From the NCBI GenBank assembly GCA_029210725.1, contig JARGFM010000008.1:1-64000 (forward strand): 64,000 bases of DNA. Reading direction: 5' to 3'. Position 1 is the stretch's first letter. Every line of letters begins with the position of its first letter. A model generated the notes under the pieces. It ran no database searches. It saw only the letters and a list, made by a program, of their open reading frames with translations, and had not been told where the DNA came from. Both the position numbers and the translations under genes were made by a program. This document shows, piece by piece, positions 1 through 64,000 of the stretch. The DNA is from Bacteroidales bacterium. Its GTDB lineage: Bacteria > Bacteroidota > Bacteroidia > Bacteroidales > GCA-2748055.

Positions 1-26
1 CACTATATTCAAACAAGTTTTCAACA

Positions 27-509
27 TTAATTCATTGTGTGACAATTAATTGCAGGTTTTCTTACAGACACTAAATACCCCTTCTTAACTGCATAGCGGA
101 TGGCAGACTCCCGAACACCTTCTTCCTTGGCGATACTATTAACGCTCTGTCCCGTGTCTAGCTTCTGCTGTATCCGTATACGCCGCGGGCCTACTATCTT
201 ATGTGCCGTACCATGGCGGGCGTCGTCACCAAAGAAACCCTGTTCACCTTGTTCCAGAAACTTCTTGTAATAACGATAGACACTGTCCTCGCTAACTCCA
301 AAGAAGTTTTGGATATCAACCTTCCGGCATGTGCCCTGGTGAATAAAATTGCTGGTAATGAACCTGAAGGCGTTTATATCATCTTTGGCGTGGGAATAGA
401 TCGGAGCACCATTGACAATGTATTGCACAAGACCGTCTTTTTCATAGACCCCAAGATTGTTGTTGACAAGTCGTGCTTCCCTGGGAAATATCGGTAAGTT
501 AAGTTGCAT
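27..509 (-). CDS. HTH N-terminal part of a transposase-like protein, probably truncated
   Basis: A 160-residue protein with two probable helix-turn-helix segments: about residues 55-95 (around FGVSEDSVYRYYKKF) and about 120-145 (VNSIAKEEGVRESAIRYAV). The opening MQLNLPIFPREARLV and the phrase VNGAPIYSHAKDDI resemble N-termini of a larger Bacteroidota transposase-like family as I remember it; that assignment is from memory, not a search. The frame stops at 27 after a short unrelated-looking tail (residues 150-160), so the catalytic part is either missing or lies beyond the left edge in another frame. No partner gene is visible. It may equally be a short stand-alone DNA-binding protein. Confidence 0.5.
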   Translation of the reverse strand: MQLNLPIFPREARLVNNNLGVYEKDGLVQYIVNGAPIYSHAKDDINAFRFITSNFIHQGTCRKVDIQNFFGVSEDSVYRYYKKFLEQGEQGFFGDDARHGTAHKIVGPRRIRIQQKLDTGQSVNSIAKEEGVRESAIRYAVKKGYLVSVRKPAINCHTMN

Positions 510-756
510 AACTCCAAAGATACCGCATTTTCTCTTTGCGAAAAGACCCCCGGAAAAGCCTATATTTACGTTACCAGATCAGGAGTTCTGAACTTAATCC
601 TATGATAGCAGAGCCTTAATAAAAAATTAATATGCAGGACAACACTGCTCAAGGGAACATCCTTCAGAAGGTACATACCCGGAAAAAAACACCTGGAAAC
701 TGTTTCACCGGAAAAATTTTATACTCCTGTGCTTTTCCCTAAATTGAACACCTGAA

Positions 757-1821
757 ATGGGCCCTTCCAAAAATAAGCGCTTATCCAGATCCGTGCTGAC
801 GGATCTGATGATTTTTAAGAATCGCTGGTGGCAGCATCTTTTCTTCTGGGCTGTGGTCCTGCTGATCCTCTTCAATATTTTTAAAAGTTCCGGCTCTTTG
901 GAGAAGATCGATGTGATCTACACCCTCATCTTCCTTTTTCCCATTCTCAGCATCGTTTACCTGAACCTCTACCTGCTGGTACCCGGGGTTCTCAGAAAGG
1001 AGAGATACCTGCTCTACACCCTCATTTTTCTGATTCTCCTGAGTGGAGGAGCCCTGTTCCTGTATCTTCTTTTCGACCGCTGGATCGATCTGATTCTTCC
1101 TGGTTTCTATTTCATCTCCTATTACAATCTGCCTGTGCTGATGATCTATACCGGGAGTTTTCTGGTGCTGACAACGCTGCTTAAACTTTCCCGAAGCTGG
1201 TTTATGCTTCTGCGTTTTGAACGTATGACCACTACCCACCAACTGCAATCGCTTCAATCACAGATCAATCCCCACTTTCTCCTGAACAGTCTGCAAACCA
1301 TTTATGCCCTGTCCCTGGACAAGTCGGACCGTACTCCGGAGGTGATCCTGCAGCTTTCCCACATCCTGCAATACACGCTCTATGAGACCGGTCAGCCAAG
1401 CGTTAAACTCCGGAAGGAGATCGGGATGATAAAAAACTATGTAGAAATGTACCGGCACCGGGTGGATCCCCGGAATACCAGGATCAACATGGAAGTAAAG
1501 GGTGATCCGGGAGAGCTGCTGATCGCCCCCATGTTACTGATTCCATTTATTGAAAACAGTTTTAAGCATGGACTTTCAGGTGGTGAGGATGCTGCCTTTG
1601 TAAACATTCAAATGGAAATATCCAAAGATATACTTCAGTTCAGCGTTCGCAACAGTCGTGGTACATCCGACGGGCTTGAAATTGAACCTGCCAAAGGCAT
1701 CGGGATACGGAATACCAGGCAGCGCCTGGAGCTTCTCTATCCCGGAAAATTTAAACTTGATATTGAAGCCGAAGAAGAGAAGTATTCCGTGTATCTGGAA
1801 ATAGTATTAAAACAGAACTAA
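757..1821 (+). CDS. LytS/YehU-type sensor histidine kinase
   Basis: Membrane sensor kinase that would phosphorylate the LytTR regulator encoded next. Hydrophobic segments lie at about residues 28-45, 55-78, 86-108 and 115-142, leaving most of the N-terminal half in the membrane with no large extracellular domain. The His_kinase box is clear: INPHFLLNSLQTIYAL at about 170-185, with the phospho-acceptor His near 173. The ATPase part has an N-box (IPFIENSFKHGL, about 262-273) and a G-box (GIGIRNTRQRLELLYPG, about 313-329). Length of 354 residues is normal for the family. The stop codon overlaps the downstream start by one base (TAATG), so the pair is translationally coupled. ATG at 757 is the first in frame. 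The input signal cannot be read from the sequence. Confidence 0.93.
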   Translation: MGPSKNKRLSRSVLTDLMIFKNRWWQHLFFWAVVLLILFNIFKSSGSLEKIDVIYTLIFLFPILSIVYLNLYLLVPGVLRKERYLLYTLIFLILLSGGALFLYLLFDRWIDLILPGFYFISYYNLPVLMIYTGSFLVLTTLLKLSRSWFMLLRFERMTTTHQLQSLQSQINPHFLLNSLQTIYALSLDKSDRTPEVILQLSHILQYTLYETGQPSVKLRKEIGMIKNYVEMYRHRVDPRNTRINMEVKGDPGELLIAPMLLIPFIENSFKHGLSGGEDAAFVNIQMEISKDILQFSVRNSRGTSDGLEIEPAKGIGIRNTRQRLELLYPGKFKLDIEAEEEKYSVYLEIVLKQN

Positions 1822-2507
1822 TGGCCAGTTGCTTAATCATCGATGATGAACCCCTTTCCAGGGATGTGCTCAGAAAGTACCTGGCAGAAGTGAAAGATCT
1901 GCAACTCGTGGCAGAATGCTCCAATGCCAGAGAAGCTGCACATCACCTGAACCGCAGACAGATTGATATCCTCTTTCTGGATATCAATATGCCGGGACTG
2001 TCCGGGATTTCCTTCGCCCGCTCCCTGGCCCGCTCCCCCTTGATCATATTTACTACCGCCTATCCCGAATATGCGGTGGAGGGCTTTGAGCTGAATGCCA
2101 CCGATTACCTGGTCAAGCCCTACTCCTTCGAGCGTTTTATGAAAGCCGTGAACCGGGCCCTGGAGCGCCTTCAGGAAACTAATGGTCCGCTTGCTGAAGA
2201 AGGAAAGATCCTGGTCAAAGCAGATAAGAAACTGTATGCGCTTTTATACTCCGAGATCCAGCTGATCGAGGGACAGGGGGACTATATCCGGATACGCACG
2301 GACAGGGAGAATCTGGTGGTCCATGGCACCATCAAAGATTTCCTGCTTAATTTGCCGGAGGAGCGCTTTATGCGCATCCACAAATCCTATGTAATCAACC
2401 TGAATCGAATTGCGTACATTGAAGGGAACCAGGTCCGGATCGGTGAACACACCGTCCCGCTAAGTCCGACTTTACGTGAAGAACTGCTCAAGCGCTTTTC
2501 CCCGTAA
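1821..2507 (+). CDS. LytTR-family response regulator
   Basis: Cytoplasmic DNA-binding response regulator paired with the LytS-type kinase. A REC domain spans about residues 3-115 with the acidic cluster DDE near 8-10, phospho-acceptor Asp in FLDINMPG near 54, the TTAYPEYA switch region and the conserved Lys in DYLVKPYSFERF near 104. A LytTR DNA-binding domain covers about 130-226 (ILVKADKKLYAL, FMRIHKSYVINLNRI). Such pairs in Bacteroidota usually act on nearby or membrane-associated genes, but no target can be assigned here. The last 20 bases overlap the convergent acetyltransferase-like gene on the other strand. Confidence 0.94.
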   Translation: MASCLIIDDEPLSRDVLRKYLAEVKDLQLVAECSNAREAAHHLNRRQIDILFLDINMPGLSGISFARSLARSPLIIFTTAYPEYAVEGFELNATDYLVKPYSFERFMKAVNRALERLQETNGPLAEEGKILVKADKKLYALLYSEIQLIEGQGDYIRIRTDRENLVVHGTIKDFLLNLPEERFMRIHKSYVINLNRIAYIEGNQVRIGEHTVPLSPTLREELLKRFSP

Positions 2508-2892
2508 ACAAATCCTGAAGAGCAGTGGTGAACTGTCCCACGTGCAGCCCGTCTGCCAGGTCAAGAAATTCTTCCAGATTCTCCATATAGGGGATCAGGG
2601 AAAATCCAAAGGTGCCGTCCGGGCGGTCGATGGTGGCAGATCCATCGATCTTTTCGTAGTAGAACAACTCCTCCCCTTCTATGCGGTATTTCATAGCTTC
2701 TGTCCGGTTCACCGCTTTCAGCACCAGGTAAAGGTAATACGAAAAGAAGGACATGCCTTTGGACTTTGCATAGGCATAGGCTGCTGTACATTCCAGGTCG
2801 GTAGAGATCCCATAATAGGGTTCCTCAAAATCCTTGAAGAATCTGAATAATTCCTTCCGCTCCCATTGATCAATGTCAATCTTGCGTTTCAT
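2488..2892 (-). pseudogene. Chloramphenicol acetyltransferase-like protein with internal deletion
   Basis: The 134-residue product begins like class A chloramphenicol acetyltransferases (MKRKIDIDQWERKELFRFF, then a YYGIST segment and FFSYYLYLVLKAVN) and ends like their C-terminus (ADGLHVGQFTTALQDLF). Family members are about 205-220 residues, so roughly 70-80 residues are missing from the middle: the sequence jumps from MENLEEFLD directly to LADGLHVGQF. In intact enzymes the DG is preceded by the catalytic histidine of the HHxxxDG motif; here that histidine and the second half of the acetyl-CoA channel are gone. The frame is kept across the junction. It is therefore most likely catalytically dead, either a real deletion allele or an assembly collapse. 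The start fits the family. It converges on and slightly overlaps the LytTR regulator. Confidence 0.75.
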
Positions 2893-2961
2893 ACTAATCC
2901 TGTAAATGAAGCGAATTTAGGAAATTATCAGGTGAAAGAGCAGGTTCATGCTTCTTTCAGT

Positions 2962-4251
2962 TCATGCACGCATCAGACTTGTGTAGATCTGGTACATGTG
3001 CCGGGCAGAATCCTCCCATTTCAAAGCATCTGCTTCTCTTTTCCCACCATTAATCAGCATTTTTGAAAGAGCGGGATATTTTATAAGGCCATAAATAGCA
3101 TCTGCCAGGGCCTCCACATCCCAGAAGTCCACTTTTATGGCATGGGTCAGTATTTCGGATACGCCCGACTGGCGGGAGATCACCACTGGTACGGACGATT
3201 GCATGGCCTCCAGAGAGGATATTCCAAAAGGTTCTGAGACCGAGGGCATCACATAAACATCACTGATTTGAAGCAGCTTAAAAACCTCATGGCCCTCCAG
3301 GAAGCCTGTAAAATGAAATTTGTTGGCAATACCCAGTTCAGCGGTCCGGCTTACCATTTTTTGCATCAAATCGCCACTTCCGGCCATCACAAAACGAAGC
3401 TTGTCTGTTTTATCAAGAAGCATACAGGCAGCATCCACAAAATATTCCGGTCCTTTTTGCAATGTAATCCTTCCCAGAAAAGTGACAATTTTTTCATCTG
3501 TCGATTTACAATAACGCGGGGCTCCCCATTCTTGCACAGGTTCAACCGCGTTGTAAACTGTTTCAACTTTTCCCGGGGAAATGTCATATTTTTCAAGAAC
3601 TATTTTACGGGTTAGTTGACTTACCGTTATTACCTTATCGGCCGCATCCATACCTTTGCGTTCGATTTCAAATACCCGGGGATTTACCTTCCCGCCGCTT
3701 CTGTCGAAATCTGTGGCATGCACATGAACAACCAGTGGTTTGCCCGATGCTTTTTTTGCAGCAATTCCGGCCGGATATGTAAGCCAGTCGTGAGCATGTA
3801 TAATGTCGAAATGATGCGCCCTGGAGATAGTATCTGCGATCAGGGCATAGTTGGATATTTCAGAAAAAAGGTCAAGGCCATACTTCCCTGAAAACTGGAG
3901 CCGCCCATGCGAAGCGGACTTTTTGTGACTCTTCAGGCTTCCGGAAGAATCTGCGGCCTGTTTCCGAAATTCATCCGGGTTTATATATGGGATTAAGGCC
4001 GAGTCTGCTTCAATGTATTCACACGATTCATGAAGTTTCTTCAACAAATCCGGGCGATCGTTTACCGGCACATCTTCGGCTGAAATTAATTCAAGATTGC
4101 TTGAATATTCATTGCCAAAAGCCTTGGGCACCACAAATACCAGTTCCACATCACCGATCTTTGAAAGCCCTCTGGTAATCCCGTAACAAGCTGTACCCAG
4201 ACCTCCGGATATATGAGGAGGAAATTCCCATCCGAACATTAACACTTTCAT
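2962..4251 (-). CDS. Glycosyltransferase family 4 (glycogen/starch synthase-like)
   Basis: A 429-residue GT-B fold transferase expected to move a sugar from a nucleotide donor to a glycan acceptor in the cytoplasm. The N-terminus MKVLMFGWEFPPHISGGLG is the donor-side glycine-rich opening of the starch synthase/GT4 group; AHDWLTYPAG (about 155-165) and the E-x7-E region MPSVSEPFGISSLEAM (about 335-350) are the family's C-terminal nucleotide-binding signature. The frame is open further upstream to a GTG at 4296, but the ATG at 4251 starts exactly at the conserved MKVLMFGWEFPP and has AGGAAAGG just upstream, so I chose it. A short ORF ends 23 bases upstream. Acceptor unknown; glycogen-like polymer or a surface glycan are both possible. 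Confidence 0.88.
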   Translation of the reverse strand: MKVLMFGWEFPPHISGGLGTACYGITRGLSKIGDVELVFVVPKAFGNEYSSNLELISAEDVPVNDRPDLLKKLHESCEYIEADSALIPYINPDEFRKQAADSSGSLKSHKKSASHGRLQFSGKYGLDLFSEISNYALIADTISRAHHFDIIHAHDWLTYPAGIAAKKASGKPLVVHVHATDFDRSGGKVNPRVFEIERKGMDAADKVITVSQLTRKIVLEKYDISPGKVETVYNAVEPVQEWGAPRYCKSTDEKIVTFLGRITLQKGPEYFVDAACMLLDKTDKLRFVMAGSGDLMQKMVSRTAELGIANKFHFTGFLEGHEVFKLLQISDVYVMPSVSEPFGISSLEAMQSSVPVVISRQSGVSEILTHAIKVDFWDVEALADAIYGLIKYPALSKMLINGGKREADALKWEDSARHMYQIYTSLMRA

Positions 4252-4274
4252 TACCTTTCCTTCAATGGTCCCGG

Positions 4275-4529
4275 TCAGGCATTGTACATTTGCCACTCCA
4301 CTGAATACGGCACCTGTTTCTGAACCCTGCGGTCTTCATCAACGCTGTTTTCCGTCATGGAAGGATTTGAGTAATACTCGTTCAATAAAGAGTGTTTCTT
4401 CCCGGAGAATGATTTCGCCCGTTCTGTATGTGAATTGTGTTCCATCGCCGCTCCACTTTTCTTCGCATAATTGTGCCACAAAGTTCGATCATTCTGCCTG
4501 AAGAAGCAGCCATTCAGGCATTCATTCAT
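4275..4529 (-). CDS. Small hypothetical protein upstream of the GT4 gene
   Basis: An 84-residue ATG-started ORF on the same strand as the glycosyltransferase, ending 23 bases before its start. It is polar, without a signal peptide, membrane segment or motif I recognise (tail VEWQMYNA). No strong ribosome-binding site precedes it. Position suggests a leader gene or first cistron, but it could be a chance ORF. Function unknown. Confidence 0.3.
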   Translation of the reverse strand: MNECLNGCFFRQNDRTLWHNYAKKSGAAMEHNSHTERAKSFSGKKHSLLNEYYSNPSMTENSVDEDRRVQKQVPYSVEWQMYNA

Positions 4530-4663
4530 TGTTCATTTTGTTCATTCAGTTGTCCTTACCCGGTGGATTTAGCTTCCTGATTTTAAGAAGAAACCGGGAT
4601 TTTTCGTAACTTATAATTGTTTATTCCAGACAGCAGTAATGGGGCCTTAGGATTCGCTTACAT

Positions 4664-7126
4664 ATGACGACTCAAATGGACATTATCCGGTCTATCATCA
4701 GACTTGAGCTGCAACGAGCTTATGGTCAGGTGATTTTATATGCGAAAGATTGTCAGGTCCTCTCCATTTCGATTCAGCAAAAGACTAAACGTAATATCAG
4801 CGTATCGACCCTGAAACGGCTATTCGGGATCGTTGAGTGTCCATATAAACCTTCCAGGTATACCCTTGACACCATAGCAGTATATCTGAATTTTCAAAGC
4901 TGGAGCAAGCTCGCTGAAATCCACAATGCCGAAGGCCTGTCTTCCTCAGATCAGGAATACTGGGCCAGATTAAAAAAGCGTATTGAAACAGTTACAGAAC
5001 AGAGTCTTACCTCCATGAAAGCGAAGCTTGGAGAACAGCTTTCAGATTTCCAGATCAGGGAATTTGCCATAGAGAGATTTGAAGCATTCCTGAACTCTCC
5101 GAAAACGGCCACAGCTTTTATTGCTCCCGGGGGATTTGGCAAGACAACGATTGTTGCACAACTGACCGGTCTGTTTTTTATTGGCGAAAAAGCCAGATAT
5201 CCCGATGACATAGTCTGTCTGATCGACGGCAGCATTCTGTTCAACCTGATCAACCTGAATCAGGAGATCGTAAGGATGATTAATGTCTTCGAGATGGAGG
5301 AGAAAAATAGTTTTAGCAACTATTTCCTTAAAAATCCCGATCAGGTGAAAGGTAGGTTTGTTCTGATTATTGAAAGCCTGTGTCAAATATATCACCAGGA
5401 AGAGAAGCTGAACAGTTTTGTGGAGAATCTGATGGATATCGTTGCAGCCTACGAGCATTTCTCCTGGTTCAAGTTGCTTATTACATGCAGGCCCGATAAC
5501 TGGAAGATCTTCTCGGATTTGATACATAAGGACCCCCGCCTGAAAAATAAATGGTTTGACGTTAATTTTACGGGACCGGCAAACGAAAGTATCAATATCC
5601 CCGTGCTTAACAATGATGAGATCAGGTACTATCTGAAAAAGAGGCATTCTTCCAGAAACGTTGAAAAACTGAAATTTTATCATCCTGATATTGCTGACGT
5701 TTTCAACACACCTTACATGCTGCATCTGTTCAGTTCGAATCAGAATCCCAGGGATATACGCTCCGATCTGGAACTTCTGAACTACTTTGTCTCCAACAAA
5801 ATACTGGTGGAACCCTACTTGCAGGAAAAATCAGCCATTATTCAGACTTTTTTTGTTCGTTCCGGCTATGCTAAACAATCCGCTTCAGTAGATAAAAGGG
5901 ATCTTCCGGCATCTGCTGAATACAACAAGGCCTTTAAGGAACTGATATCTGACAATGTGTTCTATGAATTCACCACTCCGGGAAAATATCTCTCGGTGAA
6001 AACCCATGTAAAGTTTTCAAATGATATATTACTGGCTTTCTTCCTGGCTAATAAATGGATCGAGGAGAAGGGTTTTGACCTGGATCTGTTTCGCAGGGTC
6101 TTAAGTTTTTACAGGAACCATCCCAACTTACAGATCAACATAGTCAAATTCCTGATCAAGATCGCCTTTAAAGAAGAAAGAACAAAGGTGCTGATGGACA
6201 TATTCTCAGTTCTGGAAAATGGAAAAGGCTCTGCATTTTTTCCTGATACAGGCCTTGTCAACAGGGAGATCATTAATACCATAGGAGTTGAGTTAAGAAA
6301 GAATAAAAAGGTCCGGAAAATTCTGATCCCCCATTTTGCGAAAACAAAAGCGGGCCAGCAATACTATTTCGAAGGTTTCTCCGACATGGATAGCCTCGTC
6401 CTTTTTTCCGGCGACAACATAGACCATTACCTGGAAAACAAACAAAGCGACGATGCGAAGATCTACGGACATTTTCTGAAGTTCATGCAGTATTTTCTTT
6501 CTTCAAACCGGCCCCTTTGCAGGAAAGAATATGAAATCTTCCGGACCCTTTCACTGGACGAGCATGCCGAGCCGACCCTGGCCGGGTATTACTATGGCGC
6601 ACAGCTTATCTATCAATCCTGTTTCGAAGACGGCACTGATCCTGCACTGATGGAGAAGGTCTTCAAAAAGTCAATATCACTGTTCAAAAAAGAATTACAG
6701 CCCGCATCAGGGATTCCGGTTTTCGAATATATCATCAGTTACTCTTTGAATTATGGAGATGATTTCAAGAATATTATAAGGCTTTCCCGGCAGGTTAAAA
6801 AGATGTATGAGCTTGCTTCAGGTAAGCTGACCTGGCGACACCAGATGTTCCACCTAATCTATGCCCGTGCCCTCTTGCATGCCGGAGACTTTCAGACAGC
6901 AGTCTCTCTCTACAAAAAAACCAAAATGGGAGCCATCCCCGTTAACAATAAATATTACGTCAGGCTGAGGTATTATTTAATCCGGGTTGAATTCCTGCTA
7001 CTTGAGAAGAAGAGTTCAGAAGTGCTTTCCGTCATTGAGGAAATAAAGACCATATCGAAAATGATTAAGCAGCGGTTTTTCTACGACAGAGCTTTGTTCT
7101 TTGAGAAGAAAGCCGAAACCCTCTGA
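4664..7126 (+). CDS. Large P-loop ATPase with N-terminal Bacteroidota-type helical domain (STAND/NACHT-like)
   Basis: An 820-residue soluble protein. Residues about 1-90 form a helical domain with the pattern ISVSTLKRLFGI ... YTLDTIAVYLNF, which I recall from other Bacteroidota regulators of unknown function. A P-loop NTPase follows: Walker A APGGFGKTT at about 155-163, a Walker B-like strand RFVLIIESL at about 231-239, and a sensor-like LLITCRPDNW at about 271-280, the arrangement of STAND/NACHT proteins. Residues about 400-820 are all helical-looking, possibly TPR-type repeats (for example HQMFHLIYARALLHAGDF). No transmembrane segment. The gene stands alone, between a minus-strand glycosyltransferase and a convergent Crp gene, so context gives no role. 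Candidates: signalling ATPase, regulator, or a defence-type sensor without an obvious effector domain. Confidence 0.75.
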   Translation: MTTQMDIIRSIIRLELQRAYGQVILYAKDCQVLSISIQQKTKRNISVSTLKRLFGIVECPYKPSRYTLDTIAVYLNFQSWSKLAEIHNAEGLSSSDQEYWARLKKRIETVTEQSLTSMKAKLGEQLSDFQIREFAIERFEAFLNSPKTATAFIAPGGFGKTTIVAQLTGLFFIGEKARYPDDIVCLIDGSILFNLINLNQEIVRMINVFEMEEKNSFSNYFLKNPDQVKGRFVLIIESLCQIYHQEEKLNSFVENLMDIVAAYEHFSWFKLLITCRPDNWKIFSDLIHKDPRLKNKWFDVNFTGPANESINIPVLNNDEIRYYLKKRHSSRNVEKLKFYHPDIADVFNTPYMLHLFSSNQNPRDIRSDLELLNYFVSNKILVEPYLQEKSAIIQTFFVRSGYAKQSASVDKRDLPASAEYNKAFKELISDNVFYEFTTPGKYLSVKTHVKFSNDILLAFFLANKWIEEKGFDLDLFRRVLSFYRNHPNLQINIVKFLIKIAFKEERTKVLMDIFSVLENGKGSAFFPDTGLVNREIINTIGVELRKNKKVRKILIPHFAKTKAGQQYYFEGFSDMDSLVLFSGDNIDHYLENKQSDDAKIYGHFLKFMQYFLSSNRPLCRKEYEIFRTLSLDEHAEPTLAGYYYGAQLIYQSCFEDGTDPALMEKVFKKSISLFKKELQPASGIPVFEYIISYSLNYGDDFKNIIRLSRQVKKMYELASGKLTWRHQMFHLIYARALLHAGDFQTAVSLYKKTKMGAIPVNNKYYVRLRYYLIRVEFLLLEKKSSEVLSVIEEIKTISKMIKQRFFYDRALFFEKKAETL

Positions 7127-7171
7127 TCCTCCAGGCCTCGTTGGATTCACCAGGTGAATTTCGCCGGGATG

Positions 7172-7861
7172 TCACTTCAAATAAGAGGCGAGCCGGGCAG
7201 GATCCAGGATCACCACTTTTTTCCCTACGGTACGGATGATCCCTTTCTGGTTCAGTTCACCCAGAGCTCTTCCAATGGAAGGACGGGCCACCCCGAACAG
7301 CCCGGAAAGTTGTGACTGTGAGTTAGGAAGCATGAACGTGCCGGAGCCGCTCTGTCTGGATAGATCCAGCAGATACTGAGCCAGCTTTCCCTTAATGGTG
7401 GTAAAAGAAAGAAACTTGATCTTGCTGGAGAGGAACTGCCCCCTGCTGGAGATGATATCCATAAAATTGACCAGCATCTTCCCGCTCCTTTGTAACATAA
7501 TCAGAAACAGCTCACGTGGAATGGAAAGAATCAGCGTATCCTCGGCAGAGCTTATATGAACCGGGTAGCGGTTACGGCTGCCAAACAGGAATGCTGGCGC
7601 CAGCGGACGGGGTGGCAGAATGTCCTCTATCCTGATCACCTTTCCGGTAAAATCGACCATCTCTCCTTTCACACTTCCCCGCAGAATGATCTTCAGGGAA
7701 CGCACTTCATCGCCCGCCTGGGCAATCAGGGTACCGCGCGAATAGTGCCTAATTCTTCCCGGATGCCCGGACAGCACTTCGGATATCTCCCCCTTATTCA
7801 TTCCACGGAACAACTTACACTCCACAAGGAGCTCAATTATTTGCTCTTCAGACATGGACAT
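7172..7861 (-). CDS. Crp/Fnr-family transcriptional regulator
   Basis: A 229-residue regulator. The cyclic-nucleotide-binding-type beta roll occupies about residues 5-125 (GRIRHYSRGTLIAQAGDEV, LILRGSVKGE-like strands), followed by the long dimerisation helix and a winged HTH at about 170-225 (SQLSGLFGVARPSIGRALGEL). No Fnr-type cysteine cluster is visible at the N-terminus, so direct oxygen sensing by an Fe-S cluster is unlikely. The open frame extends to 8032, but the upstream part overlaps the divergent cotH gene; ATG at 7861 (or 7855) follows AAAGGAAG and gives the normal family length. It is divergent from the CotH gene across about 100 bases, which is a natural place for autoregulation or control of that gene; this is inference. 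Confidence 0.88.
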   Translation of the reverse strand: MSMSEEQIIELLVECKLFRGMNKGEISEVLSGHPGRIRHYSRGTLIAQAGDEVRSLKIILRGSVKGEMVDFTGKVIRIEDILPPRPLAPAFLFGSRNRYPVHISSAEDTLILSIPRELFLIMLQRSGKMLVNFMDIISSRGQFLSSKIKFLSFTTIKGKLAQYLLDLSRQSGSGTFMLPNSQSQLSGLFGVARPSIGRALGELNQKGIIRTVGKKVVILDPARLASYLK

Positions 7862-7926
7862 ACATGAATATAACTCTTCCTTTCCAAAAAAGTTTGCTCT
7901 CAACGCAAATACAACTAAATGACTTT

Positions 7927-7934
7927 TATCTTTG
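7927..7934 (+). promoter_or_regulatory. Candidate Bacteroidota -7 element upstream of cotH-type gene
   Basis: TATCTTTG matches the Bacteroidota consensus TAnnTTTG exactly and lies 24 bases before the chosen ATG at 7959. A convincing -33 TTG was not found at the usual distance, so this is only a candidate. Confidence 0.35.
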
Positions 7935-7958
7935 TCCACATTGAACAGTAAGATAAAA

Positions 7959-10178
7959 ATGATGATTCCAGATATCCGGACCAGGGCACTGCTGGGGGTG
8001 CTGCTATTTCTCCTCTCCGGCCCGGCGGCCAAGGCACAGGAGACCGATCACTGGGAGACGGTTATTCTTCCCGGCCGGCAATGTCAGTACCTGGTACCTG
8101 ACTCACCGGTGGATCCTGCCTGGACAAGCACCGGCTTTGACGATTCAGGCTGGACAAGTGCTACCGGAGGTGTAGGGTATGGGGATGATGACGACAACAC
8201 CATCATTGCCCCGGCCATCTCTGTATACTGCCGCTATAACTTTACCTTATCCAGCCCGGAGGTCATTTCTCAGCTGCTTCTGGACATGGATTTCGATGAC
8301 GGCTTCGTAGCCTACCTCAACGGGGTGGAGCTGGCCCGCTACAACATGGGGGAAGCCGGGAGTGTAACTGCCTGGGACCAGGCTTCGGATGCCCCGCAGG
8401 AAGCCCTGCTTTATCAGGGGATTGCTCCACTGAGATTTACCCTCGGCGAATCGGTGAGCGATCTGCTGCTTACCGTGGACAATACCTTTGCCGTGGAGGT
8501 CCATAACTATAACCCGGGCTCCTCTGATCTCTCCTCCAACCCCTATTTACATGCCGGAGTCGGGGTCGCAGGCAACTATTTCCACGCCACTCCCGGATGG
8601 TTCTACCCCCCCTTTACCGAGGACAGCACCCTGCTTCCCCTGGTCCTTATTGATACCGATCGTCAGACCATTCCCAATGAGCCAAGAATTACCGCTCAGA
8701 TGAAACTGATATACAACGAAGCCGGGCTGTACAACAGGACTTCTGATCCCGGTAACGGATATGATGGTCAGATCTCTATCGAAATAAGGGGGGAGTCCTC
8801 TGCCTGGTACTCTCCAAAAAAATCCTATAGTTTCGAAACCCAGACTGCTGCAGGGGAAAACAACAATGTTTCCCTGCTTGGTCTTCCCGCTGAAAACGAC
8901 TGGGTGCTATATGGCCCCTACCTGGATAAGAGCCTGATTCGCAATGTGCTTAGCTACCGCCTGTTTGCAGAGATGGGACACTATTCCCCGCGAACCCATT
9001 TTGTGGAGGTGGTGGTGAACAACGATTATCAGGGCCTTTATATTCTTACCGAGAAGATCAAGAGGGACATAAACCGGGTGGATATAGCCAAACTTTTACC
9101 TGAAGATGTCTCGGGAAATGAACTGACCGGTGGCTATCTGCTGCGTATCGATAAGCTTACCGATTTACCTGAAACCCATTTCTGGGAGTCCCCGGTAAGT
9201 CCCCCCTATCCGGATTATCTCTATATCACCTACCAGTATTTCGACCCCAAATATGAGGAGTTGAACGAGAGTCAGAGGAATTATATCAGGAATTATCTGG
9301 TTGAATTCGAAACCATCATGACTAACAAATACTTTAAGGATCCTGCCAGGGGATACAGGGCCTACCTGGATATCCCCTCCTTTGTGGATATGATGATCCT
9401 GAACGAATTCACCAAAGATGTGGATGCCTTCAGACTCAGCCACTATTTTTATAAGGAGAAGGATTCAGATGGCGGCAAGCTGGTGAGCGGTCCGCCCTGG
9501 GACTATAACCTTACTTTTGGCAACAGCGACTTTACCGAGGACATGCATCAGAGTTATAACTGGATCCATACCTATCCCATTACCATTTACTGGTGGGCGA
9601 GGGCCATGGAGGACTCCTGGTTCAGGAACAAGCTGAGATGCAGGTGGGATGAACTTCACCAGACCATATTAAGCAGCGAACATCTTCATTCGATGATTGA
9701 TAGTGCCATCCAGGTAATGGGCGATGCCATTCCGAACAATTTCAGGAAATGGCCCATCCTGGGAACCTATGTCTGGCCAAACAGTTACGTGGGACAGACC
9801 TACAGTGACGAGGAGTGGTTGCTGCGCAACTGGATCGATGAACGACTGGAGTGGATGGATGCCCGGTGGGGCGGACAGTGCTGGCCGCTTTCAGATGCAG
9901 ATGAGGTCATTCCGCTTCCTGAGCCGGGAAGAGTCTATCCCAATCCTTCAGACCTGAGTGCCACTTTTGTGGATCTCGATGCCCTGGTGGAAGGTGAAAT
10001 CCCTTTCAGGCTGTATGATATGAACGGCCGGCTGGTTTATCAGGCTGTGGCACCTTATTCGGGTCGTGAATTTGCCTATGCCCTTCCCGATCTCTCCTTC
10101 CTTCCAAACGGGATCTATACCCTTGAAACAGGCGGTCACGATCAGAAACGGGCGGTATTTAAGGTGATCAAACAGTAA
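7959..10178 (+). CDS. Secreted CotH-family protein with T9SS C-terminal sorting domain
   Basis: A 739-residue exported protein. A signal peptide ends near AKAQ|ETDHWE. Residues about 25-200 form a beta-rich carbohydrate-binding-like domain (DMDFDDGFVAYLNGVELAR). The CotH kinase-like domain spans about 280-620: KKSYSFETQ, LYGPYLDKSLIRN, GLYILTEKIKRD, and VSGPPWDYNLTFGN, which corresponds to the metal-binding DxD/WDxN region of CotH atypical kinases. The last 80 residues (VYPNPSDLSATF ... GIYTLETGG) are a type A sorting domain of the type IX secretion system, so the protein should reach the cell surface or medium. The frame is open from a TTG at 7932, but ATG at 7959 or 7962 precedes the signal peptide directly. 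Substrate unknown. Confidence 0.9.
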   Translation: MMIPDIRTRALLGVLLFLLSGPAAKAQETDHWETVILPGRQCQYLVPDSPVDPAWTSTGFDDSGWTSATGGVGYGDDDDNTIIAPAISVYCRYNFTLSSPEVISQLLLDMDFDDGFVAYLNGVELARYNMGEAGSVTAWDQASDAPQEALLYQGIAPLRFTLGESVSDLLLTVDNTFAVEVHNYNPGSSDLSSNPYLHAGVGVAGNYFHATPGWFYPPFTEDSTLLPLVLIDTDRQTIPNEPRITAQMKLIYNEAGLYNRTSDPGNGYDGQISIEIRGESSAWYSPKKSYSFETQTAAGENNNVSLLGLPAENDWVLYGPYLDKSLIRNVLSYRLFAEMGHYSPRTHFVEVVVNNDYQGLYILTEKIKRDINRVDIAKLLPEDVSGNELTGGYLLRIDKLTDLPETHFWESPVSPPYPDYLYITYQYFDPKYEELNESQRNYIRNYLVEFETIMTNKYFKDPARGYRAYLDIPSFVDMMILNEFTKDVDAFRLSHYFYKEKDSDGGKLVSGPPWDYNLTFGNSDFTEDMHQSYNWIHTYPITIYWWARAMEDSWFRNKLRCRWDELHQTILSSEHLHSMIDSAIQVMGDAIPNNFRKWPILGTYVWPNSYVGQTYSDEEWLLRNWIDERLEWMDARWGGQCWPLSDADEVIPLPEPGRVYPNPSDLSATFVDLDALVEGEIPFRLYDMNGRLVYQAVAPYSGREFAYALPDLSFLPNGIYTLETGGHDQKRAVFKVIKQ

Positions 10179-10181
10179 GCC

Positions 10182-10865
10182 CTAGAGATTATAGGCATAT
10201 CCCAGAACCACGATATGTAACTGTCCCGGATCGGAGGTATTAAACTCATCCTCGAGGATATACCTCAAGGAAAAACGAGACCGGAAATTTGGTGAAAACC
10301 TGACACCTGCTGAATATCTCATGGCAACATAGGGCCAGAATGACTCCTTGTCTGAACTATGCCAGCTCTCCACGGAGGCCTGGCAATCGAACTTCGTGCC
10401 AAAAATATGGTATGCCGCCTTCAGCCTGTTCCGGTTCACCAGGGAATTCAGGCTGAATGTATTCGGCCCCGGGAACTCTTCGAACCCATATTGCAAACGG
10501 GTGCGCAATGACAGGGTCAGTCCCGATACCTCATAGCTGCCCGTCAGATCGATATGGCCCCTGTACCTGGCATACAGCTCCTGCTCCTGATTCATGACAA
10601 AAACAGTTCTGACACCCCCGCCCAGTTTGAGAAAATCCAGGAGATCGCAGGAAGCCCCCAGTGTAAGAAGGGTTCGGCTGTACTGCAGGCTGTTGTTTTT
10701 GAAACGTTGCTCCAGTTCACCCTCCAGACCGAAGTTCCCTGAAATCTGCTTATCCAGTTTCAGCTCCCACCAGGTTTGAAAATCCCTGTCCTGGCCCCGG
10801 AGATTTACAGCACCAGAGAATAAGAGAAATACACAAAAAGCAGAATATGCAATCCGCCTAATCAT
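10182..10865 (-). CDS. DUF2490 outer-membrane beta-barrel protein
   Basis: About 227 residues: signal peptide (IRRIAYSAFCVFLLFSGA, cleaved near LRGQ), then a run of amphipathic beta strands with alternating hydrophobic residues and a C-terminal aromatic-rich strand (HIVVLGYAYNL) typical of small barrels. The opening FQTWWELKLDKQISGNFGLE is characteristic of DUF2490. It is the last gene of a minus-strand operon after the VTC-domain and DUF4956 genes; the three families recur together in Bacteroidota. Several ATGs are possible (10874, 10868, 10865); 10865 gives an ATGATTAG overlap with the upstream stop and a clean signal peptide. Role unknown; probably an outer-membrane component linked to the VTC/DUF4956 pair. 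Confidence 0.82.
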   Translation of the reverse strand: MIRRIAYSAFCVFLLFSGAVNLRGQDRDFQTWWELKLDKQISGNFGLEGELEQRFKNNSLQYSRTLLTLGASCDLLDFLKLGGGVRTVFVMNQEQELYARYRGHIDLTGSYEVSGLTLSLRTRLQYGFEEFPGPNTFSLNSLVNRNRLKAAYHIFGTKFDCQASVESWHSSDKESFWPYVAMRYSAGVRFSPNFRSRFSLRYILEDEFNTSDPGQLHIVVLGYAYNL

Positions 10866-11514
10866 CATTATCATCACCCGACTGGTAGCCTCCGCCAATA
10901 TTCCTCCAGTCATTCTCAAAATAGTAAATGTAAAGCCTGGCAGCATCCCGCAGGTAATCAATCCTTTCCACTTCCACCCGGTGAATGGACAGACCGGTTC
11001 GCTCCTCCAGGTCCGCGATCAGTTCGGTCCTTAAATCGGGCTTGATCAACTCCACCTTCTCATAGAATATCAGTTTTTTAGATTCGGTCTTCAACAAATA
11101 GACCTTTTCCAGCAGGTAGGTGATAAACACAATTACCGCATTGGTCAGCAGAAGCTCTGAATAACTGACCCGTCTGTTGGCCAGGGAGTTGATCACAGAA
11201 ACCCCGATCACCAGAAAGAGGTAGGTCATTTCCCGGATGGGAATCTGCTGGGTTCTGTACCTGAGCATTCCGAAAATGGCAAAAAGCCCCAGTGCAAAGC
11301 CAATCTCAACACCCACATTCTCCAGCAGCATAATCATAAAGAATACCACCACAGAGATCAGGATATAGGTAAACAGGTACTCTTTCCTGGGTGTGATCCG
11401 GTAATAAAGAACCCGGACAAGGAGGAGGACTACTCCCAGGTTGAAGCTGGCACGGATAACCAGGTCCCAGAAATCCTCCCAGTTCATTAATTGAATACTC
11501 AGAAATTCAGGCAT
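10858..11514 (-). CDS. DUF4956 integral membrane protein
   Basis: A 218-residue membrane protein with about four transmembrane helices between residues 20 and 140 (SFNLGVVLLLVRVLYY, YILISVVVFFMIMLL, IGFALGLFAIFGMLRYRT, YLFLVIGVSVINSLA), then a soluble tail of about 80 residues. The phrase GLFAIFGMLRYRTQQIPIREM is the DUF4956 signature. It follows the VTC-domain gene by 8 bases and overlaps the DUF2490 gene, so the three are co-transcribed. Biochemical function of the family is not established; the fixed neighbourhood suggests a membrane partner of the polyphosphate-polymerase-like protein. Confidence 0.9.
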   Translation of the reverse strand: MPEFLSIQLMNWEDFWDLVIRASFNLGVVLLLVRVLYYRITPRKEYLFTYILISVVVFFMIMLLENVGVEIGFALGLFAIFGMLRYRTQQIPIREMTYLFLVIGVSVINSLANRRVSYSELLLTNAVIVFITYLLEKVYLLKTESKKLIFYEKVELIKPDLRTELIADLEERTGLSIHRVEVERIDYLRDAARLYIYYFENDWRNIGGGYQSGDDNDD

Positions 11515-11522
11515 GATATGGA

Positions 11523-12314
11523 TTATTTGGTTATTGAATGATAACTCTCATTGATCTGATGCACCTTTCGCACCTTGCTTTTAAAACGATTCTGCTTCAG
11601 GTCGGGATGAAGCAATGCCATTCCGATGGCATATTTACTGAAACGACGCGGCTTGATCCGGAATTTGCGCATGGCAGCATGAAGGGCCGAACCTGATAAA
11701 CGATTTTCAAATTTAATCTCTGCAATGGCAATACCCGGAAGATCCAGCATCTCTCCATTTTCTGCACTGGAGAACTTCAATCCATAGTCCAGGGTGACGC
11801 GCTCTGTTTGTTCATGACTGACCAGGGTAATACGGTTGAAATTGTTCTCCATGGTCAGATCTATGCCATTGCCTTCATAAGGGGAACAGGAAAGCAGGAA
11901 TTCCTCCTCTTTCATCAGAACATCGCGATCCATGCCCCTGGTTTTTACCCGTTTCTTGCTGGTAACTCCTTTGGCATTCTTTTTTTTCACCTCCAGGAAA
12001 TGCAAATCGCCTGAACCATATCTCCGTATCCGCACTTTATGCCTGTTGGCGAGGCCACGGTGGTGCTTATGGTACATCTCCCGGCCATCGGTGTCGAAAT
12101 AGCGGGTAAAATACTGCTGCGAGCGGGAACCATCGATCTCCAGAACTCTGTAATCCTGGCTAATCATCTCCAGAAGGCCGGGCAGATGCCGAAAACTGAA
12201 AAGGTACTTATTGTCCTTTCTGCGCATCAGGCTGGCCTTGTTTACCTCCTCCAGAGAAATGGCCCCGAACTGCTTCAGAATTGTATCGAAATTACTTCCG
12301 GTACTCATATTCAT
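11523..12314 (-). CDS. VTC-domain (polyphosphate polymerase-like) protein
   Basis: A 263-residue soluble protein of the VTC domain family, the tunnel-fold superfamily that includes the yeast vacuolar polyphosphate polymerase Vtc4. Basic and acidic tunnel residues are visible in order: MRRKDNKYLF (about 29-38), FTRYFDT, HKVRIRRYG, HFLEVKKK, and the closing IAIAEIKFEN plus RFSKYAIGM. The domain in bacteria is annotated as polyphosphate polymerase, but activity has been shown for few members, so treat the reaction as probable only. It has no membrane anchor of its own; the DUF4956 protein 8 bases downstream could supply one. The start overlaps the end of the upstream small gene by up to 23 bases; ATG at 12308 is an alternative. 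Confidence 0.88.
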   Translation of the reverse strand: MNMSTGSNFDTILKQFGAISLEEVNKASLMRRKDNKYLFSFRHLPGLLEMISQDYRVLEIDGSRSQQYFTRYFDTDGREMYHKHHRGLANRHKVRIRRYGSGDLHFLEVKKKNAKGVTSKKRVKTRGMDRDVLMKEEEFLLSCSPYEGNGIDLTMENNFNRITLVSHEQTERVTLDYGLKFSSAENGEMLDLPGIAIAEIKFENRLSGSALHAAMRKFRIKPRRFSKYAIGMALLHPDLKQNRFKSKVRKVHQINESYHSITK

Positions 12315-12717
12315 AGACCTTTCGCTTGTAAAGCTTGTCCTTCCTGTTGTAATACAGTTTCTCCGTCCTCAGGCCATCCGTGTACAGGCTCTTCTCTGTC
12401 CTTTCAATACTGCCCTTTCCATCGAGAAACACCTCTTCCACCAGCCGGCCCTCCTCGTTGTAGGCATATTTCTCCCACCGTTTTACTTCTCCTTTGCTGT
12501 TGAACTCCTTGATCTCCAGAAGTTCCCCTCGTTCATTGTACCTTTCAAAGGATTCAGTGAGCGGCTCCTTCAATCCTTCTTCCAGGAAGTATTCGTGAAC
12601 AGTCCTGGAAGCAATTTTTTTCTCTTGAATGGTCCTGGAATTCTGTCCCAGAAGCGGGCAGGAAATAAGCAGGATGATACAGGCACATGAGAATAAAGCC
12701 CTGGTTTTTAGTTTCAT
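12292..12717 (-). CDS. Exported small protein with RHS/toxin-like YxxxGxL repeats
   Basis: 141 residues with a clear signal peptide (ALFSCACIILLISCPLLG, cleaved near GQ). The mature part is a series of short beta-hairpin repeats of the type YNERGELLEIKEFNSKG, YNEEGRLVEEVFLDGKG and YNRKDKLYKRKVYEYE, similar to the MORN/RHS-like antitoxin repeats common in Bacteroidota periplasmic proteins. It sits second in the VTC operon, 11 bases after the lipoprotein gene and overlapping the VTC gene. Function unknown; the repeats suggest a structural or binding protein in the periplasm. Confidence 0.7.
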   Translation of the reverse strand: MKLKTRALFSCACIILLISCPLLGQNSRTIQEKKIASRTVHEYFLEEGLKEPLTESFERYNERGELLEIKEFNSKGEVKRWEKYAYNEEGRLVEEVFLDGKGSIERTEKSLYTDGLRTEKLYYNRKDKLYKRKVYEYEYRK

Positions 12718-12728
12718 AAACCTTAAAA

Positions 12729-13499
12729 TTACAATTTTTCAATGACAATCTCCCCCAGATCAATCACCTGATCCAGTTCATTGATGCGCACCTCAAATTC
12801 GATGCTTACCTTTTCGGATTCTCCTGTAACGTCGTCGGAGTACAAAAATACCAGGTAATCCCCGGGAATCAGTCCCCCGAATTCAAATACTCCCCCGGCC
12901 TGGGTGCGGATACGGTCGTCGTAGAAGCTGTGCCTGTTATAGGTCAGGTATACCTCCTGTTCAGTTGCAAAATAGGTTTTTTCAACAACCAGGTTGGGCC
13001 AGTAGGACTGATCCACGTAGTCGATTACCTTCACCACCCCTTTGATTTTGGCATTTCCCTCATCGTAATCCAGGGTGGACAATTTGTTCAATCTTCCCAT
13101 ATTCAGCTCCTCTCCCCGTTCCAGTTCTACCTCATAAAGCTTCTCCATATCCATATCCGGCACCGAAGTCGAATCGCCCGAGATAAAAAAGACCAGATAG
13201 CTGCCCGGGTACAGATAATTAAAACGAAACTGCCCCAGATGGTTGGTCCTCACCCGGTCTCCAAGTTCCTCCCTGGTCCCGTAAACAATGTAAACTTCCT
13301 CATCCACAGCCGGTTTTTCATAAATAAGCAGGGAATAATCTTCGTTATAAAACTGCTCGGTAAGCGTTCCTCCTATGGAGCCGGTCCCGCCTTCACCCGG
13401 ACTCTTCTGGCAGGAGAAGCCAGGAAGCACAATTACGATTGCAAGAGCAAATACTTTTAAGCCGGAAAGCAAATTCTTTCCCCTGGAGTAATTCCACAT
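12729..13499 (-). CDS. Lipoprotein with two carboxypeptidase-regulatory-like domains
   Basis: About 256 residues. The N-terminus has a lipoprotein signal with lipobox LPGFSC at about 27-32. Two homologous beta-sandwich units follow (about 45-135 and 145-250): each has EVYIVYGTRE or EVYLTYNRHS, then a turn of type RTNHLGQFRFNYLYPGSYLV or RTQAGGVFEFGGLIPGDYLV. This is the carboxypeptidase D regulatory/CnaB-like fold found in Bacteroidota surface proteins. The frame is open to a TTG at 13535, but ATG at 13499 starts just before the signal. It heads the operon containing the VTC and DUF4956 genes. Probably an envelope-exposed binding protein; ligand unknown. Confidence 0.75.
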   Translation of the reverse strand: MWNYSRGKNLLSGLKVFALAIVIVLPGFSCQKSPGEGGTGSIGGTLTEQFYNEDYSLLIYEKPAVDEEVYIVYGTREELGDRVRTNHLGQFRFNYLYPGSYLVFFISGDSTSVPDMDMEKLYEVELERGEELNMGRLNKLSTLDYDEGNAKIKGVVKVIDYVDQSYWPNLVVEKTYFATEQEVYLTYNRHSFYDDRIRTQAGGVFEFGGLIPGDYLVFLYSDDVTGESEKVSIEFEVRINELDQVIDLGEIVIEKL

Positions 13500-13632
13500 A
13501 CTCAGACAGTTTTTCAAGTAATCCAAATATAACAATTTCCACAGCCCATTGGTACTGGCTGTAACATATGTTACCGATTAAATCCGCAAGCATTCCACAT
13601 CTTTGTATCAGAAAACAAAAAAACAAGTTGCT

Positions 13633-14544
13633 ATGATACGGGAAATGGTCCATATAGATGAGGAGTTATGTGACGGATGCGGAGCTTGCATCCCCAACTG
13701 TCACGAGGGCGCACTTCAAATGATTGATGGAAAAGCCAGGCTGATCAGTGATCTGATGTGTGACGGACTGGGTGCCTGCCTGGGCCATTGTCCGCAGGGC
13801 GCCATCACCATAAAAAAAAGGGAGGCCGGGCCCTACAATGAGACAAAGGTCATGGAAATCATGGTGGGGAAGGGCGAGAATACCGTTGTGGCTCACCTCC
13901 GGCATATGAAGGACCACAACGAAATGGAGTTTCTGAGGGAGGGTGTCCAGTACCTGAAGGATCACAGGGATGCCCTGCCCTTCGATGTGGAGAAGGTGCT
14001 GAGCAAGGTCCATCATGCCAGGGTGGAAGAACAGCAACTGGCTTGTGGCTGTGCCGGATCGGAAGCCCGGAGTTTTACTCCGCAGTCCGCCGCTGCCGGG
14101 AGCATCCCGGCCGCAGGTGCTCTAAGCATGGCAACAGGCCCCCTTGGCGAACAGCCATCTGAATTGCGACAGTGGCCGGTGCAGATGCACCTGATCAATC
14201 CCGGGGCTTCCTACTTCCGGCAATCGGATTTGCTGCTGGCGGCCGACTGCGTGGCATTCTCGGCAGGAAATTTCCATTCCGGATGGCTCCGGGGAAAAAC
14301 CCTGGCCATTGCCTGTCCCAAATTAGATTCGGGACTGGAAGAGTATGTCGACAAGATCAGGGCCTTGATCGATGAGGCAAAAATTAATACCTTAACGGTG
14401 ATGATGATGCAGGTACCTTGTTGCGGGGGACTGATGCAGATGGTCCGGATGGCCGCCGGACAGGCCGGAAGAAAAGTTCCCGTTAAAAAGGTCATCGTGG
14501 GAGTGGAAGGAGACATCCTGAGCGAAGAATGGGTTCAGATATGA
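13633..14544 (+). CDS. 4Fe-4S ferredoxin-domain protein with conserved C-terminal cysteine domain
   Basis: 303 residues. The N-terminal ferredoxin domain has a complete first cluster motif CDGCGACIPNC (Cx2Cx2Cx3C pattern) but the second, CDGLGACLGHCPQGA, has Leu in place of the second cysteine. I recall this same pattern in homologues from other anaerobes, so it is probably a family trait and not damage. The middle is Ala/Ser-rich (about 145-190, after CGCAGS); the C-terminal 110 residues carry further cysteines in IACPKLD and MMQVPCCGGLMQM, which may bind another metal or cluster. Likely a cytoplasmic electron-transfer protein of anaerobes. The frame opens at a TTG at 13603; ATG at 13633 gives MIREMVHIDEELC, the usual start. 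Confidence 0.85.
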   Translation: MIREMVHIDEELCDGCGACIPNCHEGALQMIDGKARLISDLMCDGLGACLGHCPQGAITIKKREAGPYNETKVMEIMVGKGENTVVAHLRHMKDHNEMEFLREGVQYLKDHRDALPFDVEKVLSKVHHARVEEQQLACGCAGSEARSFTPQSAAAGSIPAAGALSMATGPLGEQPSELRQWPVQMHLINPGASYFRQSDLLLAADCVAFSAGNFHSGWLRGKTLAIACPKLDSGLEEYVDKIRALIDEAKINTLTVMMMQVPCCGGLMQMVRMAAGQAGRKVPVKKVIVGVEGDILSEEWVQI

Positions 14545-14562
14545 TTTTTTGTGTTTTCAGGG

Positions 14563-14593
14563 AAAAAAAATAGCCGGAGCACCATCTTCCGGC
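14563..14593 (-). terminator. Rho-independent terminator for the minus-strand kinase genes
   Basis: Read on the minus strand: GCCGGA, a 9-base loop, TCCGGC, then TA and eight T. The stem arms are at 14588-14593 and 14573-14578 and the T-run at 14563-14570. It lies about 75 bases after the stop of the truncated response-regulator kinase, so it could be the terminator of the ancestral longer gene. The plus-strand ferredoxin gene ends 19 bases away. Confidence 0.7.
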
Positions 14594-14666
14594 CAGACCT
14601 GAATACAGTCCATTCTCAAAATCACCCTGCCTTAGCTGGTTTTACAGGGAATCCCGTGGACCAGGT

Positions 14667-15623
14667 TCACGTTTGGGGACTGTAAATGATTTCCGTAAAA
14701 TTTTCCAATTCCCTGCCCCTTATGCCTAACCGTCCTCCAGGCCTCGTAAATTTCAGGGCATTTGAGACCAGGTTCCGGATCACGGTCTGGAACATATGTT
14801 TATCCTCAAAACCCTTCCATGTACCCTGGATGTCCAAAATCAACTGAATTTGTTTCCTTTCTGCCGTATTTGACAACATGGACATAACTTCTTTTATCTG
14901 AACGGCCAGATCTATTACAACAGGTTTGTGTTTAAGTCTCCCGGTTTGAGACCTGGACCATTCCAGAAGATTGATGAGCAGTTCGTATGCATTCTGGGAT
15001 GATTGCTTAATAATTTTCAGTTGTCTTTTGATATCTTCCGGGTCGCGATTCTCAAAAGTGGTCAAAAGCAGATCTGAGAATCCCAGCAGGGTGTGAAAGG
15101 GGGACTTCAGGTCATGGGCGACAATGGAGAAGAATTTATCCTTTGCGGCTAAAGCCTCCCGAAGCTGTTTGTTTATCATTTCCAGATGAGCATTTTGTTT
15201 GGAAATGATCTTTTTTGAGAGACTTAATTCAAGATGCATTTTTACCCTGGTTAACAGCTCTTTGGAGTTAAAAGGTTTAGTAACATAATCAATTCCTCCT
15301 ACGTCCAGGCCTTTGATAATATCCGTGGTTTCCGTTTTTGCCGTCAGGAAAATTACCGGAATCTCCTTCGTTTCCCCGTTTTTCTTAAGAATCTCGCACA
15401 CCTCATAGCCTGTCATTCCCGGCATACTCACATCCAGCAGGATAAGATCGGGTTTGCTGAAAGAAACCGATTCCAGGGCTTCTGTTCCACTGGAAGCGTA
15501 ACTGAACTCGATGCCATGTTCATCCAGAATGGTCCCCAGCACCTGAATATTTTCGCTTATATCATCCACGATTAATACGGTGGGTTGTCTGTCCTGTTCC
15601 CCGCTGATTCTAAAATCATCCAT
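14667..15623 (-). pseudogene. Response regulator-histidine kinase hybrid, ATPase domain truncated
   Basis: 318 residues. REC domain at about 14-130 with DD near 20, phospho-acceptor Asp in LILLDVSMPG and the conserved Lys in DYVTKPFNSKEL. A coiled linker leads to a HisKA domain at about 165-235 with the H-box FSIVAHDLKSPFHTLLGF. The ATPase domain starts with an N-box (VIRNLVSNALKFTRPGG) but then stops after GIRGRELENFTEIIYSPQT: the D-box (DxGxG) and G-box (GTGLGL) that close the ATP site are missing, about 80 residues short of the family length. The region between the stop and the terminator codes for nothing similar in any frame I checked, so the end appears deleted. It could not autophosphorylate; the REC domain may still work. 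It follows the damaged hybrid kinase by 5 bases. Confidence 0.65.
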
Positions 15624-15628
15624 CTTTT

Positions 15629-18205
15629 CTATTTTTTTTCTTCTCTTGTCATGAATGGATTGGTTTGAATGGCAGCGTAGAGCCCGGAAAACTCATCCAG
15701 TAATGAATTGATATGCTTCAGGTTAAAAGCCTCCGTCTTCTCAAATAGTTCCTTGCCATATAACTCCAGCTCCTCCAATCCCAATTCTCTCCCGGCTTCG
15801 GCTACCAGGCTTGCAAAGTATTTGATCCTTCTGTTGGATCTGTTCTTCAATACAGCCCTGTATTCCTCCAGGATTTCCCGTTTCAAGACCCGGGAAATCC
15901 CTTCAGCGAATTCAGCATTTTCAATTAATTGAACCCTGAGTTCCTTAAATCTTTCTTCTATATTGTTGTCAGGATCCCCGTCCTCCTGCTCTTTCACCGT
16001 GTAAGGCAAATGCTTCATCAATTCAGATAGTAGTTCGCTTTTTGAGACCGGTTTTCTCAGAAACCCGTCACATTGCTATCTGATAAGCTCTTCATCCTTT
16101 TTCATGGTGGAGGCTGTCAGGGCCACTACCGGAATTCTCTTCAATTGTTCATCTGATTTCAAGATTCTGATGGCCTCGTATCCATCCATGACCGGCATCT
16201 GCATATCCATGAGAATCAGATCGGGTTGCCTGTATCTGGCAATATCTACCCCTGTGGAACCATTTTCTGCGATCAGGATTCTGATGTTTTGAGCATTCAG
16301 GTATCCGGTAATCACCTGACGGTTGGATTCGATATCTTCCACCAAAAGAATCTTCGGTTCATGAAACCTGACCTCCGCAGGCCTGTCATCCTGTTGCGCG
16401 GTGACAGCTCTCAAAGCACCAACCTGAATCCCCGGAAAATATACAGTAAATGCAGATCCTTTGCCCGGGGTGCTCTCAACTTCTATGCTGCCGCCCATGA
16501 TGCCGACCTGCCGCCTGGTGATGGAAAGGCCCAGACCGGTCCCGCCATAGGTGCGGGTACTTTGTCCCTCCTGCTGCCGGAACGGCTCGAATATTCGTTC
16601 CAACTCATGCCCGGGAATGCCGATGCCGGTATCGATCACCTCCAGTACGCAATCCACATGGCTTCCGTCTTCATTGGAATTTCTGCTCTTTACGTTGACC
16701 ACTATTTCCCCCTTACTGGTAAACTTCACTGCATTACCGATCAAATTGAAGAGCACCTGACGCAGGCGGATTTCATCAAACAAGAGACTCTGGGGCAGCC
16801 CGGAATCCACATGGATCCTGAATCCCAGAGCCTTTTCGCGGGTTTTTACCTGAAATATCTGGCTGATCTCCTCAATGATTGCATAAGGATTGATGGGCTC
16901 GTATCGTATATCCATTTTCCCGGCTTCAATCTTGGACAGATCCAGAATGTCATTGATCAGTCCCAGCAAACCCTTGCCGCTGTTTCTGATCCCTTTTATA
17001 TACTCCATCTGCCGGGGATTATCCCGGATCTGTTCTTCCAGGATCTCAGCAAACCCCAGAATCGCATTCATGGGGGTTCTGATTTCATGACTCATATTTG
17101 CCAGAAATTCACTCTTTGCCCGGTTGGCACTTTCAGCCTTGTTTTTGGCTTCTTCCAGCTTCCGGTCGGTTTCTTTTCGCAGCGTGATATCACGAATAAT
17201 CCCCACGGCATGCCAGTAATCTTTGATAAACATATCGGATAAAGACAGCTCTACAGGAAATGTATGCCCGTCCTTATGCAATGCTTCCAACTCCAGGGTG
17301 GCGCCAACAGCCGCGCCCTTGCCTGTTTTCTGGAACTTGCGGAATGCTTTCTGGTGGGCCGCGTGATATTTTTCTGGGGCCATCAGATTATGAAAATTCC
17401 TGCCACGAACCTGGTCATAAGAATACCCGAATAATGATTCGGCTGTTTGGTTCCAGAAGAGCACCTCACCCTGGCCATCTATGACGATAATGGCATCTTT
17501 TGCCGATGCGGTAATTCTATTCAACAATTCTTCCCGCTCTTTGAGCTCCTCCTGCACTTGTTTATGCCTGGTGATATCCCTGGAGATACCAAAGGTCCCG
17601 ATCACCTTTCCCTGCTTATCAAACATGGGCATCTTTGAACTTAGTGCCCAGGTCTCCGTACCGTCTTCCCAGGTTTCTTTCTCTTCAATGTCTATAAGCG
17701 CTTTGCCTGTTTTAATGATTCTCTCTTCATCGGAATGGGTGTTTCCAGCATGAGGACTTGAGAACAGATCCTGATCCGATTTCCCGATCAGCTCGTCGGG
17801 TTCATTAAATCCATGCTTGAATGCAGTCGAATTACTAACTCGTATAAATCTGTTTTCAACATCCTTAAAATAAAGGCGATCCGGGATATGTTCCATCAAA
17901 GTGTTCAACAGCCTGCATTCTCTTTCCAGTAAATAAAGGGTTTCTTCCAGCTGACGGGTAATATCTTTCCGTTCCTGCAGATTTGTCTCCAGCTCCTCAC
18001 CCATCCGGTTGATCCCTGTGGCAAGTGAATCTAAAGCTTCATTGCCGGCAAGGCTGTCCAGTCTGACTGAATAATCGCCGTGGACAAAGTTCTTTACGGC
18101 CTCCAGGATCTTCAGGATCTGCGTATCAGGGATTTGTTCCTTCATAAGACATGTATCAATATCATAAGATTCTGATAAGAGTTCAATATATATGCCATAG
18201 GACAT
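15629..18205 (-). pseudogene. PAS-PAS hybrid histidine kinase interrupted by an in-frame amber stop
   Basis: Read through one TAG at 16076-16078, this is a single 858-codon hybrid kinase. Upstream of the stop (709 residues): a HAMP-like start, two PAS domains (about 95-215 and 222-345, each with a DITRHK or DITLRK end), HisKA with SHEIRTPMNAILGF (about 373), HATPase with GNAVKFTSKG, DTGIGIP and TGLGLS, and a REC domain with acceptor Asp in LILMDMQMPVMDGYE. Downstream in the same frame, QCDGFLRKPVSKSELLSEL supplies the conserved REC lysine, followed by a 130-residue helical tail. The stop therefore removes the REC Lys and the tail. The tail could restart at the ATG at 16021. MKEQIPDT at 18145 is an alternative start. 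Sits upstream of the second damaged kinase on the same strand. Confidence 0.85.
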
Positions 18206-18504
18206 AATCGCCTGTTATGATGCTGTTTGAATGAGATTTCAGCAACAAACCCCGTATCTAAATTCACGAAATACACTTAGAACTTCCGACATATCGTGAA
18301 TCACAGCCTGAGAGTCGACTGCAAAACGATCCCTCATCTCCTGCAGGTAAAGGATAGTGGCCGAAGTAAACATCCGGGCTTGGTTGATGGTGTAAAAATC
18401 AATATCTTGCCGGCTATAAAAATGCCATATAATCCGGGCAGTATTAAAACGGCCCGGAAATGACCCGTAAACCGGGAGGCCTGTGATTAAACCCAGGAGC
18501 AGAG
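18206..18504. other. Intergenic region with a 93-codon open frame lacking a good start
   Basis: The gap between the hybrid kinase and nrfH. On the minus strand one frame is open from 18517 to a TGA at 18239-18241. Its only usable ATG is at 18373 and would give a 44-residue peptide (MFTSATILYLQEMRDRFAV...). The amino-acid pattern (DIDFYTINQARMF) looks protein-like, so it may be the 3' remnant of a lost gene upstream of the kinase, or chance. On the plus strand it must hold the nrf promoter; I could not identify a clear -33/-7 pair. CCCGG and CCGGG, separated by 14 bases, form a weak inverted repeat just upstream of nrfH. Confidence 0.25.
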
Positions 18505-19083
18505 ATGACAGGAGTATTTAGAAAACTGGCACCACCCGGAAAATGGAGAACTCCGGTCATCCTGGTATCCGGGATCCTGGCAGGACTGATCCTTTACCTC
18601 ATACATATTTCCAGGGTCGCCTCTTATCTCTCTGACGACCCCTCCACCTGCGTGAACTGCCATATCATGGCGCCCCAGTATGCTACCTGGAGCCACAGTG
18701 CACACAGGGAGAAGACCAACTGCAATGACTGCCATGTTCCTCATAACAATGTTCTGAATAAATATTATTTTAAAGCAAAGGATGGTATGAGGCATGCCAC
18801 CATTTTTACGCTCAGAAAGGAACCCCAGGTCATCTTCATCAAAGAGGCAGGAAAAAAAGTGGTGCAGGAAAACTGCATCAGGTGTCATGAGAAACTGCTT
18901 ACCGATGAGAAAGTAAAAAGTCATACCATGGTCTTTCAGGATCAGCGAAGCGAAAGGCCTTGCTGGGATTGTCACCGGGAAACTCCTCATGGCCGGGTAA
19001 ACAGCTTGTCCAGTGTACCCTATGCCAGGGTTCCTGTTGTGGTAAACCCTGTCCCCGACTGGTTTAGGCGAGTGAAAAAATAA
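18505..19083 (+). CDS. nrfH: Cytochrome c nitrite reductase small subunit (quinol dehydrogenase)
   Basis: A 192-residue NapC/NirT-family membrane cytochrome that takes electrons from menaquinol and passes them to NrfA on the outer face of the inner membrane. One N-terminal transmembrane anchor (about 18-37, PVILVSGILAGLILYLI). Four CxxCH haem sites are visible in order: CVNCH, CNDCH, CIRCH and CWDCH, the number expected for NrfH. Length is a little above the usual 150-180. nrfA begins 17 bases downstream, so they form an operon. ATG at 18505 is the first in frame. Presence of nrfHA indicates respiratory nitrite ammonification or nitrite detoxification under anaerobic conditions. Confidence 0.96.
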   Translation: MTGVFRKLAPPGKWRTPVILVSGILAGLILYLIHISRVASYLSDDPSTCVNCHIMAPQYATWSHSAHREKTNCNDCHVPHNNVLNKYYFKAKDGMRHATIFTLRKEPQVIFIKEAGKKVVQENCIRCHEKLLTDEKVKSHTMVFQDQRSERPCWDCHRETPHGRVNSLSSVPYARVPVVVNPVPDWFRRVKK

Positions 19084-19100
19084 ACTGAAAATAAAGAAAC

Positions 19101-20621
19101 ATGAACTCCTTCAGTAATCAGATCAAGCAGAAGCCCTGGCTGGGCTGGTTATTATTTCTTTGCACCATCGTGGTGGTATTTATGCTTGGGCTCCTTGCTT
19201 CCTCCATCCTGGAGAGGCGTGCAGAGGCTGCCTATGCCTTTACACCCCAGGTGCAGTATGGCCAGTTTGAACCCAGAAATGAAATCTGGGGACAGAACTT
19301 CCCCATGCAGTACCAGAGTTATAAAAAAACATCAGACACCCTGTTCCGGAGCAAATACAACGGTTCGTCCGTGATCGATATGCTGGAAGTGGATCCCAGG
19401 CTTGTGGTGCTATGGGCAGGATATGGATTTTCAAAGGATTATAAGCAGGGCAGGGGGCATTCCTACGCCGTGGAAGACATCAGGAACACGCTGAGGACAG
19501 GAGCTCCGGTGGAGGGCGGACAAAGCCCCATGCCCAATACCTGCTGGAGCTGCAAAAGTCCGGATGTGCCACGACTGATGAATGAACTGGGAGTTGCCGG
19601 ATTCTACCGGGGGACCTGGGAAACCAGAGGTGCCGACGTGGTTAACAGCATTGGTTGCGGGGATTGCCACGATGCCGAAAGCATGGAGCTGCAGATCTCC
19701 AGGCCGGCCCTTCAGGAGGCCTTTGAAAGAATGGGAAAAAACATCGAGGATGCCTCCCACCAGGAGATGCGCTCACTGGTATGCGCCCAGTGCCACGTGG
19801 AATACTACTTTTCAAAGTCTGTGGAGGAGGGTGTCCCCTATCTCACCTATCCCTGGGATCGTGGATTTTCCGTGGAAGCCATGGAAGAATATTACGACGC
19901 CAACGGGTTTGCAGACTGGACCCACCAGCTTAGCAGGGCACCCATGCTGAAGGCCCAGCATCCCGGCTATGAAACCTATATGACCGGGGTCCATGCATCA
20001 AGGGGTGTTTCCTGTGCCGATTGCCACATGCCCTTTATGAGCGAAGGGGGACAAAAATATACCGATCATCATATCCAGAGCCCGCTGAACAATGTGGCCA
20101 ATTCGTGCCAGGTCTGCCACCGGGAAGAAACCTCCCGGCTGCTCGGCGATGTATACGAGCGTCAGGACCGGATTATCGAAAACCGGGATAAGCTGGAAGA
20201 GTTGCTGGTCAGATGCCATGTGGAAGCTAAGCTGGCCTGGGATCTGGGGGCTGGCGAGGAACAGATGACCGCCATCCTGCAGGATATCAGGCATGCCCAG
20301 TGGAGATGGGACTATGCGGCAGCAAGCCACGGGGCATCCTTCCACTCTCCGGTGGAGATATCCAGGGTGATCGGAACGGGAATCAGCTTGGCCCAGGAAG
20401 GAAGAATCAAGCTGAGCCGCCTGCTCTACTCCCTGGGTTATAAGGAGGAGGTCCCATATCCGGAAATCGCCACCAAGGCTGAGGCCCAAGCCTTTATCGG
20501 ACTGGATGCCGCAGCCCTGAAAGCGGAAAAGAATCTTTTTCTTCAAACAGTCGTTCCGGAATGGAACCGGAAGGCCATGGAAAGGGAGGCTGGCTACACC
20601 GTTAAAACATTATTTGATTAG
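19101..20621 (+). CDS. nrfA: Ammonia-forming cytochrome c552 nitrite reductase catalytic subunit
   Basis: A 506-residue pentahaem enzyme that reduces nitrite to ammonium with six electrons. An N-terminal hydrophobic segment (WLGWLLFLCTIVVVFMLGLL, about 14-33) is a signal or anchor. Haem sites: the diagnostic CWSCK, whose Lys ligates the active-site haem, then CGDCH, CAQCH, CADCH and CQVCH, all five present. Conserved TYPWDRGF and YDANGFADWTHQLS surround the active site and calcium region. Length matches the family. The operon order nrfH-nrfA, followed 8 bases later by a polyferredoxin gene, indicates a dedicated electron-transfer module. Confidence 0.97.
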   Translation: MNSFSNQIKQKPWLGWLLFLCTIVVVFMLGLLASSILERRAEAAYAFTPQVQYGQFEPRNEIWGQNFPMQYQSYKKTSDTLFRSKYNGSSVIDMLEVDPRLVVLWAGYGFSKDYKQGRGHSYAVEDIRNTLRTGAPVEGGQSPMPNTCWSCKSPDVPRLMNELGVAGFYRGTWETRGADVVNSIGCGDCHDAESMELQISRPALQEAFERMGKNIEDASHQEMRSLVCAQCHVEYYFSKSVEEGVPYLTYPWDRGFSVEAMEEYYDANGFADWTHQLSRAPMLKAQHPGYETYMTGVHASRGVSCADCHMPFMSEGGQKYTDHHIQSPLNNVANSCQVCHREETSRLLGDVYERQDRIIENRDKLEELLVRCHVEAKLAWDLGAGEEQMTAILQDIRHAQWRWDYAAASHGASFHSPVEISRVIGTGISLAQEGRIKLSRLLYSLGYKEEVPYPEIATKAEAQAFIGLDAAALKAEKNLFLQTVVPEWNRKAMEREAGYTVKTLFD

Positions 20622-20629
20622 CTGTCCCA

Positions 20630-21610
20630 ATGCGAAACACCCGGCTACTCCGGCTCCCCCTGGCCGTCTTCTTCACCATCCTGCTCCTGCTGATCCCCGT
20701 CCAGCTGAAGATTGAAAACCCCATGCTGCTTCTGGAACGTTTCCTGCCGGGGGGAGGCTGGTTCGAAATCGCCGCGATCGCCCTCTATGGCGCCATCGTG
20801 GCCTATCATATGCAGGATCCTTCCAAAGTACAGATCTGGCGGAGGTATACCTGGCTGGCCTTTTCGCTGATCTTCTTCTCCCAGCTGATCCTGGGACTCT
20901 TTGGATTTGAAAGATTCCTGATGACCGGGAAACTGCATTTGCCCATACCCATGATGATCCTCGGCGGTCCCCTTTACCGGGGACACCTTTCTGTCATGAG
21001 TATCCTCTTTGTAAGCACCCTGGTCCTTTCCGGGCCAGCCTGGTGCAGTCACCTGTGCTACTTTGGGGCCATCGATTCCGTCGGCGCGAAAGGAAGAACC
21101 AGGCGCTCCCCCATTCGGTACAAATGGGCCCTGAAATCCACCGTCCTCCTACTGGTTATTGCAGCAGCCCTGTTGCTGAGATGGATGAAAGTCCCTGTCT
21201 TAAGCGCTACCCTGCTTGCCCTTGGTTTTGGAGTTATCGGACTGGGCATTATCCTTCTGGTCTCCCGAAAGGAGGGACGGATGGTACACTGCACGGCCTA
21301 TTGTCCCATCGGCACTATCGTGAACCTGACCCGCTTTGTAAATCCCTTCCGCCTGAGCATCGACCGGGAAAGCTGTACGGACTGTATGGCCTGTACTTCC
21401 AAATGCAAATACGATGCCCTGAATCCGGAGGATATCGCTGCCAGAAAACCGGGACTCACCTGCACGCTTTGTGGCGACTGCCTCTCCTCCTGCCATTCAG
21501 GATCCCTGCATTACCGTTTTCCCGGACTTTCAACCCGGGCTGCCCGGAACCTTTATCTGGCCATTACCATTTCCCTGCACGCGGCCACGATGGCCCTGGC
21601 CAGGATTTAG
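20630..21610 (+). CDS. NapH/CcoG-like membrane polyferredoxin in the nrf operon
   Basis: A 326-residue membrane protein with about five to six hydrophobic segments between residues 8 and 215, two juxtamembrane cysteine motifs (GPAWCSHLCYFGAIDS at about 140-155 and CTAYCPIGTI at about 222-231), and a C-terminal double ferredoxin module: CTDCMACTSKCKYDAL (about 250-265) and CTLCGDCLSSCHSGSL (about 282-297). This layout is that of NapH/NosR-C-terminal/CcoG proteins that relay electrons between quinones or cytoplasmic donors and periplasmic enzymes, or help cofactor maturation. The gene starts 8 bases after nrfA, so a role in nitrite reduction is likely; a specific job (electron input or haem/metal handling) is inference. 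Confidence 0.85.
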   Translation: MRNTRLLRLPLAVFFTILLLLIPVQLKIENPMLLLERFLPGGGWFEIAAIALYGAIVAYHMQDPSKVQIWRRYTWLAFSLIFFSQLILGLFGFERFLMTGKLHLPIPMMILGGPLYRGHLSVMSILFVSTLVLSGPAWCSHLCYFGAIDSVGAKGRTRRSPIRYKWALKSTVLLLVIAAALLLRWMKVPVLSATLLALGFGVIGLGIILLVSRKEGRMVHCTAYCPIGTIVNLTRFVNPFRLSIDRESCTDCMACTSKCKYDALNPEDIAARKPGLTCTLCGDCLSSCHSGSLHYRFPGLSTRAARNLYLAITISLHAATMALARI

Positions 21611-21669
21611 CAGCGTTTTTTTGATCTGAAGAATTTTCCGTAATTTCCCGGAACAGACCAGGGTTTGAT

Positions 21670-22581
21670 ATGAACGGACTTAGCAAAATATTGCAGGATA
21701 CTCTGGGGATTGCGCCTGAGAATCAGACCAAGCTCTTTTATTCCGTGTTGATCCTCGTGGCTTTTGGGCTTATCCGCTTTGCCATGCTGAAGATAGTCTG
21801 GCGGCTGACAGAGGATCCAAAAACGCGTTATACCTGGAAACGTACCGCCTCGTTTACTTTGGGGACCCTCACTCTGATCATGATCGGCAGTGTCTGGATC
21901 CGTGCCATGAGCCAGTTCGGGGCCTTTCTGGGACTGCTCACAGCCGGTCTGGCCATAGCGCTCAAGGATTTGCTTACCAATATTGCCGGGTGGATCTTTA
22001 TCCTGGCCCGTAAACCCTTTGGTCTGGGCGACCGGGTGCAGATAGGGGATCTGGCAGGAGATGTGATCGATATCCGTATCTTCCAGTTTACCCTCCTGGA
22101 GATCAGAAACTGGGTGAAGGCCGATCAGAGCACCGGAAGGATTATTCATGTGCCAAACGGAATGATCTTCACAAAAGCTCAGGCCAACTATACCTCCGGA
22201 TTTAAATTTATCTGGAATGAAATAGCGGTGCTGCTTACTTTCGAGAGCAACTGGCAACTTGCCAAGGAGATCCTGCTGAAGATCATCCGGGAACACTCGG
22301 AGGACCTGTCTGAAGATGCCGAAAAGAAGATCATGGAAGCTTCCAAGAAGTATATGATCTACTACACGCACCTGACCCCTACGGTCTATACCACGGTGGA
22401 ACCAAGTGGCGTATTGCTTACCATGCGTTTCATATGCGATCCCCGCAAAAGAAGAGCCTCCGAGCACGAAGTCTGGGAAGAGGTTCTGAAGGAGTTTGCC
22501 AGGCACAGGGAGATCGAATTTGCCTATCCCACGCAGCGTTTTTTCACCCGGCCTGCCGAAAAGGACGATTCGCCCCTTTAG
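21670..22581 (+). CDS. MscS-family mechanosensitive ion channel
   Basis: 303 residues. Three hydrophobic helices (about 24-40, 63-80, 85-108) end in the pore-lining TM3 ([32 protein letters not shown], here with the Gly/Ala spacing typical of MscS), followed by the beta domain start [17 protein letters not shown] and the cytoplasmic vestibule. Releases solutes during hypo-osmotic shock. Size matches small MscS proteins. It follows the nrf operon by 59 bases on the same strand and ends with a 4-base convergent overlap with the GH51 gene. Confidence 0.93.
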
Positions 22582-24134
22582 TCCACCTCCAGCACCAGCA
22601 CAGAACGGGCCGGAAGGGTCAATTCCAGTTTTCCCTTCTTAAATCCGGCTCCCTCATAGGCCACCGGGACCACCTCATCCGGATTGGCAAAGCTGTTGTG
22701 GCTGTCCATCCCGGCAGAGCTAAGCAGCTGACCACTTACTTTTCCGGAGGATTTTTCCTGAAGTTCAATCTCCATATCAATGGAGTTTAGGGGATCGATA
22801 TTTACCAGGGAAAGGTGGATTCGCCCCTCCTGATCCATACTGGCACTGGCACTGACCGCAGGCAGGGACTCGCCTCCATACTCGTAGACAGGCCCTTCCA
22901 GTATCTGTGGCAATAAAGTGGCATCGTGATGGACCTGATACAGGTCATATATGTGATAAGTAGGAGTCAGTAACATTTGCTCTCCCTCGGTAAAGATCAG
23001 GGCCTGCAACACGTTGATGGTCTGAGCAATATTGGCCATTCTTACCCGGTCGCACCTGGCATTCAGGTAGTTCAGGGTCAGGGCTGCTACCAGGGCATCC
23101 CGCATGCTGTTTTGCTGATAAAGGAACCCCGGGTTGGTACCGGGCTCCACATCATACCAGGTCCCCCACTCATCGAAGACCAGGGCCACCCGCTTTTCCG
23201 GATCATATTTATCCATAATTTCCATATGGCGGTCAATGGCGGTTTCGATGTGCAGGCACCTTTTCAGGACCTCGAAATAGTGATCCTCTCCAAAGCCCGT
23301 GGCTTTCCCCTTATTGCTCCAGTTGGTGGTATAGTAATGAAGGGACAGGCCGTCCATCTGCCAGTGAGGCACCTTTTTCATCAGGGTTTCGGTCCACCCG
23401 AAATCCTCCGCATTGGCTCCGCCGGCGATTTTAAATAATCTTTGCTCCCCGTAAGACCTGCAAAAGGTGGCGTAGCGGCGGTACTGGTCTGCATAGAAAT
23501 CGGCGCTCATATTGCCGCCGCATCCCCAGTTTTCATTCCCCACGCCCCAGTACTTCACACCCCAGGCACTCTCCCGTCCGTTGGTCCTGCGAAGATCGGC
23601 CATGGGACTGATGCCGTCGAAATTCAGATATTCCACCCACTGCGACATCTCCTGTACCGTGCCGCTACCCACATTTCCACAGATCACCGGTTCCGTTCCC
23701 AGCTGCTCGCAAAGCTCCATAAATTCATGGGTCCCGAAGCTGTTGTCTTCGGTAACTCCACCCCAGTGCGTATTCACCATTTTTGGCCGCAGGGCAGGAT
23801 CTCCGATTCCATCCATCCAGTGATACTCATCGGCAAAACATCCCCCCGGCCATCTCAGGTTGGGAATGGCAATCTGGCGAAGAGCCTCCACCACATCGTT
23901 CCGGATGCCCCTGGTATTGGGAATTTCGGAATCATAGCCCACCCAGTATCCCCCATAGATGCAGTGGCCCAGATGCTCGGAGAAATGGCCGTAAATATGA
24001 CGGCTGATCGTTTCGCTGCCAGTTGTGGTTTCCACCTGAAGATAAGCGGATTTTTCGCCGGCCCGGGTTTGGGAAATAAGGGGCGTGCCCAGGGCGAAAA
24101 TAAAAGCAGCAGCAGACAGGAAGTGTACTTTCAT
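22578..24134 (-). CDS. GH51 alpha-L-arabinofuranosidase, exported
   Basis: 518 residues with a signal peptide ([21 protein letters not shown], cleaved near SQT). Catalytic TIM barrel from about residue 45: [16 protein letters not shown] and [14 protein letters not shown] are GH51 hallmarks; the acid/base Glu is in [11 protein letters not shown] (about 198) and the nucleophile Glu in [12 protein letters not shown] (about 318). The C-terminal 100 residues form the beta-sandwich typical of the family. It should remove terminal arabinofuranosyl groups from arabinan or arabinoxylan in the periplasm or on the outer membrane. It stands alone, not next to a SusCD pair. Confidence 0.94.
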
Positions 24135-24230
24135 CTGTTCAGTTTTTTGTTTTGTTTAGTCGGATTACCCCGAAGGGCTCCTCTCAGTTAAACTTAGTAC
24201 ATTTTTTGCAAAAAAACCACGGGCCTTTGA

Positions 24231-25253
24231 TTATCTGTGGGTTTGGGTCATGTTTGAAGGAACCGCAATAATAAAATCTGCTTTCCCGAACGCTTCCTCT
24301 TCCAGGATATCCACCTCCTCCTGGCTCACTGTGGAAATGGTCAGGATTTTCAAATCCGGCCTGCTGCGCCTGAGGAACCAGTTCATGCTCTCAAAATCGT
24401 CGGAATGATAGGCCCCGTTGTAGTGGACGAAGAGTTTTCCCGGTTTCCAGTGCTCCAGGATAAAGTGAGCCATGGTGGCGTCCTTAATAGCCTGGGCATC
24501 AGCGAGATTGATACTTCCATGCCACCCCATGGGACCGGTGCCGGCCATGGGCATAGTGCTTTCGCCCGCAGGAGCAATTGAATCGCTCACCGGACTGAGG
24601 GTATCGGCCACAGGAGTGCCGGGCACAGGAGTCTCCGGCATCGTGCTTTGTGACATGGAACTCCTTCCGGAACCCATCAGCTGTCTGTAACAGTTGAGAG
24701 AAGTATCGTACTCCAGGGGAAGGGGCGCCATGTAGGATAAAGCCTTTTCGCTGAGGCTGTCCAGGGAGGCCACTCCCTTTTTAAATACCATATTGGCATA
24801 ACGCCTCGGAATATTGCTGGCCACAAAAGTCAGACCGTTCCCTTTCGCCAGCAATACCAGGGGTTTATAATCGGTTTGGTAGTTCTTCCACAATCGGGCC
24901 TCCTCCTCGAATTTCTCCTCCGTGATCAAGCCGGCCAGGTATTCGTCCAGGATCAGCTGGTTATCGGCCTCGAACATCTCGGCTCCCAGGATAAGCTCCT
25001 TCCCCCTGGCCGCCAGCAGGTCGGTGGTCAGTTCCAGCTGGAGCCAGTGAGAGATGGGATTGGTATGGTATTCTCCAAATAACACGATATCGGCTCCCGA
25101 TGCCTGCTCCAGCATTTTCTCGTATTTAACCTTCCTGCCATCCTCGCGAAACAGCCTGTAAGCGGCTTTTTGAGCATTTAATGCAAGGCTGAAGGATCCG
25201 GCAACAATAAGCAGCATGAAAGTTTTCAGGTATATTTGTTTTTTGGAAATCAT
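24231..25253 (-). CDS. ChaN-like haem-binding/Tiki-superfamily exported protein with low-complexity insertion
   Basis: About 340 residues. Signal peptide ends near ALNAQKAAYR. The ChaN-type core is recognised by ADIVLFGEYHTNPISHWLQL (about 60-80, with the catalytic/ligand-like GEYH) and, near the end, FVHYNGAYHSDDFESMNWFL (about 275-295). Between the two halves, residues about 195-245 are Pro/Ser/Thr-rich (MSQSTMPETPVPGTPVADT...), unlike the compact family core. ChaN-domain proteins bind haem or belong to the Tiki protease superfamily; which applies here is unclear. The frame opens at a TTG at 25277 but ATG at 25253 is adjacent to the signal peptide. Divergent from the Kef pair. Confidence 0.82.
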   Translation of the reverse strand: MISKKQIYLKTFMLLIVAGSFSLALNAQKAAYRLFREDGRKVKYEKMLEQASGADIVLFGEYHTNPISHWLQLELTTDLLAARGKELILGAEMFEADNQLILDEYLAGLITEEKFEEEARLWKNYQTDYKPLVLLAKGNGLTFVASNIPRRYANMVFKKGVASLDSLSEKALSYMAPLPLEYDTSLNCYRQLMGSGRSSMSQSTMPETPVPGTPVADTLSPVSDSIAPAGESTMPMAGTGPMGWHGSINLADAQAIKDATMAHFILEHWKPGKLFVHYNGAYHSDDFESMNWFLRRSRPDLKILTISTVSQEEVDILEEEAFGKADFIIAVPSNMTQTHR

Positions 25254-25322
25254 CTTCTTGGTATTTTTAGTTGACAAAAGTACATGTTAATTGTTACTTG
25301 AAGATAACAACTGAACAACTCA

Positions 25323-25919
25323 ATGGTTCCGAAAAATAAGATAGCCATCCTGGTATTTCATCCCCTGCTTCACAAATCCAGGGTAAACAGCTTGCTGGTG
25401 AATGCGGTGAAAGAGCTCCCGGGAGTGAACCCCAGGATCATGTATGATCTCTACCCCGATTTCGCCATTGATGTAAAAGAAGAGCAGGAGGTCTTGCTGA
25501 ACCACGATATCATCATCTGGCAGCACCCCTTATACTGGTATAGTTCACCCTCCCTGCTTAAAGAGTGGACCGATCTGGTGCTGGAACACGGATTTGCCTA
25601 TGGCAGGGAAGGAAGGGCCCTGGAAGGGAAAAAAGTGATGTCGGTCATCTCAGCAGGTGGCAGAAGGAATAACTACGGATCCGTGGAGGGCGTAAAGTTT
25701 TCCATACGCCAGCTGCTTGCCCCCTTCGAGCAGACAGTAAGCCTTTGCCGGATGGACTACCTTCCTCCCTTTGTAACACATGGAACCCATCTCATGAACA
25801 GGGAACAAATTGAGAAAACAGCTGAAACCTATGCCTCCGTGATACAGGGTCTTCTGGAGGACAGCTTCCGGGAAGAAGAGCTTTTGCAAAAAGAGTACAT
25901 CAATGATATAATTCTCTAG
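25323..25919 (+). CDS. NAD(P)H-dependent quinone oxidoreductase, KefF/KefG type
   Basis: 198-residue flavodoxin-fold protein: beta1 AILVFHPLLHKSRVN with the phosphate-binding loop, DIIIWQHPLYWYSSPSLLKEW (the QHP-YW motif of the family, about 64-84), and GRALEGKKVMSVISAGG. Family members KefF and KefG are ancillary subunits of glutathione-gated K+/H+ antiporters, binding FMN and activating efflux. It ends 3 bases before the Kef-type antiporter gene, a strong functional link. ATG at 25323. Confidence 0.92.
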   Translation: MVPKNKIAILVFHPLLHKSRVNSLLVNAVKELPGVNPRIMYDLYPDFAIDVKEEQEVLLNHDIIIWQHPLYWYSSPSLLKEWTDLVLEHGFAYGREGRALEGKKVMSVISAGGRRNNYGSVEGVKFSIRQLLAPFEQTVSLCRMDYLPPFVTHGTHLMNREQIEKTAETYASVIQGLLEDSFREEELLQKEYINDIIL

Positions 25920-25922
25920 CCA

Positions 25923-27848
25923 ATGCAGGAACAGGTTTTTTTCCAAAATGCCCTGGTTTATCTGATTGCTGCAGTGATCTCGGTCCCGGTAGCCAAAAGG
26001 CTGGGCTTCGGATCGGTGCTTGGATATCTTCTGGCCGGAATGATTATCGGTCCTTTTGTGCTGGGCTATATCGGGAGTGAAGGAGAAGATGTGATGCATT
26101 TTGCTGAATTTGGTGTGGTCATGATGCTCTTTCTGATCGGGCTGGAACTCAAACCCAATTTGCTATGGGGTATGCGAAGGTCCATTTTTGGCCTGGGGGG
26201 CCTGCAACTGTTGCTTTCGGCCCTGGTGATTGGTTCCGTGGCGGTATTCCTGGGCCAATCGATCGGTGCAGGCCTTGCCATTGGCCTGACGCTGGGACTC
26301 TCTTCCACGGCCATAGTCCTGCAGACCCTGGAGGAGAAAGGACTGATGAAACAGGCTTCCGGGAAAGCCTCCTTTTCGGTGCTTATCCTTCAGGATATAG
26401 CCGTGGTACCTATCCTGGCAATGATCCCCCTTCTGGCAGGAAGTGCCCTTTCACAGGGCCAGGATCCCCGGGAGATTCAGTACCTTTGGGGGCTGGAGAT
26501 AAGCGGTTGGGTCCAGGTGGCCCTGATGCTCACCGTTATTTCTTTCATTATAGTTGCCGGTCTCTACCTGGTGAAATATGTTTTCCGGATCATTGCCCGA
26601 ACAGGGCTCAGGGAGATCTTCACAGCAGCGGCCCTCCTGCTGGTGATTGCCACCGCTGCCCTGATGGAGCTGGTGGGGCTTTCTCCTGCCCTGGGGGCCT
26701 TTCTCGCCGGTGTCGTTCTGGCTAACAATGAATACAGACATGAACTGGAGGCCGATATAGAACCTTTTAAGGGCCTGCTGCTGGGGCTTTTCTTCATCTC
26801 GGTAGGGGCCAGTATCAACTTCAGCCTGCTGGCCTCGTCGCCGGGCACGATCCTTTCCCTGCTGGCCGCACTCATTGGTATTAAGTTTTTGATCCTGTTC
26901 ATCCTGGGCAGATTCTTTGGGATCCGGGGAGGGCAGAATACCATGTTTGCCTTCTCTCTGGCCCAGGGAGGAGAGTTTGCCTTTGTTCTGGTTGCCTTTA
27001 CTGCTGAAAACGGGGTGATTACTTCCGGTGTTTCTGCCATTCTTTTCCTGGTGGTGGCACTCTCCATGGCGGTAACCCCTCTGCTTCTGCTCCTTAACGA
27101 TAAATGGATTATGCCACGGGTATGCAGGACTGAAAACACCGGGGAGGAGGACTCCATCGGGGAGGAGGACTCCATCGATGAGGAAGAGACTCCCCTGATC
27201 ATAGCCGGATTCGGAAGATTCGGGGTGGTGTTAGGCAGATTCTTGATTGCCAATGGATTACGCGCCACCATCCTGGATGATAACCCGGAGAATATAGATG
27301 TGCTCCGGAGATTCGGATTCAAGGTCTACTATGGAGATGCCAGCCGCAGCGATCTTCTGGCATCAGCAGGAGCCTACAAGGCGAAAGTACTGATTGTAAC
27401 CGTGGAAAACCGTGAAAAATCCCTGAAGATCATAGACCTGGCCCGGCGCAACTACCCCCATTTGAAGATACTGGCCAGGGCGGTCAGCCAGGAACACACC
27501 TATGATCTTCTGGACCGCCAGGTGGACGGATTCAAACGGGATGTCTTTGAGTCGTCTCTGCACCTGGGCATGCAGGCCTTAACACACCTGGGATACAACA
27601 ATTACCGGGCCTACAGGCTGGCTCAGACTTTTCGCAAACACAACCGCAAGGTGCTTTACGAACTGCACAAACACCACCGGGAGGATGAAAACAAGTATCT
27701 CACGGAGACTAAAAGGCATGCCCTGGAGCTGGAGGAGCTGTTCCGTGCCGAAAAAAAAGACCAGGCTTACAGCAGGGACAGCTCCTGGGATATCAGTTCA
27801 AGACGGGAAGAGGCCAGGAAGCTCCAGACCCCGCCTACAGAAGAATAG
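25923..27848 (+). CDS. Kef-type K+/H+ antiporter with TrkA-N domain
   Basis: 641 residues. CPA2 antiporter domain of about 12 membrane helices over residues 5-385 (for example LGYLLAGMIIGPFVLGYIG, FLIGLELKP, LGLSSTAIVLQTLEEKG, ALGAFLAGVVLANNEYRHELE). A soluble Rossmann TrkA-N domain at about 412-530 (IIAGFGRFGVVLGRFLI, ILDDNPENIDVLRRFGFKVYYGD) binds nucleotide and gates transport, followed by a charged helical tail. Pairs with the oxidoreductase 3 bases upstream as in kefF-kefC/kefG-kefB. The linker before TrkA-N contains a duplicated GEEDSI. The gene end overlaps the convergent M14 peptidase gene by 14 bases. Function: potassium efflux and cytoplasmic acidification during electrophile stress. 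Confidence 0.94.
   Translation: MQEQVFFQNALVYLIAAVISVPVAKRLGFGSVLGYLLAGMIIGPFVLGYIGSEGEDVMHFAEFGVVMMLFLIGLELKPNLLWGMRRSIFGLGGLQLLLSALVIGSVAVFLGQSIGAGLAIGLTLGLSSTAIVLQTLEEKGLMKQASGKASFSVLILQDIAVVPILAMIPLLAGSALSQGQDPREIQYLWGLEISGWVQVALMLTVISFIIVAGLYLVKYVFRIIARTGLREIFTAAALLLVIATAALMELVGLSPALGAFLAGVVLANNEYRHELEADIEPFKGLLLGLFFISVGASINFSLLASSPGTILSLLAALIGIKFLILFILGRFFGIRGGQNTMFAFSLAQGGEFAFVLVAFTAENGVITSGVSAILFLVVALSMAVTPLLLLLNDKWIMPRVCRTENTGEEDSIGEEDSIDEEETPLIIAGFGRFGVVLGRFLIANGLRATILDDNPENIDVLRRFGFKVYYGDASRSDLLASAGAYKAKVLIVTVENREKSLKIIDLARRNYPHLKILARAVSQEHTYDLLDRQVDGFKRDVFESSLHLGMQALTHLGYNNYRAYRLAQTFRKHNRKVLYELHKHHREDENKYLTETKRHALELEELFRAEKKDQAYSRDSSWDISSRREEARKLQTPPTEE
27141..27176 (+). repeat. 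Two perfect 18-bp tandem units inside the Kef gene
   Basis: The unit GGGGAGGAGGACTCCATC occurs twice head-to-tail and encodes GEEDSI twice, then a diverged DEEETP. It lies in the acidic linker between the membrane and TrkA-N domains, where length changes keep the frame. Confidence 0.9.
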
Positions 27849-30444
27849 CATTAAATAAAAGCTTGTAACTTGCCTGGGTAGAGGTCCGGAACTGGGGCCC
27901 GAATCCAAACAGGACATATTGGCCCTTTCCCTTCTCCATCCAGATCAGGGCTGCCTTGTTCCCCATCTTCTCCTCGCCCGACGCATATCCCGAAAGAAGT
28001 ATATCTTTTTCCGGATAGGTTCCGATCACCCGCCGGTCCATATCAAATTTAGGTATGGAAGTGGTGAATACCGGGCGGCCCCTTGAAAACACCCCGATAC
28101 TTTCAGGCATTCCCAGGGTAAGCGGATGATCAGCTATCAGATTAACCTTAACCAGGCTGCCCGGAACAGACAAGCCGGCTTTAGCCAGACCAGGCGAAAT
28201 ATCGCGGAAGGGCAGACTGAATTCCTCTTCGGAGTCTTTATGCTTGATCTTCAGCATTCCCTCAAATAAACGGGCCGACCGTCCCCAGGCAATAATGGTC
28301 CCCCCCTGATCGCTGAAGCTCATCAGTTTCTCAAGCCCTTCCTTTTCAATCCCCTTCACATAGTCGGGATGATAGCTCCCCATGTAGTAGGTTTCCCCGG
28401 TCTTTTGCTTGCCGCTCATCAGGATCTCCTTGTCGGTGTCGGGGAAGATGATCACATCGAATGTCCCGGCCAGACCGGTCCCTGCAAAATCTCCGGGATG
28501 CAGTACCGTAAAGGGTATGTGATAGCTGTCGAACAGGAAGCGGGTCCACCCGGCATCCATATCATGAAACCAGGTCTCCACCAGGGCAATCCGGGGCAGC
28601 TTTACGGGGGCAGAGGGAAGAGCCCGTTTGTCGCGCAGTACTCCGGGTTGAAAGGGAAGAGATTCAAGCAGTTCATCCCAGGCCCCATTTGAGGATCCCT
28701 GGTAGACCAGAAAACTTCCTGCCCCGTAGGACTGTCCCGCCACATCAGTTTCAGTCAGAAGCCGTTCCACCTTGATTCCCATTTCCAGGGCCTTGAAAAC
28801 AGCACGGAAGGATTCATTGGAGGTGACCGGCAGGAGGATGGCAGCGGCCTCCGGCTTCTCCCCTTTCAGGTCATACTCGCCTTCCACCTTCGTGAGCTTT
28901 GCTTCCAGTTCGCTGTGGCGCGTATTAATTTCAAACGAGCTGACATGCCGATGGAGCGGCAGCGACCAGCTGGTGATATCATAGGGCTCAATCAGCTTGC
29001 CGCCGGGAGTATAGTGACGCTCGGGATACTCCTGGGCTTCCATCACCTCCTTGATAAAGGGCCTGAAGGGCTGGGCCAGAGGGATCACTACATCTCCGGC
29101 CTTATAAACCTTTCCATCAAGAATAAGCTGCTCGTCCAGGGTGAAAACCTCCACGCCATGTTCCTTCATCAGCCTGACCAGGTTGACCAGTTCTCCCTGG
29201 TCATGCTGTTCCTCCGGCATGATGTAATAAAAGGGCGCCTCACTTCTGCCCAGTTCCACCTGCTCCCTGCACATCCTGTTCCGGAAAGCAAGGATATCTT
29301 CCCTGTACAGGGAGGCCGTCTTGAAAATGGAAGCGGTGGAGGAGAGTTCCAGGTCAACGATATCGCCCAGGCGCCACCAGCCCCCCTCCCAGGGAAGCAG
29401 CATATTGATACTCTTCTTGTATTCAGAAAGGCCCTTCCCTCCAACCTGCAGCTCGGTAGGCTCAATGTAAATGGGTGTGGCAGTCTGTACGCTGGCCGCC
29501 TCGGTCAGAAAGCCAATGACATTTTTCCAGATACAGGTCTCTGTTGATCCGGGCCAGTAGTCGTCAAAAAGGTAGTGCTGGGCAACCCCTGCCAGTCCAT
29601 CGGCGGTAATATCGGTGGCCATATGCTGTCCGAATACACCGCTCCAGTGGAAAATACCGGCAGGTACATTCTCTGCAATGGGATCATGATTGGGAGGGAC
29701 AAAGTAACGGGGTCCGGTGGATCCCATCTGGTGCTTCTCCACCATAACCTGCGGGAACCAGGTCTGGTTGTATATCCTGGCAATGGCTTTGGTGTCGTCC
29801 TGGCTCAGGATCACAAAATCGCGGTTGTTGTCATGACCCACATATTTATGGTAAACGGCCGGCAGCGAGGCTCCCTCATACCTGGTATCTTTGTGTTTCA
29901 GATAATCTTCCACGATCAGGTTCATCCCGTCCGGATTGTGACAGGGAACCATCATATAAACCACGTTATGGAGCCACTCCTCTTTTTTCGGATCGTCGGT
30001 GCTGGCAAAATCATAGGCAATCAGCGGTGCCGACTGGGTAGGGGCCACTTCCGAAGAGTGCATGGAGAGCGTGGCCAGTACAAAGACCTTTCCGTCGCGA
30101 ACCATTCCCTGCAAATCCTCCTGCCCGAGATCCGGATTCAAAGCCAGCTCCCGGTTAATCTCTTTCAGCCTCTCCAACTGGGCAATATTCTCTGCGCTGG
30201 AGATAAAAGCAATGTACATGGGCCTGCCCATGGGCGAGGTTCCGATCTGTTCCAGGTAAATACGCTCCGATTCCCCGTCCAGCTTCCGGAGGTATTCGAT
30301 CAACTGCTCATAATGGAAAAGCTTTCTGTCCGATCCCGGTTCAAAGCCGAAAAAATCAGCCGGTTTTGTAAAAGAAGCCTCCTGTGCCACAAGACCCAGC
30401 AAAGCAAAGATCATGGCCATGGTAAAAACTGCCCTTTTTTTCAT
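27835..30444 (-). CDS. M14-family zinc carboxypeptidase, exported
   Basis: 869 residues. Signal peptide ends near ALLGLVAQEASF. The M14 domain covers about 45-420: SPMGRPMYIAFIS, LSMHSSEVAPTQSAP (zinc ligands His and Glu, in place of the usual HxxE as HSSE), VPCHNPDGMNLIVEDYLKH, and HDNNRDF. The zinc-binding and substrate-binding regions look intact. The C-terminal 450 residues include a glutamine-amidotransferase-like region (FDVIIFPDTDKEILMSG; GTIIAWGRSARLFEGML; YVLFGFGPQFR), a combination common in large Bacteroidota M14 peptidases. Probably periplasmic degradation of peptides or peptidoglycan-like stems; substrate not known. Same strand as the aldehyde dehydrogenase 23 bases upstream. Confidence 0.88.
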   Translation of the reverse strand: MKKRAVFTMAMIFALLGLVAQEASFTKPADFFGFEPGSDRKLFHYEQLIEYLRKLDGESERIYLEQIGTSPMGRPMYIAFISSAENIAQLERLKEINRELALNPDLGQEDLQGMVRDGKVFVLATLSMHSSEVAPTQSAPLIAYDFASTDDPKKEEWLHNVVYMMVPCHNPDGMNLIVEDYLKHKDTRYEGASLPAVYHKYVGHDNNRDFVILSQDDTKAIARIYNQTWFPQVMVEKHQMGSTGPRYFVPPNHDPIAENVPAGIFHWSGVFGQHMATDITADGLAGVAQHYLFDDYWPGSTETCIWKNVIGFLTEAASVQTATPIYIEPTELQVGGKGLSEYKKSINMLLPWEGGWWRLGDIVDLELSSTASIFKTASLYREDILAFRNRMCREQVELGRSEAPFYYIMPEEQHDQGELVNLVRLMKEHGVEVFTLDEQLILDGKVYKAGDVVIPLAQPFRPFIKEVMEAQEYPERHYTPGGKLIEPYDITSWSLPLHRHVSSFEINTRHSELEAKLTKVEGEYDLKGEKPEAAAILLPVTSNESFRAVFKALEMGIKVERLLTETDVAGQSYGAGSFLVYQGSSNGAWDELLESLPFQPGVLRDKRALPSAPVKLPRIALVETWFHDMDAGWTRFLFDSYHIPFTVLHPGDFAGTGLAGTFDVIIFPDTDKEILMSGKQKTGETYYMGSYHPDYVKGIEKEGLEKLMSFSDQGGTIIAWGRSARLFEGMLKIKHKDSEEEFSLPFRDISPGLAKAGLSVPGSLVKVNLIADHPLTLGMPESIGVFSRGRPVFTTSIPKFDMDRRVIGTYPEKDILLSGYASGEEKMGNKAALIWMEKGKGQYVLFGFGPQFRTSTQASYKLLFNAILL

Positions 30445-30467
30445 ATATGTCTTAAGATTTTAACGGA

Positions 30468-31826
30468 TCACCCGATCCAGATGGTTTTTATGTTCACAAA
30501 TTCCTTGATTCCTTCCTCCGAAAGCTCCCGGCCATACCCCGATTTCTTGGAGCCCCCGAAGGGAAGCCGGGGATCTGACTTGACCATGGCATTGACAAAT
30601 ACGGCACCTTCTTCGGCCCCTTTAATAAAGAGTCCGGCCGAAGCCTCCGATTCGGTAAAAAGCTGCATCCCCAGCCCGAAGGCCGTATGGTTGGACAACT
30701 CCAGGGCATGCCCGGGAGAACTGGCCTCCGAAATGGCAAAAACAGGTCCGAACACCTCTTCCTCAAAGACCGGCATTCCGGGAAGCACAGCGGTCAGAAT
30801 GGTGGGCTGGTAGAAGGCCCCCTTCCGTTCTCCTCCCAGGAGCAGTCTGGCTCCCATCTCCAAGGATCTGTTTACCTGGTCCTCCACCTCTTTGGCCTGC
30901 CTGACAGAAACCAGCGGCCCCACCTGGGTTCCTTCCTCCATGGGATCTCCCATCACCAGTTCCTTGACCCTGGCCACCAGGAGCGGAACAAAATCTTCAG
31001 CGATCCAGGACTCCAAAATAAAACGTTTGGCTGCAATGCAGCTTTGTCCCCCGTTCTGCATCCTGGCAGGGAGGGCCAGATGAAGCGCAAGCTCCCGGTT
31101 GGCATCGTTCAGGACCACAAAGGCATTGCTGCCTCCCAGCTCAAGCACACATTTTTTCAGATTCTTTCCGGCTTCAGAGGCCACGGACACCCCTGCCTGT
31201 TGACTCCCGGTGAGGGTGACCGCCTTTACATATTCACTGGCAATAACCGCTGCCACCCGGTCCGAACCAATGGCCAGGTTCTGAAAAACCCCTTCTTCAA
31301 ATCCTGCCTCCCTGAATAAGCGATCCATGGTCGCGGCACAGCCCTGCACATTGGAGGCGTGTTTAAGAAGCACCGTATTCCCTGCCATCAGAGCAGGGGC
31401 AGCAAAACGGAATACCTGCCAGAAGGGAAAGTTCCAGGGCATAACGGCCAGGACAGGTCCCAGGGGTTCAAATACAATACGGCTTTCCTCGGCCTCTGTC
31501 TCCACCACCCTGTCCTGCAGGAAAAGTGCTGCGTTCTCCGCATAATATTCACAGACCCAGGCACACTTCTTTACTTCGGCCCGGGCTTCTGTAATCGGTT
31601 TTCCCATCTCCCGGGTAATCTCCTCTGCCAGCTCCCGGCTTCGTTCACGAAGCAATGCAGCCACCCTGTTGATCATCACTGCTCTCTCCTCAAAAGAGTT
31701 CAGCCTGTATGTTTCAAAGGCGGTTTTGGAGCGTCCCAGCCTTATGGCCAGGCTCATATCCGATAACTGCGGGTAATTAATGATCCTTGATGGATCAAAG
31801 GGATTGATGCTCTTCAGGACCGCCAT
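30468..31826 (-). CDS. NAD(P)-dependent aldehyde dehydrogenase, succinate-semialdehyde type
   Basis: 452-residue cytosolic ALDH. Cofactor region PWNFPFWQVFRFAAPALMAG and LTGSQQAG (about 130-210); general-base Glu in CVLELGGSNAF (about 228); catalytic Cys in MQNGGQSCIAAKRF (about 262); closing motif FGPVFAIS and PFGGSKKSGYGREL. The shortness (about 450 against 480-500) and sequence feel match the GabD1/Sad-like succinate-semialdehyde dehydrogenase subgroup; substrate is not proven. It precedes the M14 peptidase by 23 bases; the pairing may only be convenience. Confidence 0.9.
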   Translation of the reverse strand: MAVLKSINPFDPSRIINYPQLSDMSLAIRLGRSKTAFETYRLNSFEERAVMINRVAALLRERSRELAEEITREMGKPITEARAEVKKCAWVCEYYAENAALFLQDRVVETEAEESRIVFEPLGPVLAVMPWNFPFWQVFRFAAPALMAGNTVLLKHASNVQGCAATMDRLFREAGFEEGVFQNLAIGSDRVAAVIASEYVKAVTLTGSQQAGVSVASEAGKNLKKCVLELGGSNAFVVLNDANRELALHLALPARMQNGGQSCIAAKRFILESWIAEDFVPLLVARVKELVMGDPMEEGTQVGPLVSVRQAKEVEDQVNRSLEMGARLLLGGERKGAFYQPTILTAVLPGMPVFEEEVFGPVFAISEASSPGHALELSNHTAFGLGMQLFTESEASAGLFIKGAEEGAVFVNAMVKSDPRLPFGGSKKSGYGRELSEEGIKEFVNIKTIWIG

Positions 31827-31926
31827 GTTAATCCGGGGAGTTTAAGGGTATTGTGCAATTTAGAAGATTCGGTGGTTTTATCAAAAATAATAATATTTTT
31901 ACCTTCATTAACAAAGCCCTCAGAAT

Positions 31927-33021
31927 ATGTTCGTACGTTTCCTGGTCCTTCCGGGTCTTCTGCTGCTCTTTTTTGTCTGCGATCAAAAAAAGGAAATCAG
32001 CATCCACAGCACCCTGAGCGACCCGAAGGCCACCTCCATGGCCACGGCCCTTTTTAACAATCTGCAGGAGATTTCCGGGGACCATATCCTGGTGGGGCAT
32101 CAGGATGCCCTGGCCTATGGTTTGGGATGGAAAGGAGAGTCCTTCCGGACCGATATCAACGATGTACTGGGTGATCATCCGGCCCTGTTTGGATGGGATC
32201 TGGGACATATGGGAGATCCGGAAAATATCGACGGGGTTCCCTTCGAGGATATGAGAAAATGGGCCATAGCGGTCTACGAAAAAGGAGGGTTGAATACCTA
32301 CAGCTGGCATATGCGAAACTATGCCACCGGGGGAAGCAGCTTGGACCGGGATTCCTGTGTCGAAGCCTGCCTGCCGGGAGGCCGGGTGCACGAAGTCTAT
32401 CTGGAGCGGCTGGACCAGGCTGCGGAGTTCTTTTCCGGCCTGACCAATCAGGAAGGGGAGTTGATCCCGGTCGTTTTCCGGCCCTTCCACGAAATGACCG
32501 GATCCTGGTTCTGGTGGGGTCGCGGAAACTGTTCCGCTGAACAGTATAAAACGCTATTTCGCTTCACCATGGATTATCTCCGCAATGAAAAAGGGCTGCA
32601 TCAGCTTATCGTCGCTTATTCCAGCGATCGGTTTGAAACGGCTGAACAGTATATGGATTTCTACCCCGGCGACAACTATGTGGATGTGATGGCCTTTGAT
32701 GACTATCACGGCCTGTCGGCCAAAGAGAGGCCCCCTTCGACCATCCATATGCTGGAAATACTCGATTCGCTCTCTTCGGCACACCGGAAGATAATGGCCA
32801 TTTCGGAAACCGGGCTTGAGACCATTCCCAATGAAAAGTGGTTTACAGGGGTGGTACTGCCGACCCTGGATGCCAATGAATCGACCCGGAAAGCAGCCTG
32901 GATCCTCTTCTGGCGTAACGGCCGGCCGGACCACTTCTATGCTCCTTACCCGGGGCATCCCGCAGCTCCCGATTTCATTGAATTACGCGAGCGCATTCCC
33001 CGTAGCTCTGCTGCGGGGTAA
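31927..33021 (+). CDS. GH26 endo-beta-1,4-mannanase, lipoprotein
   Basis: 364 residues with an N-terminal lipoprotein signal (LLLLFFVC followed by DQKK). GH26 barrel: LVGHQDALAYGLGW near 57-70, the acid/base Glu in FRPFHEMTGSWFWWG (about 179-193) and the nucleophile Glu in AISETGLE (about 285-292). Cuts internal mannosidic bonds of beta-mannan, galacto- or glucomannan to mannobiose or larger oligosaccharides. It opens the locus that continues with a sugar symporter, cellobiose 2-epimerase and GH130 phosphorylase, the gene set of the B. fragilis mannan pathway. The 3' end includes a GCAGC-type hairpin right up to the stop codon. Confidence 0.95.
   Translation: MFVRFLVLPGLLLLFFVCDQKKEISIHSTLSDPKATSMATALFNNLQEISGDHILVGHQDALAYGLGWKGESFRTDINDVLGDHPALFGWDLGHMGDPENIDGVPFEDMRKWAIAVYEKGGLNTYSWHMRNYATGGSSLDRDSCVEACLPGGRVHEVYLERLDQAAEFFSGLTNQEGELIPVVFRPFHEMTGSWFWWGRGNCSAEQYKTLFRFTMDYLRNEKGLHQLIVAYSSDRFETAEQYMDFYPGDNYVDVMAFDDYHGLSAKERPPSTIHMLEILDSLSSAHRKIMAISETGLETIPNEKWFTGVVLPTLDANESTRKAAWILFWRNGRPDHFYAPYPGHPAAPDFIELRERIPRSSAAG
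32998..33018. repeat. GCAGC-core hairpin at the end of the GH26 gene
   Basis: CCCCGTAGC and GCTGCGGGG are separated by TCT and pair over nine positions with one G-T wobble. It ends immediately before the TAA of the mannanase. Related in core to hairpins at 33054 and 49165. Confidence 0.6.
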
Positions 33022-33053
33022 GCGAGCACATTTAAAATAAACAATTAATCGAT

Positions 33054-33083
33054 GATTCCTCGCAGCTTGCTGCGAGGAGAATC
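33054..33083. repeat. Intergenic GCAGC-core hairpin downstream of the GH26 gene
   Basis: CCTCGCAGC, TT, GCTGCGAGG form a perfect nine-pair stem, extended by GATT/AATC flanks with a small bulge. No T-run follows, so it is not a classical terminator. Resembles REP-like palindromes or mRNA-stabilising hairpins between co-transcribed genes. Confidence 0.65.
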
Positions 33084-33183
33084 AATTCATGAACCACGAA
33101 CGGATGCTCTCTCTTTCGGAGCTCCCCGGACTCTATCATTAAACACTTGCATTTAAACATACACGAACTCCCATCCTGCTGCT

Positions 33184-35022
33184 ATGCAACTGAAAGCTCT
33201 CGATATACTGATTATTTGTGCCTATCTGGCCTCCACCATTGTCATCGGCCTGGTCATGAAGAAGCGCGCCCAGAAAGACAAGACCGCCTATATGCTGGGT
33301 GGCAACAAACTGCCCTGGTATATGCTGGGACTGAGCAACGCATCGGGCATGTTCGATATATCAGGGACCATGTGGCTGGTTACCCTGGCCTTTGTTTACG
33401 GATTAAAATCCATCTAAATCCCCTGGCTCTGGCCGGTCTTTAACCAGATTTTCCTGATGGTCTTTCTCTCCATCTGGCTCAGGCGATCCAACGCCACCAC
33501 CGGAGCCGAATGGATACGGACCAGGTTTGGTTCAGGAAGAGGAGGAGTGCAATCGCACTGGATCGTCGTGGCCTTTGCGCTGATCAGCTGCCTGGGTTTC
33601 CTGACCTATGGCTTTATCGGACTGGGTAAGTTTGTGGAGATCTTTATTCCCTGGGAGCTCGTATCGCCTTATGTTCCCTTTGAGGTGGCTCCGCAATATG
33701 TGGCCCATGTGTACGGAATTGTCTTTACGCTCTTTGCCATGTTCTATGCCATCCTGGGCGGGATGAGCAGTATCGTCTGGGCCGATGTGATCCAGTACAC
33801 CATTATGACCATCTCGGCTATAGTGATCGGGGTGATCGCCATGAATGCCTTATCGGATTTTCCCCTCCTGGTGCCTGAGGGCTGGATGAATCCTTTTTTC
33901 GGGGCCCGGCTTGATCTGGACTGGACAGGGATCATCGATGAGGTGAATGAAAAGATCATCAGCGATGGTTACTCCCTCTTTGGGATCTTCTTCAGTATGA
34001 TGCTCTTCAAAGGGGTCCTGGTCAGTCTTGCCGGGCCTGCACCCAACTACGACATGCAGAAGATACTATCCACCAAATCGCCCAGGGAGGCGGCCAAGAT
34101 GTCGGGCTTTGTATCGGTGATCCTGATGCCCACCCGTTACTTTATGATCGCGGGCTTTGGGGTGCTTGGACTGCTCTTTTATGATCAACTGGACCTGATT
34201 GTGGGGAACCGGATAGACTTTGAACAGATTCTCCCCTCGGCCATCAGCCAGTTTGTGCCTGTGGGCTTTATGGGCTTGCTGCTGGCCGGACTGCTGGCTG
34301 CCTTTATGTCCACCTTTGCCGGGACCCTGAATGCGGCCCAGGCCTACATTGTCAATGATATTTACCTGAAGTACCTGCGACCCGATGCCTCCGGAAAACA
34401 GGTGAGCCGGACCAATTACCTCACCGGGATCACGGTGGTGGCCATCTCGGTGGTCTTCGGATTCTTCGCCCAGGATGTGAACAGTGTGCTGCAATGGATC
34501 GTATCCGCTCTTTGGGGGGCCTATGTGGTTTCCAATATCCTGAAGTGGTACTGGTGGCGCTTTAACGGATCGGGATTTTTCTGGGGCATGCTGGTGGGAA
34601 TCGTATCCGCATTGATCTGCAGTAAGATCTTCGACTTCCTGGATCTGTACTACTTCCCCATTATCCTGGCAGCCTCGGCCATCGCAGCCATTGCCGGCAC
34701 CTTCCTGAAACCTCCCACGGAGGAGGAGACCCTGAAGAGTTTTTATAAGAATGTGAAACCCTGGGGTTTCTGGAAGCCCATCCATGAGAAGGTAGTGGCC
34801 GAGGACCCCTCCTTTAAAGGGAATAATGATTTCTGGATGGACACCTTCAACGTCGTGGTAGGAACCATTGCCCAGACCGCCCTGGTCATCTTCCCGATCT
34901 ACATTGTACTGAAGAGGATGCTGCCGCTGGGAATCTCCATAGCCATTATTGTTATTTGTTTTATCATTATGAAAAAAACCTGGTGGGACAGGCTTCCCGG
35001 CGAAAAAGCATCAGCGGAATGA
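33184..35022 (+). pseudogene. Sodium-solute symporter (SSS family) interrupted by an in-frame ochre stop
   Basis: Read as one frame this encodes 612 residues of a typical SSS transporter. The first 78 residues (MQLKALDILIICAYLAST..., YMLGGNKLPWYMLG, SNASGMFDISGTMW) lead to YGLKSI, then TAA at 33415-33417, then in the same frame IPWLWPVFNQIFLMVFLSIWL and all remaining helices. The conserved phrase in homologues I remember is SxWIPWLWP, so a Trp codon is expected at the stop; TGG to TAA needs two changes. The rest (helices to about residue 600, LAGLLAAFMSTFAGTLNAAQ sodium-site region) looks intact. In the mannan locus this would import mannobiose. The stop overlaps the epimerase start by 4 bases (ATGA). 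Confidence 0.85.
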
Positions 35023-36236
35023 TCAGTCATGAGCTGAAGGATCTGAAGGAGGAACTTGAAAAAGAGTTACAGGATAATATTCTCTCCTGGTGGATGAGCT
35101 TTGCCCCCGACCGGGAACGGGGCGGTTTTTACGGTCACATCGATCATCTGAACCAGGTGGTGGAAGGAGCCGGGAAAGGAGCGGTACTGAATGCCCGCAT
35201 CCTCTGGACCTTTTCAGCAGCCTACGGCTTGTACCGGAGGCCGGATTACCTGGAAACGGCCCGCAGAGCCTTTGACTATATCACCCGCTTTTTCACCGAT
35301 AAGAAATACGGAGGTGTTTACTGGGAACTGGAACCCGACGGCAGTGTGCGGTCCGGCCGGAAACAGATCTATGCCATCGCTTTTACGATATACGCCATGG
35401 CCGAATATCATCTGGCCTCCGGGGACGACCGTCCCCTGAAAATTGCCAGGGGGCTCTTCCGGGATATGGAGGCCCATGCCCCGGACAGACAGCTGAATGG
35501 CTACAAAGAGGCCCTTTCCCGCGATTGGAAACCGCTGCAGGATATGCGGCTCAGTGAAAAAGACCAGAACGAAAGCAAGACCATGAACACCCACCTGCAC
35601 ATCCTGGAGGCCTATACCAATCTCTTCAGAATCTGGAAGGATGTTCAGCTGGAGAAGGCCCTGAAGAACGTATTGCGGCTGCTGCTGGACCGATTCGTTG
35701 ACCGCAGCTCCCTGCACCTGAATCTCTTCTTTGACGACCAGTGGACCCTGAGATCCTCCCTGATCTCCTATGGTCATGACATCGAGGCCAGCTGGCTCCT
35801 GCATGAAGCAGCCGGGGTACTGGAAGACCGGGAACTGATAAGGGAAACCGGACAACTGGCCGTGAGTATGGCCCGTGAAAATCTGGCTAGTCTCGATGCA
35901 GACGGGGGACTACCCTATGAGTTCTTCCCCGAAACCGGGGAGATGGATACAGACAGGCACTGGTGGCCCCAGGCCGAGGCCCTGGTGGGGTATTTCAATG
36001 CATTCCAGCTCTCGGGCGAGCATGAGTTTCTTGCCGGGGCCCTGGAAATCCGGGCTTTTATCCGGGAACATATGATCGATCCCGCCCTGGGAGAATGGTA
36101 CTGGGGAGTGGACATAAACGGGAAGCCGCAAACAGAGAAAGAAAAGGCCGGCTTCTGGAAGTGCCCCTATCATAACGGAAGGGCCTGTATGGAGATCATA
36201 CGTAGAATTGAGGAACTGAACAAATCACAAATCTAA
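35019..36236 (+). CDS. Cellobiose 2-epimerase (AGE family)
   Basis: About 405 residues, (alpha/alpha)6 barrel. Converts the reducing-end glucose or mannose of beta-1,4 disaccharides; in mannan use it turns mannobiose into mannosylglucose. Catalytic histidines are visible in the family positions: NTHLHILEAYTNLF (about 187-200), SYGHDIEASWLL (about 247-258) and KCPYHNGRACMEI (near 385), with QIYAIAFTIYAMAEY and HWWPQAEALVGYF in between. The open frame extends upstream to 34956 inside the symporter gene, but ATG at 35019 overlaps the symporter stop as ATGA and gives the usual N-terminus. The GH130 gene starts 11 bases downstream, so the pair is coupled. Confidence 0.95.
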   Translation: MISHELKDLKEELEKELQDNILSWWMSFAPDRERGGFYGHIDHLNQVVEGAGKGAVLNARILWTFSAAYGLYRRPDYLETARRAFDYITRFFTDKKYGGVYWELEPDGSVRSGRKQIYAIAFTIYAMAEYHLASGDDRPLKIARGLFRDMEAHAPDRQLNGYKEALSRDWKPLQDMRLSEKDQNESKTMNTHLHILEAYTNLFRIWKDVQLEKALKNVLRLLLDRFVDRSSLHLNLFFDDQWTLRSSLISYGHDIEASWLLHEAAGVLEDRELIRETGQLAVSMARENLASLDADGGLPYEFFPETGEMDTDRHWWPQAEALVGYFNAFQLSGEHEFLAGALEIRAFIREHMIDPALGEWYWGVDINGKPQTEKEKAGFWKCPYHNGRACMEIIRRIEELNKSQI

Positions 36237-36247
36237 ACACCTGAACC

Positions 36248-37429
36248 ATGAGTCTTTTTCAGGAACGCCAAAAGGCCATCCGCCAGCAACATGAAACTTT
36301 GCTGGCACGAGAGAACAGGGAGCTATTCAGCACAAACGGAATTTTCAGGCGCTACCAGTACCCCGTGCTGACCCGCAACCATTTCCCCCTGGAATGGCGC
36401 TTCGATTTTAACCCGGCAAGCAATCCCCGCTTTATGGAGCGGATCGGATTTAATGCAGCCTTTAACGCCGGAGCCATCCGATGGAAGGGGAAATACCTGC
36501 TGGCTGTGCGCGGAGAAGGAAACGACCGCAAATCCTTTTTTGCCATGGCCGAGAGTCCCAATGGGGTGGACAATTTCCGCTTCTGGGAGCGGCCCCTGAC
36601 CATGCCCGAAACCGGGGATCCCGACACCAACGTATATGATCTCCGGCTGACTGCCCATGAGGATGGATATATCTACGGGGTGTTCTGTACCGAGCGGAAG
36701 GATCCCGCTGCCCCCGAAGGTGACAGCAGCAGCGCCGTGGCCGCAGCCGGCATAGCCCGGACCAGGGACCTGGTGGACTGGGAACGGCTTCCCGACCTGG
36801 TCACTTATGGAGGACAACAGCGCAATGTGGTGCTCCACCCCGAATTTATCCGTGGAAAGTATGGTTTCTACACCCGTCCCCAGGATGGCTTTATCGATAC
36901 CGGTTCGGGCGGAGGGATCGCCTTCGGGCTCTCCGACTCCATGGTGCCTGCAGAGGTAAAGGAAGAAAAGATCCTGGATGCCAAGACCTACCACACCATC
37001 TACGAATTGAAAAACGGCCAGGGCCCCGCCCCCATAAAAACAGAGTCCGGCTGGCTCAACCTGGCCCACGAAGTACGCAACTGTGCAGCCGGACTTCGCT
37101 ATACCCTCTATATGTTTATGACGGCGCTGGAAGATCCCACCCGGGTCATCCACAAACCCGCCGGACTTCTGATGGGACCCCTGGGTGAGGAGCGGGTGGG
37201 AGATGTCTCCAATGTGCTCTTCTGCAATGGCTGGATCGCCGACGACGACGGCCGGGTATTTATCTACTATGCTTCGTCCGATACCCGCATGCATGTGGCC
37301 ACCTCAAGCCTGGAACAGCTGGTGGACTACTGTAAAAATACGCCGGAAGACGGGCTGCGCTCGGCTGCGTCGGTCGAGCGTATTAACAGGCTGATCGACC
37401 GGAACAAGAATTATTTAGAGTCTTTGTAA
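36248..37429 (+). CDS. GH130 4-O-beta-D-mannosyl-D-glucose phosphorylase
   Basis: 393-residue cytoplasmic five-bladed propeller enzyme that phosphorolyses mannosyl-beta-1,4-glucose to mannose-1-phosphate and glucose. Length and start (RYQYPVLTRNHFPLEWRFDFNP) match subfamily GH130_1. The proton-donor Asp lies in TGDPDTNVYDLRLTAHEDG (about 122-140); phosphate-binding Arg and His are in GGQQRNVVLHPEF (about 194-206) and YTRPQDGF; the closing YYASSDTRMHVATSS is also family-typical. It follows the 2-epimerase by 11 bases, which fits the substrate flow. Alternative specificity for mannobiose itself is less likely given the epimerase neighbour. Confidence 0.94.
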   Translation: MSLFQERQKAIRQQHETLLARENRELFSTNGIFRRYQYPVLTRNHFPLEWRFDFNPASNPRFMERIGFNAAFNAGAIRWKGKYLLAVRGEGNDRKSFFAMAESPNGVDNFRFWERPLTMPETGDPDTNVYDLRLTAHEDGYIYGVFCTERKDPAAPEGDSSSAVAAAGIARTRDLVDWERLPDLVTYGGQQRNVVLHPEFIRGKYGFYTRPQDGFIDTGSGGGIAFGLSDSMVPAEVKEEKILDAKTYHTIYELKNGQGPAPIKTESGWLNLAHEVRNCAAGLRYTLYMFMTALEDPTRVIHKPAGLLMGPLGEERVGDVSNVLFCNGWIADDDGRVFIYYASSDTRMHVATSSLEQLVDYCKNTPEDGLRSAASVERINRLIDRNKNYLESL

Positions 37430-37485
37430 AGGGCCATACGGCTATGAAGCTATCATATGGTGCATTCAAACGATAGCATCAAGCC

Positions 37486-39924
37486 CTATTTGCCCAGGAT
37501 TACCTCTACCTTATTCACACTGGCCTCCGGGCAGATTGGAACCAGAGTTCCCTCCAGCTTCTTCCCGTTAAGCAGCAATTCTCTGACACCCCCGGAGACA
37601 TGATCCGGATTGCTCACCTCGATGCGATAGGTGGCACCCCTGAATTTCCGGGTTACCGTGTAGCCGTCCCACGCCCGCGGGATCACCGGATTGATCCGCA
37701 AACCATCAAAGTCGGTCCGGATCCCCAGGATGTACTGGGAGATGACATAAAAGTTCCAGGCTGCCGTGCCGGTCAGCCAGCTGTTTTTGGCCTCCCCCGG
37801 TTTAAAGGCATCCTTCCCCGCAATCATCTGGGCATAGACGCAGGGCTCGGTCTTATGCAGCTCGCTGATCTCCTCCAGGTAAGGCGGACAAATCTTCCGG
37901 AAATACTCCCAGGCCGCATCCCCGTTCCCGTCCAGAACCTCGGCGATCATGATCCAGGGGTTGTTGTGGCAAAAGATCCCTGCATTTTCCTTATATCCTT
38001 CGGGATAGGTGCTGATCTCCCCATATTGCACATGGTACTTCGTGAACGCAGGATTGTTCAATACAATGCCATATTCGCAGTCGAGCCGTTCTTTCACCGA
38101 GTCCAGTGCCATTCTGGCGCGGCCATCTTCCAGTCCGATCCCGGCCATAATACACATGCCCTGCGATTCAATAAAGATCTTTCCCTCTTCGCTTTCCTCA
38201 CTGCCCACCTTCTCCCCGAAATGATCATAGGCCCTGATAAACCACTTTCCATCCCAGCCGTGTTCATCCACCACATTTTTCATGGCAGCGATATGCCCTG
38301 CAGCCTCCGCGGCCTCCTTGCTGAGGCCCTGTTTCTCACAGAGCCTGACAAAGGCATCGCCATAGAGCACAAACATCCCGGCAATAAAAACCGACTCGGC
38401 CACCCCACCCTCTCTGTTCTCTGTGGTCTGGAAGGCCTCCCCCGGGGTTTCCGAGAAGCAGTTCAGATTCAGGCAATCGTTCCAGTCGGCCCGCCCGATC
38501 AGGGGCAGCCCGTGAGGTCCCGGGTGATGGACCACGTGATAAAAAGAGCGCTTCAGGTGTTCAAAAAGGGTGGCCTTACTGGATTCATCGTTATCAAAGG
38601 GAACCAGCTCATCCAGAATGGCCCAGTCGCCTGTCTCCCTGATATACTCGTCTGTGGAGAGAATCAGCCAGAGCGGATCGTCATTAAAATTACTGCCCAC
38701 TGCATCGTTCCCTTTTTTGGTCAGGGGCTGGTACTGGTGGTAGGCACTCCCATCCTCGAACTGGGTGGAGGCAATGTCTATAATACGTTCCCTGGCGCGT
38801 TCCGGCACCATGTGTACAAAGCCGATCAGGTCCTGGTTGGAATCGCGGAATCCCATTCCCCGTCCGATGCCCGATTCAAAGAAGGAAGCACTACGGCTGA
38901 AGTTAAAGGTGACCATGCACTGGTACTGGTTCCAGACATTGACAGACCTGGTAAGCTCCTGTTCGGGGTGCTCCAGCCGGTATACCGAAAGCAGCTTTTC
39001 CCAGAAAGCGGCCAGTTCCTCAAAGGCCCGGTCCACATCTTCCGAAGTCCGGAAGCGGGCCATCATCTTTTCGGCCGGTTTTTTATTGATCACCTGCTTC
39101 TCCACAAACTTTTCCGCCACAGGCACCTCCACATATCCCAGAACAAAAACCAGTTCCTTCTGCTGGCACGGCTCCAGCTCCACTTTCAGGTGATGGGAGG
39201 CAGCAGGCGACCAGCCATGGGCGCGGGAGTTTCGTGAACGGCATTCCATCACCGCACCGGGAGCATCAAAGCCATTGTAGAGGCCCAGAAAAGCATCCCG
39301 GTCGCTATCCAGTCCGTCCACGTTTTCATTGACCGTATAAAAGGCATAATGATCGCGGTGTTCCCGGTATTCGGTCTTGTGATAAATGGTCGAACCTTCG
39401 ATCTCCACCTGGCCCGTGGAAAAGTTACGCTGAAAGTTGGTGTTATCATCCAGGGCATCCCAGAGGCACCACTCCACAAAAGAGAAGAGCGAAAAGGAGC
39501 GCTTCCTCCTGCTGTGATTGGTGAGTTTCACCTTTTGTACCTCCCCATGATAGCCCAGCGGTACCAGATAGAGCACCTCGGCCTCCAGCTGGTCGACTTC
39601 CCCGCTAATCCGGGTATAGCCCATTCCATGCCGGCACTCATAACGGTCCAGTTCTGTTTTAACCGGCTTCCATCCTGGCGACCACACTTTTCCGTTCTCA
39701 TTGATATAGAAATATTTACCTCCATCATCCACCGGCACATTGTTGTACCTGTAACGGGTGATCCTTCTCAGCCGCGCATCCTTATAGAAGCTGTATCCGC
39801 CGGCTGTATGGGTGACAATGGAAAAGAACTCCTCGCATCCCAGGTAGTTGATTCATGGATACGGGGTTCGCGGATTGGTGATTACATATTCTCTTTTTTG
39901 ATCATCAAAATGTCCGAATTTCAT
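37486..39924 (-). pseudogene. GH94 cellobiose-phosphorylase-like gene with in-frame opal stop near the start
   Basis: Full-length frame of 812 codons. The natural start is ATG at 39924 ([18 protein letters not shown]); after RTPYP a TGA at 39853-39855 interrupts, followed in frame by [21 protein letters not shown]94 enzymes have a conserved PWINYLG here, so TGA replaces Trp by a single base change. The remaining 750 residues are intact: glycan-binding sandwich, linker, and the (alpha/alpha)6 barrel with [13 protein letters not shown], the catalytic Asp in [12 protein letters not shown] and [11 protein letters not shown]. An internal GTG at 39738 could restart translation without the first 60 residues. 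Function if made: phosphorolysis of cellobiose or related beta-glucosides, fitting glucomannan breakdown. Convergent with the GH130 operon. Confidence 0.85.
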
Positions 39925-40012
39925 GAAGCAGAGTATTAACACGGTTTTTTACCCGGGGAAATGCAAGGTACTTAAATTTACAATCATTACATTTATATCA
40001 AAGCAACAAATA

Positions 40013-40483
40013 ATGAATCCTTCTGCCTTTCTGAAAATAGCTGTAGATGAGGCCTATACAGGCATGCGTGCCGGGGCGGGAGGCCCTTTTGGCGCCATTA
40101 TCACCCTGGACGGCAGAATCATCGGGAAGGGCCATAATACGGTCCTGAAATCGAATGATCCAACGGCTCATGCGGAAATAAATGCCATCCGGGATGCCTG
40201 CCGCCAACGGAAGAGTCCACACCTCACCGGGGCGGTCATATATTCCAATTTCGAACCCTGCCCCATGTGTCTGGCCGCCATCTACTGGGCAGACATACGC
40301 TCCCTCTTTTACAGTCACGGGCGCAGGGATGCGGAGCTCATCGGCTTTCAGGATCAGCACCTCTATCATGAATTATCCCTGAATGAAAATCAGAGAGAGC
40401 TGCTGACCAATCGTGTTTCTGTTCCGGAAATGGAAGAGCTTATGGAAGAGTGGATGGGCATGGATGGGAAAATGTTCTATTAA
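40013..40483 (+). CDS. Nucleoside/guanine deaminase (cytidine deaminase-like fold)
   Basis: 156 residues. Zinc deaminase motifs: TAHAEINAI (His ligand and catalytic Glu, about 52-60) and FEPCPMCLAAIYW (two Cys ligands, about 79-91). Size and GPFGAIITLDGRIIGKGHNTV resemble small guanine deaminases of the GuaD/YkoA-like group, producing xanthine and ammonia. A longer frame begins at an ATG at 39923 but that region overlaps the divergent GH94 start; ATG at 40013 gives the normal family N-terminus. No obvious purine genes nearby. tRNA adenosine deaminase is a less likely alternative because the C-terminus is that of GuaD-like enzymes. Confidence 0.88.
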   Translation: MNPSAFLKIAVDEAYTGMRAGAGGPFGAIITLDGRIIGKGHNTVLKSNDPTAHAEINAIRDACRQRKSPHLTGAVIYSNFEPCPMCLAAIYWADIRSLFYSHGRRDAELIGFQDQHLYHELSLNENQRELLTNRVSVPEMEELMEEWMGMDGKMFY

Positions 40484-40562
40484 AGTGCAGCACTTTTATT
40501 GGAAATCAGAGTTCATCTCTTATTTTTAAGGATGGATCTAAACCACTAAATCATATCACATC

Positions 40563-41855
40563 ATGGACAGAAGAAATTTTATCGGAAAATCGGCCCTGGC
40601 CGCCGGAGCGTTTACCATTATACCCGAAAAGGTTTTGGCCGGAGAACAGAAAAAAAGTATGGCACCCAGTGACCGGGTGAACCTGGGATATATCGGGGTC
40701 GGGAAACAGAGCCTCGGACTGCTGAGAAGCCTGGGCGAATGCCCGGAGACCATGGTTCTGGCTGCCTGTGATGTGGACAAACTAAAACTGAATCGCTTTA
40801 AGGGGGAGGCAGAAAAAATGAATGCCTCCAAGCTGAATGGCGGAAGCCAGATCGTGGATACCTATGAGAATTACCGGGAGCTCCTGGAGAGGAAAGACAT
40901 TGATGCGGTGGTGATTGCCACTCCCGACCACTGGCACGCGATGATTGCCATTGATGCAGCCAGAGCGGGCAAAGATATTTATTGCGAAAAGCCCATGGCC
41001 CTCACCGTGGCGGAAGGCAGGGCCATGGTGAATGCCACCAGGAAATACGACCGGGTTTTCCAGACCGGGAACATGCAGCGATCCTGGAGAAACTTCAGGC
41101 ATGCCTGTGAGATGGTTTCCAACGGCTACATCGGGGATATCAGGGAGATCAATGTAAGTGTGGGGGATCCGGATATGGCCGTTGAACTTCCGGCAGAACC
41201 GGTTCCGGAATATCTGAACTGGGATCTCTGGGTGGGGCCATCCCTGTTCCGGAACTATCACCCGGAGCTTGCCCCTCCCATTGAGGATGACGGATGGGCC
41301 AACTGGAGGGCCTACCGGGGTTTTGGAGGGGGCCAGGTCACCGACTGGGGGGCTCATATGTTTGATATCGCACAGTGGGCCCTGGGCATGGATCAATCCG
41401 GCCCGGTGGAATTTTTACCGCCCAAAGAGAGAGGCAGCAGGGGAATGAAAATGATCTACGCCAATGGCGTTGTCATGAATCATACGGACTGGGGAAGCTT
41501 TAATGCGGTACAGTTCCTGGGCTCAGAGGGAAACATTGAGGTGAGCCGCGGTTTTTACCGCTCCGACATCGAAGGCCTCACCGAACTTGAATTGAAGGAC
41601 AGTGATACCCCTCTTTATAAGAGTGATAACCACTACCAGGACTGGATAGATGCCATCAAAAAGCGCACCCGTCCGGTATCCGATGTGGAGACGGGGCACC
41701 GGACCGCTTCCCTGTGTAACATTATAAACATCGGCTACGCCCTGGAACGGCCTCTGAAATGGAAACCGGCACATGAAAAATTCATTGACGATGATGCTGC
41801 CAACAGCATGCTTGGCAGGCCCTTCCGGGGAGAATGGGACTTTAACAACATCTAA
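40563..41855 (+). CDS. Tat-exported Gfo/Idh/MocA-family oxidoreductase
   Basis: 430 residues. Tat-type signal MDRRNFIGKSALAAGAFTI with twin arginine, cleaved near VLAG. Rossmann start NLGYIGVGKQSLGLL (about 39-53) binds NAD(P); EKPMALTVAEG (about 143-153) carries the conserved Lys; a C-terminal beta-sheet domain holds GQVTDWGAHMFDIAQWALG with the family's catalytic-type His. Probably oxidises or reduces a sugar in the periplasm with tightly bound cofactor, as for glycoside 3-oxidoreductases. It precedes the damaged S9 peptidase by 15 bases, and GH5 after that, so the three may form one operon. Substrate unknown. Confidence 0.88.
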   Translation: MDRRNFIGKSALAAGAFTIIPEKVLAGEQKKSMAPSDRVNLGYIGVGKQSLGLLRSLGECPETMVLAACDVDKLKLNRFKGEAEKMNASKLNGGSQIVDTYENYRELLERKDIDAVVIATPDHWHAMIAIDAARAGKDIYCEKPMALTVAEGRAMVNATRKYDRVFQTGNMQRSWRNFRHACEMVSNGYIGDIREINVSVGDPDMAVELPAEPVPEYLNWDLWVGPSLFRNYHPELAPPIEDDGWANWRAYRGFGGGQVTDWGAHMFDIAQWALGMDQSGPVEFLPPKERGSRGMKMIYANGVVMNHTDWGSFNAVQFLGSEGNIEVSRGFYRSDIEGLTELELKDSDTPLYKSDNHYQDWIDAIKKRTRPVSDVETGHRTASLCNIINIGYALERPLKWKPAHEKFIDDDAANSMLGRPFRGEWDFNNI

Positions 41856-41870
41856 ACTGACCGGAAAAAT

Positions 41871-43936
41871 ATGAACAGATTCTCTCTTGCCTTCTTACTG
41901 GCCATTGGTATCACTCTTTTGAATCCGAAGCTGCCTGCGGACAGGATCCCTTAAGTCCGCAGGAGCTCCTGGAGCTGAAAACCGCCGGGGTGGTTCAGAT
42001 CAGCCCTGCCAGAAATGAAGTCATTTATTATGTATCTGCCCCCAGGGGACCCAACGATGAACCGGGTGAGGCCAACAGAAAGTACTACCGGGCATCTCTT
42101 GAAAACTGGATACCCGGCCCCCTCCTTGAAGACAGGCCGTCTGCCGGCTCTCCCCTCTTCAGTCCCGATGGCGGTTATATTGCCTTTCTCGACGCGGAAA
42201 AGGGCGAAGCCAGACAGGTCTGGGTGATGAGCGCCCATGGAGGCCCCGCAAAAAAACTGACCAACGAACCCTCCGGTGTATCCCAATTCAAATGGCAACC
42301 CGGAGAAAAGGGGATCGCCTATGTTTCCGGCGCAAAAACATCCGGTCGCGAAAAGGAGCTGAAGCAACGGGGATATGATTTTATCTTCTACGAAGAGAAG
42401 CTGAAAAACAACTATCTCCATCTGGCCTGGTTCGACGGGGAGTGGAACCAGAAAAGCGTGTGGCAGATCACCCGGGAAGGAAATGTCTGGGATTTTGAGT
42501 TTAACCGCCAGGGAACTCAGATAGCATGCTCCGTTTCACCGGATAATCTGATCGACCAGCGCTACATGTTCCGGAAAATCTTTCTCATTGACCTGGAAAC
42601 CGGCCGGATGAAGCAGGTCTCCGGCAATGAGGGTAAACTGGGGCCCTATGCCTTCAGTCCCGACGGCAATTTCCTGGCCTACGCCGCTGCTCTGAACATA
42701 AATGACTCCCAGGTCAGCCAGGCCTATGTGGTAAACCTGGCTTCCGGGAAGATCTCCAGGCTGACTCCTCCCGGGTTCAAGGGTCATGTAAGCTGGGTGG
42801 ACTGGAAAGACAGGGATCACCTGCTTTACCTTTCCGGAGAAGGGGTCTATCCCACTCTGAGCGTGGTACCGGTTTCGGGCGGACAAAGAGAGGTGATCCT
42901 GAATGCAGCAGATCAGGACATAATTTTTGGCACCCCGCTGTTTACTGCCGATTTCAAACATGTTGTGTTTGAAGGCTCCACGCCCTCCGACCGGAGTAAT
43001 CTCTACCACTGGGACGGGAAAGGCAAACCGGAGAAGGTCACCAATCTGAACCCCTGGCTCCTGGAGAAAGTCCTGGGAAAACAGGAGGTCATTCAGTATA
43101 CGGTCAGAGATGGAAAGATGATTGAAGGAATTTTGATTTATCCGGCAGGCTATGAACCGGGCAACTCCTACCCCCTGATTGTATATGTGCATGGTGGATC
43201 TGAAGCCCATGAGACAAATGGCTGGAAAAGCGGGTACTCGACCCCCGGACAGGTCATGGCCGGCAAAGGATACCTGGTCCTATATCTTAATTACAGGGCC
43301 AGCACCGGATATGGAGTCGATTTTGCTATGGAAGGGTTTATGGATCCGGCCGGAAAGGAGTTTGATGATATCGCCGATGGCATCGAGTGGGCCGTGCGTG
43401 AAAAGGGAGCCGATCCCGACCGGATCGGTATGGCTGGCGGATCCTATGGAGGCTATGCCTCTGCCTGGTTTGCCACCTACTACACCAAATATGTAAAAGC
43501 GGTCTGTATGTTTGTGGGTATCAGTAATGTAATCAGCAAGCGGGGCACCACCGACATCCCTTTCGAAGAACTTTATGTGCACTCCGGGGAGAAGCTGGAA
43601 AAACAGTGGCAGCTGGCCCTGGAACGCAGTCCCCTTTACTGGGCCCACCAGAGCAGGACCGCCACGCTGATCTACGGAGGAGCAGCCGATACAAGGGTTC
43701 ACCCCTCTCAGAGCCTGGAACTCTATCGCCGGATGAAAATGAATAAGCACCCGGCCGTCAGACTGGTGCAATACCCGGGGGAAGGACATGGCAACAGGAA
43801 GCAGGTGGGCCAGATCGATGTCCTTTACAGGCAGATGGAATGGCTCGACTGGTACGTGAAGGACCTGCACCCTCTGGACGGACCCATGCCCAGGCTGGAT
43901 ATCAGCGACCGGTACGGACTGGACTGGAATTATTAA
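41871..43936 (+). pseudogene. S9 prolyl-oligopeptidase-family peptidase with N-terminal frameshift
   Basis: The ATG at 41871 starts a signal peptide (MNRFSLAFLLAIGITLLN) that runs into TAA at 41970-41972 in its own frame after LPADRIP. The mature protein continues in another frame from CAGGATCCC at 41942 (QDPLSPQELLELKTAGVV), which has no start codon upstream. Removing two bases (or adding one) around 41938-41941 would give LPAQDPLSP, a normal signal-peptidase site, so the frameshift is confined to that point. The rest is complete: WD-like propeller to about residue 380, then the hydrolase with nucleophile GGSYGGYAS, Asp in GGAADTRVHPSQS and His in YPGEGHGNRKQ. Without correction, only a restart at the GTG at 41990 would give a cytoplasmic, signal-less enzyme. 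Confidence 0.8.
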
Positions 43937-43965
43937 ACCGGACAAACTAATTAAAAAGTAAACAT

Positions 43966-45009
43966 ATGAACGGTAAGTTCCGCAGCATGTTGATGCTCAG
44001 CCTGATTCTTGCTTTATCCCTGCATTCATCCTGCAGGCAGAACAGCCCGCCCACGGAGCAGGACGACAAAGCCATGGACTGGATCAGGATCGAGGGCCAT
44101 ACATTTGTAAATGAATCGGGCGAACCCATGATTTTCCATGGAGTGAATATCCGGGACCCGCATAATCTGGAAGAAGATGGGCACTGGACAAAGTCTCATT
44201 TTGAAAAGGCCAGAGCCTGGGGGGCAGACGTGATCCGCTTACCCGTCCATCCACCCTCCTGGAGAACCCGGGGAGAAGAGGGCTACATGGCCCTGATTGA
44301 CCAGGCAGTGGAGTGGGCCCGGGAGCTGGAGCTCTACCTGATCCTTGACTGGCACTCCATCGGAAATCTGAAAATGGAGTTGTTCCAGCACGAGATGTAT
44401 ATCACCTCTTTTGAAGAGACCAGCTCTTTCTGGAAAGCTGTTTCCGGGAGGTATGCCGATGAACCGGTCATTCTCCTGTATGAGCTCTACAACGAACCCA
44501 CCATTTCCGGAGAGCATTTCGGGGAAATGAGCTGGCAGGAGTGGAAAGGCATCAACGAAGAGCTTATCAAAGTGATCAGGTCCAACCATCCCCGGTCGCT
44601 GATCGGAGTGGCAGGGTTTAACTGGGCCAATGACCTGACTCCCATCAGGGAGGCTCCAATAGATGCTCCGGGAATCTCCTACATCAGCCATCCCTACCCG
44701 GAAAAAAGGGAAGCTCCCTGGGTAGAAGAATGGGAAGCAGACTGGGGCTATGTAGCAGAAACATACCCGGTGTTCCTGACCGAAATCGGATTTGCACTAC
44801 CTGAGGAAGAAGGGGTGCATATCCCGGTCCACGGAGATGAGGTATACGGACAGGCCCTCGTGGATTATACGAAAGAAAAGGGCATCTCCTGGGTAGTCTG
44901 GTGTTTTGATCCCGACTGGTCCCCTTACATGTTTACCGACTGGGACTACACCCCCACCCGGCAGGGCACTTTTTTCAGAAAGGTGATGACCGCTTACCCG
45001 GGGCATTAG
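43966..45009 (+). CDS. GH5-family endoglycanase, lipoprotein
   Basis: 347 residues with a lipoprotein signal (LALSLHSSC, then RQNSPP). Barrel from about residue 40: IFHGVNIRDPHNLEEDGHW, VIRLPVHPPSW, LYLILDWHSIGN, acid/base Glu in LLYELYNEPTISG (about 170-182), SHPYPEK and nucleophile Glu in VFLTEIGFAL (about 267-276). GH5 includes cellulases and mannanases; the subfamily cannot be fixed by eye. It lies 29 bases after the S9 peptidase and ends with a 4-base convergent overlap with the isomerase gene. Fits outer-membrane or periplasmic glycan cleavage. Confidence 0.9.
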   Translation: MNGKFRSMLMLSLILALSLHSSCRQNSPPTEQDDKAMDWIRIEGHTFVNESGEPMIFHGVNIRDPHNLEEDGHWTKSHFEKARAWGADVIRLPVHPPSWRTRGEEGYMALIDQAVEWARELELYLILDWHSIGNLKMELFQHEMYITSFEETSSFWKAVSGRYADEPVILLYELYNEPTISGEHFGEMSWQEWKGINEELIKVIRSNHPRSLIGVAGFNWANDLTPIREAPIDAPGISYISHPYPEKREAPWVEEWEADWGYVAETYPVFLTEIGFALPEEEGVHIPVHGDEVYGQALVDYTKEKGISWVVWCFDPDWSPYMFTDWDYTPTRQGTFFRKVMTAYPGH

Positions 45010-45911
45010 AGCCCCAGGTATCTGGTCAGCAGCTCCTTGCCCTGCCGGATGGCGTCCCTGCCCGACGACTCAATCCCGTACCACCCGGTATATCCCATTT
45101 TTTTTGACATCCGGATCATACGGCCCGTCAGCTCTTCGGTGGGCTGGTTGCGGTACGACATTCCCCTGGCATAGGGCAACATCTTTTCCAGGTAGGCCAG
45201 GTTATCAAACTCGGGACCCGGCTGCCGCCAGTCCGGATAGGATCCAAAGAGGGGATGGTCGACCGCTTCAAACAGCTTTTCCATCCAGGCCGGATCGTTG
45301 GAGACTCCCCCGTGGTTCTCAATCACCACATTGATTCCGGCCCCGGAGGCATATTCCAGCAGCATCCGGTAGGAATCTGCAGCCCATCCCAGGTTCTCTT
45401 CCGGAGTGGACTCCTCCAGTCCCCTGCAGTTGGTCCGAATGGTATGGCAGCCCAGGTAATGAGCCACATCGATCCATTTCCGGTGATTGATCCCGTATTG
45501 CTTTCTTACCTTTTCCTCGGGAGAACAGGGATCCCCTTCTGCATCGACCATAATCAGCACCATGGTCACCCCGTACTCGTCAGCATTCTTCTTCAGCTGG
45601 TTCAGGTAATTCATATGGGGAACCTCAAAGAGGGTGTTCACAAACTCTATCCCGTTAATATCAAACTCCTCCCGGGCCAGTTTTGGAAAATCGAGCGTGG
45701 TCCACAGGCCCTGCCGGATCTCATCCACCAGCGACCATTGGGCAATCGAAATATCATCCCTTTCGGGCATTACCGGCAAAATAATGGCCGGTTCACTTTT
45801 TGCTGTCCCGTCCGTATCTCCTTGAGATACACAGGATCCCAGCAAGGAAGGAGCCACCACTCCGGCGGCCCCTATTCCCACTGATTTCTCAATAAAAGAT
45901 CTTCTTTTCAT
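45006..45911 (-). CDS. Exported sugar isomerase/epimerase-like TIM-barrel protein
   Basis: 301 residues. The N-terminus MKRRSFIEKSVGIGAAGVV has twin arginine and leads to a lipobox-like SLLGSC, so it is exported and perhaps lipid-anchored. The xylose-isomerase-like/AP-endonuclease-2 barrel shows metal ligands in ALFE/NGIEFVNTLFEV, VIENHGGVSND and the end SRGRD-like GYTGWYGIESSGRDAI. Such barrels, annotated as sugar phosphate isomerase/epimerase, accompany Gfo/Idh and DUF1080 genes in keto-sugar pathways, where they act on unphosphorylated keto-glycosides or their products. The upstream Gfo/Idh gene ends 1 base before its start, so the two are coupled. Confidence 0.87.
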   Translation of the reverse strand: MKRRSFIEKSVGIGAAGVVAPSLLGSCVSQGDTDGTAKSEPAIILPVMPERDDISIAQWSLVDEIRQGLWTTLDFPKLAREEFDINGIEFVNTLFEVPHMNYLNQLKKNADEYGVTMVLIMVDAEGDPCSPEEKVRKQYGINHRKWIDVAHYLGCHTIRTNCRGLEESTPEENLGWAADSYRMLLEYASGAGINVVIENHGGVSNDPAWMEKLFEAVDHPLFGSYPDWRQPGPEFDNLAYLEKMLPYARGMSYRNQPTEELTGRMIRMSKKMGYTGWYGIESSGRDAIRQGKELLTRYLGL

Positions 45912-45912
45912 C

Positions 45913-47424
45913 TTACAACTCCCATCCTTTCCGGTAAGTCCTGGTTAAAAATTCATTGGCATCGGGTTCATTGGTAATCTCCACCTTCTCCGGATCGTAA
46001 TCCACCTTCGTACCGGCTCTCATTGCCACCCCGCCCAGCAGAATGGTCTGGGTCACGGGTGCGGCCTTCAGGAAGGTTCCGGGCGACTCTTCTCCCTTCT
46101 TAAAGGCATCGATCCAGTCGCGATCGGAGCGGATGGTCTCTTCTTTGGGGGGCTTACCGGAACCGGTGAGTTCGACCATCCGTTTTTCGGGAATAAGCAC
46201 GGGACTCTCGCCCCTGAACCCCGAAAGGATCTTTCCCTTGTCTCCCACAAACATCATTCCCTCCCGTGGCAGGTCCTTGCCATCGGCCTCCAGTTCTTCA
46301 GGTGTGAAGGGTTTCATCCCGCCATCGTACCAGAAAAGCTTAAAGGCCGGCAGGGTCTCCTGCTGCGGGAAATCGAACTTCACCATGTTGGAATAGGGAA
46401 AGGCCACGTTGTTACGTACTCCCCTGCTCACGTGGTTGACCACTTCACAGGTGGTGGTCCCGTAGGCCCGTGCACTCAGGGGCGCCGTATGGATCCCCAT
46501 CTGCAGGAACATGGGCCAGAGGCTGTAGTGCCCCATATCGGCAATGGCTCCGGCTCCAAAATCATACCAGCCCCGGAAAACCGCATGGGTATAGTTGGGA
46601 TGGTAGGGCCGGTCGGGTTCCGGTCCCAGCCAGAGGTCCCAGTCAAATCCATCGGGAACGGGCATCTCCTCTTCAGGATTCGCGGTCCACTGCGGCCAGA
46701 CGGGACGGTTCGACCAGTTATGTATTTCTGTAAGAATACCGATATGCCCCTGTTTGATCCACTCCCTGGCCACATCCAGTCCGCTTCTCTGACTCCAGGC
46801 CAGCAGGTGTGATCCCACACCCGTGGTTCTGGCCGTATCAATGGTCAGCAGGGCCTCTTTCATCCGGTTGGCAATGGGCTTGTGAATCACCACGGGCTTC
46901 CCCTTTTTCAAAGAAGCAATGGAAACTGCAGCATGCAAATGGTCAGGGGTCATGATCTTCACCACATCCACATCGGTCTCTTTCTCCAGCAGCTCCCTGA
47001 AATCTATATAGGCCTTGCAGCCCTTGTATGTGCTCTGTCCGCTCTTCATGGCATAGTACTTATCCACCAGTTCCTTGCCCAGGTCACGCCCTCCGGGAAT
47101 ACCATCCAGGGCACTCCCCCATTCAGGATCTTCCAGGGTGCGGCGCATGATGTTGCGGATGCCATTCAGCGACCAGTCCACGTAGTCGGTGGTGAACTTA
47201 TTCGGATCGCAAACAGAAGTGATCTGAATATCCTCCTCCCTGAGCAGCGGGGCCATCTCACGAATCCCCTGGGTTCCGCATCCGATATAGGCGATATTCA
47301 GCTTATCGCTTGGAGCCGTATAGCCCGCTCCTCCCAGGACATGCCTGGGAATAATCGTAAAGGCAGCGGCAGCGGCAGTTGTACCCAAAAACTCTCTGCG
47401 GGTGATTTTTGGTGATTTTTTCAT
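45913..47424 (-). CDS. Tat-exported Gfo/Idh/MocA oxidoreductase (large type)
   Basis: 503 residues. Tat signal ITRREFLGTTAAAAAFTIIP, cleaved near VLGG. NAD(P)-binding start NIAYIGCGTQGIREM (about 45-59), MTPDHLHAAVSIASLKKGKP and VIHKPIANRMKEALLTI give the Rossmann and hinge parts; AGAIADMGHYSLWPMFLQMG carries the conserved catalytic-region His. The C-terminal 60 residues contain the IRSDRDWIDAFKKGEESPG segment common to exported Bacteroidota members. It forms a 1-base-spaced pair with the TIM-barrel isomerase and is divergent from another Gfo/Idh gene across 236 bases. Probable periplasmic sugar oxidoreductase, perhaps glucoside 3-dehydrogenase; substrate not proven. Confidence 0.9.
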   Translation of the reverse strand: MKKSPKITRREFLGTTAAAAAFTIIPRHVLGGAGYTAPSDKLNIAYIGCGTQGIREMAPLLREEDIQITSVCDPNKFTTDYVDWSLNGIRNIMRRTLEDPEWGSALDGIPGGRDLGKELVDKYYAMKSGQSTYKGCKAYIDFRELLEKETDVDVVKIMTPDHLHAAVSIASLKKGKPVVIHKPIANRMKEALLTIDTARTTGVGSHLLAWSQRSGLDVAREWIKQGHIGILTEIHNWSNRPVWPQWTANPEEEMPVPDGFDWDLWLGPEPDRPYHPNYTHAVFRGWYDFGAGAIADMGHYSLWPMFLQMGIHTAPLSARAYGTTTCEVVNHVSRGVRNNVAFPYSNMVKFDFPQQETLPAFKLFWYDGGMKPFTPEELEADGKDLPREGMMFVGDKGKILSGFRGESPVLIPEKRMVELTGSGKPPKEETIRSDRDWIDAFKKGEESPGTFLKAAPVTQTILLGGVAMRAGTKVDYDPEKVEITNEPDANEFLTRTYRKGWEL

Positions 47425-47660
47425 GATGGAAGTTTAGTTAGGAACACTAAATTTAGGAAATTACTCTGTAGATGCCCCCTGATCAGCCGGAAAAAGTGAC
47501 TTTGTGTAAAAAATACATAAAAGGAATGCTGATTTGCTGATAAAGGGGCAGAGATCGCCCAATAAAGGATAGCTGAGAGTTTTAACTATGGATTTTTATT
47601 ACTAAATTGGAGGGCGATTATTCAACTTAGACAAAATACCTAACTTAAATCAAGACTATT

Positions 47661-49142
47661 ATGAGTAAAGAAAAAAAAGGTGGGGTTTCCCGTAGGGCTT
47701 TTATGGGCACTACCGCTGCTGCAACTGCAGGTTTCACCATTCTGCCCAGTAAGGTGATCAGTGGAATGGGTCACGTTGCCCCCAGCGACAAGATGAACAT
47801 TGCTGCGGTAGGTATTGGAGGTATGGGTGCTTCCAACCTCCGGAACATCAAGGATCAGAATATTGTAGCTCTCTGCGATGTAGACTGGAAATATGCTGAT
47901 GGCACATTTAAGAGATATCCCGATGCCAAAAAATTCTGGGACTGGAGAAAGATGTATGATAAGATGGGCAAAGATATCGATGGAGTTATCGTAGCCACTG
48001 CCGACCATACCCACGCACTTATCGCTGCCCACGGGATGACCATGAATAAGCACATGTACGTCCAGAAGCCTCTGACACACTCCGTGTATGAGTCGCGCTT
48101 GCTGACCAACCTGGCCGACAAGCACCAGCTGGCCACCTCCATGGGTAACCAGGGATCGTCCGGCGAAGGGGTCAACCTGGTTTGTGAATGGCTGGCCAAT
48201 GGCGAGATCGGAGAAGTAACCAAAGTAGAGGCCTTTACCGACCGGCCCATCTGGCCCCAGGGTCTGAATATACCCGAAAAAGTAGATCCGGTTCCGGATA
48301 CCCTCAACTGGGATCTCTTTACCGGTCCGGCCGAAATGAAAGACTTTAATGAGATTTACCACCCCTGGAACTGGCGTGGCTGGTGGGACTATGGAACAGG
48401 GGCCCTGGGCGATATGGCCTGCCATATCCTGCATCCGGTTTTCGTTGGTCTGAAACTGACCTACCCAAGCAAGGTACAGGCCAGTTCTACCCTCCTGCTG
48501 ACCGAATGCGCCCCCAATGCACAAATGGTGAAGCTGACTTATCCCGCCAGGGACAATATGCCCAGGGTAGCTCTGCCCGAGGTCGAAGTTACCTGGTATG
48601 ATGGTGGTCTGCAGCCCATGAAGCCGGCAGGCTGGCCCGATGGCAAGGACATGAACGATCAGGGTGGTGGCGTGTTGTTCCACGGAACCAAGGATACCCT
48701 GGTTTGTGGTTGCTACGGTGTGAACCCCTGGTTGCTTTCCGGAAGGGTGCCCGATGCTCCCAAATTCAGGCGCCGCGTAGAGGCCAGCCATGAAATGGAC
48801 TGGGTCAGGGCCTGCAAGGAGAGTCCCGAAAACCGGGTTCAGACCGCATCCCCGTTCAGCGAAGCCGGTCCATTCAACGAGATGGTGGTTATGGGCGTGA
48901 ATGCAGTTCGCCTCCAGGGCCTGAACAAGGAGCTGGAATGGGATGGTGCAAAGATGGAGTTCACCAATATCAGCGATAGTGAAGAGCTGCGCATGTGCAT
49001 CAAGGACGGATTTGAGATCCACGACGGACACCCGACCTTCAAGAAGGACTGGACCGATAAATTCTCAGCCAGGGAGTTCTCCAGGGAACTGGTGAAACAC
49101 ACCCCGAGAGAAGGTGGCTGGGAGCTTCCCCCCATGCCTTAA
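47661..49142 (+). CDS. Tat-exported Gfo/Idh/MocA oxidoreductase paired with DUF1080 gene
   Basis: 493 residues. Tat signal VSRRAFMGTTAAATAGFTIL, cleaved near VISG. Cofactor-binding start NIAAVGIGGMGASNLRN (about 44-60), VALCDVDWKYADGTF, TADHTHALIAAHGM and YVQKPLTHSVYESRLL (conserved Lys of the EKP-type motif, here QKP). GTGALGDMACHILHPVF holds the conserved His region. Long substrate domain with DWVRACKESPENRV near the end. Divergent from the Gfo/Idh-isomerase pair and followed 75 bases later by the DUF1080 gene, with a strong hairpin between them. Likely periplasmic 3-oxidation of glycosides; inference from neighbourhood. Sense codons and composition are ordinary. Confidence 0.91.
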   Translation: MSKEKKGGVSRRAFMGTTAAATAGFTILPSKVISGMGHVAPSDKMNIAAVGIGGMGASNLRNIKDQNIVALCDVDWKYADGTFKRYPDAKKFWDWRKMYDKMGKDIDGVIVATADHTHALIAAHGMTMNKHMYVQKPLTHSVYESRLLTNLADKHQLATSMGNQGSSGEGVNLVCEWLANGEIGEVTKVEAFTDRPIWPQGLNIPEKVDPVPDTLNWDLFTGPAEMKDFNEIYHPWNWRGWWDYGTGALGDMACHILHPVFVGLKLTYPSKVQASSTLLLTECAPNAQMVKLTYPARDNMPRVALPEVEVTWYDGGLQPMKPAGWPDGKDMNDQGGGVLFHGTKDTLVCGCYGVNPWLLSGRVPDAPKFRRRVEASHEMDWVRACKESPENRVQTASPFSEAGPFNEMVVMGVNAVRLQGLNKELEWDGAKMEFTNISDSEELRMCIKDGFEIHDGHPTFKKDWTDKFSAREFSRELVKHTPREGGWELPPMP

Positions 49143-49164
49143 GCAAGTTGAATTAAAAATCAAT

Positions 49165-49198
49165 CAACTATCCTTGCAGCAAGCTGCGGGGATAGTTG
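49165..49198. repeat. Long perfect hairpin between Gfo/Idh and DUF1080 genes
   Basis: CAACTATCC TT GCAGC, loop AA, GCTGC GG GGATAGTTG: 16 pairs including two G-T wobbles. It shares the GCAGC/GCTGC core with the hairpins at 32998 and 33054. No T-run directly follows, so more likely an mRNA-stabilising or REP-like element than a terminator. Confidence 0.7.
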
Positions 49199-49217
49199 GT
49201 TTTAAAATCGAAATCTG

Positions 49218-50015
49218 ATGAAACAACTATTTTATCTGTTTATTGCTGTTTTATTTCTGGGACTGTCGGCCTGTAACTCTGCCCCTAAAAAGGGAAAGGC
49301 TGCTGATGAGGAAAGCACTGAAGTAACGACCGGAGAAGTTGCTGCCATCAATACCCTTACAGAACAGGAAAAAACAGAGGGCTGGATCCTGATGTTCGAT
49401 GGCGAAACCACCGAGGGCTGGCGTGAATACGATGCCGGAGTCTTCCCCGATACCGGCTGGTACATCGAAGATGGTGCCCTGGTATGTGAAAACTCCGGGA
49501 ACGGCGAGGCCGGATTTGGTGGTGACATCATTTACGACAAACAGTTTACCAACTTCCATTTCAAAGTGGACTGGATGATTGAAGAGGGAGGTAACTCCGG
49601 GATCTTCTATCTTGCGCAGGAATTGCCGGGCAAGAAGATCTGGTATACAGCTCCGGAATATCAGATCCTGGATAACTTTGGAAACCACATCGACAATACC
49701 CTGGGTGAAAACGGAAACCGGAGGGCCGGAAGTCTTTACGACCTGATCCCCCCCGATCCGCAGAATGCCAAAGGGCCCATGGAGTGGAACTCCGCGGAGA
49801 TTATCTCCTATGAAGGAACCATCGTCTACCGGATGAATGGAGAGAACACCATTGAGTTTCACCTCTGGACCGATGAGTGGAAAGAGATGATCGCCAATAG
49901 CAAGTTCCCGGAATTTAATCCTGATTTTGCAGATGTGGCCAAGACAGGCTATATCGGTCTCCAGGACCACGGCCATGCGGTCTGGTTCAGGAATATCAAG
50001 ATCAAGGAGTTGTAA
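49218..50015 (+). CDS. DUF1080 (3-keto-disaccharide hydrolase-like) lipoprotein
   Basis: 265 residues. Lipoprotein signal with lipobox FLGLSAC then NSAPKKG. A single beta-jelly-roll of the DUF1080/concanavalin-like family: WILMFDGETTEGWREYD (about 60-76), YIEDGALVCENSG, FHFKVDWMIEEGGNSGIFY (about 115-133), YQILDN and a closing GYIGLQDHGHAVWFRNIKIKEL. The family is now known to cleave 3-keto-glycosides in bacterial keto-sugar pathways (hydrolysis or 1,2-elimination). Its gene is downstream of a Tat-exported Gfo/Idh gene, supporting that role here. Probably anchored facing the periplasm. Confidence 0.9.
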   Translation: MKQLFYLFIAVLFLGLSACNSAPKKGKAADEESTEVTTGEVAAINTLTEQEKTEGWILMFDGETTEGWREYDAGVFPDTGWYIEDGALVCENSGNGEAGFGGDIIYDKQFTNFHFKVDWMIEEGGNSGIFYLAQELPGKKIWYTAPEYQILDNFGNHIDNTLGENGNRRAGSLYDLIPPDPQNAKGPMEWNSAEIISYEGTIVYRMNGENTIEFHLWTDEWKEMIANSKFPEFNPDFADVAKTGYIGLQDHGHAVWFRNIKIKEL

Positions 50016-50035
50016 CAGGGAAGTTTCAAGCAATC

Positions 50036-50191
50036 GAAAAGGAGGTCGTCCAAAAATACCTCTTTGAAAGTTATACCTGTGAGGAAGCCTACAAATCTTT
50101 ACTGCGTAAATATTTTAAGCGACGAACGGGTATAACGAAAAAGAGGCTGTATCAAAAGGTACGGCCTCTTACATTTGTACCCAGACCATAA
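50036..50191 (+). pseudogene. Coding-like remnant next to the IS110 fragment
   Basis: A 51-codon open segment without a start codon, ending in TAA at 50189-50191, with a clearly protein-like sequence (EKEVVQKYLFESYTCEEAY, then KSLLRKYFKRRTGITKKRLYQ). It begins directly after the DUF1080 stop. I do not recognise the parent; the basic tail suggests a DNA-binding or transposase end. The stretch AAGAGGC at 50139 and GCCTCTT at 50164-50170 form an inverted repeat around TGTATCAAAAGGTACG, and GAGGCTGTATCAAAA resembles the outer ends of several Bacteroidota insertion sequences. Confidence 0.4.
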
Positions 50192-50414
50192 ATAGGGTTA
50201 ATTTGTTTAGTTAAACTAAACATTTTGGCCTTAGGGAGCGAGAGTAGGTACGGCCAGATAGGCATAAAGTCATATCGAAAAAGAGGATGCTCCGTTCCCA
50301 TTTTAGTTTCTTCAGAGTCTGGACAGTACTTCATGCTATCATTAGATAAGCAAGTGTAAATCAAGAGACAAGATGATGGAGAAACTAGGTCAATTAACCT
50401 AAATTCTCAGCATC
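50192..50414 (+). ncRNA. Non-coding leader of IS110 remnant, possible bridge-RNA region
   Basis: No convincing gene. The region directly upstream of the IS110 recombinase start is where IS110-group elements carry the non-coding left end that encodes the bridge RNA. It contains a near-perfect palindrome, TGTTTAGTT A AACTAAACA at 50204-50222. Whether an RNA is made, and where the element's left border lies, cannot be told from one sequence. Confidence 0.25.
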
Positions 50415-50858
50415 ATGGAACAGCTTATCAAGCAAAGTGTAGGGATTGACGTCTCAAAAGAAAGCTTTACTGCATGTGTCTGTACTCATTACAAGACAGG
50501 GGAAGAACGACTTAGTGAAGTTATTGAGTTCAAAAATCTAAAATCAGGTTTTAATCAGCTCATCACGTGGAGTCGAAAGATCACTGTACCATCATTAGAA
50601 GTGACTTTCGTTATGGAGGCGACAGGCGTTTACTATGAAAACTTGGCACATCATCTCTACAATCTTAAACAACCAGTTTGTGTCCTACTTCCCAACAAAG
50701 TCAGCCACTTTGCAAAAAGTCTCAATGTAAAAACGAAAACAGACAAGGTGGATGCCCGTGTCATTGCACGAATGGGAGCAGAAAGGAAATTATCAAACTG
50801 GGTGCCACCACACCCGCTATTTAAACAACTTAAAGATCTGAAGTTCTCCTTCGTTTAG
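50415..50858 (+). pseudogene. IS110-family transposase, C-terminal half missing
   Basis: 147 residues. The N-terminal DEDD RuvC-like domain is clear: SVGIDVSKESFTACVC with the first Asp (about 10), VMEATGVYYENLAHHLY with the Glu (about 74), and KTKTDKVDARVIARMG with the two Asp (about 115-120). Family proteins are about 310-400 residues with a second, serine-containing Tnp_20 domain; here the frame ends after FKQLKDLKFSFV, so that domain is absent and the element cannot move by itself. Downstream AATATCC...GGATATT (about 50867-50891) forms a small inverted repeat. Lies between the DUF1080 gene and the convergent NagB-like gene, so the insertion did not obviously break a neighbour. Confidence 0.85.
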
Positions 50859-50928
50859 CCCAAATTACAAAATATCCTTAAAACGTTTGGATATTAAAAC
50901 AGTACCTCTTTTTCATTCAGGCTGCCCG

Positions 50929-53250
50929 CTAGAGTACCACTCCCTCCATGGATTTTTCCAGTTCACGGGCGTTGGTCAGAAATTCATCCAGTTTCATCTC
51001 CTTGAAATAGAGCAGTCCGTGGGTGGACCTTATCCGGGGACTATCGCTCTGGTAGAAGGTGTTTTTTCCAACCAGCAACTGGATCTGTTTCAGCTGTTCC
51101 ACCCAGATGCGTTTGGTCAGATCGCTGAATTTACCATCGTGCTGGTAGGATGGGAAGGAGGCATCCACCTGGCTCAGGTAGCTGTGGGTAAAGGCATTGT
51201 CCATAACTCCCATGGCATTCAGCGAGACCGGAACGATCACATTGGCCTCAGCCGGATGAAAGCGGTACCACACATTCCTGTATCCCCATACCCTGAGCCC
51301 GGATAAATCCTCCTCCCTGCTCCACTTACGAAGGGCTTCTGCAATCACCTGCAGCACCTTGTAATGGGTGTCGGGGCCGCTTCCCTCGGGGTCAAAGGCC
51401 AGGCTTACCACGGTGGGTTTGATCTCCCTGAGCTTTTCCAGGATGGGTTCCACGTCCCTTTCCAGCTTGGGTTGCTCGGTAAATACCTCGCCGGTGTAAA
51501 AGCCCAGCCTGAGGTGATGTACGTTTTTAGTCTCAATTCCAAAATAGGCCCAGACCAGTTCCTCCTCGAACTCCCGGATCATCCCCTTCAGCTTCTGGAT
51601 ATCGGGCTGATTGACCTCCCCGTCGTAGCTCTTGTTCAGGATATGAATGATGTTGTTGATCTCATCGCGCAGCTGGTATTTGCTCTTCACCTTATACAGG
51701 CCCACCATATCACGAACGATCCGGTGAGCCAGGCCCCTCCGGAGTTCAAAATCCTCTCCCGAGGCCACCTTCAGCAAGTAATGGTTCACATCCTTGTCCC
51801 GCTTGAATTTATATCCCGTTTCAAAGAAATCCGGATAATTGACCATCTGCATCATTCCGTTGTCGAGGAAGTAGCGGGTATCTTCCAGGGCTTTGATCAC
51901 AAAATCGTTGGTAACAGCGGTAAACCCGGAGGTGAGCACCGAAAAGTAATTGGTATTGGTCTCGTTCCGCATCAACCGGTGAATATGAGGGTTGATCCCC
52001 AGCATGATATCATCGTGGTGGGGTCCCGTATGGTAATAGGTCTGATTTTTTTCGGCTACCATCCCCTTTTCAAACTTTGCCATGGTGGAGCTGATCACCC
52101 CGGAAACCGTATCCTCATTCAAACCGGGTATCTGCCTGCAATAACGGTCCCCTTTCAAATCGCTCATGGTAAGATGATGCCCGTACTTGTTCAATTTAGC
52201 ACAAAGATCGATCACCGCACGGTCGGTCTTGGCCTGGGTCCATTCCCCCTCCTTATATAAGGCATCCACGGAAGCCTGGAGACTGGCAGCCGCTCCGGTG
52301 GTCAGGTAAAAACGGGCATGATCCAGTTTTGACAGCACGCTGGCCGGGTAAAGCACCGAAGGTTCATTCTCCAGGGCCTCCCTGACCATGGGAGCCTTGG
52401 CCTCTCCGGCGGCAAAGATGAGAGCCACTGCATCCGGATTATGGGTAATGGTATCCAGTCCGATGGTAATGACCAGGCGGTTCCGGGAGATTTCGATTCC
52501 TCCCAGATCCCCCGCAGCCACGGCCTGTGTTTCAAAATTGGTTTCGGTAAGCCGGGTGGTGGAATGATGGTCGGATCCCCGGACATTAAAAGCGATATGA
52601 CCGTCCGGTCCGATCCCTCCCAGGAAAAATCCTATTCCTCCTTTGTCCCGGATCTGTTTTTCATAATTCGTGCACCAGTCATCGATCAGGAAGATCGATT
52701 CCTGCTGTAATTTTTCGGTCTGACTCTTAGGGGCCCGGTACCTCAGCGAGAGATCCACCCGGCTGTCGGGAAAAACTTCTCTGAAATGTTTGCCTTCTGC
52801 CAGAAGAATCTCATCTGAATTAATCAGCAGGGCATTTTTCGGATCCAGGCCAAATCCCTGGATGTAATATTTTTTCACATAGTTGTAAAAACTGTTATGC
52901 TGTTCGGAGCTGATGGGATAAAACTCATCGATCTGAACAAAATGAAGATCCTTCAGGGAGGGCTTTTTTAAATCCGCAACGCCATATTTGCCTCTCAGCT
53001 CCTTAATTTTCTGCTCCTCCCAGTTTTCCAGAAGGTGAGTGGTCCACTTGATAAAATACTCCGGCGTTTTCCCGGTGGGCAGACTGATCACTCCCCCGGG
53101 ATTCTCACTGACCCACTCCAGAAAACGAAGGGCGGTAAGCAGGCCCATCAAGGGGAAATTCTCCACCACGATATAGGGGATCCTGGTGCGGATCAACGCT
53201 TCGCCGGAGATTTTATAAAAGGCTTTTTCAACTTGGGACTTGAACTGCAT
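50929..53250 (-). CDS. Glucosamine-6-phosphate deaminase fused to a PIG-L deacetylase-like domain
   Basis: 773 residues with two domains. N-terminal NagB-like domain, about 25-320: ISLPTGKTPEYFIKW, FVQIDEFYPISSEQHNSF, GGIGPDGHIAFNVRGSDHHS (the phosphate and catalytic loop) and AGEAKAPMVREAL. C-terminal PIG-L/LmbE-type domain, about 395-640: TGPHHDDIMLGINPHIHRL carries the metal-binding HxDD motif, and FDPEGSGPDTHYKVLQ the second His. The fusion is known in Bacteroidota NagB annotation. It suggests deacetylation and deamination of GlcNAc-6-phosphate-like substrates in one polypeptide. The frame opens at a TTG at 53274; ATG at 53250 (MQFKSQVEKAF) is the natural start. Confidence 0.9.
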   Translation of the reverse strand: MQFKSQVEKAFYKISGEALIRTRIPYIVVENFPLMGLLTALRFLEWVSENPGGVISLPTGKTPEYFIKWTTHLLENWEEQKIKELRGKYGVADLKKPSLKDLHFVQIDEFYPISSEQHNSFYNYVKKYYIQGFGLDPKNALLINSDEILLAEGKHFREVFPDSRVDLSLRYRAPKSQTEKLQQESIFLIDDWCTNYEKQIRDKGGIGFFLGGIGPDGHIAFNVRGSDHHSTTRLTETNFETQAVAAGDLGGIEISRNRLVITIGLDTITHNPDAVALIFAAGEAKAPMVREALENEPSVLYPASVLSKLDHARFYLTTGAAASLQASVDALYKEGEWTQAKTDRAVIDLCAKLNKYGHHLTMSDLKGDRYCRQIPGLNEDTVSGVISSTMAKFEKGMVAEKNQTYYHTGPHHDDIMLGINPHIHRLMRNETNTNYFSVLTSGFTAVTNDFVIKALEDTRYFLDNGMMQMVNYPDFFETGYKFKRDKDVNHYLLKVASGEDFELRRGLAHRIVRDMVGLYKVKSKYQLRDEINNIIHILNKSYDGEVNQPDIQKLKGMIREFEEELVWAYFGIETKNVHHLRLGFYTGEVFTEQPKLERDVEPILEKLREIKPTVVSLAFDPEGSGPDTHYKVLQVIAEALRKWSREEDLSGLRVWGYRNVWYRFHPAEANVIVPVSLNAMGVMDNAFTHSYLSQVDASFPSYQHDGKFSDLTKRIWVEQLKQIQLLVGKNTFYQSDSPRIRSTHGLLYFKEMKLDEFLTNARELEKSMEGVVL

Positions 53251-53344
53251 GATGTTGGAATTTAATATTTTCAATAATTACAGGAGAAAGGCAAAAGTAT
53301 TCATTTTGCACGTCTTTATCAATGAGACAAAGAAAAAATGACAG

Positions 53345-54467
53345 CTATATCGCCCGCATCCTTCCTGCCAGCAGGGAGTCCTGAAGATCCTGGCTCACCG
53401 GGGCCAGGTGTATGAGATCGGTCAGTTGCCGGTGCCACTCCACATCTCGCCACATTCCCACAAACTGGGGACCGCAGAAATTGCTGGTGGCCACAGCCAG
53501 CCACCTCCCGGTTTTAGCAGCTTCCAGAGTGCCCAGCGCACACAGTTCCTTTACGTATCCCCAGTCCAGCATGGGCAGGTCCTTGTAGTCCACCACCCCC
53601 CAGCACTCGGTGGTGATCAGTGGCTGACCCAGTTGCTCCGACCACTTAGCCGCCAGCCGGATCTGCTTTACCAGTCCCGTCTGCCAGTACTCCTTTTTCT
53701 CCTCGTAGATCCCTTTGCCGTAAAGGGCCATGTTCCGGTACCCTGCATAATCGAAACGTTCATAATTGTAACCAACCCGGCGGTAAAACTCTCCATCCTT
53801 GTAGCTGGTCATCCAGATATGCGGCTCCAGGAAATCAAGCATTTTAAAGGGGCCTCTGGAAAGGGTCTCCTCACTTATTTCGCCGGTGAATGAAAAGGTA
53901 AAGGGGATCTCCGGGTATTGTTGCCTCAGAAGAGCTATAGAGTCCCCCATCCACTGTTTCGATTTCGGAGTATCCCAGCCCGTCCACAGGGCTTCAGGGG
54001 GATCGTTCACAAAAAAAGGGCACCAGGCATCGCCGGTCCATTCGTTACAGAGATCCACGTACAGGATGGTATCCAGCAGCCCCCCCTCCTCAACGGACTT
54101 TAAAACCGCCAGCCAGGCTTCTCCCAGCTTCGCGGGACTGTCCAGTTTCATTCGTACATCCTCCTCATCGGTTCGAAACCAGGAGGAGAGACCTACCCGG
54201 ATGTGAAAAGCCCTGCAGCGTTCCAGGAAAAGGTTCAGATGGGGCTGGACCAGCACCCGGTTAATCTCCGGGCTGCCCCAATCCTGGGTACTCCAGTGGG
54301 GAAGCAGAAGATACTCCCTCTCCGGGTCCTCGTGAATCAGATGTGGAAAAGCATCGATCCGGATGGCATCGTAGCCCCGTTCCACAAGTTCCGACAGGGC
54401 CCGGTCCCAATCCTCATACCCTGCTCCCGGCCGCACCCGCCTGACTTAAAAAGTTTCGTCGTTTCAT
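53345..54467 (-). pseudogene. Cellulase-like glycosidase with broken N-terminus
   Basis: An ATG at 54467, 12 bases after the creatininase-family stop, starts a Tat-like signal MKRRNFLSQAGAAG, but the frame meets TGA after GSRV. The catalytic body continues in another frame from 54436 (RPGAGYEDWDRALSELVERGYDAIRI) to the end. The sequence from AGAAG leads directly into RPGAGYEDW, so the rest of the signal and the first barrel strand were apparently lost in a deletion that also shifted the frame. The body of about 360 residues has a cellulase-like TIM barrel (DTILYVDLCNEWTGDAWCPF with the acid/base-like Glu, ITTECWGVVDY with the nucleophile-like Glu). A GTG at 54436 could start a signal-less protein. 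Confidence 0.75.
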
Positions 54468-54479
54468 GTCCGGGTCTCC

Positions 54480-55241
54480 TTATTTATACAATTCCCCCGC
54501 CTCTGTTCCGCAGAGATCCACAAAAAGTCCGGCCAGCTTGGCCGTCACCTCCCGGAAATACTGTTCTCCCTTTTCCCGGGTGGCTTTACGCGGATCACCC
54601 ACCCCGGTATCCTGACTGATGCTGGTCCACCTGCGTTCGGCCCAGGCCCAGGGCTCATTCAGGGCCCCCACAGAGAATTTCTTCGCTTTCCCTTCCCCGG
54701 CCAGATCCAGGGATCTGACCAGTTCCGGACAGGCATGAAGCATCAGACTGGTCTCCATCTCATCGGCATGCCCCCCGTCATTTTCAAAGATCCGGCTCTG
54801 ATCCACCGACTGGAACCAGTTGCAGGTGACCAGAAACATATCCGGGAAAGCGGTACCCACTTCCCGGAGCATCTGCCTGAAATCGTTCCCCCCGTGGCCG
54901 TTTACCAGCAGCAATTTCTCCATTCCATACCCGTAGAGGCTCTCCGCCACATCCTCAATAATGGACTGCTGGGTGGAAGGATTCATATTGAGTGTCATAT
55001 AGATGTCTGTCTGGCCGGTATTTACGCCCAATGGAATGGTGGGCAGAACAATCACCCGGGCCCCCTGGTCCCAGGCCAGGCGGGCTGCCTCGTACACCAG
55101 GGCCTCTGTTTCATAATTATCGGTCCCATAAGGCAAATGGAAGTTGTGTGCCTCGGTGGCCCCCCAGGGAAGGATGGCCAGTTCGAAGTCCTGGTCGCTG
55201 ACCTCTGACCAGTGTGTCTCTGAAAGAATATAGGGTCGCAT
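54480..55241 (-). CDS. Creatininase-family amidohydrolase
   Basis: 253 residues. Metal-binding residues of the creatininase fold are visible: LPWGATEAHNFHLPYGTD (Glu and His, about 27-44), LLLVNGHGGNDFRQML (about 110-125) and NDGGHADEMETSLML (about 156-170). Members hydrolyse cyclic amides or formamides, for example creatinine or mycofactocin/coenzyme precursors. The frame opens upstream, but ATG at 55241 (MRPYILSETHW) is the usual start. It lies 118 bases after the radical SAM gene and 12 bases before the broken cellulase-like gene on the same strand. Substrate unknown; being in line with a radical SAM/asparagine-synthase pair may or may not be meaningful. Confidence 0.9.
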   Translation of the reverse strand: MRPYILSETHWSEVSDQDFELAILPWGATEAHNFHLPYGTDNYETEALVYEAARLAWDQGARVIVLPTIPLGVNTGQTDIYMTLNMNPSTQQSIIEDVAESLYGYGMEKLLLVNGHGGNDFRQMLREVGTAFPDMFLVTCNWFQSVDQSRIFENDGGHADEMETSLMLHACPELVRSLDLAGEGKAKKFSVGALNEPWAWAERRWTSISQDTGVGDPRKATREKGEQYFREVTAKLAGLFVDLCGTEAGELYK

Positions 55242-55359
55242 AAGTAAATCTCTGTTTTTTATGTGAATATAAAGCTTGATTAGAATCCGGTCTGTAGCGG
55301 ACAATATAATAAAAATCCAGGCTATGGTCCGGATGATTTCAGTTCCTGATCAAAGATAA

Positions 55360-56301
55360 TCAACAGTCACATTCCACACACTCCAAAACTTCCTGTTTCA
55401 GATTCATCTGCTTCAGGCGCTCCCTTCTGGATGTAAAACAGGATTCGCAGGTGGAAAAGCGCTCCAGGTCCCACAAATCCGCAAATACCAGTCCCCTGTT
55501 CAGTCCAATTCCGTATTCCACCACCTGTTCCAGAGAACGAATGGAAGGCTCCGCGAAAAACCCTCCCCCGGCAAGATGATCCAGGGCCCCGTTCCCCGAT
55601 CTGACCGGGATCACCGAACAGATCTCCACCCCGCAGCTGAATGCAAAATCGATGGACCGGCAGGCCCACTCCACGCCTTCCGTCTCAGAGAGAAAGGGGG
55701 GACGAAGCAATATAAATGCCCGGCTGGTGATGCCCCTGCCATGGAGAAAGTCCACACTCCTTTTAAAATCCTCCAGAGTCATCCCTTTATTCAGACGTGG
55801 AAGCACTTCGGGATGGACAGTTTCCAATCCAATGGCCACCTGCAGCTGGCCCTCAAGCATCTTATTAAATTCCAGGCACTTTTCTCCAATGAAAGCCGTA
55901 TGGCTTTCCACCAGCACCTGATCAAATCCGGATGACAGGGAAGCGATCACCCGGTAATCTTCCACCGGAAAAGCACCGGGATCAAAAAAACTCCCGCTGT
56001 TGAATAGTTTCAGGTGACCGGCAGGAGCCAGCCTGTCCAGGGCATAGATCAGCTGAGCCGGGATGGCCCCGGGCGGGACCGTTTCATTGGTGGTATGCTT
56101 CCAGAGATCGCACATCAGGCAGCTGCAGGGACACTCCCTGTTGGTAAGGAGGATGGCAGACACCTTTTGTATCTGACGTGCCGAATCAGGTTCCTGCTCA
56201 TTGAACCAGCCATAAGGCAGATAGGGGTCCGCCGGGGACTTCTCTCCCCGCATGGACCGGATCCAGCGGCCATCCGTGGGGAAAGGGGGAAATTTACTCA
56301 T
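55360..56301 (-). CDS. Radical SAM protein coupled to an asparagine-synthase-like gene
   Basis: 313 residues. The radical SAM 4Fe-4S motif is NRECPCSCLMCDLW (Cx3Cx2C, Cys at about 63, 67, 70), followed by the barrel with HLKLFNSGSFFDPGAF (GxIxG-like region) and VAIGLETVHPEVLPRLNKGM (about 160-180), similar to the Elp3/RaSEA-like group. A C-terminal cysteine cluster, STCESCFTSRRE and LECVECDC, could bind an extra cluster or zinc. The frame continues upstream to 56403 but ATG at 56301 overlaps the asparagine-synthase stop as ATGAGTAA, so translation is coupled. Reaction unknown. Confidence 0.85.
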   Translation of the reverse strand: MSKFPPFPTDGRWIRSMRGEKSPADPYLPYGWFNEQEPDSARQIQKVSAILLTNRECPCSCLMCDLWKHTTNETVPPGAIPAQLIYALDRLAPAGHLKLFNSGSFFDPGAFPVEDYRVIASLSSGFDQVLVESHTAFIGEKCLEFNKMLEGQLQVAIGLETVHPEVLPRLNKGMTLEDFKRSVDFLHGRGITSRAFILLRPPFLSETEGVEWACRSIDFAFSCGVEICSVIPVRSGNGALDHLAGGGFFAEPSIRSLEQVVEYGIGLNRGLVFADLWDLERFSTCESCFTSRRERLKQMNLKQEVLECVECDC

Positions 56302-57622
56302 AAAGGGAGAGAAACTCCTTGCGATAGTCCAGCTCCTTTTCCGGAAAATGAGCCTGGAACTTATCCATGGAGGCAGCCCCATGCTGGAAACGCCGCTTTT
56401 CAAATACCGGCATTTCCATTCCGGTGATGGCCTTCACTCCGCTGGCAACCACCTGTCCCTTAAGGGCATAAAGCTTCTCATGGTCCCATCCGGTAAGCTC
56501 GATAAAGGGAATGCCTTCTGCAATTTCAATGACATTGGCCAGGGTATAGGGACTGAAACTCCGGAAGCCCAGGGTATCGGCAGTGGTATAGGTGCGCATA
56601 TATCCCCGGCTCAAGCCTCCGCTGTAGGTGAGAGAATGTTTCATTTTACCAACCCCCCATCCTTCGTGGTAGAGCATCAGGTTATTCAGCACGCTCCGGA
56701 TGGTCAGCTCGGGATTCTCCTCAATGGGATAATCCTTCAGGTTCTCGTCTCCCCCGTCTCCGTCTATCATATGGATCCATCCGGGATAGCGCTTACGGAT
56801 CCCTTCCAGCAGGGTCAGGTTCATGGTGGCCGCCTGGATATCAAGCGCTTTGTAATCCTCCACCACCTTAATGGTCTTTTTCCAGTCAAGGCCGGACGCT
56901 TTGACCTCAACGGGCTCCAGGAAAACTTCCAGGTTCACTGCCTTCAGAAACTCCCTGGCCTGCTTCAGGTCCTCCCCCTCCCCATCTACGCTCAGGGTGA
57001 ATGCCTTCAGCCTGGAAGGACTCTCTCCCAGCTCCAGCAGGGCATGATAGGTAAGCAGAAAGACCGATCCGCTGTCGATTCCTGCCGAAAAGGAGACCCC
57101 GACGGGACCGCTGGTGTCTACGTGCTTCAGCCACTTCCGGATTTCCTCATACAGGGCGGACATATACTGCCAGCCGATCTCCTCCACTGCAAGCCCTTTA
57201 AAACGGTTCCTGGCGGGAGTGAAAAAACGCTGATGCACCGGAGCGGGATCGGGACAGCCCAGCAATTCAATGGTCGTAATATAATGAGCCGGGGCCATGC
57301 GGGTATAGGAGGGATGAAACTGGTTTTCGAGCCCCTCCTGTTTCAGGTACTTATAGATGGTATCGATACGCCCGGCAAGCACCAGGCAGGGTCCTGCCTT
57401 CAGTTTGGCAATAAAAAAACGCAGCGGGCGTCCGATGGAGCGGGCCATCCGGATGGTTTTTCCTTCCACCGCCACCAGGGCAAACTGGCCGTCAATACCC
57501 CTGACTCCTTCTGCATCCCCGGCCCTTACAAGCTCCACAGCCTCCTCCTCAGACATATTGTAAATAATATTTTTTCGGGGATCGGTCAGATCCACCACCC
57601 GGTTCATGTATTCATGATTCAT
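56294..57622 (-). CDS. Asparagine-synthase-like amide/amidine ligase without catalytic Cys2
   Basis: 442 residues. The C-terminal synthetase domain, about 150-440, has the PPi-loop signature SFSAGIDSGSVFLL (about 168-181) and HMIDGDGGDENL near 270, so it should adenylate a carboxylate. The N-terminal 120 residues resemble a GATase type 2 fold (GIDGQFALV, RSIGRPLRFFI) but start MNHEYMNR, lacking the nucleophilic Cys at position 2; free ammonia or another amine would have to serve, as in beta-lactam synthetase and lasso-peptide cyclases. The radical SAM gene overlaps its stop by 8 bases. No precursor peptide was found close by. First in a minus-strand line, divergent from the SusC gene. Confidence 0.85.
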   Translation of the reverse strand: MNHEYMNRVVDLTDPRKNIIYNMSEEEAVELVRAGDAEGVRGIDGQFALVAVEGKTIRMARSIGRPLRFFIAKLKAGPCLVLAGRIDTIYKYLKQEGLENQFHPSYTRMAPAHYITTIELLGCPDPAPVHQRFFTPARNRFKGLAVEEIGWQYMSALYEEIRKWLKHVDTSGPVGVSFSAGIDSGSVFLLTYHALLELGESPSRLKAFTLSVDGEGEDLKQAREFLKAVNLEVFLEPVEVKASGLDWKKTIKVVEDYKALDIQAATMNLTLLEGIRKRYPGWIHMIDGDGGDENLKDYPIEENPELTIRSVLNNLMLYHEGWGVGKMKHSLTYSGGLSRGYMRTYTTADTLGFRSFSPYTLANVIEIAEGIPFIELTGWDHEKLYALKGQVVASGVKAITGMEMPVFEKRRFQHGAASMDKFQAHFPEKELDYRKEFLSLYE

Positions 57623-57871
57623 TCTCTATCTCTCTAATTTATAACAAAATGCAACAAAACTCACCTTCCAGTGTCCGCCAAAGGTAATAAAATCAAGAAT
57701 TTTGTTTCTATGTGGAATCTATCTAAATAATGTTAAAATTGTTTTAGAAGTGTTAATTTATCTTAAATTCGCCGTTGTACATTTCTTAATTGCATGTGCA
57801 AACCCTATTGCTAAACATTAAATAATTTAGACATTTTGTCATTCATTGCTAACTTAAAAACTACTTCAATT

Positions 57872-60844
57872 ATGCGAAATTCTGCATGGTGGAAAAGCGG
57901 CTTTTTGACGCTTATCCTGTTTGGTTTTGCGATCAGCTTAACCTTTGCCCAGGAGATTACAGTGAGCGGTACGGTCTCTTCCGACGCGGAAGGTCCCATC
58001 CCCGGCGTTAACATTGTGATCCAGGGAACCACACAGGGGGCCGTGACCGATGTGGATGGTAATTTCAGCATTACCGTTCCGGGTCCCGATGCCGTCCTGG
58101 TATTTACTTCCATTGGTTACGCAGCTCAGAATATCACGGTGGGTAACCAGACAATAATTAATGTGATTATGGTGGAAGATGTCACGCAGCTTGATGAAAT
58201 TGTGGTGATCGGTTACGGTACCCAGAAGAAAAAAGAGCTGACCAGTGCCATCTCCAATGTTAAAGCTGAAGAATTTAACAAGGGTTCGGTGAACAATCCG
58301 GCCCAGCTGGTCCAGGGTAAAGTGGCCGGTCTCTCCATCTCCAAGCCGGGTGGTAACCCCAACCAGGGATTTACCATGCGCCTGCGCGGGATGAGTACCA
58401 TTGGTGCCAACACCCAGCCCCTCGTGGTCATTGATGGCGTGGTAGGCGGATCGCTGGAAAATGTGGATCCCAACGACATCGAGTCCATGGACGTTCTGAA
58501 GGACGGTTCTGCAGCTGCCATTTACGGAACCAGGGGTTCCAGTGGCGTAATCATCGTCACCACCAAAAAAGGAAGAAGGGGAACCGCCTATATCGATTAC
58601 AATGGCATGGTGACTGTTGAAACTGTGGGTAAATACCCCAATGTCATGGACGTGGACCAGTGGAAAGCCATGTCGGCTGAGACCGGAGAGGGAACCGATT
58701 TCGGGTTCGAAACCAACTGGTTCGAAGAAACCACCCGGAACGCCATCCAGCAGGTCCATAACCTGAGTATGTCCGGAGGTACTGAAAAAACCACTTACAT
58801 GGCCTCTTTTAACTTCCGGGATGGAGAAGGTGTAGCACTGAACACCGGTTATAACCAGTTGAACGGCAGGCTGAACATAAGCCAGAAAGCATTGAACGAC
58901 CGTCTGACCGTGGACCTGAATATCGGGGCCACCCAGCGTGAGTCTCAATATGGTTTTACCGAGGCATTCCGTTACGCCTCTATTTATAACCCGACCGCTC
59001 CGGTAAGAAGCGATGAAGCACAATATGAACAGTATGATGGCTATTTCCAGCAGGTATTGTATGATTATTACAATCCTGTGGCCCTGATGGAACAAAACAA
59101 GAACGAGGGTAAAGACCAGCGGGTCAATGTGGCCCTGAGGGGTACTCTGGAGATCATCGATGGTTTAAAGGTGGATGCTTTCTACTCTGTACAGGATCAG
59201 ACCTTCCAGAGGGGCAGTTACCGCGATAAAAACAGCTATGGAACCGGGATGAACCGCAACGGACTGGCCCGCAGAAGCTTCGACGAGAACTCCTTCCAGC
59301 TGTTCGAATCAACCCTAAACTATGTGACCGATATCAGCGGAGCCAACCTGCAAATACTGGGAGGTTACTCCCACCAGTCATTCCTCTATGAAGGCTTCGG
59401 CGCCCAGGGTGGAGATTTCATCACCGATGCTTTCACCTACAACAACCTGGGTGCTGCCAAGGACTTCAACGAAGGAATCGGGGATGTGTGGAGTTACAAG
59501 AACTCCAACAAACTGATCGCCTTCTTTGGCCGTGTGAACCTGAATGTGACCGACAGCTGGTTCCTGACAGCCAGTGCCCGTTACGAAGGATCCAGCCGTT
59601 TTGGTGAAGGCAACAAATGGGGCCTTTTCCCGGCAATTGGCGGAGGTGTCGACCTGGCCAATGTCCTGGATATTGCCTCCATGGATAACCTGAAGCTGCG
59701 GGTGAGCTACGGGATCACCGGTAACCAGCCCGGCAGCTCCTATATGTCGCTCCTGCGTCTGAGCCCCTCAGGAAACTTCTATTATGACGGGGAATTTATT
59801 CCCGGCTACGCTCCTTCCAGCAATGCCAACGAAGATCTTGGCTGGGAGAAAAAGGGTGAGTTTGACGTCGGTGTCGACTTTTCCATGCTGGACGGACGGC
59901 TCTTCGGATCCTTTGACTTCTATACCAGGACCACTACCGACCTGTTGTTCGAATACGAAGTACCGGTTCCGCCGAACCTTTATTCCACAGCCTGGCTGAA
60001 CCTGGGCGAAATCAAGAACAGCGGACTGGAACTGACCCTGACCTGGAATGCCATTCAGGCCGGCGATTTCTCCTGGAGCACTACGATCACTCCCGCCTAT
60101 TACCTGAAAAATGAGCTGGTCTCCCTCTCGGGCGAGTTTAACGGAGCTGAGCTCAACTACGGGGTACGCGACCTGGGTGGCATGGGTGCCCCCGGCATGA
60201 GTGATGTTCCTCTGGTAAGAGCCGAAGAGGGCCAGCCTATCGGTCAGCTCTGGGCACACACCTTTGTGGAAATCGATCCCGACGGAAACCTGATCCTGCG
60301 CGATACCAACGAAGATGGTACCGTGGATGAACTGGACCGCTCCGTGGTTGGAAACGGACTTCCCGATGCCGAGTTTGGCTGGGGAAACAACTTCAAGTAC
60401 AAGAATTTTGATATGAATATCTTCTTCCGCGGTGTACTCGGGCATGATCTGAACAATACCTTCCGTGCTTTCTACGAAGTACCTGAAATGATCGGCTCCT
60501 ATAACCTGCCGGCCACGGCCACGGATTTGAGGAACGCTGAAACAGGAACTTTATACAATGCCTCCTCCGGGGTTCTTTCCAGCTACCACATAGAGGATGC
60601 ATCCTTTGTATCCCTGGACAATATGAGCATCGGATACAATTTCGACGTGTCGGGAAGCAACGCTTTCAGGAACATCCGGGTCTTTGTGGCAGGCAACAAC
60701 CTGTTCTATATCACCAAGTACAAAGGTGTGGACCCCAGTCCCAGATATGACGACAGAGGAAATGTACTGATTCCCGGTATGGATAGAAGGAATACCTGGT
60801 TCAGGACCAGGTCTGTTTCACTGGGTGTAAACCTCGGTTTCTAA
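57872..60844 (+). CDS. SusC/RagA-family TonB-dependent outer-membrane transporter
   Basis: 990 residues. Signal peptide ends near SLTFAQEIT. An N-terminal carboxypeptidase-regulatory-like domain (about 25-100, VSGTVSSDAEGPIPGVNIV), a TonB-box-like segment QLDEIVVIGYGTQKKKE (about 104-120), the plug with LVQGKVAGLSISKPGG and PLVVIDGV, LKDGSAAAIYGTRGSSGVI, then a 22-strand barrel ending in the Phe-terminated strand SLGVNLGF. Imports a glycan oligosaccharide with the SusD lipoprotein encoded 19 bases downstream. The frame opens at a TTG at 57836; ATG at 57872 (MRNSAWWKSG) is right for a signal peptide. Glycan identity is not evident; no anti-sigma or HTCS regulator is adjacent. Confidence 0.96.
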   Translation: MRNSAWWKSGFLTLILFGFAISLTFAQEITVSGTVSSDAEGPIPGVNIVIQGTTQGAVTDVDGNFSITVPGPDAVLVFTSIGYAAQNITVGNQTIINVIMVEDVTQLDEIVVIGYGTQKKKELTSAISNVKAEEFNKGSVNNPAQLVQGKVAGLSISKPGGNPNQGFTMRLRGMSTIGANTQPLVVIDGVVGGSLENVDPNDIESMDVLKDGSAAAIYGTRGSSGVIIVTTKKGRRGTAYIDYNGMVTVETVGKYPNVMDVDQWKAMSAETGEGTDFGFETNWFEETTRNAIQQVHNLSMSGGTEKTTYMASFNFRDGEGVALNTGYNQLNGRLNISQKALNDRLTVDLNIGATQRESQYGFTEAFRYASIYNPTAPVRSDEAQYEQYDGYFQQVLYDYYNPVALMEQNKNEGKDQRVNVALRGTLEIIDGLKVDAFYSVQDQTFQRGSYRDKNSYGTGMNRNGLARRSFDENSFQLFESTLNYVTDISGANLQILGGYSHQSFLYEGFGAQGGDFITDAFTYNNLGAAKDFNEGIGDVWSYKNSNKLIAFFGRVNLNVTDSWFLTASARYEGSSRFGEGNKWGLFPAIGGGVDLANVLDIASMDNLKLRVSYGITGNQPGSSYMSLLRLSPSGNFYYDGEFIPGYAPSSNANEDLGWEKKGEFDVGVDFSMLDGRLFGSFDFYTRTTTDLLFEYEVPVPPNLYSTAWLNLGEIKNSGLELTLTWNAIQAGDFSWSTTITPAYYLKNELVSLSGEFNGAELNYGVRDLGGMGAPGMSDVPLVRAEEGQPIGQLWAHTFVEIDPDGNLILRDTNEDGTVDELDRSVVGNGLPDAEFGWGNNFKYKNFDMNIFFRGVLGHDLNNTFRAFYEVPEMIGSYNLPATATDLRNAETGTLYNASSGVLSSYHIEDASFVSLDNMSIGYNFDVSGSNAFRNIRVFVAGNNLFYITKYKGVDPSPRYDDRGNVLIPGMDRRNTWFRTRSVSLGVNLGF

Positions 60845-60863
60845 CCCTCTAAAAGCAGACGAT

Positions 60864-62552
60864 ATGAAAACAACAGATAGAAATAAAATGAGAAAATCAC
60901 TTTTTCTGGTAATGGCGGTTATCGCAGTTATGCTGACAGCCACCTTTAACCAGTCATGTACCAACCTGGATGAAGAACTCTACGGTGAAGTAACACCGGA
61001 TAATTTCTTCAATACAGAAGAGGAGATCCTCGCTGCCCTTGGTGCTGCATACACGCAATTCGGCAACTGGGCCTCGGGCGATCCTCTCAGCCTGCAAGAG
61101 ACTACCACCGACGAAATGGTTGTTCCCACCCGGGGACAGGACTGGGACGACGGTGGTGCCTGGAGAAGGCTGGCCCTTCACTCATGGACCCGGGAAGACG
61201 GCATGATGAACGGCGGATGGAACTTTGGTTTCGGGGGTGTGAATACAGCCAACCGCCTGATTTACCAGTTCGAGGTCCTCCGGGATGAGGGATCCATTGA
61301 GTCCGACTTAGCAGATGCATTTATTGCCGAGCTTCGGGCCGTCAGGGGTTTCTTCTACTGGCAGTTGCTCGATATGTTCGGAAATGTTCCCCTGGTAACC
61401 GATTTCGCCACGGCTGAAGCAACACCGGCAACCGTTCCGAGGGATCAGGTGTATGCCTGGCTGGTAGCCGACCTGGAAGATGCCGTACCCCTGCTCCCCA
61501 AGGAAGTAGATGGTACGACCTATGGCAGGATGAACTACTATGCCGGTATGACCCTGCTGGCCAAGTTGTACCTGAATGCCGAGATATATACCGAAACTCC
61601 TGCTTACGCGGCCTGTGTGACTGCCTGTACGGATGTCATCGACAATGGCGGATACAGCCTCACCGGCAACTACTTTGATAACTTCAGTGCGGGTAACACG
61701 GGTACTTCCGAAATGATCTTCGCCATTCCTTACGATCAGGTGTATTACGGGGGCTTCAATATCGCCGTAAGAAGCCTGCACTACGCCAGTCAGTACACTT
61801 ATAACCTGACGGCCCAGCCCTGGAATGGTTTCTGCTCCCTCGAAGAGTTCTACAACTCCTACGAGGAAGAGGACCTTCGCAGAGGCGATGTGGGTACCCT
61901 GGAAGGCCCGGCCATCAAGCGGGGTAACTTCATAGCCGGTTACCAGTACAATGCCGACGGTTCTCCGACCATGGATGATGGTGCGGACGCAGATGACCCC
62001 GATGGCAAGCATCTGAATTTCGGAAACATTGGCTCCGGCGAACCCCAGATCAATGAACTGGGTCCCCAGTCCTACCGCCAGTCCGGCGTGCGGATCGGGA
62101 AATGGGAAGTTGAGATGGGTGCCCATCCCTATGCCATGAACAACGATTATGCCGTATTCCGTCTGGCCGATGTGATCCTGATGAAAGCAGAAGCCCTCTG
62201 GCGCCAGAATCCTGCCGATGCAGGTGTACTTCCTCTGGTCAACGAGGTCAGGGCACGCGCCGACGTAGACGATCTGGCCAGCGTGGACGGACCTGTCAGC
62301 TTTGACATGGCAGGACCGTCAATCCCGGGTGGAGAGCTCCTGAACGAGATCGGACGCGAGATGGCCTTCGAGAACAACAGGCGCCAGGCTCTAATCCGCT
62401 GGGATTTGTACACCCGTGTGGCTGACTGGATTCCTGTCTATAACAATCCCGGTGATGTAATTGGTGATGGTGATCATACGGTCCTCTTCCCCATCCACAG
62501 GGACAAGATCGATGCCAACCCCAACCTGGTTCAGAATCCGGGGTATAATTAG
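60864..62552 (+). CDS. SusD/RagB-family glycan-binding lipoprotein
   Basis: 562 residues. Lipoprotein signal with lipobox near TFNQSC then TNLDEE. The TPR-like SusD fold is recognised by LDEELYGEVTPDNFFNTEEE near the start, FIAELRAVRGFFYWQLLDMFGNVPLVTD (here read as the typical FYWQLLDMFGNVPL, about 150-165), YAGMTLLAKLYLNAEIYT, and the C-terminal RLADVILMKAEALWR and NEIGREMAFENNRRQ. Partner of the SusC transporter just upstream, which it caps. A strong terminator follows its stop. Confidence 0.95.
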   Translation: MKTTDRNKMRKSLFLVMAVIAVMLTATFNQSCTNLDEELYGEVTPDNFFNTEEEILAALGAAYTQFGNWASGDPLSLQETTTDEMVVPTRGQDWDDGGAWRRLALHSWTREDGMMNGGWNFGFGGVNTANRLIYQFEVLRDEGSIESDLADAFIAELRAVRGFFYWQLLDMFGNVPLVTDFATAEATPATVPRDQVYAWLVADLEDAVPLLPKEVDGTTYGRMNYYAGMTLLAKLYLNAEIYTETPAYAACVTACTDVIDNGGYSLTGNYFDNFSAGNTGTSEMIFAIPYDQVYYGGFNIAVRSLHYASQYTYNLTAQPWNGFCSLEEFYNSYEEEDLRRGDVGTLEGPAIKRGNFIAGYQYNADGSPTMDDGADADDPDGKHLNFGNIGSGEPQINELGPQSYRQSGVRIGKWEVEMGAHPYAMNNDYAVFRLADVILMKAEALWRQNPADAGVLPLVNEVRARADVDDLASVDGPVSFDMAGPSIPGGELLNEIGREMAFENNRRQALIRWDLYTRVADWIPVYNNPGDVIGDGDHTVLFPIHRDKIDANPNLVQNPGYN

Positions 62553-62581
62553 AAGTAGCAATTTGACTATATAGTTTTCCG

Positions 62582-62618
62582 GAGAGCAGGCAATACTTAT
62601 TGCTTGCTCTCTTTTTTT
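62582..62618 (+). terminator. Rho-independent terminator after the SusD gene
   Basis: GAGAGCAGGCAAT, loop ACTT, ATTGCTTGCTCTC: a 13-pair stem with one G-T wobble, followed by seven T. Ends about 15 bases before the next start codon, so the FG-GAP gene probably relies on read-through or its own promoter. Confidence 0.85.
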
Positions 62619-62631
62619 GTACCTTGCGCGA

Positions 62632-64000
62632 ATGATTCTTGGAGGAATTAAACGAGATCCGGCTGTGCTGATCCTGCTGCTGGTCCTGGCCCTGCAGGCT
62701 TGCAACCCCGGGGGGACCGTCCCGGGGATTCCTGCCCGCTTCACTCTGCTGGATGAAACGGAGACCGGAATCCGCTTTCGCAATGATGTGGAATACAGCG
62801 AGGACTATAATACCTATACCTACCGTAATTTTTACAACGGGGCCGGGGTCGGACTGGGCGACTTTAATCTGGATGGCCTCATCGACATCTATTTCTGTGG
62901 AAATATGGTGGACAACAAGCTCTGCATCAACCGGGGTAATTTCCAGTTTGAAGATATCACTGAAGAGGCGGGAGTGGCCTGCGGGGGAGTCTGGTCGACC
63001 GGGGTAAGCATTGCCGATGTAAATGGCGATGGATGGCCCGATATCTACGTCTGCAAGTCAGGCCTTCCGGATACTCCCCACCGGAACAATGAACTGTTTA
63101 TCAATAACGGGGACCTGACCTTCTCGGAGCAGGCGGAAGCTTATGGCCTTGACGATATGGGGCTGTCCACCCATGCCACCTTTTTTGATTTTGACCGCGA
63201 CGACGACCTGGACTGCTACCTGCTCAACAACTCGTTCCAGTCGGTTACTGAATTTGATCTTGCGGAGGGAGAGCGTATGGTCAGGGATACCCTGGGAGCC
63301 AATAAACTCTACAGGAATGATGGAGATATCTTCGTGGATGTAAGTGAAGAAGCAGGTATATTTGGAAGCAAGATCGGCTTTGGACTGGGAGCCAGCGTGG
63401 CCGATCTGAACCGCGACGGATGGATGGATATCTATGTCTCCAACGATTTTTTTGAACGGGATTACCTCTATATCAACCGGCAGGACGGCACGTTTTCGGA
63501 AGAGCTCGAGGAGCAGTTCGGGGAGACCAGCCTGGGGGCCATGGGAGCGGATATTTCCGATATTAATAACGACTGCTGGCCCGATATTTTCGTTACCGAA
63601 ATGACCGCAGAAGGCGACCGGAGGCTGAAAACCAAAGTGCTTTTTGAAAGCTGGGAAAGTTACAGGAACAAGGTGGAAAAGGGATATCACCATCAGTTTG
63701 CCCGGAATGTATTGCAGTTAAACAGGAGAAACAACTCCTTCAGTGAGATTGGCAGGTACAGCGGGGTGGATGCCACCGACTGGAGCTGGGGAGCGCTAAT
63801 TTTGGATCTGGATAATGACGGGTGGCGCGATCTTTATGTGGCTAATGGGATCTATAAAGATCTGCTGGACCGCGATTATCTCGATTTTTACTCCAATCCT
63901 GCCCTGATGCGCTCCATGATCAGGAATGAAGAGCAGGCCATCCTAAGCATTATTGATCGCATCCCCTCGGAACGCGTTCCCAATTATGCCTTTTTTAACA
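62632..64000 (+). CDS. FG-GAP/VCBS-repeat lipoprotein (CRTAC-like), 3' partial
   Basis: At least 456 residues, running off the window. Lipoprotein signal with lipobox VLALQAC then NPGG. Repeated beta-propeller motifs of the FG-GAP/VCBS type bind calcium through DxNxDGxxD turns: GDFNLDGLIDIYFCGN, ADVNGDGWPDIYVC, FDFDRDDDLDCYLL, ADLNRDGWMDIYVSND, SDINNDCWPDIFVTE and LDLDNDGWRDLYVANG. This is the VCBS protein type that often accompanies SusCD pairs. ATG at 62632 (MILGGIKRDPAV) is the start. Probably a surface glycan-binding or structural protein; role not established. Confidence 0.88.
   Translation, partial: MILGGIKRDPAVLILLLVLALQACNPGGTVPGIPARFTLLDETETGIRFRNDVEYSEDYNTYTYRNFYNGAGVGLGDFNLDGLIDIYFCGNMVDNKLCINRGNFQFEDITEEAGVACGGVWSTGVSIADVNGDGWPDIYVCKSGLPDTPHRNNELFINNGDLTFSEQAEAYGLDDMGLSTHATFFDFDRDDDLDCYLLNNSFQSVTEFDLAEGERMVRDTLGANKLYRNDGDIFVDVSEEAGIFGSKIGFGLGASVADLNRDGWMDIYVSNDFFERDYLYINRQDGTFSEELEEQFGETSLGAMGADISDINNDCWPDIFVTEMTAEGDRRLKTKVLFESWESYRNKVEKGYHHQFARNVLQLNRRNNSFSEIGRYSGVDATDWSWGALILDLDNDGWRDLYVANGIYKDLLDRDYLDFYSNPALMRSMIRNEEQAILSIIDRIPSERVPNYAFFN

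Follow-up and report, generated by a model that had tools for sequence, protein, structure and literature searches.

The stretch of DNA analysed here (the window, 64,000 nucleotides in length) comes from a Bacteroidales bacterium. Between positions 45006 and 50015 the list of its open reading frames (ORFs) contains four ORFs, two on each strand, which diverge from a promoter region of 236 bp (47425..47660, with no strand assigned), and both the span and the outward-facing layout are exactly those given in the original prediction. On the plus strand, Gfo1 (47661..49142), a Tat-type glycoside 3-dehydrogenase of the BT_2158/AL3 family, is followed by a lipoprotein of the DUF1080 or 3-keto-disaccharide hydrolase family (49218..50015). 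On the minus strand, Gfo2 (45913..47424) is another Gfo/Idh oxidoreductase with a Tat-type leader; the motifs HKP and DMGHY set its subfamily apart, and the second gene in its unit encodes an isomerase-like TIM barrel (45006..45911) with a twin-arginine (RR) leader and a lipobox. Gfo1 and Gfo2 both match the Pfam families PF19051 and PF01408.

Comparison with characterised proteins gave clear assignments for the two products of the plus strand. Gfo1 scores 867.8 bits against NF058561, the equivalog model for the BT_2158 glycoside 3-dehydrogenase, and so passes its cut-off of 750; it matches 8tdf in the PDB (E 1.4e-226), and the titles of its best PDB matches name the Alistipes glucoside-3-dehydrogenase AL3, in one case with trehalose bound. 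It retains the KP lysine (VQKPLTH) and the histidine of the DMACH motif (GDMACHI), which we take to be the catalytic residues; the histidine of DMAxH is found in all 23 alignment rows other than Gfo2. The DUF1080 protein passes the gathering cut-off of PF06439, '3-keto-disaccharide hydrolase' (167.6 bits against 26.8), and matches 4hxc, 8v31 and 8tda in the PDB at E values of about 1e-60. Since both proteins fall in described 3-keto-glycoside families, they likely bring about cleavage of a sugar bond outside the cytoplasm after its oxidation, as judged from their sequences. A DUF1080 ORF was likewise present in 16 of 20 sampled stretches around BT_2158-type genes; 49 genomes had a match over the cut-off, and the stretches came from 20 of them, mostly the best-scoring ones, and so are not a random draw. 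The genome of the window holds 24 matches to PF06439 and two BT_2158 genes over the cut-off, so redundancy is likely; in one study, deletions of BT2157 and BT2158 left growth on raffinose-family sugars unimpaired (PMC11501099).

Gfo2 is a different matter. Its score against NF058561 is 280.8 bits, below the cut-off of 750, and NF058563, the family of the disaccharide 3-dehydrogenase BT_2159, is absent from its family matches at E 0.001 or better. An AlphaFold2 model of Gfo2 (mean pLDDT 86) has its best fold match in AL3 (8tdf, Z 36.6), which is also its nearest relative in sequence. The best 80 of 224 relatives of Gfo2, some of them from the window's own genus, carry record titles from Bacteroidota, Planctomycetota, Calditrichaceae and KSB1. 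In the alignment used for residue counts (79 of these 80 loci plus the window, locus L085 being left out as it is split into two ORFs), K182, D296 and Y300 are invariant in 80/80 rows. Tyr300 aligns with the DMACH histidine of Gfo1, and HKP stands in every one of the 80 rows where the BT_2158 type has E/QKP. Gfo/Idh enzymes with tyrosine at the position of the catalytic histidine do exist. Loss of the residues for 3-oxidation had been named beforehand as a finding that would count against a 3-keto-glycoside pathway, and it applies in part to Gfo2, by the change of histidine to tyrosine, and not to Gfo1. The assignment of the whole locus to such a pathway is accordingly supported in part: it is right for Gfo1 and the DUF1080 protein and stays a proposal for Gfo2 and the TIM barrel, oxidation at C3 by Gfo2 being left unsupported by the low BT_2158 score, the lack of a BT_2159 match and Tyr300.

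The TIM barrel scores 61.9 bits against PF01261, and its only relative in the PDB by phmmer is 4ovx, titled a xylose isomerase domain protein. Its fold matches include DgpB-C, the 3-keto-glucoside 4-epimerase YcjR and 3-epimerases; comparison with YcjR by hhalign gave a probability of 5.8, that is, no detectable sequence similarity, and the likeness is one of fold only. An ORF matching it occurs in 46 of the best 80 Gfo2 loci, as the next gene in 43, although 17 of the 46 matches are remote (105-132 bits), mostly from Algoriphagus and its kin. Residues were counted in 42 of the 46 matching loci plus the window, one match below 90 bits and three ORFs of at most 250 amino acids having been dropped. 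The metal site of TIM-barrel sugar epimerases has the ligands Glu-Asp-His-Glu. E198, H200, D227 and E281 are present in 43/43 rows, while position 256, a histidine in 4ovx, is Gln in 27, Lys in 12, Arg in two and Asn in two, and never His. Together with Tyr300 of Gfo2, the absence of this fourth ligand could mean a different chemistry. The Gfo2-TIM pair has no named function in the databases examined.

All four ORFs begin with what appear to be export-type leaders, as had been foreseen, three of them of the twin-arginine type. Inspected by eye, the motifs are SRRAFMG in Gfo1, TRREFLG in Gfo2 and KRRSFIEK in the TIM barrel, where a lipobox (LLGSC) follows; the DUF1080 leader has a lipobox (LSAC) without RR. 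The twin arginine is conserved in Gfo2, at position 9 in 79/80 rows and at position 10 in 80/80, and at position 4 of the TIM barrel in 41/43 rows, which places it beyond chance; the lipobox of the TIM barrel is not general, a strict pattern matching only the window and locus L009 among the 43 rows. There is one tatC gene in the genome. Export of the locus proteins is thus predicted from motif and conservation. The idea that export of every part is in itself a new feature was rejected: BT2158 is already termed periplasmic in PMC11300592, and an RR leader is present on 20 of 21 BT_2158-type ORFs in the 20 sampled stretches. Export is usual in the BT_2158-type pathway.

The reading that we prefer, to which we give a probability of roughly 50%, is that the locus specifies a periplasmic, redox-neutral 3-keto-glycoside pathway made up of two modules. 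Free NAD is not expected in the periplasm. Gfo1 would fold with a nicotinamide cofactor in the cytoplasm, be exported by Tat and oxidise the C3 hydroxyl of a glycoside; the 3-keto-glycoside would be cleaved by the DUF1080 lipoprotein, probably through elimination and hydration, to give a 3-keto-sugar along with the aglycone or the other sugar. The TIM-barrel lipoprotein would work at the acidified C-H beside the ketone, in an epimerisation or an elimination, and Gfo2 would give the hydride back, converting keto-sugar into ordinary sugar. Electron flow would be closed in this way, and a respiratory acceptor unneeded. For Gfo1 and the DUF1080 protein we infer these roles from homology to tested proteins; those proposed for the TIM barrel and Gfo2 draw on fold, gene order and the analogous gene sets of Agrobacterium and E. 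coli. The locus is neighboured by GH26, GH5, GH130, GH94 and 2-epimerase-family genes (a mannan-type set), and because of these beta-manno- or beta-gluco-oligosaccharides are suggested as likely substrates, the link to mannan coming from the neighbourhood only.

Linkage of the two units is not the general rule. Among the 76 Gfo2 relatives (of the best 80 of 224) with at least 700 bp upstream, Gfo2 stands head-to-head with Gfo1 in just one, L009, which by length and coordinates is a contig of G009, a genome of the same genus as the window; a Gfo1-type ORF is absent from all the other loci among the best 80. Likewise, none of the 20 sampled BT_2158 stretches contains a Gfo2-type ORF or a TIM ORF of the window's type, and the idea of a single four-gene locus conserved across Bacteroidota was rejected on these grounds. 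The cleavage half is a kind of gene cluster already known; Gfo2-TIM is a separate, widespread module. It is possible, if somewhat doubtful, that the units are functionally unrelated neighbours, a BT_2158-DUF1080 module for disaccharides and a Gfo2-TIM pair for some other compound, which came together in an ancestor of the genus; the sparse linkage favours this, as does genome G015, where about 22 kb separate the two. Within the genus, however, the units are linked: 7 of the 11 resolvable genomes have them head-to-head with the gap conserved and Gfo2 77-89% identical to that of the window, which speaks against unrelated functions. The window-type TIM is missing from G006 and G007, which, like the sparse linkage and the arrangement in G015, tells against the two-module pathway.

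Within the gap, a block of about 60 bp near the start of Gfo1 is conserved in the genus. The motif CCTAACTWAA is mirrored, with one copy on each side; the window holds two exact copies where 0.18 would be expected, a count of two being reached in 1 of 100 shuffles; its 11-base form has four copies in the genome, against 15 for a reversed control. The mirrored motif hints only weakly at an operator or leader common to both units. A scan of the gap for sigma-70 promoters and terminators found none, though promoters of the Bacteroidota kind are outside what it can detect.

Among the closest known systems is the Bacteroides BT2156-BT2160 or Alistipes AL pathway, which likewise combines a BT_2158/AL3-type dehydrogenase bearing a Tat leader with a DUF1080 protein. 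The Bacteroides operon, which Nasseri is said to have described in 2024, reportedly also includes genes for a TIM-barrel protein and a further Gfo/Idh protein. Here, in contrast, the second Gfo lacks a BT_2159 match, the TIM barrel lies in the Gfo2 unit and is unlike the kind found near the sampled BT_2158 genes, and there are two divergent units in place of one operon. Gfo2 might yet be a glycoside 3-dehydrogenase too, with a glycoside range unlike that of Gfo1, and the TIM barrel its dedicated eliminase, giving two parallel routes of cleavage. We consider this unlikely: the proximity of Gfo2 to AL3 in sequence and model, the DgpB-C-like fold of the TIM barrel and the report in a review (PMC12385236) that either BT2156 or BT2157 can partner BT2158 in vitro all agree with it, but the invariant changes from His to Tyr300 and from E/QKP to HKP, and the missing BT_2159 family match, do not.

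For the preferred two-module pathway, the GlycDH-OGE-HYD-Gfo operon of Agrobacterium offers a parallel by description, in that oxidoreductases and isomerase-family proteins carry out oxidation, elimination, hydration and reduction; elimination falls to one isomerase-family protein, hydration is ascribed on preliminary evidence to another, and the reduction of 3-keto-glucose to a Gfo oxidoreductase; the main text does not use the term 'DUF1080' (PMC10628242). In E. coli K-12, the ycjQRS cluster likewise encodes an epimerase, glycoside phosphorylases and two dehydrogenases of the Gfo/Idh type; genes for an ABC transporter lie beside it, and none of its listed features bears the name DUF1080. Periplasmic epimerisation after the manner of YcjQRS, in which Gfo1 would oxidise C3, the TIM barrel epimerise C2 or C4 and Gfo2 reduce the product, so that mannosides, or other epimers, would become glucosides either ahead of cleavage or in its place, would suit the complement of two Gfo/Idh proteins and one TIM barrel, the fold likeness to YcjR and 3-epimerases and the adjoining mannan-type genes, but is improbable in view of the TIM sequence, which is unlike that of YcjR, the site without its ligand histidine, and a DUF1080 gene next to Gfo1 that points to cleavage.

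Enzymes of the type of Zymomonas GFOR and the Caulobacter aldose-aldose oxidoreductase have a Lys/Tyr catalytic pair, to which the invariant Lys182 and Tyr300 of Gfo2 may correspond, and a non-dissociating NADP; they are not known to have a TIM or DUF1080 partner. They too are Gfo/Idh proteins with a Tat leader, and the Caulobacter enzyme is described as cycling a tightly bound NADP between two sugars, though it is shorter than Gfo2 (366 amino acids) and oxidises aldoses to lactones (PMC4628093, PMC9795676). A more specific version of the two-module pathway, which we advance very tentatively as rather unlikely in all its particulars, is that Gfo2, which would have a Lys/Tyr site and keep its cofactor bound, reduces the keto-sugars produced by the BT_2158-DUF1080 pair while C2 is epimerised by the TIM barrel; mannosides and glucosides alike would then be cleaved and yielded as ordinary hexoses without an electron acceptor, and the redox cycle of 3-keto-sugar breakdown in the periplasm would be closed by an exported module not described before. 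Should Gfo2 and the TIM barrel prove, outside the cytoplasm, to recycle electrons or to act as keto-sugar epimerases, this would bear on how nicotinamide enzymes turn over in the periplasm, and a function could be assigned to a gene pair that recurs.

The four reading frames of the original prediction lie exactly where they were placed: a PF01261 TIM-barrel protein (TIM, 45006-45911) and a Gfo/Idh oxidoreductase (Gfo2, 45913-47424) on the reverse strand, and a second such oxidoreductase (Gfo1, 47661-49142; both PF19051/PF01408) and a PF06439 protein (DUF1080, 49218-50015) on the forward strand, with 236 bp between the divergent pairs. A candidate export signal was likewise found on every component, as claimed: a twin-arginine-type (RR) motif at three N-termini and a lipobox at two, TIM bearing both. 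The genome contains a TatC gene, and the motifs and their conservation argue for export of the locus proteins.

Membership of 3-keto-sugar pathway families, also proposed, is supported for Gfo1 and DUF1080 but not for Gfo2. Gfo1 scores 867.8 bits against the NCBIfam profile BT_2158 'glycoside 3-dehydrogenase' (cut-off 750), and its best solved relatives, 8tdf and 8tdh, are titled Alistipes sp. glucoside-3-dehydrogenase AL3, with trehalose in the title of 8tdh; DUF1080 matched several solved relatives at E ~1e-60. (The window's 3.8-Mb genome, G000, has 24 PF06439 matches, two open frames carrying two each.) A BT_2158 gene above the cut-off occurs in 49 of 198 genomes of the order. In stretches around 20 of these 49, mostly the best-scoring, a DUF1080 ORF was present in 16 and a TIM-type ORF in nine, the latter belonging to two kinds other than the window's (both query TIM proteins being PF01261), while a window-type TIM or Gfo2-type ORF was present in none; 20 of the 21 BT_2158-type ORFs in the sampled stretches have an RR leader. 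The Gfo1-DUF1080 half is thus ordinary, the exported 3-keto-glycoside module being known already. Passages of PMC11300592 call BT2158 a periplasmic glycoside 3-dehydrogenase, whose deletion is reported to prevent growth on trehalose, leucrose or palatinose; in those of PMC9007349, BT2157 is named as a 3-ketotrehalose hydrolase and another DUF1080 protein is proposed to cleave 3'-ketolactose in the periplasm; and a review has glucosinolate conversion in vitro requiring BT2158 plus BT2156 or BT2157 (PMC12385236). A contrary report found no growth defect on raffinose-family sugars after BT2157 or BT2158 deletion (PMC11501099).

Gfo2 is 28% identical to Gfo1, scores below the BT_2158 cut-off and has no BT_2159 match in the NCBIfam profile comparison. 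Its AlphaFold2 model (mean pLDDT 86) best matches AL3 (Z 36.6, rmsd 2.8, 393 residues). Among 80 Gfo2 sequences (the window's and 79 relatives), K182, D296 and Y300 never vary, and H181, likewise in 80/80, occupies a position held by Gln or Glu in Gfo1-type proteins. The residue aligned to Y300 is a His both in Gfo1 (that of DMACH) and in E. coli YcjS; the adjoining residue 299 varies (73 His, 4 Thr, 3 Ile). Lys and Tyr are used here by some Gfo/Idh enzymes, namely GFOR, aldose-aldose oxidoreductase and KijD10. A KijD10 Y186F structure is among the fold matches of the model. The Caulobacter aldose-aldose oxidoreductase is described, in part of PMC9795676, as cycling tightly bound NADP between two sugars, and both it and GFOR have Tat signals according to a passage of PMC4628093. 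Because of these Lys/Tyr enzymes, the bound, cycling NADP and the Tat signals, a self-recycling or reducing role for Gfo2 is plausible by analogy.

The nearest fold to the TIM model (mean pLDDT 86.4) is that of the xylose isomerase domain protein 4ovx, followed by those of DgpB-C, Art22, UlaE, tagatose 3-epimerase and YcjR; sequence comparison with YcjR gave no similarity. All 43 aligned sequences share E198, H200, D227 and E281, and the position equivalent to a 4ovx His is His in 0/43.

Among the best 80 of 224 Gfo2 relatives in named genomes, 46 loci have a window-TIM-like ORF (17 remote, at 105-132 bits), the next gene downstream in 43. A further TIM-type family, PF01261 in the four scanned of its 13 members, occurs in 13 of these 80, two shared with the 46, so that one or other is found in 57. 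In 13 of the 80 (L028, L029, L038 and L039 among them) the other strand carries a molybdopterin-binding hydroxylase-type gene (one member scanned) between one and six genes past Gfo2. Of the 76 of these loci that extend 700 bp or more upstream, one (L009) has Gfo1 head-to-head.

Within the window's genus, 13 of 18 genomes (G000-G017) have a Gfo2 match of at least 70% identity. Gfo1 is head-to-head with it in seven (G000, G002, G003, G005, G006, G007 and G009, of which G003 and G009 have it truncated where the contig stops) and absent beside it in four (G004, G014, G015 and, judged from an N-terminal piece, G016); in G008 and G013 the contig ends too early to judge. In G015 a Gfo1-DUF1080 pair lies ~22 kb from Gfo2. 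G006 and G007 lack the window-type TIM after Gfo2; the genes that come next in G006 are RraA-like, thioredoxin-like and a different PF01261 gene. Such a set, with another TIM gene, also takes the TIM place after Gfo2 in locus L122 (6743-9607). The locus is thus made of two movable units that came together in this genus. In an alignment of the gap (47425-47660) over the seven genomes, about 60 bp next to Gfo1 form a conserved block and CCTAAC-like motifs occur on each side, partly through common descent, since Gfo2 is 77-89% identical among them.

The genes immediately upstream encode GH26, a sodium-solute symporter, a 2-epimerase family member, GH130 and GH94 (31927-39738, an apparent beta-mannan/glucomannan cluster), a third RR-leader Gfo/Idh protein (40563-41855, PF19051), a prolyl oligopeptidase-type peptidase and GH5; this neighbourhood suggests beta-mannan or glucomannan breakdown. 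Gfo ORFs similar to the third lie near the same genes in L009, L119 and L120. Beyond DUF1080 are a short IS110-type transposase ORF (50415-50858, 147 aa; a DEDD domain match alone, under the IS110 equivalog cut-off) and a protein of 781 aa (50929-53274) that contains a NagB-like region and matches PIG-L weakly. A similar gene adjoins Gfo1-DUF1080 in L120 and L122, and the ORF beside that pair in L187, at 773 aa, equals such genes in length.

Family membership, leader motifs, gene order and conservation are established for the locus. From tested homologues, Gfo1 would oxidise C3 and DUF1080 would cleave; by analogy, TIM might isomerise or eliminate and Gfo2 might reduce, so closing electron flow. 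The closest analogy is an Agrobacterium set, whose Gfo oxidoreductase is described in part of PMC10628242 as reducing 3-keto-glucose. The Gfo2-TIM module, which has no name of its own in the NCBIfam, Pfam or PDB results, is the part of the locus that deserves experiment.
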